Of a stretch of DNA of 64,000 nucleotides, positions 1 through 64,000 are shown in pieces. Source of the DNA: Sipunculus nudus (lineage: Eukaryota > Annelida > Sipuncula > Golfingiida > Sipunculidae); NCBI GenBank assembly GCA_026874595.1, contig CM049308.1, positions 26,460,367 to 26,524,366 of the forward strand, in the 5' to 3' direction. The notes beneath the pieces are model-generated. The model was not told the DNA's origin and made no database searches. It saw only the letters and a list, made by a program, of their open reading frames with translations. The translations under genes were made by a program, and so were the position numbers. Positions within the stretch are counted from its first letter, which is position 1; each line of letters opens with the position of its first letter.

Positions 1-3000
1 CCCTCCTTGCCGAAAAAGTCTATATACTCTGTATCCCTCCTCTACACTCACCCCCCCCCCCCCCCACCACCCCCATTGACGAACCTCACTGTATACGATT
101 TTTATTAAGTCTTTATCAAGATAGTCGATAATGACAAATATGAAGTCTTTTCGTTGACAACCTGTGTTTTTTTGCATATTTACATAATGTATACATAATA
201 TATAACGTAAGGTTAAAGGATATGTATAACTATAAGAGTGAACTTTTTACCACGTACGGGCAGCCTATTCGGGCAAAGTTCTTCAGAACTCATGTGCATT
301 GACCCACGCCAGAAGCCACGCTTCGTGACCACGTGATAAATGTATATATATGGCTATGGTTCTTTATTTATACCCGGGTATCCCCGTGCATGGTCAGATA
401 GAGAACTCATACAACAGGAAGAATTCCATTCAATGTTGTTTTAACCCACTTGTTTAATAATTCTCACTATAAATAATTTAAATTTATCTTTTTTTTTTTC
501 TTTTGGGGGGGGGGGCAATATATGCCTGTTACAATTAAATTATTAAAAATTATATAATTTATCAAAAATATGTAAGACCGCAGTCTTCCACAATATCACC
601 TCTCATATCTTTTATGGGGAAAAAAACTTGATAAGTACATAAATGGAGTGGAACCGCACACTTACGACCACCTTGCAATGGGATTGACCAAAGTGGTTGT
701 AATTTGAGGGTGGTCGTATTTGTAAAATTCTAAGGTAACTGGCTCATGTTTGATATTCGGGACCAAGAAAAATGTTTGCAATTGAAGAGTGGTCGCCGTT
801 GTGGGGTGGTCGTATAGCGGGGTTCCACTGTATATCTCATTTATACACGCAGAACATGCATACATGGGAAGCCTGCACTGAGAACGTGCATTGGGACATA
901 AATAAAAGTCCTATAATATTTACGTTTCTTGAGGCATTTGATATTCTGGAAAATTTAGGATACATTTTTGTACATACACACGGAGTCTTTTCTTGCTGGC
1001 AGTAAATTCTTACAAAATAACTGGAAAAGCACTCAGCAGAGAGCATCATATACTTCTTTCTGGATCGGCACCAAAGTTTAACGGGGTCTTCCCTGGCATG
1101 CATGTAACCCACATCTCCTCATCACATTGAAAAACGGTAAAAACGGATGAAAACGGTAAGGTAGTTTTCCCGTTACTCTGTACATTAACAGAGAGAAAAC
1201 CCCAAGCGATGCACATAAAAAGAAAAATAGACAGACACGGCTAAAAAATTAATCTTCTTGGCGAAGTAATGGACAGGGTTGTTGGTAATATGATTCTCTT
1301 TATGTGAAATTTATCATAAGACCCTTAAAACCCCTTATTGTAATTATAAGTTATATTTTATACTTTAAAAAGGGTTGGAATAAAGACCAAAGCATAATGT
1401 AGAAAATTGCTGTTTAAAACCTCAACTTTTCATTTTAAGGAAAAATCAATTTTATGAATGTTGCTTATTGTTACGAATTTCCTTAAAACCGCGTGCTGTG
1501 CGTTAGATTTGGGTTATATAATTCTTCGGCCATATTCAGGTGGCATATATTAATTCAGTCATACGTAGCCCTTGATTCAGATATTTAAGCACAAGGACGA
1601 AAGGTGATCTGCCCATTTGAAAGGGATGGCGAGTGAACCGTAAAATAACGACAAACCCATAAGGCATACCCGAGGAGGGCGCTGTCCCGTGAAGGTTTCC
1701 TCTCAATGACGTCTTTGTAAAATGCTCAAGTCAAATACCATCAGTTTTAAAATGTTTCAAGATTAAAGTCACCCATATTTTTACCTTTAAAATTCCTATA
1801 TTACATTTAAAGGGACAATAAAGAGCACGACAAGAGCGCAGACCTCCGGTAAGTTCCATCTAAAGCAAATTCACTTCTGATTTTACATTTTTATTGCCTA
1901 TGACCGTTTTGTCCTATCTGTCATAACCCGACTCAGTATAGGCAATGTTATTTGGGCTTATAAGCCTACTTGAGTCGTGATACGAGCAATATCGAGGAAT
2001 GCATCGCAGTGGTCCTCAATCAGGCTGCATTCATATTGTTGTTAACAGCCCATAATCTTAACATTATGTAACGAATGATGCATTAATGCAAGAGAATGCA
2101 TGTGAACTCACAACCGAAACAAACCCCGTCTCTATGGTAACGAGTCGTTTGCTGTATCGCGTACAGGTTGGATGCACCCAGTAACCACGGAAGCCATGCT
2201 TGTATTCATGCGGTCAGAAATTCAGTTAACAAACATGTGGAGGGATTTACCAATATGCTGAGTTAGAATGGAACTTTTCTCCTTCATGTTGAGTGTTGTA
2301 AGAAAGAACACTGAAATTCAAACGAATAGTCTGGTTTGTGATATGACAGTGTATCTGTAGGTCATGAGGCGATGTTAGAAATGACGAAAATAATTGCATC
2401 CTCATGTGGCCTTAAAATGCGTTCCTCAGACCTAGACGTAAAGGCACTCCTGCAGGCCAGTAATAATGCAGGTCGTGATGTAAAAGGGCCGGTATGGCTC
2501 CAGTTTGTCCATGAAGTATCACTGCAAGTCATTAAAAGCTGTTTCAAGATTTCTTTTGTTCAGCAATTACGAAGCCTTTATCCTCGCGAGAGCCAATTCC
2601 TTTGTTCAGTGAATTCGATATTTAAAAAAGGGAGGCTAACATACAAAATAACTAATATACATATGGTCTTGTATAGAAAAATAATCTCGTTAAAGTCACA
2701 CTCAGCTCTGCATGAGTTGGCTCTGATGGAAACATATATACATGTGGACCAGATCATATTAGAAATTTCCCCTCAATATTTTTACTCTTAGCATAATTTT
2801 GTGGAAAAATTTTGTTTAGCTCATAACTTTAACAGTATGGTAAGTTAAATGAAAATGCAGAATACTAAGTCTGAACAGTATCTATCAATAACTAGATGGG
2901 TACAATCGCCATGCGATTAATGGGGCACGTGTCCGTGGCAAGTTCCAGTTCCAATACATGGCCGCAGATATATTCCGTATAAATAATGAAATGGTGTCTG

Positions 3001-3860
3001 CATGGCGTCTAAAGAAGCATGTGAGCATGTACTGAATGAGTAAATTGTATATTCCTATATTTTTTATAGAGTTTAATAGTTGTATGTTGTTTAATATAGG
3101 TTTACCAAAGTTTTTTTAGTGTTATACTTATAAGGCTGGGAGTATCGCTATTTTATTTGAAAATGTTAAAAAGATTATGTGCAACTTTACCAAAGCATAT
3201 CCAACTGGATGACAAATCCCATATGGTTCACAGTGATAGTGACAGTGAACATTTATGAATTTTGGCTCATTCAATCTGAACGATGATAATACGTTAAGGC
3301 GCATTTATACCAAACATAATTTTAAAAAGGAAATGTGCGCAGCGATTTTTCACAGGTTGATTATATGTTGATTTTCATTCTCCACAAGCACAATTTCGGA
3401 AACCGTTTCAACAAATTATGAAAATATGCTTATAAAGTTCTGGTCATGCATTTTACGATGTCAGTTTGCTTCTTGACCAAAAGGTGAGGCATTTCCTATT
3501 TCTATATTCACGTTTTTATGGGAAATGGTTAAAAAAGGAATCCAAATTTAAAAGCATTTTTTTAAATATTTTTGTTGGAGGTAAATACCCCATTATTTAT
3601 GCTCGCTTTACTTTATACTATACATCTGCAGATTTTCAATCCGGTTTTATAGACTACAGGACAGGGCTGTGTTTTTTACGCTTCCTCTCTTTGTACATCG
3701 TGGTGTTAACATGGCCCGGTGACTACTGCATCTGCGGGCCCTTAGTATGTAATATTTCCTGGGTCATAGCACAATGGCACCCCGGAAGTCGCATTCTTTT
3801 GTGATTGAAACACGGACTCTCCATTACGCCTGCAGAACACTCTGCTTGATAAAAGTCTCT
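1..3860. other. Upstream region, no gene recognised
   Basis: It is AT-rich with a poly-C run near 48-66 and a poly-G run near 508-520. A 660-850 segment matches the short CAGTGGAACC-type MITE remnants seen in introns. The segment 1958-2165 matches 49215-49410. An open frame at 2372-2791 has no recognisable motif and is not called. Confidence 0.5.
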
Positions 3861-3868
3861 TTGGTTTA

Positions 3869-3932
3869 GATTGGAACCCATGATCTCTCGGCTTTGAGTC
3901 CTGTGCTCTACCCCTTAGCCACAGAAGCCGCT
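3869..3932 (-). repeat. tRNA-like sequence, probable SINE head or tRNA pseudogene
   Basis: Read on the minus strand it has an A-box-like TGGCTAAGGGGTAGAGC and a weaker B-box-like GGGTTCCAATC about 30 nt later. The acceptor stem does not close, so I do not call a functional tRNA. Confidence 0.4.
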
Positions 3933-4123
3933 AATTTAATAGCATTTGTTAATGAAAAAAAAAATCTTTTCAAGAAAGTTATTAGGTGTTATCCCTCAGC
4001 GTCCATCCATCCGTCACGCTCTTTCACAATAACTTTCTTAAGAACCATTGAGATAGTCAGGATAGTTGTGCTGGGAACCTTTTATATCCAGCAAGAATGT
4101 ACTAATTGCGTGAGATGTACCTT

Positions 4124-4512
4124 TATTAAAGGTGCCCATTCACCTACCTTTTGAAAAAGAATTTATGTGATTTCTGGCTTCCTCTATGTATATATTAATG
4201 ATCTAAGGGTAATTTTGGTTGTGACAAGTTCTTATAACGCCTACGTGAACGATGTATGAACCTGTTTATTAACAACATGTTTGTAAACACAGGAATGTTG
4301 ACAAACAGGAAAAAACATGAATAACCTAAGGTAGTAGGTTGCATATATGCGGAGGTAGAAAGGTCACTTGTTGCAAAACGCCATTTGCAAAGCTCTGTCT
4401 TATCTGACTTGCTGCCAGATGCCCTTGTTATTTAATTCTTTTGGCGGGTAAGCACATATTATAAACACTTTGATATAAACAAACAAGCAGCCTGCATGTG
4501 TACGGTGATATC
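4124..4512 (+). repeat. Interspersed repeat family R1, copy a
   Basis: The block starts at the TTTTGAAAAAGAATTTATGTGATTT stretch and passes through a CACTTGTTGCAAAACGCxATTTGCAAAG core. It recurs at 7005-7262, 28640-29000, 42045-42432 (inverted) and 54110-54400. The type is unknown and no coding frame is conserved; it is probably a non-autonomous element. Confidence 0.7.
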
Positions 4513-4569
4513 CACGTTTTCTGTAAAAGCTCCATGGGATTACCATAGTTTATAAAGGTCAGATTGTTG

Positions 4570-5968
4570 ATTGGGCCTCTTTAAACGATCATTTTAAGAT
4601 ATCTCAAATTTGTCCTTTACAAGATATGTAGAGCACATTTTAATTTATTTACTACTGAGGAAGAGTGAAACATTGTCTTCCCAAAACTCAGTGGCGTAAA
4701 TTTATTTTCAAGGGGGGGGGGGGGCGATTCGCAGGCTTGGGGGGGGATGTCAACATTGGGACTACCTTTTATACATTTTAAAAATTTGATTTAGACTGAA
4801 CAGTATCTGAATGTTTAAATGACACGTCGATGCCCGTCATTAATGGCCCAATTAAGATTTGGCATACTTCCACTCTATATAAGAACAGGTCGATTTAAGA
4901 ATATAAGGAATCCACGAACTTGTCGCTTGAGAAATACCATGCAGACCAGATGAACGTATTTGTAACATTTGCGATTTAAATAAAATGAAAAATGAATGCC
5001 ATTTTGTATGTCAATGTAACGCAATAATAAACAAAATTTCTTCTTTCTTTCTATTCACATTTCATATGTATTACAATTTAGTATAAGATTTAAAAGAAAT
5101 AATGTATTATGTTTCCAGTATGGGTTTATTCTAAATCAGGTTTAGATTTATAATATTTCATGCATAATAAACTAAGAAATGGATCTAAAGTGTATAATTC
5201 TGATTAAAAATAAATTTCATTTCCAATATAATAATGTTATTCACAGGGGGGATCATCCCCCCCCCCTTTTTTTGCTTAAAAGTTCAGTCGAGTGTATTGA
5301 CGCCCCAGTATATGGGCACGTAACCTGATAACTGAACCCCGCCCTATATACGTGTAGGAGGGGGTGTAGCTACCACCTCAACCACCCACGCGCTCGTATT
5401 TTTTTCTTTCTTTTCTTTTTGCTCCGATGCCTCTGCTTCACAAAATCTTGCTCCTTGACTGTCGTTTACTTGGGGAATTATGGGGGCGTGGACCAGAGTG
5501 GAAAAGAGCTCTCCCTTTGAACCCAACTTAACCTTGAATATCCCGAACAGTTTTGGGAGACATAACGTTTCTAGTATTAGCATACTTCTTGAATATAATA
5601 TTAATGACCACATTTATGAAATTCCAGACACACCTAGTACCTGCTAATGTAAAAATTACAAAGTGAAAGCTACTTTCAAGACAAACAAAAAACTAAGACA
5701 TGATCATGTCAGTTTTCATTTATGATTTCATTCGCAACAACATACAAAACGTCGATCTCGAAAGACATTTTCCTGATACAAGACATCTAGGAATTACGCG
5801 AAATGTTTATAAATTTGATCTCTTTTTTCAGACACTGACCTTCTGATTGATCAATTCTAATTATTAATTTTTTTAACGTTGTGAAAATAATATTTTTTTA
5901 TATATTTTATATGATATACATTTTCTTCTTTAATGTTTTATTTGACTTATATATTCTTATATACTCTG

Positions 5969-6032
<64 letters not shown>

Positions 6033-7000
6033 TATGTAAAAATTAATGCAACATTTAAATCCTCGGTAGGACTTTATAATCTTTAAAAGCTATTTAAAAA
6101 AATTAAAACAATTATAATGAAATATAATTAATGAGTGTATACAATAAATTCGCAACCAACAAAATAAACGCCCCCTCTGTATAAATCATGGATATATCCT
6201 TAATTGGTAAAGATAGGCGTCGTCTAGGTATCTTGCTCTCTTTATATACGGTCATTTTATTTCACAGGTGTTACGACAAGCATGATCTTGCCTCCCAAGT
6301 CATCGCCGCCCAATAACAAACCCATCAACCTACTCAGGGGTCATCTGATGGACCATTAAGGACCATTACTTAAAATATTCAAAAGTACCCACGGCTGCAC
6401 TTGGTGTTTGGTGAACGTGACCATAAAGAGTGCTCCATACAGTGTACCCCAAGTTATATACGGAGTCTCGGGTCCAAAATTATGAAAGATGGTCTCAATA
6501 CTGTCACAGGAGTCTGTCTACATATTGTTAAAGGTTTTCCGTATAATATTTGCTAAAGTGCTACTATATGATCACTTCAAATGTGAAATATTCTGAAAGC
6601 TAAAAGTATTCTCTACAACATTTTTATCAATATTTCTAAAAATTTCTTTGATGGGAAGCATATTATAGTTTTTTTTACATTCTTAAATAACCTATAAAAT
6701 CACAATTCTTACAGTCAAAACACCCCCCCCCCCCCTCCCCCCGCTAGTCTAGTTTACCTATATCTGACCATGATGGGATGATACATTTTTCATCTGTTAC
6801 AGGTATACTTAGATTAATGATTTTAGTCAAGTATCTGAAATTCATAAAAATATTTTAAAATCAAGAATCTAAAAAACTAGAATCCACCAGTGTCAGACAA
6901 CCGTATAGCTTTACATATACCAACATGTAAAGCACATTCCTAGCCTTTCGAATATGTACATGTCGAGGGTTTTTGGACAAGCAGTTAATAAAATATTTAA
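4570..7000. other. Upstream region with low-complexity DNA
   Basis: It holds a poly-G run near 4713, a poly-C run near 5256, a TA microsatellite at 5968-6029 and another poly-C run near 6722. No gene is supported. Confidence 0.5.
5968..6029. repeat. (TA)n microsatellite
   Basis: About 60 bp of nearly pure TA dinucleotide repeat, broken once near its left end. Confidence 0.95.
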
Positions 7001-7004
7001 AGAT

Positions 7005-7262
7005 GCTAATTTACCTACCTTTTGAAAAAATAATTTATATAATTTTGGCTTCCTCTGTGTATAAATTAATGATCTAAGGGTAGTTTTGGTTTTAAAAAGT
7101 TCTTATTAAGTCTTCGTGGGGATGTATGAACTTGTTGACAAACGGGAAAAACAAGTAACCTAAGGTGGTAAGTTGCATATTTGTGGAGTTAGAAAGGTGA
7201 CTTGTTGCAAAACGCTAATATATGCAAAGCCCTGGCTTATCTGACTTGACGCCTGCATGATG
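7005..7262 (+). repeat. Repeat family R1, copy b
   Basis: It follows 4124-4400 closely and then runs straight into the 34-bp tandem array at the point where the other copies read CCAGATGCCC. The array therefore appears to have grown from within this element. Confidence 0.7.
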
Positions 7263-8140
7263 CATCCGTAGATGCCCAAACATCCAACCAAAACTGCACC
7301 TGTAGATGCCCAAACATCCAACCAAAACTGCACCTGTAGGTGCAAAAATATCCAACCAAAACTGCACCTGTAGATGCCAAAATATCCAACCAAAACTGCA
7401 CCTGTAGGTGCAAAAATATACAACCAAAACTGCACCTGTAGATGCCCAAACATCCAACCAAAACTGCACCTGTAGATGCCCAAACATCCAACCAAAACTG
7501 CACCTGTAGATGCCAAAATATCCAACCAAAACTACACCTGTAGGTGCAAAAATATCCAACCAAAACTGCACCTGTAGATGCCCAAACATCCAACCAAAAC
7601 TGCACCTGTAGGTGCAAAAATATCCAACCAAAACTGCACCTGTAGGTGCCAAAATATCCAAACAAAACTGCACCTGTAGATGCCAAAACATCCAACCAAA
7701 ACTGCACCTGTAGATGCCCAAACATCCAACCAAAACTGCACCTGTAGATGCCAAAATATCCAACCAAAACTGCACCTGTAGGTGCAAAAATATCCAACCA
7801 AAACTGCACCTGTAGGTGCCAAAAATATCCAACCAAAACTGCACCTGTAGATGCCCAAACATCCAACCAAAACTGCACCTGTAGATGCCCAAACATCCAA
7901 CCAAAACTGCACCTGTAGGTGCAAAAATATCCAACCAAAACTGCACCTGTAGATGCCCAAACATCCAACCAAAACTGCACCTGTAGATGCCCAAACATCC
8001 AACCAAAACTGCACCTGTAGGTGCAAAAATATCCAAACAAAACTGCACCTGTAGGTGCCTAAACATCCAACCAAAACTGCATCTGTAGTTGTCAAAACAT
8101 CCAACCAAAACTGAACCTGCATGTAGGTGCCTAAACAAAT
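7260..8140. repeat. 34-bp minisatellite, about 25 copies
   Basis: The unit is a variable 14-15 nt block (such as GATGCCCAAACATCC or GGTGCAAAAATATCC) followed by AACCAAAACTGCACCTGTA. The two main block types alternate, with a repeated A-A-B order near 7840-8045. Each unit contains GCACCTGTAGGTGC, an inverted repeat. Because 34 is not a multiple of three, all three minus frames stay open for long stretches; these are not genes. Confidence 0.95.
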
Positions 8141-8249
8141 CATTAAAAAGAACATATGACTAGATACAATCATTGCATGCAGGAGCTAGAAGACCATAAG
8201 GCTGTTCCTGGGAAAATAACATAAATATATATATATATATATATATTGT

Positions 8250-8470
8250 AGGGGCCTGGGCAGCTGAACGGTAAAACGCTCGGCCTTCTCCACTGGCGAC
8301 TCGGGTTCAATCCCAGGTGCTGCCATAAGAGTGGGTTGGAGTGGGCCGTCCAAGGTCGATGGTTCTCTCCGGGTTCTCCGGCTTCCTCCACCTCTCTCAC
8401 TGCGATCTTCAACTCTATCAGTATCCTCTATTTTCGCCTTAAATATATAACTGTATACCGAGTAATCTGT
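8250..8470 (+). repeat. tRNA-derived SINE
   Basis: It has a pol III A-box-like CAGCTGAACGGTAAAACGC and a perfect B box GGTTCAATCCC, followed by a body rich in CTCCGG and TTCCTCC and an AT-rich tail. The same body is found inverted at 61795-61985 and, in a diverged subfamily, at 52640-53160. Confidence 0.8.
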
Positions 8471-9300
8471 CAAACTTTATCGTTGCTGTGATTCGATTTT
8501 ATAGAGAACATTGACTTCAATTTCAGTCAGTCATTCAGAACATTTTGTGATTTTATGCACTTAAACGTACAACCGTACGACAAACAAAGTTGCCTTTGTA
8601 AATGCTGCATGAAGATATCTGCAGAATATAAAGCCTGAACTGCTGATATATACATGCCCGAACATTAACCCTGCACTGTTTCTTTAAGTGCCAGAAAATC
8701 AACTGCCCGCTCTCTGTAGGTGCCAATTAAAACCATAACTACCGCTGTATGGGCATCAATGTATGTTACCAGTCTGTCTACTTAGCAGACATCTTTACTT
8801 GGCAAATACGTGCAATGCATATGTAAATCACCAGCCCTTGTGCATGTCACGTTATATATCGTTTTTTCAATTCCTGCTCTGAAATGTTTAAATTTTCAAG
8901 ACCTTATACACGGACATACGACTGTGAGATGGTACCTCCGATTATGAAATTCATAAATTATTATATAATTATATGATATCATAACACAATTATATAATGA
9001 TTATATAAAAATCTTTCTACCGCTGGAGAGCAGGGTGTAAGTCGGTAATCCTGAACATTCAATTGTATGTAAAGTTTGTCTAAAAAATTTCTCAATTATT
9101 AAGGTTATCTAAGCCTGTTATATTTAAAATTTTACTTAAAAAAATGGAAAATGGTTAAAATTCAGTAAACAACATAATTCTGGTAGAGTCATGCATGGTT
9201 GAGTTACACAATGGTGACTTTTCTTCCATGTGCCCTTTTAACAAGTTATTCATCACAAACGGTGTGTGAACACCCTGAATAAGACATAGGTCACTAGACA
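8471..9300. other. Upstream AT-rich region
   Basis: Traces of the GTAGGTGCC tandem unit are seen near 8716. No gene or clear regulatory element is visible. Confidence 0.4.
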
Positions 9301-9514
9301 TAGGACGTTCAGCATCGTATGCCAAGGGGAACGGGTCAGAGAGCTCGATAGAGTTAACGGGCCACCTCGCTTCACGGACTAAACACACGAGCGCGGGTTC
9401 AGCAAGGTTCAGCTGAAGCAATTTTCTCCCACCCTGCAGTTGGTGGAGGACCGGACGGCTCCCCACACCCCACCCCAAGCCGACAGGAGAAATTGGTTTT
9501 TGCATGCCGCAAAC
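9300..9514 (+). promoter_or_regulatory. Probable 5' UTR / promoter-proximal region
   Basis: This stretch is clearly more GC-rich than the sequence on either side and ends directly at the start codon of the large gene. No TATA box is obvious at a suitable distance. An upstream ATG at 9504 opens a frame that closes within 40 codons, so the ATG at 9515 is preferred because it gives a signal peptide. The transcription start is not visible, and extra non-coding exons upstream cannot be excluded. Confidence 0.4.
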
Positions 9515-9602
9515 ATGGCATGCAGTAATCTGGTTTGCCTGCTGGTGCTCTTTTTGAGCGCCAGACTGGGAAATGCTGGATACGTTAATGAAAAATGGCA
9601 CA
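9515..9602 (+). CDS. Exon 1: signal peptide
   Basis: It encodes residues 1-29 plus one base of codon 30. The start MACSNLV is followed by a hydrophobic core ([10 protein letters not shown]), and a GNA sequence before GYV fits signal peptidase cleavage near residue 21. There is no basic n-region residue. The donor is A|GTGAGT in phase 1, and joining to exon 2 restores a Ser codon. The signal peptide is what marks the whole protein as secreted. Confidence 0.85.
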
Positions 9603-12600
9603 GTGAGTACTTAATTTAGAATTTCTAGAAGTTTAAATATTTAAATAATTACTATGTGGAAGTTTCTCTATTAATGTTCATATTTCCATGAAGAATCTTA
9701 TAAAAGTGCAACTTTCAGTGTTTATAAATTTCTATGATTTCGTGTCTCGTTCAGCCATCATATACCGGACTTAAAGAACTTGAGTATTTGAAATATGACC
9801 AGTATTCAAAATCAAATACAAGTTTTTTTTTCAAATATACTTTGAAAAGTCATCTGCATTATCTATTTTGTATAATGAATGTGGCTAGATGCTCGTGTTT
9901 GAGCGCCAAGATAATATATATACCGGCTGTTTTGAAGAAAAAAAAACTATATATAATTATAAAAACGGAGTTCCTCCTTTTAAACGTTTAACAGCTAATT
10001 GAAAAGTCACTTGTAATAATTTTTATCGGCTATGTCTATTGTTATTTTGTTTCTTTATTTCCGTAATTTATCTTATTTTGTTCAGCTTCCTGGTCGCTCA
10101 GCTGCATGCATGCTTTGCCAAAATAATTACTCTATTGAAAAGTTACATTCACTGTTCTTAATTATTCAAATAAATGTCTGTTCAGCTGGTTTACCTACAG
10201 GACATTGTAAAACAAATAAAAAGGGACAATAAATATATTTTTTCCCTCGCATTTCTTTGATTATAGTTTCTTGCACTGTGAATTTTATTTTAAAATAATC
10301 CAGTTAATATATAGAGCATCCAGCTTGGAAAAGCTATACATAGATGTTGTTTAATTATAATATATTTAATTTTCAGTAAATTACATGTTACTCACCTTAA
10401 ATTTTACTAATAACTGGAAAAGTTCAAAATTTAACTTAATTTTCAATATTTATGAATATCAGAGTTAGTGATCCCCCTGAAGCGCCTAGCGATAAAATTC
10501 AGTAAGGCCACACACACAAAAAAAATGGGAACCAAAAAATATATGGTGCGGGCGGGCAATTTTTTTCTTTACCAGTAGAGACACATTAGGTAGAATTTGC
10601 AATCTTGCCTAGGAAACAGAAAAATTGCTTCAATTCTTGAAATGGGGTTTATAATTTACACTTAATTTGGTCCATTTTTAAACATTTATGTTTTTTTTTG
10701 GGGGGGGGGGGGGGTGTTTTTTTTCATATCGTAAGTCAGCCTGCACCATTACCAAGGACCTGGTCTTCATTTTAAAAAAAGTTGAGACACGGAATATACT
10801 CACATTTTTATTTGCATGGCCTAAGGAATTACGCATATTGAACGTACCCTAAACTGTATGGTTAAGGCCATGGCAGAAAGTCTGGGGTTCGAACTCTGCT
10901 GTGTATTCGTCAAACGCAAAATGGTGGCAGAATCTTTATAATTCCTCAGAGACTTTATCCAGTTTCTTTACGACATGTTGCGACTTATGTTATATTCTCG
11001 GACACTAATTAACGAAACATTCATTTGGTAATAAAAACTAATTTTTACCCCCTAACTCATTCAGTATAGAGAGTGCAAGTAGGCGTTATAGCGGGTCATT
11101 GTCCTGACCTTTAAAAGATTGACATTTTTATAAGCTTTCTATTGCTATTTTCAATGTGTTGATTTCTTAAATATCTGGTTTGCGATTTTTACGAACAGGT
11201 GTTGACCATACAGTGTACTGAAGAATGGAGCAATTAGTACCCAATTAAAATGCTAAAAACTTAACAGTTTCACATTGAAAGTGTCATATTAAATTTTTTT
11301 CTGGATTGGTGCTTCGTTGATTGGTGTGGACATTATTATTTTATAACTATTCTTTCAGCTGCCATACACTCCCAACGTTTATGTTTTTATCACAATGCCA
11401 CCATAAATGGTCATACCAAAGGATTTCTGAACTTTGAGCTTTACCTCCAGTGTTTAAAGAAATCGGTCTTTAAGTCTGTATCTGTGAAAGTATCAGATTC
11501 ATCTTTAGCAAGTTTTTTTTCAGTCATTCCAGATCTATTTTGTTTGAACTGCTGCTTTATATACCAAGATTCTCCGGGTCACAACACCAGGGCCCGCACA
11601 GAGCAAACAATTGTAATCAGACCAGTGAGAGCGTGGTATCGCATTGTGTACCCAGTTTTAAATCCTCTCCAACCAGCTCTCGTTGGTCTGATTCTTGGCT
11701 CTGTGCCAGCTCTGGTTTTTAGGCCCCGAAAAACTAAGCTAAACAAGCAGAGGTTAGAACGAAGGAGATCTAGAACGACTGCAGTACATAACCACTGGGT
11801 GAGGAATGCATGTAAGTCGCAATATATAATCTGCCTTTCGTGTTGATCAGCTAATTCTCTCACTGATCAAACTTTTTATCTAATAATAATATATAAACAA
11901 AATATGTTTATGTTTATTTCGAATTCTCCACAAGGTGACTAAAAATTAAATATAACCTGCCTTTTCGAAAGCACCAAGATATATATGACGCACTACTGTC
12001 CGCATCATCATAATTCCCGAGATGAGTTTCACTTTTATTAATTAATGTTATAGTGATTATAAGGATGTAAGAAATATCTATAAACTTCATCTCAATTTTG
12101 AGTATCGGTGAGTATATAGAAAATTGGATACAATAGTTGACGCCGTATTATCTATTTCTAGGCCCCAGCCTAGAATTTAAGACGCAGAGGCGGCTCAGGA
12201 TTTTCGAAAGGGGAGAGTCACGCTCAGGACGACTGAAGAATACATACAAAAGCTCCTCTGGTTCGGGAAGGAGGGGGTCAAGGTCGCAAAATTTGGTTTG
12301 AAACCATAAAAAAGATGTTGTTTCGGATCAAAGAGAGAACCCCTTGACCCCCCCCCCCCTGGATCCGCCAATGCCGCGGGGTGTCAAATAATTTAACAGA
12401 GGAAAATGATGCGCCTGTCCTTTACATATCTATATATAAGCGTGATTCACTTTGTTAGAGCAATCTGCAAAAATGTTCATTCATTACAGTTTTATAGTAT
12501 GTCAAACTCAGAAAATAAAACCATGGTGATATAGTTCATTTCTCATTATCATTTCATATAACAGCGATAACTTATAGAGTAACCTTAAGTACCTTTAATC

Positions 12601-15459
12601 TTCTATCCTGCATTACCATTTTTCCCTTAAAATGTAATTTTCACAGCAAAAAAAAAAAAAAAAAAAAAGCGATGGAATCGAGGGAATAGAACGGAGTATA
12701 GTGGGAAATAGTAGGTGTATCAGTGTCAGCTTATATGATATAAACTGTATATCTCGAGAAAATGGTTGGCAATGGGTGTTTAGAGTGGATACTCTTATTA
12801 AATAATAGGTAGGTGGCAGATTAATTTATAAGAAATCGAAATATTAATTTATCCCGTAAAATACAGAATATATCACTCTAGAATGTGGGGATAAATTTGC
12901 ATTCTTAATGCAACAATTTGTAGCATCTTTAATTATTTAATTTTTTTATGTCAACAGGTTGTTACGGCAGCTATATGGCTCACTACTCAGCCAAGTTCTC
13001 CGAAGCAGTCTCTACCGGGGCATCAACCACTTTCCACGCATGCGCCGCAGAGTGTAAAGCAACGAATTGCAAGGCGGCCCTGTGGAACCGTCTCGGCAAC
13101 ACTTGTGGCCTGTGCACATCTGCAGTTTCTGAAGGCTCACTGCAAGTGTCAAGCTCGTACGTCTCACTGCTTCCTGATGCCCGGTGCACTTCCGGTGAGT
13201 TACACAGCTTGACCAACATTAAATTCCTATCTGATTTATAGTACGCCTATTTCATTACATAAATCTTTTCGCACCAAATCCGTCTTCCCAAAGACAAAGC
13301 CCTCGCTGAGCTACGCTCCAAGAGACCTTGCTCTGTTTCTGGCCGCTTTGCCACCTATTTTGAGAATTTTCACAGGCTTGCACCTTATTTAACAAGGATT
13401 TTGTATGTCTAATATAAACTCCTTGATTTAAACAATGATAAAATCTAATAAAAATATCCCCTGGTCCGGAAAAGCAGGGGTCCAGGCCGCAAAAAATGGT
13501 CTTAAACCTTTTAAAAAGGTTGTGGCGGCTGGACCCCCTGCCCAACCCTTTCTGTTTAGGCATAACGAATAATGAAAGAGCCCTTTCACTGGTCTTGCTG
13601 TGGGGAAGTTAGCCAGTCAGATGTCGATTAATTTATTTCTGACTTACGATGTTTCACTTTACATGAGCTCGGCCGATAATTAAATGTTGAAGATCTGTAG
13701 CTCAATATTTTGTTTGATGGTTATATGTCATCAACGTTACGATACAGTATCTAAATCTGTTTTTAAAACCTGTATCGAAAGACGATGTATCAATGTGAAA
13801 TAAAGTACATCAATTGCACCAAACACCCGGACCATATAAAGCTATATAGTATTGTAACTGTAGCCGGGTTGGAATGTCCGATGTAAAATGCTTTTCATGG
13901 GCATGTCGATTGTTTTAACATGCTCCGAGGTGCAGCATAGGTCCTGGAATGCAGACACAAGACAGACGCTTAACCGCCTTTATTCAAAGCACTATGTGCT
14001 AACGACCTTCCTTTACCGTAGGTATCTGGTAACCAATATGTCATCATACGCCCCCAGGTGGCGCTATTTACATGCAAAGGCATATTATAATATCGATTTT
14101 TTTATTTAATAAGAGTAAATCCGCTACTGAATAATTATAGTAATTAAATTCATTATTAACTAGATTAATAATACTTTCTTTGTTCTTTCAGAGTGTGCGG
14201 GCTCTTTTGCCGTGTACAGATATCAGAAACTCAAAGTGGGTAGGAGCATCGGCAAAGTAGAGGAGTACAACTGTCACTCCGCGTGTTCCCAGCAGACACG
14301 TGCTGTGTGTACTGCGTACACTTGGGATCACGTTTCCAAAGACTGCATGATTGCCGGCTTGGGCGAGTACGATGGTTATGAGCCTTCAGACACTGGGCAT
14401 ACCTTTGTGGAAGAAGAGTCGTGTAGAAGTAAGTCCATATTACGTTAACCCCCTTTTTAATTACCTATAACAACAGATGCCTGGTCAGTTCCTTATGAAT
14501 AGGTCCATCATAACAAAATGAACCCTGCCAGTTAGACAGTGTAGGAAGACAGGGACTACTTTTTCACCTGTTACCTGTCAAAATCATTTTCTTTACATTT
14601 CAAGGAAACAACTTGTGTTAATATTTCAAAAGTGTATCCCAACCAAATATTACTTTTTCGCGAAGTCCTTACCACAAAAACTCTCATGTTTATTTAATTT
14701 ACCTTGAAACAATTCTTTGCCAACATACTTAAAAAAACTACATTATCCTGTTCACTGCATTTATATCTACGCCGCAGGTGTATTAGGACGCTCCAGGGCA
14801 TTTTGTACCGCAGATTTTGAAGCCAGCTTGTGAGTCCGATCCTGAGCAGTGTCACTGTGCAGGACCAAATGTGATGAGAGATTTAGTTTTGTTTTCTGCC
14901 ACTAGACTGCAGCACGTGTCATTAGGCGGACTGAAATACCTGGACCACCTTGGTTTGGGTACCTATGGTGAGACGCCACGAAACGCCCACTTAACATCAC
15001 ACACAGAGCCAGAAAATAGCATGGACTGAATACTTATCATGCACTTGTTTATAGCAGGTTATTTCCTAATATTTATATTTTCATGTGGCAGAATAAACAC
15101 GTTTGTTTTTGTTTGCTAGCTGGTCTGAAGTATTATTTAACTCACCAGCCCATGTGTTTATTGCTGAAGGAGCGCCTGATTTCCTCAACTACGGCGCTCG
15201 TCTTTTCCTTCTTTAGCTTTTTAACCCATTTGTTTAATTTAATCCGGGTTAAAAACTAAACACAGGTTTTTTTTTTTTTTGGTTTTCCAGTCCAAAGATT
15301 TTAATTTTAAGAACTAACGCCTAAATTGTAACTTCCAAGCCATCTACCCATCCCTCTGACACCCAATTACGCCGCACTCGATGACCACGGTATACAAGAA
15401 GACAGCATTCCAGAGTATCATCCGATCTGGGCGCGAATACGACTCTACTATTTTTTCTT

Positions 15460-15550
<91 letters not shown>

Positions 15551-18500
15551 CCCGTGCGTGCGGACTCACAGAGATTAAACTCTTGAAATGGTCCAAAACA
15601 GAGCTATAATTTGGACCCATGGATATATGCTACGCTAGACGTGCAACATCACTTAATTGAGACACAATTGAGACACGGACAGAAAACCTCAGAAGAACGC
15701 CAGCTACAATAGTATTTATCCCTCCTGTGCAAAATCTTCAACGATCCTCTCTGGCATCTATTTCATGAATAATGAATAAAGCAATTGACCGAAATACTTT
15801 TTCCTCCTTTTTTAGATGCGTCATATTTCTTTTAGAAAGCTTTAGCTTTCTGTCATAGTGGACAATCCCCTGGAAGGAGAGATAATGAAATATTATGAAT
15901 TTGATGGCATTATCTTCAAAATGGCGTCTTTACGATGCATGATGTAGGCTTAATATCTGTCACCTAACATCTCATTCTCAGGTCACCCGAGGAAATTGAT
16001 CGTGTGACTGCTGTGTGATTTTGAGCAACAGGTGACCATATTTCTGAGAGATGAAATGATAATTTCTATGTATTTCCTTAATTAGGCAGAACAAGCAAGC
16101 GAAAAGAATATATATATTTATTTCATACTTTTATTTAAAAAAAAAAACATAAGAAATTGCTACATGAACACTTGTGATATCAGCTGCATTATAGATCTCT
16201 AATAGCTAACGAAATAATTTTGAAAGAAATTTCACGAAGTATTACTGGACAATGTTGGGACACAGTATGCCCTTTGTGAAAATTGAAGCACATTTATAGC
16301 TAAACTAGCGCCTGAAATCTGCCTTTCGGTATCACTAAAAATGGTCCCATTTGTCTGTCGATCGTCCGCTAAACAGGTCTGGTCCTGACATCGACCAAGC
16401 ATCCTTCCGCCAGAGGTCGTTTCTACTCAAAACGAATCTCTTCTGTTTGGGCACTGTGGGAAGGACCGTACTACTTGAGAAGTGTAGCCTGGTACCAAAT
16501 TCTCTTAACACGATATTAACGGACGGACTGACGATTAACCATAACTACAGCACATATTTACTGGGTTACGTATCAGCTAATAGTCAGACTTCAGCTGAGC
16601 TAAAATTGTGGGTTCCTTTAACTTGCCGAAGCCCGAAGTTCAGCCCCGTATATATTATGCACCTATATAGTACGTCCCAGTACCCGTGTCAACATGTTTT
16701 CTGGGATATTTTTTCATACGTGTAAAGCAGTGTAAGCCTTTCTTGTCCAAAGGTTGCAGGAGCTATTCCTTGTCCAAAGGTTGCAGGAGCTATTCCGCCG
16801 ACTACCTGCGTAAAAAGTAATGCCTCACCGTGTTTTGATTTTGTATGAGACAATCTAAAATATGACAAACAGATCACAGCGTTTACGAATTATTCCTTGT
16901 CTGAGAACTGGTAATAAAAAAGCCAGTCCAACTTATGACGTCAGTCAATTGAAGGTGACGCGCGACCGAACATTGTGACGTCTTTCTGACGTCACTGTTC
17001 TCTAACGAACACAAAACGCAGTCATAGACACAAAGTGTATCATGGAAGAATGTACTGTCCAGCAGTGCCGACAAGACGCCAACCACGGTATTTCAGCATA
17101 AATAAAGCAAAAGAGTCGCATAGTAAATTCGTTTTACATGACATAGAACTACTTTACACAAAATTCAACGCATTTTAACGGACTACATTGGCTCCTTTTC
17201 AGCACTTGTGTATTTCCGCTGACAGTGTACGTGTTGATGCCGCGCGGTGCATTATTGGAGTCAGATTTTGACTCCAACAATCCCTAGACAGCAGTGTCCG
17301 AGTCCGAGTCTGCGCAGTGTGATCGACCAAGCACGTAGCGGAGTGACCTCTGGTGGAGACTGCAGAAAGAAGAATGTCTATTTAGAGAAATGCCCGAAAG
17401 GTGGCGCTGCTTCCAGGCGGGCTGCCGTAATATCGCTCCTTCACGAAACGACTGAACACTGGCAGAGCACTTACAACTTACACTCAACTCATGGCTTCTA
17501 TACCCATCCTTAGGCCTAGCAGGATGACAGCAGATATATCCAAAAGGACGAAATGTCAGATTAGATGGTATGAAATCCTGCAGTCGTTCCACAGTTTTTC
17601 CTTTATTGTAGATGAAAGTCAATATCACCGGTGCAGATTAAAAAAATTCCTGAAAAAGAAATAATAACTGAGATGAAAGTCGGTAAAATGTGTTGTATAC
17701 TTTGTAGCACTTCATAACTTCATAATCATGACCAATTTAGCCAAAATTTTGCATGTGTATAGATTTTATATCTGAACTGGTGGCGCTACGTGCAACTATT
17801 TTTGCACAGCGTCCATCTGTTCGTCTGCTTTTGGAATAATTCACTCATATCTTGGCAGTGGTTTGACTTATCCTCCTGAAATTTTGCAGGTTATACATCC
17901 TGGACAGCTTGCTTGAATATGACAGGTGGCGCCACCTACATTCATGCTGATGCTGCAGACATCCAAGTTCATATCTTGGAAACCATTTGACCGATTTGGC
18001 CAAAATTTTGCATGTTTATAGATCTCAAATAGTTCTTTATCATATGCAAAACTGGTGGCGCCTCCTGCAACCATTTTTGCACAGCATCGATCTGTTTGTC
18101 TGCCATGGGATAAAATCACTCATATCTCGGCAGTGGTTTGACATATCTCCCTAAAATTTTGCAGGTTTATACATCTTGGATAGCTTTCTGGATTTATGTT
18201 AACGCTGCAGACATCCAGGCTTGTATCTCAGGACTGGTTTGCTGTATCCTCCCTAAATTTTGCATGTCCATAGATCTCACATAGCTCTTTATCATACAGC
18301 ACTTAACTGGAGGCAAAGAGGTTTGCCCTGTTTTGTTCCAGTATTGCACGTGTACCCCAACCAATCCTTTAGTGCCCCCGAGGATCAGTCACTCTTTCAC
18401 ATACCCCCCCCCCCCCCCGAATCGCACAAAGCATATTCTCATAATTTTGCAAAGTCTCGGCTTTTCAAACCATGCTGTTAGCTTCATTCTAACCTCATTC

Positions 18501-18567
18501 ACCTGATGCTCAGGTAGCATCCCGTGAAAAAGACTGTTGTGAATTTGCAGTGTTGTTTTTCTTCGGA

Positions 18568-18658
<91 letters not shown>

Positions 18659-21600
18659 CCATGGAAAATCTGAAGAAAATCCACTTGATAAATTTTTTCA
18701 CAAACTTCTGCAGACACAAATGCAAAAATACTAAAATCACAGCTATCTAACTCGATAGAATTTCTCGGTAACATAGTTCAGCCTAGTGTCATGACCCTGA
18801 GTCACTTGTTTTAATGCACAATATGTGTAATAGCATAATATAATTAATTAATAAAAGAGTAATACCTGAAATATTCATCTATTTTCGCAGTGGACTTGTC
18901 CTATTATTCTGTTGGTGGTGGAGCAATGGACCTCAAAACTACATGGAAAACCCCAGGTACTCTAGTGGTTGATATGAACAGTCAGTTCAAGTGGGGAGGA
19001 ACAATTGTGAGCTTTAAAGGATTCTTCAAAGCTGCTGGCAGTTTCCGCTTTGTGGTATGTATCCCAATTTCCATGTCTACAGGGCCTGTGCACCTTGTAT
19101 GCCTTTTTTGCCAAAAAGAATAGTTCAACCAGAAAGGCTTGGGAAAATGTCAGATGACTAAATTATTGGTGACTTAATATCTTTGTCCACTTTCAATATA
19201 AGTTACCATAAAAATTGCAAAAATAAGACTTCAGACATGATGTTGGACAAAGTTTCAAATTTGGAATAACTTTCACTTTGTGGTCACTTAGATGTCAATA
19301 TAAAATACAGAATCATTTGATGAAGTAAAATATTGGGTTTTTTTTATATAGTAAAACAGTTATGGAACATGAGAAAAATTAACAAGTAATGTTTTTTAGA
19401 TGGTTTACAATTTTGAACTTAAAAAATACTGTGATGAAAAAAAGTGAATGTGGCTTAAATAAAGTAAATGTGGCTAAAGTTATAGCTAAACCTTATTGGA
19501 AGGGAGCAGACCACTTGTGTATAGGGTGGTTTTAAATAAGTACTGCTATTCCTCAAACAGCAGTGTCTTTTTTTGGCAAATTCTTTTTTTTGGGTTGGCA
19601 ACTTGATTTGTCTGTTATCGACATTTCTCAAATGTTTTAATAAAACTTTATATGAATTTTGTGAAGGGCTAAGGTAACTCACAATGAACAATTCCTTATA
19701 TACATAAAAGCGTTGCCTAAGTACCACCTTGTTTAGGGACCATTTCAAGTAGTGACCACTTTTTCATGGTCCCATTTCTGTTTTGCTCTTTATATCAAAC
19801 CTCACTGAGACAACCACCTCGAAAAATGTGACCATTTAATCAAGGTCCTGTTGCAGGGTTGGGTTTTATCCGGATAAAACTTGTTTTATACAGGACAATG
19901 GATAAAACTGGTTTTTTATCCGGTTTAATCCAGTTTTATCCGAATTATACAGGATTAAACTGGATCAAACTAAAAATCTTTTTGTAAAATGTAATTAAAT
20001 TAACATAAATGCTTACTTATCTTGATAAATAAATTCAGAAGCTTAATTAATATATTAACAATATATAAGTTTTATATCCAATTGGAAATTTCCACCAGGT
20101 TCATGTTTCACTGTTGTCAGCAGCCACTATAGCTTATGCTCAACACACACCAGGATGAAGAGCAGTCTCTCTTGTCTTCTAGGTTACTCTTCTGGTTAGT
20201 TGTCAATTTATCAGTAGGATTTATCATCTTTATAGCATCATCCTCAGCCATCAAATATTTACTAAAAGTCACAGGTCAGGCTTATAGGGTGACTTTTGCA
20301 TCCCAGTTGTCAACAACTTATTGAGTCTCGTGAAGGAGGATGCCAAAATGACTTTTATCCAATGGAGGTTTCTCCTGTCAGGCTGTCATGACTGGCTGGT
20401 TGTCATATGGTAGCCCACTGTAACTGCTTGTGTAAACAAGCCTTACCAGTTGGGAAAGGGACAAGGAATCACACTACCACCCAACTTTCAGAGAAAACAA
20501 CTGGGACGAAATAGCTTTTCAAGCATTTTATCATTTGCGTCTTTAAGAGATCACCCCTATAAAATTATGGACAGCTGAGGTAACTGTATATCTTAAGTCA
20601 TTTATGCAAAAAATGACTGGATTATGTACATCTCAGATGTAAGAATAGATGTTAATCTGTGAGTATATGATATTCTATGGTACCATTGATTGCTAAACGA
20701 AACATGTGTGAACTGCAGTTGTTTATCCTTTTTAAAATGAAATGTACAAAATAGGTGATAATGTTCAAATAATTCACACTCTGACTGACCTCGCTAAAGA
20801 AGAGAAATAATTTCAAGTTTCAAAATTATAATTAAATCATGGCATCACTATCTGTGATAAAAAATGCTTTTTATATATGATATATGGTCACATAATAATT
20901 AAGTTAACTATACACAAATGTTTCTTATTTACACTGTATTATTTTACAGTTGAAAGCTAAATTTAATATAAAATGTCTACTTCACAGACAGTATACACCC
21001 AAACTTCAGATAAAACTGGATAAAACCTGTTTTATCCGATCCGGATTAATCCGGATTAATCCAGTGGATTAAACCGGCTGCGGATAAAACTGCCAACCCT
21101 GTCCTGTTGACAGTTGTAATTTTGAGGTTTACAGTACTTTGTAAGAAATCTTGGTCACTATAGTGTGTTTTTGCCCAAATGATTTGTTCCCATTATGAGA
21201 TAGTATGGGTGGAACCAGGTTTTAGGAAAAGGGGGTCCAACCCAGGATTGCTGATGACAAAACCTCTAAAAAGTCCCCAGGTCCAGAAGGGGGGGGGGGT
21301 CAAGGTCATAAAAACTGGTCTGAAACCCTTAAAAAAGGTAGAAGTGGCCCAAAAAAGGGGGAGGGGGGTCTGGACCACCTGGACCCCCATGCATCCGCTT
21401 TTGGAATAGGCAGTTACAATCCCCCTAAATCAAACGTTTTACAGGTATAAAGTGTCAGGTTCAGAATGTGTAAATATGCATAGTAATTACATAATTAAAC
21501 CATCTTTTACTTCTCAAGACCAGCTAGTCTTCCCTTTTGAAAGTATATAGACACTTAAAAGGAGTTTTGAATCCCATGAAATGGTAGTGAGGTAAGTTCA

Positions 21601-24600
21601 AAGTTCGAAGAGGTTGATGGGATGGATAATTGCAATGGTACAAACACAGAGTTTGACTTAGTTAATGATGAAATACATGTCACAGGACACCTTTGAAATA
21701 TTACAAGTATAATACATGGGATATTTAAGTTTTCAACATCTGAAGCAGTAGCTTAAAATAGCTTTAGACTTAAATGTGCCCTTGTCATGGCTCGATGTTC
21801 AGTAATTGAAAGATAGCAAACAACTGATGAGCAAGTATTAGGCAAAAAAAAAATAAATAAAATGTATAGTTCTCAGGCACCGCCGGCATCAGTTTTACCA
21901 ATTTCAGCTCCAGCCTTTCCGACATTTCTTTCAAGAAGTTAAAATCATACAATTTTGATAAAATTTCCTTTGTTATGTAACAAGTGCTTTTGCTTGTTTA
22001 GCAAAATAAATTTGTTATTATCATGATTTTCACCTAACATTCGAAATTTTTATCGAAACACAAAAAAATAAAAAAAAAACACCTGCCCACATTGATTTCT
22101 TGAAAAAAAGTGCCTGTGAACCAAACCTTTTTTTTTTTTGGCCTTAATCATTATTCTTATGTTTCTTCTGTTTTACCATAATATTATATTATTTGCGCTA
22201 TCCCTTAAATGTTGACCAAGTAAATACTTGGACATCATGCTGAAAGGTCAAGTAATGGCCAAGCTGTTGACACTTGCTCACTGCACAAGCTGTTCACTAA
22301 TTCATGTCCCATCTTTCTAATTCCTATAACTGGATTAGAATATTTTTCTAATAAATATTTGTGATCGATTTAAAAAAATGCAACCAATTTAATGTTGTTA
22401 AAGAGAACAACCAATCATTGATATTATTGCTTAAAATGCCCACCACTTCCAGTGTCGCCGCTGCTTATCCCATTATTTGTGAATAACCAGTCTAGTATCT
22501 CTGTATGTCTGACTTTGATAATCTCAAGAATCTGCACAATCAGAGGTCAGAAGACTTGTGACAGGCATATAATGCACTCTTGCATTGCTAATTCTTTTTA
22601 TTTTAATAATGATATACATAAAGAGCTCACATGTTATATTTTTTTTTACAGATCATGAGACCCACAGGTACTACAGGCAGTTTCTCTGTAGTTAGTTTCT
22701 ATGACATCGATGTAAAAGCTAAAGGCCTGCTGGCTTACAACACCTATAAACATGATCCAATCAGGGTGGAATCCGGGGATCTGCTAGGCTTTGTTGCAAC
22801 CAAAGCCCAGGTTACCTACGCTACAATTGACTGCAACGGCCTGACAACGCAGTTTACATACACTGGTGGAGATTCAATCAGTAATGGTGGCACATATACT
22901 TTCTCAGCAAGCCAAGTTTGTGCCAGCTTCTCTATCTATGCCCGGGTTATTGCAGGTAAGATGTTAAACCCAGGTCTTTATAATACTGAGAAGGAAAAAC
23001 TTGACATCTAAAATGTTAAATTTAATTGCACCCTAAAGCTAAGATCAGGGCTTCCACTGTGTCTGATTCTTGTATTTCTTATAGATTCATAGAGTTTCTT
23101 ATGAAAAAATTGTCTTCTGTCATTTCCTGTATTTTCCAGCTTTCAGATAGTAATCTCCCATATTTGTCTATATTATTTCACTGAACAATATAGATCCCAG
23201 TGTAACTATTAATACAGAACATTTTTTTTTCATATGACCTTACATTATTGAAAACATACAGCCTTTTTGTAAAACTGGAAGTGAGTGTAATAGTCATACA
23301 AAAAAAAACTAAAACCCATTAGAGCTTTTGATGCTGCTATTTGAACTTATGGTCACTGTTAGTTATCAAGTAAAACATGATTATGCAGTGAAAACCCCTA
23401 TGTTTTTCAGATATTTCTACCTGAAAATTACTATAAACTCGCATAAAATTGTCTCAAGTGCTCTTATAAAATTCCTGTATTTCTCCTTGAATTCCAAGGG
23501 AGACCTGTAAGATTCCAAATGCATGGAATGCACCGTGCTGATGTTGATTGTGAACCAGAGATTTCATATGTTGGTAGCATGCTACATATTCTACCTCTGT
23601 TGCATCTGGTATACAATGCTGATCCGGCTCTGCTGCATGTCGTGATTTAGCTTCCTGGATTTTCATACTGCATGGCAGATATTATGTGCATAAGGCATCA
23701 CAAAATCAATACTTATTTTTATCAGCATTCAACATGCAGCATCTCTTGTTTGCACCACTAAAGTCTTAGTTTTACTCCTTCATATTTGCGTATGTCTAAA
23801 CCACCAAAAATCTTGGTTTACCCAGTTTAATCAGCTGGCCTTAAGCCTGTCCAAGTCCACACTCAAGTCCCCAATCACTGTTTTCAACATATGGCCTATT
23901 TCTCTCAGCCTTATTTTATCAACATTATGGCCTATTTCTCTCTGCCTTATTTTATCAACATTAGAATCTATTGCTCCCAGCCTTATTTTATCAACATTAT
24001 GACCTATTGATCCCAGTGTTATTTTATCAACATTATGCCCTATTGCTCCCAGCCTTATTTTATCAATACTATGACCAATTGCAACCAGCCTTATTTTTTT
24101 CAACATTATGGCCTATTGCTCCTAGCTGTATTTTATCAACATTATGGCCTATTACACACATCCTTATTTTATCAACATTAGGACCTATTTCTCTTGGTCC
24201 ACTTTTAACAACATTAGGACCTATTTTTCTCAGCCTTATTTTATTAACATTATGACCTATTTCTCTCAGCCTTATTTTATCAACAGTATGACCTATTTCT
24301 CTCAGCCTTATTTTTTAAACATTATGACCTATTTCTCTTAGCCTTATTTCCTTAACCTTATAACCATGTCTCTTAGACTTATTTAATCATTTTAAGCTCA
24401 GCTGACGATAAGTTAACTGAGCTATAGCGATGGTCCTTTGTCCATTCATCTGTCCATCAGTTAACTGGCATGTTTTGAAACCATCTGACATATGAATCCG
24501 AAATTTGGCATACATTTAAATGTCTCCGAAATCTCCTACCATACCGAAAATTGGGTCACTAGTACTTCATTCATCTAGATATTAAAGAAAAACCTCAAAT

Positions 24601-27600
24601 TACCATTAAAAACCCATTGTTATACTTCAAGACTGCCTTATATCAAAACCAACGCTCAGTTTTTGATCATATATAATATACATATTCCTTTATATATTTA
24701 TAATAAATTTTTACCTTTATTTCTGCTTAAGTCTGTTAAACTTAGTTAATCAGGAATATAGGGCAAATTTTTTGTGGAATTAATTTTTAATATGGCCATA
24801 TATTTAATTATGGAAAACTTAATTTAATTCACACATTTTTTGTTAATGAAATGTATCCTTTCATATAAAACTTAGGGCCATTTTTTTGATATTGCATCAT
24901 TAAATGGGTTCAGGCCACAAGTTTCATTTATTGTACAGTGAAAATGCAATTTATACTTAATTGATTTTGTTTTAACATGCTTATTAAATTTTGTTTGTGC
25001 AGATTTGAATTTTTTTACGGCATTTTATTTAAGGTAATAAATTAATGTTTATTATTATTATTTTACTCATGTCCTTTATTCTATAATTTCAAAGGGTTTC
25101 ATTTTACCAGGGCCTTTTCCTCTTAGCTTATCAAATGCTAATATATATGAAAAAAAGTATATTTTGCATTTGCTAAATTTTCCCAAATTCAGCTGAGCGA
25201 CATGAATCAGGGGTCCATTGTTTTAACTTGTGTTTCATAATCCTTTTATCAATATAACTTTAATTCTTATTTCAGCTGAGTATGACGTTGTCAAAATTCA
25301 GGGGGTTTCCTTGTCAGAATGGAATGTTGAAGATCTACGGGACTTCACATATGAAACTTGCCTTCGTTATTGCCTGGGAACGGACAACTATCAGTGCCAG
25401 AGTGTAGAGTTTGGATCTGAGTTTTCCGGTCAGTGTCTAACCCAGAATGTCCTGAAGGAACAAGCTGCGAACTACTGGGACGACAAGTGGACAGCTTACT
25501 ATCACGCATACTTTGTGCCAAAGGCGGGTGCAAACCAGATTAGCACCACCATCACAATTGACTTCAGTGAGTAGTTGTGAAATACAGTTTAATATCTCTA
25601 GCATGACATCCTGAGGGCCCAGCTGGAGTGGTATTGTGAGCAGGTTGGTTGTGTAAGTGGGAAGTTTTTATGATGATTTTCATTGGTCTAGGACCAAAAA
25701 TGATGGTCTTCTTAGCAGGCTGGTTGTGATAGAGTGGTGGTCATCACATGAGATTTCACTGTAATTTTAAGGGTCTCAGTATTATTGTCTCATGAGTGTG
25801 TGATAACATTGTTTAAATTTTTCCTTTTATTTAACAAACTAATACTCTTTGGTCCCTTGACTTGTACACATTCTGTGAAGGTAAAGAATGTCTTTGTTTT
25901 TTTTTTATATTGGGTAATTTTATTTAGATAATTAAAAAAATAATTGATTTCTGGTAATTGAAAAAGATTATTTATTCCAGCAAACATGTAGCAGATACAG
26001 AATACCTGCTAGCAGTATGTAAAAATATATTAACCCCCTGCCAGTTATTTTTTTCTGGGGGGGGGAAAGGATTTCAAAATTATGAATTCTTTGGTTTTTT
26101 AATTTAAAATGTACATGAATATTTTTTTTTTATTTTCATCAATAAGTGGCTTCCTGTGACAAATAGGCAAGAAAAAATAAAAATATTCATATTACAAGGT
26201 TGAAAACAGAAAATTTTGCACCAAAGATGGTTGAGAAATATTCATTTAAGATTAAAATATTCAAAACAAGTAATTTAAATCTTTAAAATTCAGCCTGTTT
26301 TGAAAAAAAAAAATTGAAAATTTTTTTGGCAGTATACTGTTAATCCCTTATGCAATTCGGTCTTATTTTTTTGTTTGTTAAAAATCAGTATATACAAGTC
26401 ATATCTTTCATATTATGTGTACAGTCTGCAAAAATAATCTAATATCAATATTTTTAAAATTGATTTTGTTGATTTTTTTTCAGAAGTAAACCTGTATCCC
26501 CAGATAGTTGTGGCAGCCTTGCCAAAAATCACGACTACTAGTATCTACATCTTTTCGACACTTAAATTTACGGGAACCGGAGGCTTGTCTGCTGTGTCAT
26601 ATTTTGCTCAACAAATCGGTACCTTTTATATTGGTGTCTGGCGTATAGTTAAGAGTAAGTTAACTCTGATCGCAAAGGTTCGTGTATACGCCGGATTTGT
26701 GGGTAAACAATACTTTTCCTTTGGAACAACGGCTATCGCTTTCCAAAAGGATGACATGCTGGGTTTCCATTACCCGGAGACTTTCCACAAAGAGTCTAAT
26801 GGTGTTGGAGTTCTTGCTTATGCTGATACTACTAGTACCCTCGTAACGGCTGCTCAGTTACAGTCATACTACGTCATCAGCGGAACATTTGACGAGGCAA
26901 TGCAAAGTGGATTTTCAATAACGATACCTAAGCCAGGACCGGGGAAGATCGCTTGTGCACTTCAGCCAGTCACAACAACAACAACTGGTAAGTATTATTA
27001 ATACCTCCACTAAAAAATGATCAGAGTTTATATTTTATTCTAATAAGTTTTTCTGTTCAATTGAACCTGTGGGGGTTGAACTTTGTCCCATAGGCTTGGG
27101 GTCCCTGACGTTCCTGTGCCCCACATATGTTTATCATTCACTAATGAGTGTGTCTTTAGGGGTTCCTCAGTGTTATAAACCAGCAGTAGATGTGATTACA
27201 TTCAGAGGACCTGAAGAGCAGTAGACCCCTGGCCAGGGTGATACGAGGATATAAAATGAGAGGAAGCTAATTGCTACTGCCCTATCACATAGTCCCAAAC
27301 CAATATTGAAATATGCAATTGCACATACTTATTTCAAGAATTAGATGAGTCAGTGTTAAAATATGGAGGTGGTTACATCCACAGAAATATCTTTAAAACT
27401 AATTTTTAAAAGAAATAAAAAATTTATTCAGAAATCCCATTCTGATTGTAATTGCAGTTTGTCTGCTGTAACTAGATTATTCTTGTTCTGCAGGTAATAA
27501 GTGCAGCCTCTAAGAGAAACTTCATTATGTGAAGACAACTTATATTGATATTTAAAAAGAACTTAATTCATTATGCTGAGAAGCAATGGAGGATAGGCTG

Positions 27601-30600
27601 TTGATGATAAATGGCATGTTAAACCAATGATTGAATGTAGAACTACTTGAGGGGTTAAGCAAGTAATATGGATAACTGAACTGCTATGGTCATCCATCTG
27701 GGTGCATTGATATCTCTCTACTCAGGTAGTAATCTTAATATTGGATGATGAATGAGAAAAAAGTAATACATGTTAATGTACAGACCAAAGGGTTTATCGT
27801 AGACCCAGTTAAGGCTAGCTCTTTTGTATTACACTGGCCCAGTTTGTATGCGTAATTGTTGTTACATTGTAGCACCTAAGTAAGTCTGGGGGAGAAATGA
27901 TATGACTGGTTTGGTAAATTATATGACTAATTCACACTTGTCATGCCTCCTGGCATTAACGAATGGGAAAGTGAATCTGCAGAGAGGTATTAATGCCACC
28001 TGTCACCAAACAGGTTAACTAATGGTGTTTTCCATTGATGTCAGTAGTTATTGGGGTTTCTCCCAGAATTTCATGGCCAGACTAGCGTGGGTCATTCAGT
28101 GGTGTGGGTAGTCACTATCATTTCCACAACAATATTTGCTCTTGACTTAATGCATGACAAAACCTATATGTAAAAATGCAGGATCTACCCGAGTAACTGT
28201 TAGTATGAGCTAACTGTGAAAGCTAATCTGTAAGTAATCTGACAAATCACTCTTATTTAAAAGAGTCACTCTTTTTTTTTCAATATTCAAAAAATGACAT
28301 TAATTACTTTTTTCACTCTTTTTTTCAGCAGCACTTTTTCCCCCTCTTTTTTTCATGAAAGAATTCCAATAAATACTATTTATCTCCTACTTTAACAAAC
28401 CAGTAAGAAAATGTATCAAGAGTGTAGTCATTGTAAAGAGTACTTACCCAAGTCTAAGTTAGGTAATTATTAACTCTGATAACTATAGTGCAATACTTTT
28501 AACCAGTTTCAGCCCAATTTTAGTTCCTTTTTTTTCTGTTACAGTGCCACAGCCTCCACCAGCACCAACACCTAAGCCACCACCACCACCACCAACTCTA
28601 CCACCTGCACCTGTTGGTAAGTTAACCTGATGTTTCTATAGTTACTTACCTTTTATATAGAATTTGTGTGATTTCTGGCTTATCAATACATTAAGGGTCT
28701 CTGAGTAAGTCTTGTTTAGAAAAGTTCGTATAATGCATCTGTGATGGAAGTATGCTTGAGCCTGTTTATCTGCAAGCTGTTTATCTGCAAACATCCATGA
28801 TGACAAACGGTAAAAAACATGCAACTGAAAGTGGTTGGTTGCATGTACATGCAGAAGATAAAAGGTCATGTCACAAAAAAGCAATTTGCAAAACTGATTT
28901 GTCAACTTTCCTCCAGATGTCTTTGTTGAATGTGTTTGGATTATTTTGGCAGGGCCCCACATTTTATAAACACATGCATAAAAAGGAAATGAACAACCTG
29001 TGTGCAGTGAGATTGGCATTTTCTGGTCTATTTTTATAAAATGTTCAAGTGATTATCTTTAGTAAATAGACATCAGATACCAGAATAGTCCCTTTTAAAC
29101 TTTTCAAGTACCTTATATGTATTAAATAAAGATTATTCTTTGGACTTTTTTTAAACAGGCAAACAACCGCTGATCCAATGTTGCCCAGGTTGATAGCATA
29201 TGTGGGAGAGCCACTAAAAATTTAAAATGCCAACCGATCATAATCCATGCATGTCCAACAGTGATACCAGACGAGTTTTGAAAGATGGCTTTGCTTCACA
29301 TGCTGTTTTAACTGCCAGAAGCTAGTGACTTTCAACATAAACACATTTCTGGTCAATCTCTGTTACATGGAATTTTAATTTTTTAGCAAACCTGCGTCAT
29401 GCGTCGTGCGTCATCTGTACTTTAACCATAGCTATCTCAAAAACGGCAGGAGCTAGCATCACCAAATTTTTTTTGCAAATAATAAGTCATCCAAAAAACT
29501 ATATCAAATTTTGTTTATTTTTTTTCTAACTGCATTTTCTTAGATTTCATAGGGAAAAAGCTAAAAAAGTTTTAAAAATCTTCTTCTCCAAAACTGTCCA
29601 GCCAAATTGTCCAATATTTCACAGAAATGACCTTGAACAGTCTTTCTCAAGTTTGTTCGAATGGTTCAAGTTCAGAGATTTTTGGTCGAGTTACTGGAGG
29701 TTGAACTTTGTTAACTGTGCAAAAAAGCATATTAAAATTTAAATCTCAGAAACGGCTGGAGCTATCATCACCAAATTTTATGCCAATGTTGGTCACATAG
29801 GTCATATCTGAAATTGAGGTATTGGTGGCGCCACCTGCATCGGCCTTTTTTTGTACAGGGTCATCAGTGCCTGTATCACACTGAGGGCTACAAGAAACTT
29901 CTTCTCTGAAACCATATGGCCAATTTGTTTAATATCACACAGAAATGATCCTAATGTATTGCTTTCTGAAGTTTGTTCAAATAGTCTCTTTTCAGTGATT
30001 TTTGGCTAAGTTATGGGAAGCTGAATTTAGTCATATGCCATAACAGCCCATTTTAGCTCAGTGGCTACAAAGATCTTCTTCTCAAAAACCACTGGGCCAA
30101 ATTCTTAAATCTCACACATTAATTATCCTCAGATGTTGTTAATTCAAGTTTGTTCAAATGGTTTTGGTTCAGTGCTTTTTGGCTGAGTTACGGGAAGCTG
30201 AACTTAGCCAGTTTGCTGTATCTTCCTATATGAGTTATAAACCTGCGAAACGTTTTTCAACGGATGCCACTGAAGCCAGTTTGTTAAATATTTTACAAGA
30301 ATAATCCCTACAATAATTCTTATAATAATTGTCATTAATGGTTCCACATGAATGATTTTTGGCTGAATTATAGAGATTGAATTGAGTCATTTTACCATAT
30401 ATGTTAGCTGTGTTATGCTGTTACATCTAGCCTGGCACCAGTTTATCAGCATCTATAACATCATGTCACTAGACATTTAGATTTCAAGTTATCTTTGGTT
30501 AATATTGACAAGAAAGTTTTTTTAAAAGCTTTTAAAAAATTTAGATTTATGATTTAAGTTATTCATTATACCATACAATGTTACAATCATGGATATTCAG

Positions 30601-33600
30601 CTCTCTGTGGCTATATAAAGACAACTAAACGGGATTATAAATTATTGGTATCCCTACTCAACTTAATTCAAGAATTTGCCATCAGTGAGATATATCTGTA
30701 TTTTAATTTTGCATTCAGTATGCATCTGTAATAATTTTACATATATTCCTGATTTCTTTTTTTAGTTCAGCTGACTATAGGTCATCTGAGCTATAGTCGT
30801 GGTCCATTGTCCGTCGTCGGTCCGTCCATCCGTCCGTAGATGTGGCACGTTTTGAAACCGTAAGACCTAGGAATCCGAAATTCAGCATAATGTTAGATGT
30901 CCCCAAGATCTCCTACCAAGCCGAAAACTGGGTCTTTGCGACTTCGTTACTTTGAGAAATTAAGGAAAAACCTCAATTTTTTATTTAAATCCTATTTTCA
31001 CACTTCAGGACTGCCTAATTTCAAAACCACTCATCTGTTTTTCCTCATATTAACCATAAATATTCTTCTATATAGTTCCTATGTACATGCCAGAAATTAA
31101 GTCTGTTAAGTATAAATTCTTTAAGTTATGGGCCAAAACATAATGGACTTTGTAAAAAAACAGGAAAAATATTTACTCACCTAACATGAAAAATTTTGAA
31201 ACTAGAGTCTATTTTCCCAAGTATATAACTATGTTTAATTAAGATTCAATTGTTTACCCAAAATTAGATCTGAATTTTGTAAATTTTTTAAGTAATTAGC
31301 ATAAAAATAAAATCAGTACCTTAAATTTTGCCCAACTTTGACCATGGCACGTTTTTTTCCTGTAAGTACCATTGATTTAATTTTCACACCATGTAAACAT
31401 AAATATTTAATTTGTTTAAATCTGAAATTTGGAAGTAAAAGCTTGAAAATTAAGCTAGTTATTGATTTTTTTCTTGAGGCTCTATTGTAGTCATTTGCTT
31501 TGATTACAGATTACAGATGCAGGGTCCCACTCCAGGTCACTGGAAGTCAGCTATGCCAGGGTTTCTGATTTGTTACAGTCACTGGGGGAGATCCCCTGCT
31601 GTGACAGGTGTTCAGTTATTCTGATATCACCACCCCAATCCCCCCCCCCCCCCCCCCCCCCCCCGCAAACCCAACCCACCAAGTGTTATGCAGTATTGTT
31701 ATTGTTTTCACTGTATCTCCTTAATTGTAATGCTGTTTCCACTCTGATATGCAAAAGCTTTCCTTAAAAAAGTAATTCAAGGTGTAATCCAGAAGATGCA
31801 ATGTTGTGTAATGTAGCATTTTTAAAGAAATCATTTTTCTTTTAAATGATTTTACCAATCATAATGGAACCCATCAGTATGCTTAAATTATGATAAAATA
31901 TGAAGCACATTATGGATAAATAAAGACACAATTCAAAATTGTGAAATCTAAATCAAGTATTTTTTTTAGACATTTATTGTTTTGCAGATTTAAAAAATAT
32001 ATTTTTGTGGTAAAAAATAAATAAACATTTGTATGCATGATGTGTTGTTATCTGACAAGATTGAGATTTATGATGATGCAATTGAGAATTATGAATCAAC
32101 TTTTATATTCAGATATATATGTTATATTGAAAATGTATAGAAATATAAACTTAAATTAAAAAAAAAATGATGTGATATAAAAATGAGGATTAGTTACAAA
32201 CATTTGTTCATTATTTTCCTGCATCAGCAGAATTTGAGATCAGGCTTTGTTTGCCATGTTTTATGTTGTTAATTAGTTATATTTCAACTGTATACATTTC
32301 ATAAAAAAACATATTTAATAATTTATATTATACAAAAAAAAGATTTGATTGAACAAATGTGTAAACTACTGAAATGTCAACAGTTAATCGAAAAGCCAAC
32401 TAATGATCATGGTAATTGTACAGATCATTTGTTCACAAACTGCTCACATGCTTCAGTTTCAACATTAGGAAACACATGGTCAGGTCACAAAATATTATTT
32501 GCAACAATTTCTTGCTCATCAATACAAACCAATCATATAAACCAACCATGGCCTTTATTACCTCTTCCTCTTACACTTTATCTCCATTTGATATTATTTT
32601 AGATTTTTACCTTCAAGGTTAACATCAGCTGAGCACAGTGACCCATAGGTCCCTTGTTTATAAAAAGTCAGCTGAAAAGCATTTTGTATTGGGAAAATAA
32701 ATTTCAAAGTTAATTTAAGTTGATGTTAGCCATTAGCCAAGATGATGTCAGCTCTATAAATAGTTTTTGAATAGTGCCAATTTTGGAAGAAGTGCAGCCA
32801 GGTATAGGTCAAGAGTTCACTCAGTGCAGTAGCTGCATTCTATTTATAGCTTTGGCAGACTGCTCACTGCATCATATTTGGCACCAAAGTTCAGCCTGAA
32901 TCTATTTATAGCTTTGGCAGACTGCCAGCTGTGTCAGATTATGCAACAGGTATAGAGTTCACTCACTGCAGTCAGGTACAGGTCAAAAGTTCACTCAGTC
33001 TAGCCAGGTGCAGGTCAAGAGTTCACTCAGTACAGTAGCTTGAGGCAGCAATTCGTCACAGGTCACAAGGGGGCAACTGCCTTACTCACCTAAGCCTGGT
33101 CAGGCCAATGCGTCAAACTCTGGGGAAGTTTGATGTATTGGACTGATATTTTGACCAGTCTATGTGCCTTTGATGGTATTCTAATTTACAAGACAGGATT
33201 GACTTTTGCAGTGTATGCACCTGCTTATTTCTACAGAGGAATTTGATACATCAGCCTAAAATTATGCATGTTTATACATATAGGGTAGCTTAATAGTGTA
33301 CAGGACTGCTGGCACCACCTACAACAATTTTTGCACAGTGTATGTCCCTGCTTATTTCACAGGAGGGGTTTGACATATCAGACTGACATTGGGCATGTTT
33401 ATATATCTCTTCGTTGTATATAAGACTGGTGGTGCCAGCTACAATCATTGTATCCACAAAAACAGAGTTTTGCGGAGACTATGTTTTCAGCCGGACGCTG
33501 ACGCTGCCACAATCGCCGCATAGGTTTCCGGAGAACTCCATAACTGCTGGGCAGAATTTTTTAAAATTCAGAATTATGATGGGTCAATTTTGGTTGACCT

Positions 33601-36600
33601 CTGACCTTTCATCTCTGCCCAGCATCCATTTGTGCGTCAGTTTCCACACATAAACCCACATATCTCTGGAACCATTTGACCGATAAGGTTAAAGATTTTG
33701 TACAAATGTAGCCCTTGGAAAGCTTTATAACATACACTAAAAATAGTGGTGCCACCTGCAACCATTTTTTCACAGCGTCCATCTGTTCATCTGCCTTAGG
33801 ATAAAAACACTCATATCTCTGCATTGGTTGGACTTATCTATCTGAAATTTAGCATGTGTATACAACCTGGACAGTTTTCTTGATTTTATGATAGGTGGTG
33901 CCATCTACATTCACATTTAAGCTGCAGACATCCAAGCTCATATCTCGGGAACTGTGTGACCAGTTGGGCCAAAATTTTGCATGTGTATAGATCTCCCATA
34001 GCTCATTATCATACACAAAACTGGTGGTGCCACCTGCAACCATTTATGCACAGGGTCCATCTGTTCATCTACCTGGGGATAAAATCACTCATATCTTGGC
34101 AGTGGTTTGACTTAGCCACCTGATATTTTGCAGTTTATACATCATTGACAGCTTTCTTGATTTTATGACAGGTATCGCCACCTTCATTCAAATTTACCCT
34201 GCAGACATCCAATCTCATATCTCAGGAACCATTTGACCGATTGGGCAAAAATTTTGCATGTTTATAGATCTCACATAGCTCTTTATCATACGCAAAAGCG
34301 GTGGCGCCACCTGCAATCATTTTTGCACAGCATCCGTCTGTTTGTTTGCTGTGGGATTAAATCACTCATAACTCGGCAGTGGATTGACATGTCTGCCTAA
34401 AATTTTTCAAGTTTATACATCTTGGATAGCTTTCTGGATTTTATGCAGGTGGCACCACCTACATTTATGTATACGCTGCAGACATTCAGGCTTATATCTC
34501 AGGACTGGTTTGACATATCCCCCTGAAATTTTGCATGTGTATAGATCTCACATAGCTCTTAATCATACACAAAATTAGTGGTGCCGCCTGCCACCAGTTT
34601 TTGCACAGCGTCCGTCTGTTTGTCTGCCTTGGGCTAAAATCACTCATATCTCAGTAGTGGTTTGACTTATCTGCCTAAAATTTTTTCATGTTTATACATC
34701 TTGGATAGCTTTCTGGTATTTTGGCAGGTGGCGCTACCTACATTTATGTATACGCTGCAGACATTTAGGCTTATATCTCAGGACTGGTTTGACATATCCA
34801 CCTGAAATTTTGCATGTGTATAGATCTCACATAGCTCTTAATCATACACAAAATTAGTGGCGCCACCTGCCACCATTTTTGCACAGTGTCCATCTGTTTG
34901 TCTGCCGTGGGCTAAAATCACTCATATCTCAGTAGTGGTTTGACTTATTTGCCTAAAATTTTGCATGTTTATATATCTTGGACAGCTTTCTGGATTTAGT
35001 GGTAGGTGGCACAACCTACATACACTTTTCGGTTGCAGACATCCAGGCTATTAAGCAACACACCTCACTTTATTTCCCTTTGCCACTCAATCCATGCCTC
35101 ACTTCACCTTTCCCACTCTGATTTTGGAGGATGCACGTAGTCGCTTGTTGACTACCCGTATTCTAGTTTTTGTGTTGTGTGCACCCATGCCAGAATTGCA
35201 ACAGTGATGTTTGTTTAATTGTTTCTTGTTCTAAGTGTTTAGTACCTGCATTGTTCAGATACATGTTACACATGTTCTTGAAAAGTAATGGTCCAGCATT
35301 GAAGCATTATACCTGGTGTAATCTCATTGCACAGGTTTGCATTAGGCCTGTAGGCCTTGTTTAATATGGCATGTGCTGTTAGCTATTTTTTAGATAAACA
35401 AGATAACAACTTGTAACAGGGGTGTAATAATATTTTTTTTTAATAAAGATTATTTGGAATTCATTAATATGAAACCAGAATTTCATAAATGCAACAAAAA
35501 AGGCAGATGAATCACTGGTTTTAACTTTTTAATTTAAAAATATAATGGAATTTTATATGAGAGCATTGTGCTAAGATATCATGTAATTGTAAATTTTATG
35601 AACTTCATAATTATCTTAGTATATGAGATCATAGATGTACCCTTTAATCTAAAGGATGATGTAACCATGTGCTTTAAGTTTCTTAGATTCAGTAAAACCA
35701 TGCCTAGTGACCAAAGTAGTTTGGGAACCACCTCAAAATAACAACCATTTTTTAACTGTCCCAATTCTCTTTTGCTCTTTATATCAAACCTGGCTTAGAT
35801 GACCACTTAAGAAATGTGACTATTATATCAAGGTCCTATTCGTGGTTTAATTTAGGGAATTCACTGTAATTTGTCACAATATGGAATTGAATTGAATTTG
35901 TTCTCCAGCACACTATAAGAAAATGTTCTCGACCAGTGAACACACTATCATCCATATGGTATTTTTTAATGTGCATGATCTGTTGAACTTATCACTGCCA
36001 AAATTCCCCATTACACAAATACACACCCCACAAACACATTTAATGAAAATTTCATTGCTGACACCAATGTAAAAGAGATTGGCAGTGGTCAGAATGGAAG
36101 TCAAATACCCTCTGGCCCCTATCTGGGGAAAGGGGGAAACTTCAGTGTAATTCGTTAATTCCGAGGGAAAATACAAAATGACAAAATATAGCAGCAGCTG
36201 ACAACATATAAAATCTGAAGTGTGATCGCATAAAGACCGTTTGCCCAGACGTATAATGGATATTTAATGATAATAGCACTTAAATAAATTTTCTTTGTGT
36301 AGAGTCATTAAGTTCTGTGCATTTTCAGGTGGAGGCGGTGGGGGAGGTGGCTTTTTACCCCCAGGGGAGCCAGTCGGACCAGGATTTGGGTTTATCACTC
36401 CACAGGCTGGTGGCATGACAATGAGACTTCCTCCAACGAATGCATACCTGCTGACCACTTTGACAAGCAAATTTACAGGGCGACTCTCACAACTGTCATT
36501 CTTCACCTTCATGTCTGGGTCTTTCACCTTGTTCATTGCAAGACCAAACCCAGCCCAGACGGGTTCATTCAACATTATATCGACTTTCACAATCACCGTT

Positions 36601-39600
36601 CCTGCCCCAACTGCAGTCCCTGGCTATGTTGTAAGTATTATGGTAATCGTAGTAATGTACATTTTATATATATGGGAGCATACCAAAACAGGTTCATTTG
36701 GATTTTTAATGAAAACTTGACTGATGGATGGAAGAGATTCATAAAATTGATGTATTAAAATTTATATACTTGAAAATGTACTTATTATACGACTAAGAAA
36801 TAAATACCACAGGAGACTGTTAAGAGTTTAAAATATTTCATATGAAATAAAAAAAATATACATTCTGCCACCATACATGTAGGTAACCAAAGAAAAACCT
36901 AATCCAGCGATGATTATATTTTTCCAAAATTTTAATAAATTAAAGATTATACAAAATCCAAAATTTTATGTACAGTTTGATATTGCAAATTTCTTGACAA
37001 GAAATTAAAAAAAAACCTCAAACCTTATTCCACGAAACCAAATGTTACACTTCAGGACTGCCAAATATGCTGTTGTAAATAAGTACACAATCACATCTTA
37101 TAGTTTATTTAAAGAGACCGTTAGCCTTTAAAAAATGACTTAAATACCTGCATTATCATTGAGCAGTTTTCAGTATTGAAAGGTATGCCACTGTGACATC
37201 TAAAGGTGCTGCTACTCTCAATTTATTTTAAAGTAACATATTTTTTGGAGGCAAGATTTCTTTGTATACTTTTTCAAGAATTAATACTTTTTATACGTTT
37301 TCTAAATCATCTTCTGATGGTGATTAAACGCTGTTTACCTGAGCCAATTAAGTGTAATGGACACAGTATATCATAATAATGGCATTTAATTTGCAATATT
37401 ATGTTTTCTGCGATCTTGCCAGTATTGATACCTGAGGTTTGTTTTGAGTATTTGTATGCTGTAAAATTGTCTGAAAATTGCCCTATTTGGCATATATTTA
37501 TACTTTTTTTCATACTTTATTCAGATAATTTTATACTTCTTTCACGTAAGATTGTATATTGTATACTAAATCCATAGTAGCAATAGTATACTGTCTACAT
37601 AGATCTTTTATTTACTTTCACTAAACCCCACAAGTGCTCACTAACACAGATCATTATCTCATTTACATTCAGTCGTCGCTTTTTTTCAGACTTTCCGTTT
37701 CCCAACCGACAAACGACCTGATATCATGACAGGTGAAATCTTCGGAATCGACTTTCCAGCAGGCATGGGACAGGGACTGCTACCAGTCATGTACCAGAAT
37801 GCTCTCCAGTTTGGCATCACTTCAGCACAGCTAACAGGATACATCCAAATTAACCTCGGGGTCAGGCCAGGTCAAATGATCACTGGTGGAATCGCAGGCA
37901 ACATCTACATCCCTATGTACTTCACAATCAACGAAGGTTGGTGTCCACTTTTCTCATCATAAATGTATGAAACTTATGTCATAAGTTAGGACTTTATTAA
38001 CCTGGGCAAAGTGAAGGTTATTGTTTTCATTTGATTCTGTGTGTGTGTGTATGTCCGCATTATATCTGGAGACAGTATAACAGATGTTATTGAAATGTAT
38101 CATATATGTTGGTGTTGTGAAAATGTCCAAGAAGTTTAATTTTGTGTAAATCAAAGTGTAAATAACCCCAATATGAGTGTTGAAGGGTTTTTATAGCAGA
38201 CATGTTTTCACTAGGTAACCAAATAAAACATTATTTTGTAATGACAAGCACCAATATTTTACATATAATAATGGATGAAAATTCCTATGAACTCCTTTAT
38301 CTATAAAGTTCCTATATTCTTCAGGAACCTCTTGGGAGACCTGCTGAAAAACAGGGCTCTACAGAATGTAAATATCTTTATGTATGTAGAGGATTTGTCA
38401 GTGTTGTTATGTTTTTTTGTCTTTGCAGAACCGTTGTCCCAGTTGGCCTGGAAGTTTGACATTTCTGCACTGGTTGGAAACCTTCTTAAGCCCAATTCCC
38501 CCGGTGCACCATCCTGTTTAATAGGAAAACTCATCTCCTTTGTAACAGGACCGAATAACGCTCCACAGTCTGCTGTTGAGTTTAAGGGCTCCATAGACAG
38601 CCTTATCGAATTCCCAGCAAATTTCCAACTGGATTTCCGCTACTCCATCAGCGTACATTTATCCATGTACCTGACGCTGTTCCAGAGTGCTGTACTTTTC
38701 CAGTATAAAGATGTCTACGATGGCGTTGGTGTTTTCATGGGATTTTTAGGTCTATCCTTCATTGTACCAACTCGGGGAAAACGACCTAACCCAACTGCTG
38801 ATGCAGTGTTTGTAAATCGTTTAAGGATTGGCCTGTTTGGCTGGAGGGATCTCTTGGTAACCTATGATTACCATCAGAAACTAGCCATTTTGCGTATCAC
38901 AAACAGGAACATCATTGAGCAGAAGAGGTTCCCTTTCAGTAGGGAGATTGCAACCCAAGGCACCTTCACCCTGGGAGGCTGCAGAACAAGGAAGCACTAT
39001 TACAAAGGAAAAATAGGATGTATGACTATGGTTGGCACTGCTTACTCGGCAGCCAACGCAAATCTCAAACCATCAGCATGTGAACACATGCGTAAGTATT
39101 TTTACTCGTGTTTTATCAGTATACTCCATTAACATGTATTTCGGGATTTTTTTTATCTGATAATTCACTAAGGAAAGATGCTTTTGAAGCCTCATACCTG
39201 TGAGCCTGAACCTGATTTACAATATAAAAGCTACCTTGCAAAATATTTTAGTGATTAAATCAAATTAATAATTGAGGAAACAGTCGGTTTGAGACCTGCG
39301 GTCACATGAAAACACTGAAAATAAGTACTCGGCAAAAACAAAAATGACCCACTTAAATACTAAGTATTTGCATCTGTTGCTTGCTATCTAAGCAGAGAAA
39401 CTGGGTTCTCTAGTCGGTTCCACAGTAGGGTGCCCATTGAAAATTGGCAATTATTTTCTGAAACTAAAAAAATCATGACATGTTCTGACCTTAAAGCTGA
39501 TGAGGGTCCAAAGGCCTATTATGAGATGTAAAACCTCATAACAAAAACCAACATTTATATTTTGCAACCCTTTGGTTCTTATGAATGTTGTTGCCAAGTG

Positions 39601-42600
39601 ACATGGCGTCTGTCATTGGTTGCAGACAAATGCATATTTTAGAATATTTATGACCAATTATTGGCCAGTCAGGAGTGCAGTTGTTTGAGCATGTGACCAT
39701 TGAGATTAACATTCATGAATGGGGATGAGATATTGTAAAAAATAGACTGTTTACTCAGATATTGATATAATTGCATAACTTATATATTTCCCAAGATATG
39801 ATTTCAATTTAATTAAAGTTAATTGGGCCAGTACCCCATTCCTTCATTGCATCATACCATCTGATATTAAACTGCAGGCTCATGAAAATATTGCCAAATT
39901 TCAAAGGGCACCCAACTTTGGGACAGGCTATAGTACAGTTATGTTGGTGTTGACAGCATTTGTTAGGACACATTGACACCTGTGACTTTAAGGGGTGGGG
40001 AATACAGACTGAAAGGTTCTGGACCCTTTAGTGTAATACTAATAATAAAACTTAGGCCACATAAAATAAAAGATATGGTTCTCAGTCACTTGGCATCATC
40101 AATTTAACCCCCTTCATCTTAAATGATTATTTTGATTTTCAATAGGAACTTACCAGTTTTGAGCTCCAGCTACTCTGATATTTTTTTCCAAGAAGATAAA
40201 ATAATACAATTTTGATATTAAAAGTTTTCCTTTGTTTTATAGTGCTTTTACCTGTTATTATCTGTTATTATCATGCTGTTCCCTAATCATATGACAATTT
40301 AATCGGACCATTCGAAAAAAAGAACATTAGGCCATCACGCACTGATTTCTGTTAAAAAAAGTGCCTGAGAACCCAACCTATTTTTGGCCTAACAGGCCAT
40401 TCACATTGTCTTGCGGGAAAGTGAAGGGGGAAATTATTAGTGATTAACTCTTTATTAATGTAATAACGGCTTCTCAAAGGTGGAATTTAAAAAGCATCAG
40501 CCACATATTAAATAGACCTTTTGGAATGTATAATGACAAATATTCATGAGGGTTCCCCTTGAAATTAAACCGGTTTTACAGGTTTGAGTTAAGCGCATTT
40601 AAGTCATTGGTTTTGGTCCGGTTTCATGATATTTTCAAGTTGCTGATATTTCATGTAAAAGTGGAAGCATTTTTGTCTTTATTTATGTAGGCAGAATTAC
40701 TTATCAAAATGTTAAAGCAGATTAACTTAAGGGAACTTAGTGTTCAGAAAAATAATTATATATACAGTTGCATCCTTATTTAATAATATTTCTATACTCT
40801 ATAGTATGCTTGAATATAGGAATGTGGATATCTTGGAATGACAGGTTGTTCTTAAATCAGTACCAAACATAGTGGATCCCCACAATTATGACCACAATTA
40901 CAAAGAAAAAAAAATATAAATTTAAAAGTCAACATATAATTTGTTATTATCCCAGACTAATATTATTTTTTTAAATGACTTCTTGATTTTAAAGAAAAGT
41001 TTTTTGCCAAAGTTGCTACTGTAAGTGTCATATTCAGATGAGAACAAACTGGATGTAAACATCTTTACAGCAAAACCAACGCCACCCAGGCCACCAGTTT
41101 GTGGGGTTCGACCCCCTCTGCCTCCAACACGTCCACCTTGCAGACCACCATTTGGCTTTGGTGGATTTAAACCTCATTGCTCCCCACCAAAAGGACCCCC
41201 TGGTGGCTTCGGCTGGGGCGGTGGCTGCCGTCAAAGGCACCCATCCCCACCTAAAGGCTGTTGTGGAGGACATCATGGTCATGGACACCACCGTGGACAC
41301 CATGGACATCATGGACGTTGGAAGAGAGGTGCTGTCGAGCCACCTCCCCCACAGCAAGGCGACTTCATCTGCTACATCGAGGCTTCGGGTGTGGCCACGA
41401 TGACGCATCACGTCAAGGTGTTATGCGGAGGCACAGAAGTCTACGCCGAGTCCGTACAGGAGGAAGCTGGCGGCCCCAGCCCCATAGAAGTTGTAGCTCC
41501 TGCCGATACCGTGAGAGACTGTGACCTGATCAAAGATGGCGTAAGTTCAGTTTTATTGCTGTATTTGATTTTGTAATGAAACACAGATTAAAGATAAGTC
41601 CAGATTATAGAATTCCAGTGCTTTAAACAGGCATAATTTGTCAACAGTCCCAATAGTCAGAGGCACATTTGGAAGGGCCTTAGAAAATGAAATCAATGTT
41701 TTGCATTATTGTATAATTAAAAATACAAGATTTTGGATACAGTATATTGCATAGTTTTGCATAACTGTAAGGAATAACCCAATAGTTTGTGAGAACCTCT
41801 CATGATAAAATGCACCATTTAGGGATAAGCTTCAGTTTCTAATTCAGATTAATGAAAAGTAGCCCATGTCATGTAATTCTGATATAAAATGCTACAACCT
41901 TCTATTGAAAAAGCTTCAGTATATATAAACATTTATTTAATAAAAATACAGGGAAAAAAATTCATGATTATGTATTAGATTAAATGGACCCTATCGATCA
42001 CCTATCTTACCTGTATAAACAAAGGTAATGCCTTGTAGCTATATCACTGCATGCTGGCTGCTTCTTTTGTTTATTTCAATATGTTTATATTATGTGGGGG
42101 GCCCACTAAAATAATCAAAACAAAACCAAGAAGGGCATCAGGCATCAAGTCAGCTAAGCCAGAGCTTTTCAAATAGCGTTTTGCAACAAGTGACCTGTCT
42201 ACCACCAAGTATATGCATCCTACCACCTTAGGTTACATGTTTTTCCTGTTTGTCAACATTGCTATGTTTACAAACATGCTGTTGATAAACAAGTTCATGC
42301 ATTCTTCACGAAGGCTTTATATAACTTTTCACAACCAAAATGTCCCTGAGATCATTAATATATTAACAGAGGAAGCCAGCAATCACATAAATTCTTTTTC
42401 AAAATATGGGTGAATAGGCACCTATAAGGAGATTTTTAGCTGTGCAAGAATAGAATTATTAATCATTTAAATTAAAAGTAGCATGAGTGTGATAATCCTA
42501 CTCTGATCCATCCAAACAATATAAAAGCAAATTATTACTGGTCAACCAACTACGTCAAAGTCAAGCTGTAATCACACCTAGGTCTTTGTGGGCCATAATT

Positions 42601-45600
42601 AGCGAAGACAGTGCCAAGAATCCCTTTTGATCTTTTAGCAGGTGCAGCGAGAAACTGTGCATCCACTTGGACGCTCGAGGTCCTATATACAGCCGAGAGT
42701 CTGAAACATGTTTTGAGCATCTCTGATGCTTACTCCCATGGTATGAAAGCCCTGGAATTAACAGTTTTAAAATAATAAATATGTTAAACAGTGATGTAAG
42801 AGTCAAGTCCACTTTTTCAGGGACTCAGACTTGGACTCAAGGGTTCTGGGCTCTCACTTGGACACAGAGGTCAGTTCTCGATAAATCAGGCCGAGTCCAT
42901 CTCTAGTCAAAAAAAAGCTCTGTCATGTTAGGCCTGCCATACAGGAGCAATATTATTCCTATTCTTAAACACTATTATACGCTCCCGAGGCAGTGGAAAT
43001 CTTGCATTTCTAAAGAAGCTACTGATTATCCCGCTGACTGCTCTGACCGTGTATGATGCTCTTAAACACCAGGTGGTGCACATTGGCCTGGCTGCTTTAA
43101 AAAACTGCTGATGTGACTATCAGCCAACCAAATGCAAGTCAACAAACACTCGACAGGCATCAGGCTCCGCCCAGAAATCAAGTGTGGGGCAGTTTTTTCT
43201 GAGCCTGTGGCCTATTCAAATGGTTGCAGGGGTGATGAGCTGTCACTCAAAACGAAATGAACAACATTGGCTCTGTGTACTCCTCGCATGGCTGGTTAAC
43301 CTTTTTGTCTTCCAGCACAGGGTCTCATCTGATTGGACCAAAATACTGTGCTCCCCTCTGGTGTACAGATTCAGGATACAAGGTCATAACAAACAGCGCT
43401 TTCAATATAGGTAGTGCCTATGGGTAAAGCGCTGTGTAAAGAGCGTAACACTATCAGTTCAGTTTTGCTTTATACAAAAGTTTCCCTAGCAAAACCATTC
43501 CAGCACACAGTCTCATTTCCTCGCAGTCAGCTGACACCTTGTTATAGCCCTGCATGTTGGTAACACAGTCTGTTTACCATAACAAGGCTGCGTGACCAGA
43601 TGTCGGATTAAGTGGGGCAACACACGGTGTTTCAGCCAGTGGGAACATGTTTCACATTTTATTACCCAAGTCAGTTAGGGCATTTCCAGATTGGCACTAG
43701 TTATGGCTCCGCGCAGCACATGGCCCGATGCACTGTGTTGATGTTGACACCTGCGATTACACTTGGTTCACTGTTTTTAACTCTCATTTACATGAGTCAG
43801 AGGGTTTCAAGGCAATATTTTGACAGGTACAGATTTATTTTTAAATGAAGAAGCCATTTTTTATGTTAACTCAACATCCTTTAGCGGTGATTGGGCCCCT
43901 TTAAATGTGATGGAATTTTTTAATGCAATTCAGTATAAATGTAAAAACCTTGTATAACTTTACTTACAAATACGCATGACCTGGACTTCAACCCCCAAGG
44001 ATTCGGACTTGGACTTGAGTAGTTTGGAATGATATAAGACTGTAGGATATTTATGAGATATGCTTTTACATGAGGAAAGTTTAGACATCTGTTGATTGAA
44101 AATGGACTCAAAGGGGATCTGTGTTTTATTTATAATAATCCCACCCCCCAGCTAATTGCAAAGTATATCATAAAAGAAATAAAAACCATGTATGGTGGGG
44201 TCAAAACTGCTCCCTGATAATAATCAGTATATTTTGCATGTTTGGCTTACAATCACAAGCTACAGCCACACAAATGTAAGTCCCTGAGTCACAAGTTTTT
44301 ACCAAAATCCATGCATATTTAATAAGGTCATAGGTCACTAGGCTACTTTGTGGTATAGCCATGTTAACTTACCAGGATTATGATGGATTTTGAAAAAAAT
44401 TTAACAGAAATATTAATAAATATTACAACTTGCTTTAGTTCAATTTTCAGCAAAATTTTCCATGCATATTGAATGAGGAATGCATCGTTTGCAGTGCTAT
44501 GTTTTTTTTCACTCATTTACCTCTACATATTTTGTCCAAATGTGCCTTACACCCTTAAATATTCAATTATTTTTATATGTTCATTTGTCATGAATAATAC
44601 TTTGAGCTTAGAAATGTTTTTATACTGTGAATGTACATGTCAAATAAATTGATAATTTATTTTGAAAAAAATTGTGGAGTCAGTTGTCAAGGTGTTTTTT
44701 GTTGTCATTTTCCTTCCTTTGCTATTTCAGCCTGGTTATTTAATACTTGGTGAATAACCAAAGGTATACTTTACTTTAAATTCATTGTTTTTCTGAATTT
44801 ACAGCTTGTGTGTGAGGTTAAAAGCTGCACATCAAGAGATTGTGGAGATGAATTGACAACCCCTCCACTCAAGGAAGGTGTGACAGTAAGTAATCAACAT
44901 CCACCAGAGGTCCCCACTGTTCTTCAGTTTATAACTGTAGAGTCTGATGACAGACATGTTGAGATTCCTGTTAGGGGGAGTGTTGTGTATGATTCATATT
45001 TAATATTTTAAGAGTCACATGATCAAATTTGTACAGTCACATGATACACCAAGTCACGTGATATATACAGCATATAATTGCCGCCACCTTGAGTAATAAG
45101 TAAACATTGGTTGCAGTTGCTCTGTCATGTTGTGCGTCATATAAAAACACACAACAGCTAGGGAAATAATTAAAGAATGCATCAGACAAGCATCTTTAAC
45201 CCTTTCCTGTTTACATTTATTTTAGATTTCCGGCAAATACTGACACTATTTATATTTACACTAACAGCGATATCTTTTCAAAATTATTTTGTATCTTTAT
45301 CAAATTTTCAACAGTTCCCACCAAGAGGGTTTGCTGAAAATTACTGAAAATCATGGAAACTTAGAAATAATATGCAATATTTTTGTCCTGAAAGAATCTA
45401 CACATATCATGGCATTCTATTTGTCCATTTTGAATGCTCTTTAGTGGCTTGTAAACAGTAAAGGGTTAATAATGAAGTGTCAGTATACCTCATGATAGAG
45501 AGAGCAGGGTCACAGCTCATACAATGCTGATATATCAATAAAATTTGCAGTTTAACTTAAATCAGTTATGATTTTGCTTTTTAATTTGAACAGTTTACCT

Positions 45601-48600
45601 TGAACAATTCTGGTTGACTGTTCATATATTCCAGTTGGGCCCAATATCTTTTGTTGTAAAACATTGAAACTACTGAAATTGTGTTCATTTTATATTATGA
45701 AACATGGCTCTGTTCCATTCAAGATCATCTCTTTTTGTCATACACAGATTAAGTTCTTTTCTTCTAGTCTCTAGTCTCTAATAATTAGTCTCTACTCAGT
45801 AAGAGATAGAACCAAATGTGTAAAATACACTGAGAGTATGTTATTTTCTTCAAATGGTCTGTGTTCTATTTGTATTATCTCTAACACTGAGAATATGTTT
45901 TCTGCTTCAATAAGTCTCTGTAGTCTATAAAACTTAATATCAGGCAGGGATTTAAATGTACCCTTGCCTTACACCCCAGGGTAGGTGACTGTGGCTTTAG
46001 GGCAGGTGAAAATATGTAACTGCCTGCCGGATAAGGCAGGCAGATTTTCCAACCAATCATAAATATTGGAAAGCAATCATTTATGCCTATGACCAATGTT
46101 GATCACGTCAGTTTGACATGAAAAAAATGACTCTTGTGTATATAATTAATGGGCAGTTTTACTCAAATGGTATGCATCATTGTATCCCCAGGCAGAGTCG
46201 GGATACTGTGGCTTAGGCACAGTCGCACTGCTGCTGCAGAGTTTCTTTCAGGCAAGATAACTCGAAAAGTATTTCACAGATCTTTACCAAACTTGACATG
46301 TGCATAGATATGGGTGAGAGGACAAAGTCTATTGAAAATGGGGTCATAATGGTTACTAGGAGAGTGACCTTGACCTTAAATAGATCTCTTTTCGGAGAAA
46401 ATCATACCAGTTCTTGAATATCTCAAGAAATCTTGCATGGATTGATCCAAAAAACAAGTTGACAGAAGATCTTGGATTAGTTAAAGAACAAATGTACATA
46501 TTTCTTTCATATAATGCATACACATGGGTTATGGGATGAGGTATATTTAAATTGGGGTCATGACCTTTCTTTTTAGAGTGGCCTTGACCTTGAATATTTC
46601 CAGTTTTGTTAAAAATTACACAAAATCTTAAATATCTCAATAAGAGATGCATGGATTGATCCAAAAATTAAGTTGAAAGAAGATTGCTTTCTCTTCTGTG
46701 GAAGACAGGTGGCTCAACCTTCTGTCCTGTTGAATTTTCTTGTTTTTGCACCTTTTGTTACCCCCTTCATTGCCACTTGATATTACTGTGAACATTCTAA
46801 GTAAAAAACTAATGGACAAATTTCTTTCATATTATGCATATACATATATATATAGGTTATAGGATGAGGTATATTTAAATTGGGATCATGACCTCTCATA
46901 TGAGAGTGGCCTTGACCTTGAATATTCCTATATTTGGTGAAAAATATTGTTTCTCAGGGTGACAGATGGAAGATACCATGGTTGCTTGCTAAGTGTCAAT
47001 ATATGCTTCTGAAGATGGGCCTATTCTTAAAGGAGGGGGGGGGGGGGGTTAATTGTCTGGGGATAGTATGGTACCAAGAAATTCTAGTTGATATTTGTTT
47101 CTGTATCATTGATTTCCAGAGTACCCATTTCATTCACTGGAAATAATTTTCCGAATGAACCCTGCAAATAAATCTCTCTTAATATCCCTAGAATGAAATC
47201 TAAGTGAATAAACTTCTTGAGTCCTGAAACAGGTTATGAACTGAACAAGTTTTGAGGAATTAATTCTCCAAAGAAAATGCAGGGCAGGTGACAGACACAA
47301 TTTGGCAGGTTAATTTTATCAACCAGCTGCTAACTTTGCAGATAAGAAAATAGGTCCTTGTCTAACCCTGTAATCACATCTGTGAAACCCTGAGAATATG
47401 TTCAGTTTATAAACATTGTTCAAATTGTATGATACATGGCACATCATGATATTTATTGCCAGATATATCATCAATTTCTTTCACTTAAGACACAATGAAA
47501 TTGTGGACTTTTCTCACACAGATTTCTAGTCCATTGACGATATCAGTTGAAGAGGGTGGTGATCCAGGCATCATTCAGATCCAGCTCGGAGCCCTGCCGT
47601 CCAAGATAACAGGCGACCCAGACGGTGAGGTTGTGATCACTGCTACCGTCACTCAGGAAGGGACACCATATAAGTGCACTTATGATAACACTGTGGAAAA
47701 ACCTCAGGTCGCCATCAGCTACCCAGTGACAATCGATGGCTACTCTGTCTGTGGATTCACTATCACCGATATGACCTTTGAAGACACTTGGGATATGAAT
47801 GTCATCGCAACACCTGATTGGCTGAAAGATGGCGATGCCACCGTCACTGTCACAGTTGTTTCAAAATATGTTGTTGGTGGCACAGTAACCTCTGAGCAGG
47901 AAGTTGGAGTGGTCACGGTAAGGATTTGATCAAATACCTTATTATTGAGGCTACCAGAGTATGAAAAGGGCTACACACTTTAAATCTTACACACAAACAC
48001 GTCCAGAGAATTTTCTTGAAAAGATTATATTTCTTATCAAAAGAATATTTTTTCTGTTGACAAAAATTCCTCAATATATTTTTTCTTGATTTATAGGCAG
48101 TATGCTTAAAGTCAACAAAATATATCTAGATTTTCTTCAGACAAGATATAATATCTTATCGTAAGAAAAATTTCCTTTTTCTTAAATACCGAAGATAATA
48201 TTTCTTACCTTTAGATATCTTTATCTGATTGCAAGAAAAATTATCTGATCAGAAGAATAAAATTCCTATCAAAAGAAAATTATCTAGGACAACTTGATCA
48301 ATTTCTTGCAACACTCCCTAGAAAATTTTTGAGCCATAATATATTTTTCTTATATAGTAAGAAAATTCAGGGAGTGAGGGAACAAAATTTTATCTTTTTT
48401 TTTTTTTTAAATTTTTTTTTGGCAGTGTACTTGAAAATCAGAAATATATTCATTGTTGCTTTTCCTTGAAAGCCATTAGGGTAAACATATAGGGAACAGC
48501 ATATGTTTGTGAAACAAATCTGGAACCATAAAATTTAAATTAAGCTTAAAATTTGACCATTAAAATTAAATTAGCATGCTCGATTTTATAAACATATGTG

Positions 48601-51600
48601 CAAGTTGTTGTAATAAGTATGAAGAATATCAGCCTCAGGTCTCATTTTTTAAGATGTGTCACTAACAGTTTTATTATATAAGCATAGGTTAAATGTTAAA
48701 ACATCACTTATTAGAATCTGATTATTTAATGTTTTTCGAGGGACAATCATGATATAGCTGCCAGAAGGTGAAGTATATTACATTTCATTAAATCATGACA
48801 ATTTTGCAGGACAAGCCGTTTGGTTCCCTGATTTGAAAGCCAATAGAACAGATGTGACACTTGGTGCTGGACACTGATGCTTGGGGGTGAAGGGTGTGGT
48901 GGAGGGGGATGGGGGTGTGCTAGTTCTGGACCAATCACTAATATATATGACCAGCACTGATAAAATATACAAAAATACTTTTCATGTTTTTCTATATTCA
49001 CTACAGGTAACTGTGATTGACAAGGATGAGCCAGGTGTTGTCTGTGAATCTAGAAATGACCCACATATGAAGACATTTGACAATGTGTGAGTATTGATGT
49101 CATCTTCAAATAATTAACAGTACTGAATTAATTTTGAAGTGCTTTTGGCACTGCAAATAATTAAATAATCCAAATGGTTTCAATAGCTAACATTCTAAAA
49201 TCTTGGCTTGTCCTTGGTAAGCCTAACTTGAGTGATGATACAACTTATATGCAGGAATGCATTGCAGTGGTCATCATGTTGCATTCATATCGGGGTAAAC
49301 AGCCCATAAGCTTAACATTAAGCTATAAATGATGAACAAAAGATTACCTGTGAACTAGTCAAACTGAACCTCCGTGTCTGTGGTATCGAGTCATGATAAG
49401 TTGCATTTTGTTGTTTTATGCTGAAATTTATGTTTGTGATATGTAGCTGCATGAATAAACAAATCTGACTTTTGCAGGAAATATGATGTATTCCTTATGC
49501 AGGAGTTTGTTATCTACCGTAACCTGAGAATGCCCGTACAGGTGAGTAATTATATCATGCTGTACTTTGACATACAGTGGAACCTCGCAATTGCCACCAC
49601 TCCACATTTATGACCACTTTGGTAATTCCTAAAGGTCACCATTGTTGGGTTCCACTGTACATCATAATGTATCACTGTCAAGGTGCTGCCATCACAGCAT
49701 TATACTTTTCTTCAAGAAACACTTTTTAAATACAACTTTTTTTATATTTTTTTTTAATTCTAAAGATTTTAAAGGTGAAGGTGGCCACCTCGAATTTTAA
49801 CTCAGCTGATTCAAAGCAAGATGTTCATTAGAAGTGCACAAATCTAAAACCATAAAAGCTAGAAACGATAAATTTTTCAGCCTGATAGAATTGAATAAAA
49901 TCTTACAAACCAAAAGTCAGGTCCCTATGGCCAGTCTGGTTATTAATTATTTCTGGGTTATTAATGGTGCTTTCTTCTTTATAGGTTCATGCTCGATTTG
50001 ATGTATGTCCAAACCAGTATCACAAAGCTCCAGCCTGTAACTGCGCTGTCATGATCCAGGCGGGTGATGATGTGTATGTCTACGACAGATGCCAGATACC
50101 AAAGTCCAACCCAGCAACCAGAGAAATCTTGTACTTGAATGGCAAGATGACCACAGGCTTTAGAATTTTCAAGATGGATAATGGCAGAACAATCCAGGTG
50201 AGATGTATGATACATATAAACCGTTCTCATACACAGCTACTATCAACTTACTTGTTCATTCCCGTAACATCATGGCTATTCCAGGGCAGGGAATAGCCTC
50301 ACAGATGCTACGTGGGGAGTCCTTGGTTATGAGCCGGACATACACGGCAGCACGCACTTTGTGGCAAAGAAGTGCTCAAGTATTAGAAAGTTTATTACAA
50401 ATTCCTGCACAGTTTAGCTACTGTTTATTTGTACATGTGAAAATAATTATAAGAAAGTATTATGTGGTGTACCTTTCATGTGGAGCGTGACATGCCTGGA
50501 TATAACAAAATATAAACAAAAAACACATGTGACAAATGAGCGATAATCAGAGATGCTGTGATTTCATGGTTCATCATAGTCCTTTTTTAGTGAACTGCTG
50601 CAGAGGCAAAGAAAATGACGAGTTTGGATTTTTAAAACACCAAATACCACCTTTGTGTAAAATATTTGTTATTAGGGAATATGCACTGATGTACACTCAC
50701 TACAAAGGAATATAGGCCAAATAAGTGAATGCAAACATTATAGTGGAGGCTTGCATTCCTTTGAATGCAAATACAGTAAAACTTGTATAATGCGGACAGT
50801 TAAGGGACTGACATATTTAGTCCTTAATAGCCAGGTGTCCTTATTAGGCAGGTTGCAATTAAATTGCTTGGAGAAAACATACAATTCAGAAAATATGTTT
50901 TTATTAGCACATATACCTATATATGTCTAGTTGAAGGTCTTTTCCTGAATTGATTGTCCACAGATCACAATGTTGGCTATACGGGCTCCCAAGAACCACT
51001 CCGATACTGCCAAGTGGAACTCCTCATGCATTTTTGACTCCTGGAGCAGAACTACTTTGTGTCACTGGCAGCATTTCCCTTGAAAACATCTAGATATATG
51101 GCTTTGTGTTTGAGAACATTCACAACTTGTATCTTTCTGCACTGACACTGGTCTGCCAATGCTCGCACTCCTTTCTTTGAGATTCTCCCCTTTTTCCAAA
51201 AGCATGAGCTCCCACCTGAGAGTAGGGGTGCTGGCGCCTGGAGGCATTTTCTTGTACTATTTTTTTGTCGTAAATTTCGTTGTCCGTTAAGATCAATGGT
51301 GATGTCAATGCACAAAGTGCAAATTCTGTAATGGCAGCTAAATATAGGTGAACGTACTATTTGGTGTTAAATAAACTTTCTTTAATTAATGAGTTTGTTT
51401 GAGCTTGCTTTCTTTCACGAACAATCGGTTTGAGATTAAAAGGGGGTTTGACTTAACATGAATATGTTCTCTTGATTAAATCTGGGCTTGTCACAAAGAA
51501 AGGCCTTTTTTGCATTAATTAATTGTGTGATGATCACTGATGTGGGAAACCCTTGCCTCGACATAGTCATTGGTGAAAAATCACTGCATTAATTGGTCAC

Positions 51601-54600
51601 TTGGTCTGCACTTGGTAGCACATCAAAGAATGACATGAACAAAGAGAAGTAAGCCAATAATGTTTTGACAGGAAAACACTTGTATTCTTTGTTGTAGTCG
51701 CGGACAAATAAACTAAGTGTTTGGTTGGCCTCACCAGCGGACATTGGACTGCTCACCCTGTCCATAATTACCAGGTTGATTTACCATGAAAACACTTTCA
51801 TGCTTTCGCCACCATCATCTGTCCATAGTCTACATTAGACAGGTGTCCTCTTTAGGGAGGTTTAACCTTTACATAACATAGAGGGAAAATTCAAGGGACT
51901 TGTATGTTGTGTCCATAATGGCCAGTTGTCCCCCTTGGAGAGGTGTCTGCAAGACTAGGTTGAACTGTATCTAGTTTTCCTGATTAATTCCCAAAGTCCT
52001 TAACAGAAATTGCCAATATAACACCTTTGTGAACAAGAAGTACTTTCCATATGACTGTGTCCTTCACCTTTTGATCACTGTTCTTATTTATCTTTATAGG
52101 TTCATCTGCCGACTGGTGGATTTGTGCAGATTATTCAGGATGGCGCCAAGTTCCTGAATCTTAAAATTTACCCATCCACCTTGGACTTTGGAAACACTGA
52201 AGGTAAAATTGGTTTCAACACCCTTAAGATATCCTTGTTGTTTGAACCCTCATATATTTTAATACAATTCAAAAGTGCTTTAAATTCATAAAAGACCCCA
52301 TAAAGTGTACTAAAACTAATTATTGAAGAAAAATTTTAAATTTCAGTTTTAGGCTAGATAGAGAGAAGAGAGGAAAACAAATAAATATTGTTGAGATATT
52401 GTCACGTAGTTTAATATAAGTCTATTCAAAAAAAGATTATTGTTACTGGGGCTTTTCTAAAATTTAATTTTTTTAAATGGTACAAAATTATGTGAAAATA
52501 AGTGAAAATTTCAAAAATATGTATACCATAAGAAAGATCACTTAACCAGGTTTAAATAATGTATACTTTATGGTGTCTTATATGAATATTAATCACTTTT
52601 TGATTGATTTAATTATAGGGGATTCAAACAATAATATATATAAACTTATTTATTTTACATGGATTGTACAAATAGCTATTATACCAAACAAGGCTCTCTC
52701 CATGGCTCAGAAGACTGCATTCTGTAGTCTGTAGTCATTCTGTGTAGTCCTTCTCCGGAGGAAACCACCGGCCTATAACCCACTCTCATAGCCATACTGG
52801 GGATCGAACATGGGACACCAGCGGAGAGAGCTGAGCGTTTTGCCCCTCGACTGATACCTTAAAGACAGCTTTTCACATGCTTATCTGTAGAATTTCTGTG
52901 ATTTTCTTGCTTAATCTGTATGTATGCTGTATTAATGGACAGTCAAGGGGTTAAAACACTCGGCTCTTAATTCAACTGGTGACCTGGGCTTGAACCCTGG
53001 CTTGGCTGTGGGTTTGAGTGGTTCGTCCAATACTGGTAGTTTTCTTGAGTTTCTCCGGTTTCCTCTAGACACTACCAAACGCCACCACCTGAGCCATGGA
53101 GAATGCCTTGATTAGTTATAATAACTAGTTGTTTAATCCATGTAAAATAAATAGAGTACTGTAAATTTCTGTACTGTAATTTAAAACCATCCAGAGACAG
53201 GATCAAGGTTTAGGATGTTATCCTTCACTCATTCATAATATCACTGACTAAAGAGTTGCAGATTACACAATGAACTTCACAAGCTTTTTAATTCCAACCA
53301 TCATGTAAGTCAAAAGGCTTCGGTGTAACCAGCCCAGCACCCATGGCTTGGCCCTGAGGTGCTCAGTTCACATCAAGGGCCATGCATATCAAGACCTGAT
53401 TCTAGATGCCTATATTATTCTGGATAGCGACAGATGCATATCCAGACCTGATTCTAGATGCCTACATTATTCTGGATAGCGACAGATGCATATCCAGACC
53501 TGATTCTAGATGCCTATATTATTCTGGATAGCGACAGATGCATATCCAGACCTGATTCTAGATGCCTACATTATTCTGGATGGGGACAGATGCATATCCA
53601 GACCTGATTCTAGATGCCTACATTATTCTGGATGGGGACAGATGCATATCCAGACCTGATTCTAGAAGCCTACATTATTCTGGATGGTGACAGGTGCATA
53701 TCCAGACCTGATTCTAGATGCCTACATTATTCTGGATGGCAACAGATGCATATCCAGACCTGATTCTAGATGCCTACATTATTCTGGATGGCGACAGATG
53801 ATACAAACAAACTTCCACATGACTTCCTTGGTAGGCTTCTTGAGATGGAAAGTACCATGTGCACATGCACACTACTGATTTTCTTAACATGTTCTCGGTT
53901 ATAAATATATGAACTCTCTCTCTATGTAACTTGTTGGAAACTAGGTAAAAAATAAAAATTAAGGCTCTACTCAGCTACTCAATCAGTGAATCCCTTTTTA
54001 ATCCTTTGGTGAACTCCTACATTCCTCACTTGTTATGAATTTAAATGAAATCCAGCTGTACAATAACACCATATCGTCCCCAAAAAATATTATAACTAAT
54101 AGAACATCGACTAACAACATAACTTTACCTAATGCCTGCTAAGAAAGGTCCTTATAATGCTTCTGTGACAGACGGACCTTATTTATCTAAAAGCTGTTTG
54201 TAAATCCAGTACATGAACCCATGTTGAATTTGGCTAGTTGCAAATGTGCACAAGTGGAAAGGTTATATTACTAGGTGCAGAACAACGTTTGCAAAACTGG
54301 TTTGTCTGAATTGCCACCAGATGTCTTTGTTGAATGTGCCTGACATGTTATAAACATATGAATAGTAAAAAGCAGCCTGTGTACTATAGGATCTGCCATT
54401 TTTTTGGTCAGGAATTTTCATTTAAGATCATGAAAAAGCCCTGATAAATTAATTGGCTGAAAGTGAATGAACAAAATGGAAGGATTAACAATGTTCCATT
54501 TACCTTCATCTCACTGGTTTTGGTGATATTTTTTTTTCATTGTAAAGCTTTTCTTTGTGCATCATTTTTAGAAAAAGTCACATTTAAGGGACAACTTAAT

Positions 54601-57600
54601 GGAATTCAGGCATTTTCAGTTAAATCCAAAGTTTATGTTTTACTACTTTTTGGATTGTTTTTCCGTGATAAAAGAGATCAAATGTGTCCCTGTACCTGAA
54701 GCCATCTTTGTTTTGGTTGGATGAACAGGAGTTGATTAGTATCAGGTACAAATTTCAACATGACAGCACAACCAATGTGACATTAATCAAAATAATCAAT
54801 AGGTTGATCAGGACTGCTGTTTATGTCTGCTACATTTTAGCCATATTTCCTATTGGAGAAAGTATCCAAAAGAGAGTTTGCATATGTCAATAGTGAACTT
54901 GCCACGTGAACGTTGCCAGGTGCAGCCATTTTGTTGATGACGATGATCAAACACCTTGGCTACTCCTCAGTAAATGGGAGTATGTTCATGTCAGCTGGTA
55001 TACAGTAAAACTTGTATAATAAGCTTATAATATCACCCATGAAACTGGCCAAAAGTGATCTTAATTCACACATAATAGATAGTTTAAACTGATGTGAATG
55101 CTTTTGGTTTGCTAAGGGTGGTCTAATTAGATAGGTGGTCTTTCAGACTGGTTCCACTTATTTAATTTAATTTCTTATGTTTGTTCATATAGGGTTGTGT
55201 GGGGTGTATGATGGATCAGCAGAGGGTGACCTTATCCAGCCTGACGGGAACTCCTACACTGGGACAGAGCGGTTCCGTCACACGTTCGCCAGGATGTGGG
55301 AGTAAGGCTAAATGTCTGATACATCTGAGATGATACGTCCAAAAGATTTTTCACACCTAGTCATAGCCCATCCCACCTAAATCGCCCATCAGTTTTTTTC
55401 GATATTAATCTACCAAGTCCTTCATTTTTTAAAATAACAAATTTTCAGGTAATTCACTAGATACTCAGGCACTTTATTTAATGTATAAGTAAACCGTCTA
55501 TTTTTTTCATGTAATGTTGACTGAAGTGATAAAATCAAGGACAAGTTTTGACAAATGTTGATTGAATGATGAAAGTTCATGATACCATTAATATGCTAAA
55601 ATACATTGTCAGCTAAAAGATGCCATCCCCCACTGTCACTACACGAGGAAATGTCTAGAAAGTTGCAAAGTATACATTCACTTAAGTTTACAACAATAGT
55701 TCAATTTATGTAGCAGGAGTGTAAATAATTTGGACTCTGATACTGGACAGAAATATGAGCATTTCATAATTATTTGCAAAAAACAATTGGCACCCCTTGG
55801 TTGGATAAATAATAGTTCCAACTGTTGATGAAAGCAGGTTCTGAATGTTCATGTTCCTTATATGAACCAGAGAGATCACACAGTGAAACCTCTGAATTAT
55901 GATCACAAATGAGACCTTGATAAAGATGTTGCATTGTCAAGATGGTTGTCTAAGCAAGTTCTCATATAAAGAGCAAAAAAATGTTGGGACCGTGAATAGG
56001 TGGTCTTTGTTTTGAGGTGGTTGCTAAACTGAGATGGTCATTAGGTGAGGTTTTAATGCATTTATATCATTATACTTGAATTGCATCAGTACCAGGTGGT
56101 TGGGATGCCTCTGAAGTCTGGGAATCATTTATATTATAGATTTTTCCTGATACAAAACCTGATTAAAAGCTGACCACAGGATACATCTTAACTAGAATAT
56201 GCAATTTTTGCCATTATTGAATCAAGAATAGAATCAAAAGGCAAGAATGGGTAATTAAATTAAATCAGAGACCCCTTGGCATTTTATTAGGTTAATTTGG
56301 TGTGATATGTATCTTCCAGAGTTGAAGCTGCAAACTCCATGAGATTTGGATTCTGTCCCCCCGACGATTTTACCTTTGAAGAAGTTCCTAACATCTTGTA
56401 TTGTGACTGCAAAGCTCCTGATGAGAGCATGTGCACCCATCATCACGCTACCAACCCATGTATACCCAACAAAAGAGGAATTACAGGTATTTATCTTTAA
56501 TTATAATTAGTTCCCTGCCATAGGGAGGAAGGACTACTAAAATGGTCCATGTCTGTCTTTTTGTCCATTTATCTGTCTGTCCATACGTTTTAATTCAGTA
56601 GCAATACACAAATTTTTAGAATATTTTTCACACTTTTTAAATTTTTACCAGCCAGATAGGTTTAAATTGGATTTCTGTGTATTCCTCTGACGATTTGGGT
56701 TAGTTTAAACTAATTTCTGTTACCTCACTTAAGGATTTCTTGTTAACTGTTAACATCTGGTTAATCCAGTGTTACAGCTACTTATATATTGCACATTTAT
56801 TATTTTGTCATGAATGACCAGTAAAGTTTAATTTCCAATACACAGATGGCACTGCAGGTTAGCCACTAGACAGTGGATACACATATATAGATTCTGCCAG
56901 AAGCTTAGATAGTGAAAAAATAGTCTCAGGATCTAAGGAGAAATATATAAAAATATAAATCTGCATCCCAATGGATACATGCCTTTGCCATGTCTGATTC
57001 CATTCCCTTCACAACTTAGACCACACATTTCCAAAACACTTTGTGAACACACTGGACACCATCATTCTAAGGTGCTTGGTGCTCAAGCATGACCTGAACA
57101 GGTGACCATGCAGGAGCCAATGCGCAGCACGAGGTTAGAATTCCTGTGCATTCATTTATTCATTGGCCCATATTCCCAGGTTCATTCGCCCATAAGTGAC
57201 CCTACATTTGTGAATATTCATTGACCATGCTCCACAATCCACAGAAGATGCTTGATCAACACCAAAATCTAATCAATTCTTCCATCGCCAATTTCTGAAA
57301 TACCCAGAAAATTACTTGGGATTCTGTTCATGGTTGTGTGAGTTAGCTTGTGAACAACACACAAACATACACAAATGAGAATAATTGCAAGCCTTACGTG
57401 CGGAGGCAGTAGCTCCCGTTACTATTTACTTGGCAATGTACGTTCCAGACACTTCAAGACCAAACAGTTGAGTGGCACCACTGTCAATTATAGTACAGAT
57501 TGGAAAAAAGCTGTATGTGCAGTGTCATGATATAAGTTTATAGTTTGTCTGATCTGAATGGTTTCTATTTCATTTAGAAAAAACATTTTTTAGAAATGAC

Positions 57601-59362
57601 CAATGTTTTTGTAGATGTTTGAATGGTGACGAGGCCTATATGCACAAAAAATCATGAAAATCCAAAGAAGTGCACTTGAATAGACATTGAAAATAAAATC
57701 TGATAAAGTTGTAAGAAAACTGATTTTCTTATGTGTACCTATTTTTTCATTTTAGTTGGAGAAAAAACAGTGCAATGGACACTGTACCAGGGATGGTCCA
57801 TTGAAGGTAGCGACGTAAAGGAAATTACAGCAAAAAATGCATTTGAATGCAAAGAACTATGCCTGGCCAATACAAAATGCAAGTCAATAGAATATTCAAA
57901 TCGTGGTGACCTGACTGTCTGTAAACTGAAATCTGCTCTTAAAGCCGATGCTGGAGATGCCTGGGTTGCCAGTCTGGATTTTGATTTCTATGAATTTACT
58001 GAAATTACAGGTATGATGGCTTGTTACTTGTATATTTAACAATTTTAATTAAATTCAAATTGGATTTGAAGGTCACATTTGTCACCTCCGACTACAATAA
58101 AGATGATTATGTGAAAAAGATGATAATGTAAATAAATGTGTACATACATATTTTTATACACACACATAATCATATGTATATAGATATCTCCAATATAATC
58201 AGTTTTATCAATTTTTTTTCAGTTTCCTTCATAATTGATCGATATGCATTTTTTGCATAATTGATCACAAACAATTATGTATGCATATGTAAAGGAACCA
58301 TATAATCCTGAACAAAAGTTTTAATCCAGTCAGAGAAATAAGAAAAACGGGACAGAAAGTAGCAAACAGCATTAAACTTAACTTTTTGCAGCTTGAAAAT
58401 TGGCAAACAAAACCTGTTACCTTGAAATAGAACCTGTTACCATAAAACAGACCCTTGAAAAGAAAAGAAAATACTTCAGCCTTGTACATCTGCATAAAAT
58501 TATTCATGGAGCAGCTACAGAGTATTTACAAAATGTCCATCCACCAAGACAAGGGTTGAAAAGTCAGTATCCCAGCAGGAGAGAAGAGGACTTCACACCA
58601 ATACGAACAAACAAAGAGTCCTACAACAAATTACATATACCAGCAACAATAAGATACTGGAACCAACAGGAGGATCAATATAGAAAAACTCCCCACATTG
58701 GGACACTTCAAAAACGCATTAAAGCAATCATTATTCCCACAGCTGCAATAAATCATACGAGAATAAGAATGGGACTTAGCCCTCTACAATTCTTCAATAT
58801 CATTAATATCTGTACCACATTACTGAAAATAATAACTATTGTTATAATCAACCTGAAGATGCTGAACATTATTTTCTAAAATGTCCAAAATACAGTGTTG
58901 AAAGGCAGGAGATGCTGAAAAACATCATACATTTCACAGGAAGACTCAACTTAAACAGTAACACAGACTTAATCATTTTAATTTTAAAAGGACACTCTCA
59001 TCTAACATTTGAAGAAAACCACACATATTTTCTATTTTAGATACTTTGTTTACTGATACACATAGATTTCAATAGACATATAAAAAAATTAATGTAACAC
59101 ATGTAATATGAAGGTACATTGACATTGACATTATACATAATCATCTAGAGATTGACAGATAATAGACTGTGATCTGTATTCTGTGTAATTCTGATCCTTG
59201 CATTTTGTAGAGGACGATGTTAAGAAGATTAGGCTAAATCCAGGTGAGGAGATCACAGATTTCCTGATTAGCACTGCCCAGCAGCCCGAGGGATGTACAG
59301 AGCCACTTCCCCCTGACTTCAACCCACCCGCAGTGGATCCAGGCATCACTGACCAGTCAGTG
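9515..59362 (+). CDS. Large secreted PAN / domain X / LamG-like / VWD mosaic protein, 22 exons, 3' partial
   Basis: The coding sequence joins 9515-9602, 12958-13194, 14192-14428, 18891-19054, 22652-22955, 25276-25566, 26484-26987, 28545-28616, 36329-36630, 37690-37936, 38429-39091, 41038-41540, 44805-44885, 47522-47917, 49007-49086, 49478-49541, 49985-50197, 52100-52202, 55193-55301, 56320-56486, 57756-58010 and 59211-59362. All introns are GT-AG, all 21 junction phases agree, and the 5232 nt join has no internal stop. It encodes a signal peptide, four PAN/apple-like modules, three copies of an unassigned beta-rich domain, a LamG-like domain, a His/Gly-rich linker and a VWD domain. The protein should enter the secretory pathway and act outside the cell in adhesion, matrix or mucus. 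The VWD part resembles VWDE-type proteins, but the N-terminal half does not match a family I know. No stop or poly(A) signal is seen, so the gene runs on past the window. Exon joins are inferred and untested by RNA. Confidence 0.88.
10853..10910 (+). repeat. tRNA-like SINE head
   Basis: It has A-box-like TGGTTAAGGCCATGGC and B-box-like GGTTCGAACTC at tRNA spacing. No cloverleaf closes and the downstream body is decayed. Confidence 0.45.
11587..11715. repeat. Imperfect foldback (inverted repeat)
   Basis: The left arm 11587-11632 and right arm 11676-11715 pair through CCAGxGCxxGCACAGAGC, AATCAGACCA and GAGAGC blocks, with a loop of about 43 nt. Both strands are open over it. It could be a short MITE or an RNA hairpin. 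Confidence 0.7.
12170..12375. repeat. Repeat family R2, copy a
   Basis: It contains a G-rich stretch, then GTCAAGGTCGCAAAATTTGGTTTGAAACC and a C-rich end with GGATCCGCC. Related copies are at 13440-13560 and 21200-21400. Confidence 0.6.
12958..13194 (+). CDS. Exon 2: PAN/apple-like module 1
   Basis: Residues 30-109. The acceptor is CAACAG and the donor is G|GTGAGT; both ends are in phase 1 and the length is 237 nt. The PAN-type Cys pattern is visible as HACAAEC then a short gap and NCKAALW, followed by TCGLC and a last Cys near the end. PAN/apple modules bind protein or carbohydrate and are stabilised by disulfides. Exon 3 has exactly the same length and phases, so the two probably arose by tandem duplication, although they have diverged strongly. 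Confidence 0.75.
13195..14191 (+). other. Intron 2
   Basis: It contains a repeat R2 copy (13440-13560, with the GGTCTTAAACC core) and otherwise unique AT-rich DNA. Confidence 0.65.
14192..14428 (+). CDS. Exon 3: PAN/apple-like module 2
   Basis: Residues 109-188, 237 nt, phase 1 at both ends (acceptor TTTCAG, donor A|GTAAGT). It opens with [14 protein letters not shown]. The PAN Cys pair NCHSAC is followed by VCTAYTWD and DCMIAG, the usual helix and hairpin core of an apple fold. The length and phases equal those of exon 2. Confidence 0.78.
15463..15547. repeat. (AT)n microsatellite
   Basis: About 85 bp of pure AT repeat. Confidence 0.95.
16936..16994. promoter_or_regulatory. Cluster of three CRE-like sites
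   Basis: Perfect TGACGTCA palindromes lie at 16936-16943 and 16987-16994, with TGACGTCT at 16976-16983. The surrounding 150 bp are richer in CpG than the intron. It could be an intronic enhancer or the promoter of a nested or alternative transcript. Confidence 0.4.
17750..18300 (+). repeat. Repeat family R3 (~278 bp unit), two copies
   Basis: Each unit carries CATATCTxGGxA, CCAAAATTTTGCATG, ACTGGTGGCGCCxCCTGCAACCATTTTTGCACAG and CATCTGTT. A larger tandem array of the same unit lies at 33230-35060. Confidence 0.75.
18572..18656. repeat. (TA)n microsatellite
   Basis: About 80 bp of TA repeat. Tyr/Ile open frames over it on both strands are artefacts. Confidence 0.95.
18891..19054 (+). CDS. 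Exon 4: domain X copy 1, N-terminal part
   Basis: Residues 188-242, entered in phase 1 (TTCGCAG) and left in phase 0 (GTG|GTATGT). It carries the motif [16 protein letters not shown] and then AGSFRFV, which recurs in exons 7 and 9. The content is beta-rich with alternating hydrophobic residues and no Cys. The intron splits the strand after the G-S-F triplet. I do not recognise the family. Confidence 0.8.
19854..21101. mobile_element. hAT-type MITE with 8-bp target duplication
   Basis: The ends are CAGGGTTGG...CCAACCCTG, an inverted repeat that continues imperfectly with TTTTATCCG. Identical TCCTGTTG octamers flank it at 19846-19853 and 21102-21109. CAGGG ends and 8-bp target duplications are typical of hAT elements. 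Both ends are packed with TTTATCCGG/GGATTAATCC motifs, likely transposase-binding repeats. There is no transposase frame, so it is non-autonomous. Confidence 0.9.
21200..21400. repeat. Repeat family R2, copy c
   Basis: It contains GTCAAGGTCATAAAAACTGGTCTGAAACCC and a TGGACCCCCATGCATCCGC end, matching 12170-12375. Confidence 0.6.
21838..22146 (+). mobile_element. Short MITE with GGTTCTCAGGCAC-type ends, copy 1
   Basis: It begins TTAGGCAAAA...AGTTCTCAGGCACC and ends AGTGCCTGTGAACCAAACC...TTTGGCCTTAA, an imperfect inverted repeat. Relatives lie at 40052-40391 and, inverted, at 61392-61697. Confidence 0.75.
22652..22955 (+). CDS. Exon 5: domain X copy 1, C-terminal part
   Basis: Residues 243-344, phase 0 in (TTTACAG) and phase 1 out (G|GTAAGA). 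It continues the domain with [13 protein letters not shown] and contains VESGDLLGF, a short acidic-Gly turn followed by L-x-G-F that has counterparts in exons 7 and 10. Two Cys (in DCNGL and QVCASF) could pair. The segment ends in a strand, [10 protein letters not shown]. Confidence 0.82.
23883..24370. repeat. 36-bp minisatellite, about 13-14 copies
   Basis: The unit reads approximately CAGCCTTATTTTATCAACAT followed by TATGACCTATTTCTCT. Since 36 is divisible by three, frames stay open on both strands; they are not genes. Confidence 0.92.
24388..25224 (+). mobile_element. Repeat family R4, short diverged copy
   Basis: It starts AAGCTCAGCTGACGATAAG...GAGCTATAGCGATGGTCC and ends CAGCTGAGCGACATGAATC...GGGGTCC, the same ends as the 1.9 kb element at 30761-32658, but it is only 0.84 kb long and much more diverged. 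Confidence 0.7.
25276..25566 (+). CDS. Exon 6: PAN/apple-like module 3
   Basis: Residues 344-441, 291 nt, phase 1 at both ends (TTTCAG; A|GTGAGT). The core is [19 protein letters not shown] and then GQCLTQ, a clear PAN pattern of helix Cys pair, Cys in the next strand and Cys before the hairpin. The segment ends with a Thr/Ile-rich strand leading into domain X copy 2. A repeat element ends only about 50 bp upstream of the acceptor. Confidence 0.82.
25567..26483 (+). other. Intron 6
   Basis: It holds a short MITE remnant (about 25630-25765, ending ATTTCACTGTAAT) and AT-rich DNA. Confidence 0.6.
26484..26987 (+). CDS. Exon 7: domain X copy 2 (single exon)
   Basis: Residues 441-609, 504 nt, phase 1 at both ends (TTTTCAG; G|GTAAGT). 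It holds the whole domain without an intron, unlike copies 1 and 3. It contains [26 protein letters not shown] and [13 protein letters not shown], which line up with [25 protein letters not shown] and VESGDLLGF of copy 1. It ends in a Thr run that begins the linker continued by exon 8. The function is unknown; a beta-sandwich fold is inferred. Confidence 0.83.
26988..28544 (+). other. Intron 7
   Basis: AT-rich unique-looking sequence with T-rich tracts before exon 8. Nothing else is recognised. Confidence 0.55.
28545..28616 (+). CDS. Exon 8: proline-rich linker microexon
   Basis: Residues 609-633, 72 nt, phase 1 at both ends. It encodes almost only Pro, Ala, Thr and Lys, including a run of six Pro coded by repeated CCA. 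The acceptor TTACAG follows a strong polypyrimidine tract, and the donor is G|GTAAGT. It is a symmetric exon, so it could be skipped without breaking the frame. The CCA repeat makes length variation likely. It separates X copy 2 from X copy 3. Confidence 0.75.
28640..29000 (+). repeat. Repeat family R1, copy c
   Basis: It matches 4124-4500 and 54110-54400, including TTTGCAAAACTGxTTTGTC and CCAGATGTCTTTGTTGAATGTG. It starts only ~25 bp after the exon 8 donor. Confidence 0.7.
30761..32658 (+). mobile_element. Repeat family R4, full copy (~1.9 kb)
   Basis: It begins TTTAGTTCAGCTGACTATAGG with a hairpin-forming CTATAGGTCATCTGAGCTATAG and ends CAGCTGAGCACAGTGACCC then AGGTCCCTTG. A near-identical copy lies at 59504-61354. 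It carries a poly-C run (31640-31664) and, near the 3' end, an endonuclease-like remnant (32345-32602). Confidence 0.85.
32345..32602 (+). pseudogene. Endonuclease-like remnant in R4 element
   Basis: The frame reads [20 protein letters not shown] and then, about 16 residues on, [12 protein letters not shown]. This resembles the end of APE-like endonuclease domains of transposons (C-x-QLI-x-x-PT...DH-x-x-TN...WSDHK), with the key SDH changed to SGH. In the copy at 61065-61250 the frame is broken. It is probably a relic of an autonomous parent. Confidence 0.5.
33230..35060 (+). repeat. Repeat family R3, ~278-bp tandem array
   Basis: The marker C-x-TCTGTT-x-ATCTxCC (after CACAG-x-GTC) recurs near 33777, 34055, 34331, 34609 and 34888, giving a period of 276-280 bp over about five full units plus diverged ends. 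Confidence 0.88.
36329..36630 (+). CDS. Exon 9: Gly8 linker and domain X copy 3, N-terminal part
   Basis: Residues 633-733, phase 1 in (TTTTCAG) and phase 0 out (GTT|GTAAGT). It starts with eight Gly (the first from the split codon), then a Pro-rich turn, then the domain: [28 protein letters not shown] and TGSFNI match the other X copies. The segment has no Cys. Confidence 0.83.
36631..37689 (+). other. Intron 9
   Basis: AT-rich, with a short fragment near 36990-37060 resembling the AAACCTCAA...CACTTCAGGACTGCC part of R4. Confidence 0.55.
37690..37936 (+). CDS. Exon 10: domain X copy 3, C-terminal part
   Basis: Residues 734-816, phase 0 in (TTTTCAG) and phase 1 out (G|GTTGGT, a weaker donor). 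[14 protein letters not shown] corresponds to VESGDLLGF of copy 1 and [12 protein letters not shown] of copy 2. The rest is Gly/Ile/Gln-rich with no Cys. The intron before it lies later in the domain than the intron of copy 1, so the two splits are not the same ancestral intron. Confidence 0.82.
37937..38428 (+). other. Intron 10
   Basis: Short AT-rich intron with a small GT repeat near 38040. Nothing else is seen. Confidence 0.6.
38429..39091 (+). CDS. Exon 11: LamG/concanavalin-like domain
   Basis: Residues 816-1037, 663 nt, the largest exon, phase 1 at both ends (TTTGCAG; C|GTAAGT). After a short lead-in, [15 protein letters not shown] begins a LamG-like jelly roll near residue 864. It continues with [42 protein letters not shown] and a C-terminal Cys. 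The G-G-C...F/Y-x-G-x-I-G-C pattern is typical of the end of LamG/pentraxin-like domains, whose two Cys form a disulfide. Such domains bind glycans or matrix proteins. Confidence 0.75.
39092..41037 (+). other. Intron 11
   Basis: It contains a short MITE (40052-40391); otherwise unique AT-rich DNA. Confidence 0.6.
40052..40391 (+). mobile_element. Short MITE with GGTTCTCAGGCAC-type ends, copy 2
   Basis: It runs from TTAGGCCACATAAAATAAAAG with GGTTCTCAGTCAC to GTGCCTGAGAACCCAACC...TTTTTGGCCTAA. The ends are inverted copies of each other. Confidence 0.78.
41038..41540 (+). CDS. Exon 12: Pro/Gly/His-rich linker with furin-type site
   Basis: Residues 1037-1204, phase 1 in (TATTCAG) and phase 0 out (GGC|GTAAGT). 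The first part is rich in Pro, Gly, Arg and Cys. Residues 1113-1129 are a Gly/His repeat that could bind metal. RWKR at 1130-1133 fits the furin consensus R-x-K/R-R. After it a beta-rich segment with Cys ([23 protein letters not shown]) starts the region leading to the VWD domain. The exon is much more GC-rich than the flanking introns. Confidence 0.82.
41541..44804 (+). other. Intron 12
   Basis: It holds an inverted R1 copy (42045-42432). The stretch 42800-43850 is richer in GC than most introns but has no recognised feature. Confidence 0.55.
42045..42432 (-). repeat. Repeat family R1, copy d (inverted)
   Basis: Its reverse complement follows 4124-4512 nearly throughout, including CACTTGTTGCAAAACGC, TGTTGACAAACAGG and AGAATTTATGTGATT. 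Confidence 0.75.
44805..44885 (+). CDS. Exon 13: Cys-rich connector
   Basis: Residues 1205-1231, 81 nt, phase 0 at both ends (TTTACAG; ACA|GTAAGT). It carries three Cys in [16 protein letters not shown]. Similar short Cys-rich connectors precede the beta-sandwich upstream of VWD in VWDE-type proteins; this parallel is from memory of the family. Confidence 0.7.
44886..47521 (+). other. Intron 13
   Basis: It contains three GTCACRTGAT motifs (45014-45062), two diverged copies of a ~280-bp unit (about 46420-46570 and 46645-46925) with GGGTTATxGGATGAGGTATATTTAAATTGG, and a poly-G run near 47035. Confidence 0.55.
45014..45062. promoter_or_regulatory. Three E-box-type GTCACRTGAT motifs
   Basis: GTCACATGAT at 45014 and 45036 and GTCACGTGAT at 45053. 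Such sites are bound by bHLH-ZIP factors of the TFE/MITF/USF class. Their position in an intron and close spacing are suggestive only. Confidence 0.3.
47522..47917 (+). CDS. Exon 14: beta-sandwich region preceding VWD
   Basis: Residues 1232-1363, 396 nt, phase 0 at both ends (CACACAG; ACG|GTAAGG). It is composed of alternating hydrophobic strands and acidic turns ([30 protein letters not shown]), with two Cys about 30 residues apart. The layout suggests an Ig-like, Calx-beta-like or similar sandwich. No diagnostic motif lets me choose among these. Confidence 0.78.
47918..49006 (+). other. Intron 14
   Basis: The part 48010-48440 is unusually rich in alternating TTTCTTA and TAAGAAA blocks and may be a decayed hairpin-forming element. 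The rest is AT-rich. Confidence 0.5.
49007..49086 (+). CDS. Exon 15: start of VWD domain
   Basis: Residues 1364-1390, phase 0 in (CTACAG) and phase 2 out (GT|GTGAGT). The VWD start signature is clear: [15 protein letters not shown], with Cys1376 and the D-P-H-M-x-T-F-D core that helps form the calcium site. It is preceded by VIDKDEPG, the usual lead-in in VWDE-like proteins. Confidence 0.9.
49215..49410 (+). repeat. Interspersed repeat shared with 1958-2165
   Basis: The segments share GGAATGCATxGCAGTGGTC, GTTGCATTCATAT and AACAGCCCATAA-x-CTTAACATTA in the same order. It lies in intron 15. The type is unknown. Confidence 0.65.
49478..49541 (+). CDS. Exon 16: VWD domain, second strand pair
   Basis: Residues 1390-1411, only 64 nt, phase 2 in (TTTGCAG) and phase 0 out (CAG|GTGAGT). 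[15 protein letters not shown] matches the Y-x6-EFVIYR-type strand after the D-P-H motif. It is too short to be found as a free ORF and is recovered only by phase and homology. Confidence 0.82.
49542..49984 (+). other. Intron 16
   Basis: It holds a short MITE remnant at 49572-49662 with ACAGTGGAACCTCGC and its inverted end GGTTCCACTGTAC. The rest is AT-rich. Confidence 0.6.
49985..50197 (+). CDS. Exon 17: VWD domain, central part
   Basis: Residues 1412-1482, 213 nt, phase 0 at both ends (TTTATAG; CAG|GTGAGA). It opens with [11 protein letters not shown], then has [20 protein letters not shown], and ends in [17 protein letters not shown]. The Cys-rich hairpin and the TGFRI strand are typical of VWD interiors. 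Confidence 0.88.
50198..52099 (+). other. Intron 17
   Basis: Most of this intron is a decayed Tigger/pogo-type element (50774-51967). Confidence 0.7.
50774..51967 (-). mobile_element. Decayed Tigger/pogo-type DNA transposon
   Basis: The ends are TA-CAGTAAAACTTGTATAATG... and ...AGGTTGAACTG-TA, inverted repeats flanked by the TA expected for Tc1/mariner-superfamily insertion. On the minus strand, 51315-51052 encodes [19 protein letters not shown] then LKHKAIYLD, which resembles the helix-turn-helix of pogo/Tigger transposases. The next frame (about 51045-50925) continues with [20 protein letters not shown], like their CENP-B-type domain. The DDE part is missing, so the copy is dead. Confidence 0.75.
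52100..52202 (+). CDS. Exon 18: VWD domain, V-x-L-P-x-G strand
   Basis: Residues 1483-1517, phase 0 in (TTTATAG) and phase 1 out (G|GTAAAA). [15 protein letters not shown] and LNLKIYPS are the late VWD strands that lead to the GLCG motif in the next exon. It has no Cys. Confidence 0.85.
52640..52857 (-). repeat. tRNA-derived SINE (inverted, left member of pair)
   Basis: On the minus strand it runs from a head with GGTxTCCCATGTTCGATCCCC (B box GTTCGATCC) through a CTCCGG-containing body to a tail with CCATGGAGAGAGCC and TCCATGTAAAATAAATAAG. Confidence 0.7.
52938..53160 (+). repeat. tRNA-derived SINE (right member of pair)
   Basis: The head has A-box-like CAGTCAAGGGGTTAAAACAC and B-box-like GGCTTGAACCCTGG. 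The body has TTTCTCCGGTTTCCTC and the tail AGCCATGGAGAATGCC and TCCATGTAAAATAAATAG, the mirror of the left copy. Confidence 0.78.
53384..53800. repeat. 52-bp minisatellite, about 8 copies
   Basis: The unit starts ATGCATATCCAGACCTGATT, continues CTAGATGCCTACATTATTCT and ends GGATGGCGACAG. Copies differ at few positions, so the array is probably young. Confidence 0.95.
54110..54400 (+). repeat. Repeat family R1, copy e
   Basis: It shares the TTTGCAAAACTGGTTTGTC, CCAGATGTCTTTGTTGAATGTG and GTTATAAACATATG blocks with 28640-29000. Confidence 0.65.
55193..55301 (+). CDS. Exon 19: VWD domain, GLCG motif
   Basis: Residues 1517-1553, phase 1 in (CATATAG) and phase 2 out (GA|GTAAGG). GLCGVYDG, followed by the D-L-x-x-x-D-G turn (DLIQPDG), is the hallmark VWD motif. 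[11 protein letters not shown] matches the F-x-x-x-W segment that follows it in VWDE-like proteins. Confidence 0.9.
55302..56319 (+). other. Intron 19
   Basis: It contains a ~180-bp pogo-type MITE at 55878-56058 (CACAGTGAAACCTC... and ...TGAGGTTTTAATG). The rest is AT-rich. Confidence 0.65.
56320..56486 (+). CDS. Exon 20: end of VWD domain and Cys/His segment
   Basis: Residues 1553-1609, phase 2 in (CTTCCAG) and phase 1 out (G|GTATTT). It closes the VWD unit with [12 protein letters not shown], then has [10 protein letters not shown], a short His run (THHHAT) and CIPNKRG. There are five Cys in all. The phase-1 exit sets up the symmetric PAN exon that follows. Confidence 0.82.
56487..57755 (+). 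other. Intron 20
   Basis: AT-rich; nothing recognised. Confidence 0.5.
57756..58010 (+). CDS. Exon 21: PAN/apple-like module 4
   Basis: Residues 1609-1694, 255 nt, phase 1 at both ends (TTTTAG; G|GTATGA). The Cys pattern [18 protein letters not shown], followed by TVCKL, is the clearest PAN signature in the window. It starts with [12 protein letters not shown] and ends in a beta strand. It is the only PAN module placed after VWD. Confidence 0.87.
58011..59210 (+). other. Intron 21
   Basis: More than half of it is the 3' end of a LINE on the same strand as the gene (58390-59095). Confidence 0.7.
58390..59095 (+). pseudogene. 5'-truncated LINE, C-terminus of the reverse-transcriptase ORF
   Basis: The frame at 58400-58815 reads [21 protein letters not shown] and [20 protein letters not shown], with [11 protein letters not shown] and [11 protein letters not shown] following. 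These are the usual segments after the RT domain in non-LTR elements. A frameshift near 58815-58825 moves the rest to another frame, where [18 protein letters not shown] gives the terminal zinc-knuckle-like C-H-C motif and the frame closes at 59040. The RT and endonuclease domains are absent, so it is a dead insertion. Confidence 0.85.
59211..59362 (+). CDS. Exon 22: acidic/Pro-rich segment, last exon seen
   Basis: Residues 1694-1744, phase 1 in (TTTGTAG) and phase 0 out (GTG|GTATGT). [19 protein letters not shown] is followed by a Cys and a Pro-rich stretch ([14 protein letters not shown]). There is no stop codon before the donor, so the gene continues. I do not recognise a domain. No further exon is visible up to 64000. 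Confidence 0.72.
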
Positions 59363-59503
59363 GTATGTAGAGAAGTCTTCACAAAGCTCCTGTGTCTCCA
59401 GTATTTCCTTATTTTCTTGTAATTACCTATGAATATCATTTATTATTCAGCATTTATACTAATCTACTATATTTTCCTATTTTTACATTGCACAGTTGTT
59501 TTT

Positions 59504-61354
59504 AATAGTCGTGGTCCATTGTCCGTCGTCTGTCCGTCCGTCCGTAGATGTAGCACATTTTGAAACCGTACGTCCAAGGAATCCAAAATTCAGCATAATG
59601 TTAGATGTCCCCAAGATCTCTTACCAAGCTGAAAACTGGGTCTTTGCGACTTCGTTCCTTTGAGAAATCAAGGAAAAGCCTCAATTTTTTATGAAAATCC
59701 TATTTTCACACTTCAGGACTGCCTAATATCAAAACCACTCATCTGTTTTTCCTCATATTTACCATAAATATTCATCTATATAGTTCCTATGTACATGCAA
59801 GAAATTAAGTCTGTTAAGTATAAATTCTTTAAGTTATGGGCCCAACCATAATGGACTTTGTAAAAAATCAGGAAAAATATTTACTCACTTAACATGAAAA
59901 ATTTTGAAACTAGAGTCTATTTTCCCAAGTATTTAACTATGTTTAATTAAGATTCAATTGTTTACCCAAAATTAGATCTGAATTTTGTAAATTTTTTAAG
60001 TTATTAGCATAAAAATAAATTCAGTACCTTAAATTTTGCCCAACTTTATCCATGGCACGTTTTTTTCCTTTAAGTACCATTGATTTAATTTTCACAGCAT
60101 GAAAACATAAATATTTAATTTGTTTAGATCTGAAATCTGAAAATAAAAGCTTGAAAATTAAGCTAGTTATTGATTTTTTTTCTGTAGTCACTTGCTTTGA
60201 TTACAGATGCAGGGTCCTACTCCAGGTCACTGGAAGTCGGCTGTGCCAGGGTTTCTGATTTGTTACAGTCACTGGGGGAGATCCCCTGCTGTGACAGGTG
60301 TACAGTTATTCTCATATCACCACCCCAATCAACCCCCCCCCCCCCCCCACCAAACCCAACCCACCAAGTGTATGTTATGCAGTAATTGATATTGTTTTCA
60401 CTGTATCTCCTTAATTGTAATGCTGTTTCCACTCCGATATGCAAAAACTTTCCTTGAAAAAGTAATTCAAGGTGTAATTCAGATGATGCAATGTTGTGTA
60501 ATGTAGCATGTTTAAAGAAATCAAATTTTCTTTTAAATGATTTAAACAAATATAATTAAACCCATCAGTATGCTTAAATTTATAAAATATGAAGCACATT
60601 ATGGATAAATAAAGGCACAATTTAAAATTGTGAAATCTAAATCAAGTATTATTTTTAGATATTTATTGTTTTGCAGATTTAAAAGATATATTTTTGTGGT
60701 AAGAAATAAATAAACATTTGTATGCATGATGTGGTGTTATCTGACAAGATTGAGGATTATGATGATGCAATTGAGAATTATGAATCAACTTTTATATTCA
60801 GATATTTACATGTTATATTGGATATGTATAGAAACATAAACTTAAATTAAAAAAAGATTGATGTGATAAAAAAATGAGGATTTAATACAAACATTTGTTC
60901 ATTATTTTCCTGCCTCAGCAGAATTTGAGATCAGGCTTTGTTTGCCCTGTTTATGTTGTTAATTAGTTATATTTCAACTGTATACATTTCATTAAAAAAA
61001 ATACATATATATTTATAATATATATTATACAAAAAAATAGATTCAATTTAACAAATGTATAAACTACTGAAATGTCAACAGTTAATCAAGAAGCCAACTA
61101 ATGATGCATCTTAATAGTACAGATCATTTGTTCACAAACTGCTCACATGCTTCAGTATCAACATTAGGAAACACATGGTAAAGTCACAAAATATTATTTG
61201 CAACAATGTCTTGCTCATCAATACAAACCAATCATATAAACCAACCATGGCTTTTATTACCTCTTCCTCTTACACTTTATCTCCATTTGATATTATTTTA
61301 GATTTTTACCTTCAAGGTCAACTTCAGCTGAGCACAGTGACCCATGGGTCCCTT
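59504..61354 (+). mobile_element. Repeat family R4, second long copy (~1.85 kb)
   Basis: It is collinear with 30800-32655 and differs by scattered substitutions and small indels. It lacks the first ~40 bp (the CAGCTGACTATAGG hairpin) and starts at ATAGTCGTGGTCC. The 3' end CAGCTGAGCACAGTGACCC and GGGTCCC is kept. Confidence 0.88.
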
Positions 61355-61391
61355 TTTTTTCAGTATAATGGTTATCATTTAATAATTCTTG

Positions 61392-61697
61392 TTAAGCCAA
61401 AAAAAAAAGTATGGGAGTCAGGCACTTTTTTTCAGAAATCAGTGCAGGTGGGCGATATTTATTTTTTTACCTTTTATGAATGTTTCGATAAAAATATCAT
61501 ATAATCAGGGAAAGCATGAAAATAACATATTTTTTTAGCTAAATAGTAAAAGCACTATATAACAAAGGATATATTATCAAAATTGTTTTATTTTATCTTT
61601 TTGAAAGATGAAAATACAATTTTTTATGCCGGGGGGGGGGGGGGTTAAATTGACGCGGGCGGTGCTTGAGAACCAAACCTTTAATTTTTTTGGCCTA
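61392..61697 (-). mobile_element. Short MITE with GGTTCTCAGGCAC-type ends, copy 3 (inverted)
   Basis: It begins TTAAGCCAAAAAAAAAAG with GGGAGTCAGGCAC and ends GGTGCTTGAGAACCAAACC...TTTGGCCTAA. It sits directly after the R4 copy. Confidence 0.7.
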
Positions 61698-61794
61698 ATT
61701 TTGGCTCGCTCTAGCCAGTCACAATCACAGCCTGCACTAGCTCCGTCACCAAAGACAAAGTTTGACTAATTGAGTTGGGTTTTTTGTTGATCTG

Positions 61795-61985
61795 AGATAT
61801 TTAAGGCAAAATCAGAAGATAGTGATAGAGTTGTATGAAGTCTGTATGGGTGGAGGAAACCGGAGAAAACCAACAGCCTTGGACGGGAAACTACAGCCCA
61901 CTCTCATAGCCACACCAGGAATCAAACCTTGGTTGCCAGTGGAGTCAGCTGAGCATTTTACCACTCAGCTATCCATGCCTCTAAC
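61795..61985 (-). repeat. tRNA-derived SINE (inverted)
   Basis: On the minus strand it has an A-box-like TAGCTGAGTGGTAAAATGC, a B-box-like GGTTTGATTCC, a TTTTCTCCGGTTTCCTCC body and a tail with ACTCTATCACTATCTTC, as in the SINE at 8250-8470. Confidence 0.78.
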
Positions 61986-64000
61986 TGTGAAATGGTGTAT
62001 ACGATCAACACAAAACATAGTTCAATTTCCTTGCTTTAAAGAATTCTTGTAGGGAATTTGTGCCATATAGTGCAAAGTTAGCAACATTACCAAATCCTGG
62101 CCTTCATTTGCCAAAAAAAAAATTGATCCATGAAAAATTACAAAAGCAAACCATTGAACAACAAATGTATGTATGACCTAACCAGGGTCAATTCAGTTTT
62201 TAAATTTAATTCAGTTCCAGTTAAAAAATGTTTATGACATTTCAATTCTAACTTGATTGCAGTGCAAGAATATTTATGGTAATTTAATCGAATTTCGATT
62301 ACAATTACAATTCTGTTAATTCCAATTCAATATATTTTCTTAAACGTCAGTTCCAATTCAGTTCTGTTTACCAAGTGAATTATCAATCAAAATTGGAGAC
62401 TTTTTATGAAACTGCAGTACCAGTTCATTTAAATTTGTCCAGACAAAAATCATTTTAATTTAGTTTAAATTCATTTCAGAATTCAAATTTAGTAAGACAG
62501 ATGTGTTCTTTTATCTGAATCTGTGGCAAAATTTGGCATGTGTCCTCCCCCTTTACAAAGTTTCACTGGAATTAGATCAGCAGCTTTTGCATATAGTCTT
62601 TGCTAAAAGACAAACATTAAGACAAGGGTGAAAAACATAACCTTCTTGTCAGTGGTATCTTAAGCTCTTTTACACAAAAATTATGTTTATGTGTTTCATT
62701 TGTCTAATATTGGGCATATGATTATGCAAATAAGTGAGTATGTTTCATTTTTAGCTCAGTTGACTGAAAGTCCTGAAGACTGGTGGCACCACCTGTATTT
62801 TTTCTGCTTTTTTTTTCCCCTTTATTTTGAGACTGCCAAATTATTTTAATACTAACTGATATGCAACTGTGGTTTCATCTGTGTCCTGAAATCTTGTGTG
62901 TTTATCAGGGCCCTCCTTGAATAAGCTTATTTATCCAGCCACACACCCATGCATTTGATCAAACAAAGATAAAAAACAAGGTCTGCCATTTATGTCATTT
63001 ATTAAAATGACTCAATAATTCAGCTGGATGTGCCCAAATTAAATGTCAATCATGCCAGGCAGAAACGTAAGCAGAGTCCAAGATTACCTGGGTGATAATA
63101 TTAATATGTACTAGTTAGTTATTATAATGCATTAAAGCTTCTCAAGGGGCACTGCCAGGTAAAATCAAACACCAAGTGATACAATTATAATTATAAACAT
63201 AAGACATAGTGCTTGGGGGAACCAAAAAAGGCCACCCCAGCATAAACACAAAGGCATAGAACTCGAGCATTGTTTATGTAAGTGTGGTGCAAAATGGAGC
63301 TTAAAAGAAAGAACCATAGCTGAGGTAAATTTTTTTACAACTAAAAGAACCCAAGTTAACAAACATACAAAAATTATTTGACAAAGGGTGGAGGATGGGG
63401 AGGTGGTAGAAAAAGTAAAAATTCTTGCCACGTGCTGTTCAGTGGCATGGCGCAAGAGAAAAGACCAGATATCCCAAGTGGAACTCTGACTACAAGTTCT
63501 GCGCATGCGCAGTGGAGAACTAACAATGTTTGATAAAGTGATAACCAATCACATTCAGTTATCTCTCCACCTTCTGTATATGATAGATCACTAAATCTAC
63601 AAGTTATACATGAGAAACCTTGAATGCATGTGTGGTGCTAAATAAATATTTAATGGTCCTTCGACCCTGAAAGGTCATATTCATCACCCTGTCAGATCTG
63701 TTTGTCTGTTCATCTGTTCGTCTTTCAGTTGTACCAGTATATCCGTCAAGTTTGTTTCCTGATGATAACTCCAGTGTGAATTGCCATATGGATTTCAAAC
63801 TTGACTTATATATGGCCCACCTCTAACGCAAGAATGTTGATTTTTTGGGTCATGAGGTCAAAGGTCAAATTCACGAACCCACTTATTTAGAAAGATTGTG
63901 GATGCATTTTAAGCCAAACTTTTTATTCTAAACTTTCCATCTTGCACATACAGCTCACCTGCCAATAGGGGAATGAATTGATTGATTTTGGGGTCACAAA

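Follow-up and report, generated by a model that had tools for sequence, protein, structure and literature searches.

A repeated domain family missing from the domain libraries tested, in a giant matrix-type gene region of Sipunculus nudus and in a few bacteria

A giant matrix-type gene region of the sipunculan Sipunculus nudus contains several copies of a domain family, here called X, that is missing from the libraries tested. Three copies (X1–X3) lie in the window, i.e. the whole stretch of 64,000 nucleotides that was analysed; others were found further along the same contig, on five other contigs of the genome and in nine bacterial genomes. Its occurrence in an animal and a few bacteria, at times beside sugar-binding domains, suggests that X probably serves in binding or adhesion outside the cell.

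The window gene and its modules

X1–X3 belong to a multi-exon gene on the + strand of the window, of which exons 1–11 (9515–39091) provide 1036 open codons joined in phase. The order of modules in these exons is signal-peptide-like, two PAN-type, X1, PAN-like, X2, Pro-rich, X3 and laminin-G-like, and the product is probably a secreted protein. The exons and the regions that follow them are:

9515..9602, +, exon 1, putative signal peptide (by eye), in phase with exon 2
12958..13194, +, exon 2, PAN-like, PF00024 stretch jointly with exon 3
14192..14428, +, exon 3, PAN (PF00024, frame), carrying the better of the two exon 2+3 stretches
18891..19054, +, exon 4, first part of X1, phase 1 to 0 (GT-AG borders, frame)
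22652..22955, +, exon 5, second part of X1, phase 0 to 1 (borders, frame)
25276..25566, +, exon 6, Cys-containing, PAN-like by eye, between X1 and X2 (splice borders)
26484..26987, +, exon 7, whole of X2, single phase 1-1 exon (borders, frame)
28545..28616, +, exon 8, Pro-rich linker, phase 1-1
36329..36630, +, exon 9, Gly-rich linker and first part of X3 (borders, frame)
37690..37936, +, exon 10, second part of X3 (borders, frame)
38429..39091, +, exon 11, laminin-G-like
41071..41540, +, exon with a Pro-rich and Gly-His-rich stretch, then an Ig-like piece
47522..47917, +, Ig-like module (by eye), ahead of the VWD-like region
49008..50197, +, VWD-like region of three exons, first border approximate
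57757..58010, +, PAN exon (PF00024, E 9e-10, 38.7 bits, above the 21.4-bit cut-off)

Exons 2 and 3 jointly matched PAN in two stretches (E 3.8e-6, 27.1 bits, also above the cut-off). Exon 6 matched 0 Pfam families at E≤10, PAN PF00024 included, and for exon 11 no Pfam match to Laminin G or ConA-like families was obtained. The VWD-like region scored under the 22.9-bit cut-off of PF00094 (E 0.0062, 17.3 bits). We take the Gly-His-rich stretch to resemble metal-binding His-rich structural proteins. Within exons 1–11 the borders between modules are of phase 1, as in exon-shuffled proteins, and both phase-0 introns sit inside X1 and X3. Exon 1 was left out by the computed exon chain, which stays in phase from the window as far as X7 (see below), but with stops and restarts (exons were probably missed) and with four terminal exons after the start of the window gene. 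A single gene holding all ten X copies of the contig is thus only likely. Scanning the window for Rfam families and for tRNAs yielded 0 and 0 matches.

Copies of X in the animal genome and in bacteria

The genome searched comprises 1.43 Gb in 153 contigs, the window's contig being C3. Searched with an HMM built from six copies, 6830 fragments yielded four further ones (X7–X10, E 7e-14 to 2e-19). This brings the total on C3 to ten, spread from 18.9 to 125.3 kb in window coordinates and in part arranged in tandem runs such as X4-X5-X6-X9-X10. In the flanks of the window that were read, 186 kb downstream and 90 kb upstream, the ten-copy HMM found no other fragment below E 1, the two remaining rows being at E 1.3 and 7.7. 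A short open fragment of C3 upstream of the window (L023 2369–2515, +) contains an X-like run, FYRVSGDDFMFAYGRPDGG, at E 1.3 and was not counted as X.

Homology of the copies was assessed in leave-one-out searches, in which the ten copies were tested with nine-copy HMMs among 8425 fragments. Eight of the ten were found at E≤8e-14 (X2, E 2e-17), and X1 and X3 only weakly: exon 5 of X1 at E 9e-5, exon 9 of X3 at E 4.5e-4 and exon 10 at E 0.015. Exon 4 of X1 was missed (E 2.7); it is found by HMM searches that include X1. The row ranked as best non-X match in 9 of the 10 tests (L005_3_170) is itself part of X, namely the end of X8, which a locus border had separated from the rest. Separate exon pieces of X did not align properly, and those alignments were set aside. 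The copies are 14–31% identical to X2, with the signatures R-P and G-D-x-x-G; their invariant or nearly invariant columns are Gly and Arg only, and no ligand site can therefore be read from conservation.

Whole-genome tblastn at E≤1 gave 6 places for X7 and 21 for X9, on C3, C4, C7, C12, C13 and C15. Twelve of the 14 places outside C3 were read, and all 12, preselected as they were by tblastn, encode X (ten-copy HMM, E 5e-17 to 2e-11). Together with the ten on C3, this amounts to at least 22 copies in the genome. Clusters of close paralogues were seen at 72.37–72.44 Mb of C7, 48.29–48.33 Mb of C4 and 52.52–52.53 Mb of C12, where identities to the L038 copy are, for instance, 63 and 78%; they indicate a more recent expansion of the family at sites other than the window gene as well.

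Bacteria were searched with an 18-member animal alignment (A8), starting from 20 genomes that hold DUF4082 (PF13313). Two of them responded at E≤1: Archangium lansinium (9.2e-10) and another, at 0.04, that was not counted. Samples of the phyla of three of those genomes, for which the labels myxobacterial, cyanobacterial and proteobacterial are our own, were then searched at E≤0.001. X was present in 2 of 193 myxobacterial genomes (the Archangium genome included), 6 of 386 cyanobacterial ones (phylum of a Nostoc genome) and 1 of 398 proteobacterial ones (phylum of an Azohydromonas genome), 9 genomes in total. The bacterial copies (E down to 4.1e-15) are intronless, measure about 130 residues and occur once per locus in the loci examined. 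They lie within open frames of 119 to 1904 codons, several well over 1000, and those scanned mostly have bacterial-type domain neighbours; the long frames and these neighbours argue against animal contamination. The rare, scattered occurrence suggests that X may have spread by horizontal transfer. Phages (query X2) and plasmids (query a cyanobacterial X) gave no match, four scans of viral contigs confirmed no relative, and PHROGs searched with the three window copies returned a single match at E 0.21.

In the reciprocal search, an HMM of six bacterial copies, themselves picked by the animal profile, gave 20 rows at E≤1 among 8584 animal fragments. All were X, 16 of them at E≤0.0013; X2 was found at E 1e-7 and exon 5 of X1 at E 0.1, and X3, X5 and exon 4 of X1 were not recovered. 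This search and the leave-one-out HMMs establish X1, X2 and X3 as one homologous domain and refute the explanation that their likeness reflects chance or composition, to which we attach practically no weight. The sequence-only reading had placed an unassigned domain, diverged long ago and probably a binding unit, three times in one protein. This reading is supported and the repeat is real; the count was too narrow, with ten copies in 107 kb of the contig and X also elsewhere in the genome and in bacteria.

Known families, domain neighbours and the possible role of X

The earlier impression that X matches no known family held in Pfam, NCBIfam and the PDB. For the 18 of 22 animal copies scanned, no Pfam cut-off was reached (best E 0.031), and NCBIfam gave two isolated sub-threshold rows (best E 0.014, sda_mono, 14.2 bits against a cut-off of 345). 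Sequence searches of the PDB with X2, X1 and profiles of 3, 6, 10, 18 and 11 members returned nothing or unrelated molecules with a best E of 0.39–1.1. The X part of the myxobacterial protein had no Pfam match, and Pfam matches of the cyanobacterial proteins all fell outside the X core. In the titles and abstract openings listed by the literature search no such domain is described, which is not proof of its being unpublished.

X might belong to the bacterial DUF4082 superfamily as a remote branch, sharing its fold and probably its role, a relationship that we consider tentative. Profile comparison aligned a colinear core of about 60 columns, and in one test the combined animal and bacterial X profile matched DUF4082 at E 0.003 with 0 of 150 column permutations scoring as high; the hhalign probability was, however, just 10.5%. 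With the 18 animal copies alone it was 1% (E 0.057), a score equalled by 7 column and 24 block permutations out of 300 each. Only 2 of the 18 copies matched DUF4082 in Pfam at E≤10 (best E 0.031), the member shown scoring 13.5 bits against a cut-off of 28.4. The conserved GTHxGxLW and ETASGWQ of DUF4082 loci are both missing from X, which has its own two signatures instead. The DUF4082 structure model is confident, whereas that of X2 (alignment A4, which also held pieces of exons 4 and 9 from the window) is unusable, with a mean pLDDT of 32. In Foldseek the best DUF4082 match had an E of 2.2e-3, and none reached E≤0.001.

Neighbouring domains were determined by Pfam scans, covering L127, L128, L129, L131 and L132 of the cyanobacterial loci and L126 of the myxobacterial ones; L130 and L133 lay outside these scans. 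X was accompanied by Laminin_G_3 (1.9e-28) and Tectonin (3.5e-16) in L127, Laminin_G_3 (3.4e-58) in L132, Jacalin (7.6e-17) in L131 and the lamin-tail domain LTD (1.6e-23) in L129; in the part of L128 scanned no neighbour was found at E≤0.01. The myxobacterial neighbour is of serine-hydrolase type and no lectin: in L126, X sits behind a Beta-lactamase domain (PF00144, E 5.5e-40) with a sub-threshold DUF3471 match. The architecture of L124 resembles that of L126 by eye. In the animal the neighbours are Laminin_G_3, EGF and PAN, with laminin-G-type exons directly 3' of X3 and X8. Laminin_G_3 adjoins X in both animal and bacteria; X itself has no sequence match to Laminin_G_3, Jacalin or Tectonin. 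The VWD-like, Ig-like and EGF parts in or beside the X host protein may resemble those of VWDE-like large matrix proteins; VWDE is not known to contain an X domain.

On balance we lean towards X as a mobile, non-catalytic, lectin-like or adhesive extracellular beta-sandwich in one or more exon-shuffled matrix-type proteins. X would be a unit of about 110–150 residues, probably compact, with the PHR or lectin-like beta-sandwich as a candidate fold class. It would have been shuffled as exons, mostly single phase 1-1 ones, and would recur within a very large secreted protein, or across neighbouring ones, beside parts of PAN, laminin-G, Ig-like, VWD-like and EGF type. The many weak contacts made by repeats of X, laminin-G and PAN could anchor the protein on glycans or other matrix, and the VWD-like and Cys-rich parts may link chains. 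The lectin-type neighbours strengthen the binding role that we infer and do not prove it, since a structural spacer would keep the same company; the hydrolase-type partner in the myxobacterium, L128 with no Pfam neighbour in the part scanned, and the unusable X2 model also count against the binding-module reading. Such a spacer or self-assembly unit, which would separate binding domains or polymerise with other X without a ligand of its own, fits the very divergent sequences, the restriction of near-invariant columns to Gly and Arg and the tandem runs. It would be less expected in bacteria, where in the loci examined single copies stand beside hydrolase (myxobacterium) or lectin-type domains (cyanobacteria), and we judge it unlikely. 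The bolder version of the binding reading, an undescribed cross-kingdom carbohydrate-binding (lectin) family that moved between bacteria and animals and among bacterial phyla, with at least 22 copies in one animal genome and a 10-unit array in one giant matrix protein, is possible, though we rate it as less likely than not.

Since Pfam and NCBIfam miss X, annotation is lacking for stretches of matrix or adhesion proteins in animals and of lectin-like proteins in bacteria; the present alignments suffice to seed a family model, and the short intronless bacterial copies are handy for structure and binding tests. Should X bind glycans, it would represent a new lectin family and a candidate adhesive unit; should it not, a new matrix-building unit.

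Repeats and other features of the contig

At 7160–8185 the window contains a long repeat region with several open frames on the - strand and APTGAVLVGYFGIYRCSFGW-type repeats, which appears minisatellite-like and not a gene. A second minisatellite-like stretch, with short repeats and both strands open, lies at 23831–24314, and an open frame at 58397–58879 resembles a retroelement fragment by eye. Downstream of the X gene, at about 152450–154188 of C3 (window coordinates), an array of repeated TPTTNRHPADTV units is open over 196 and 136 codons.
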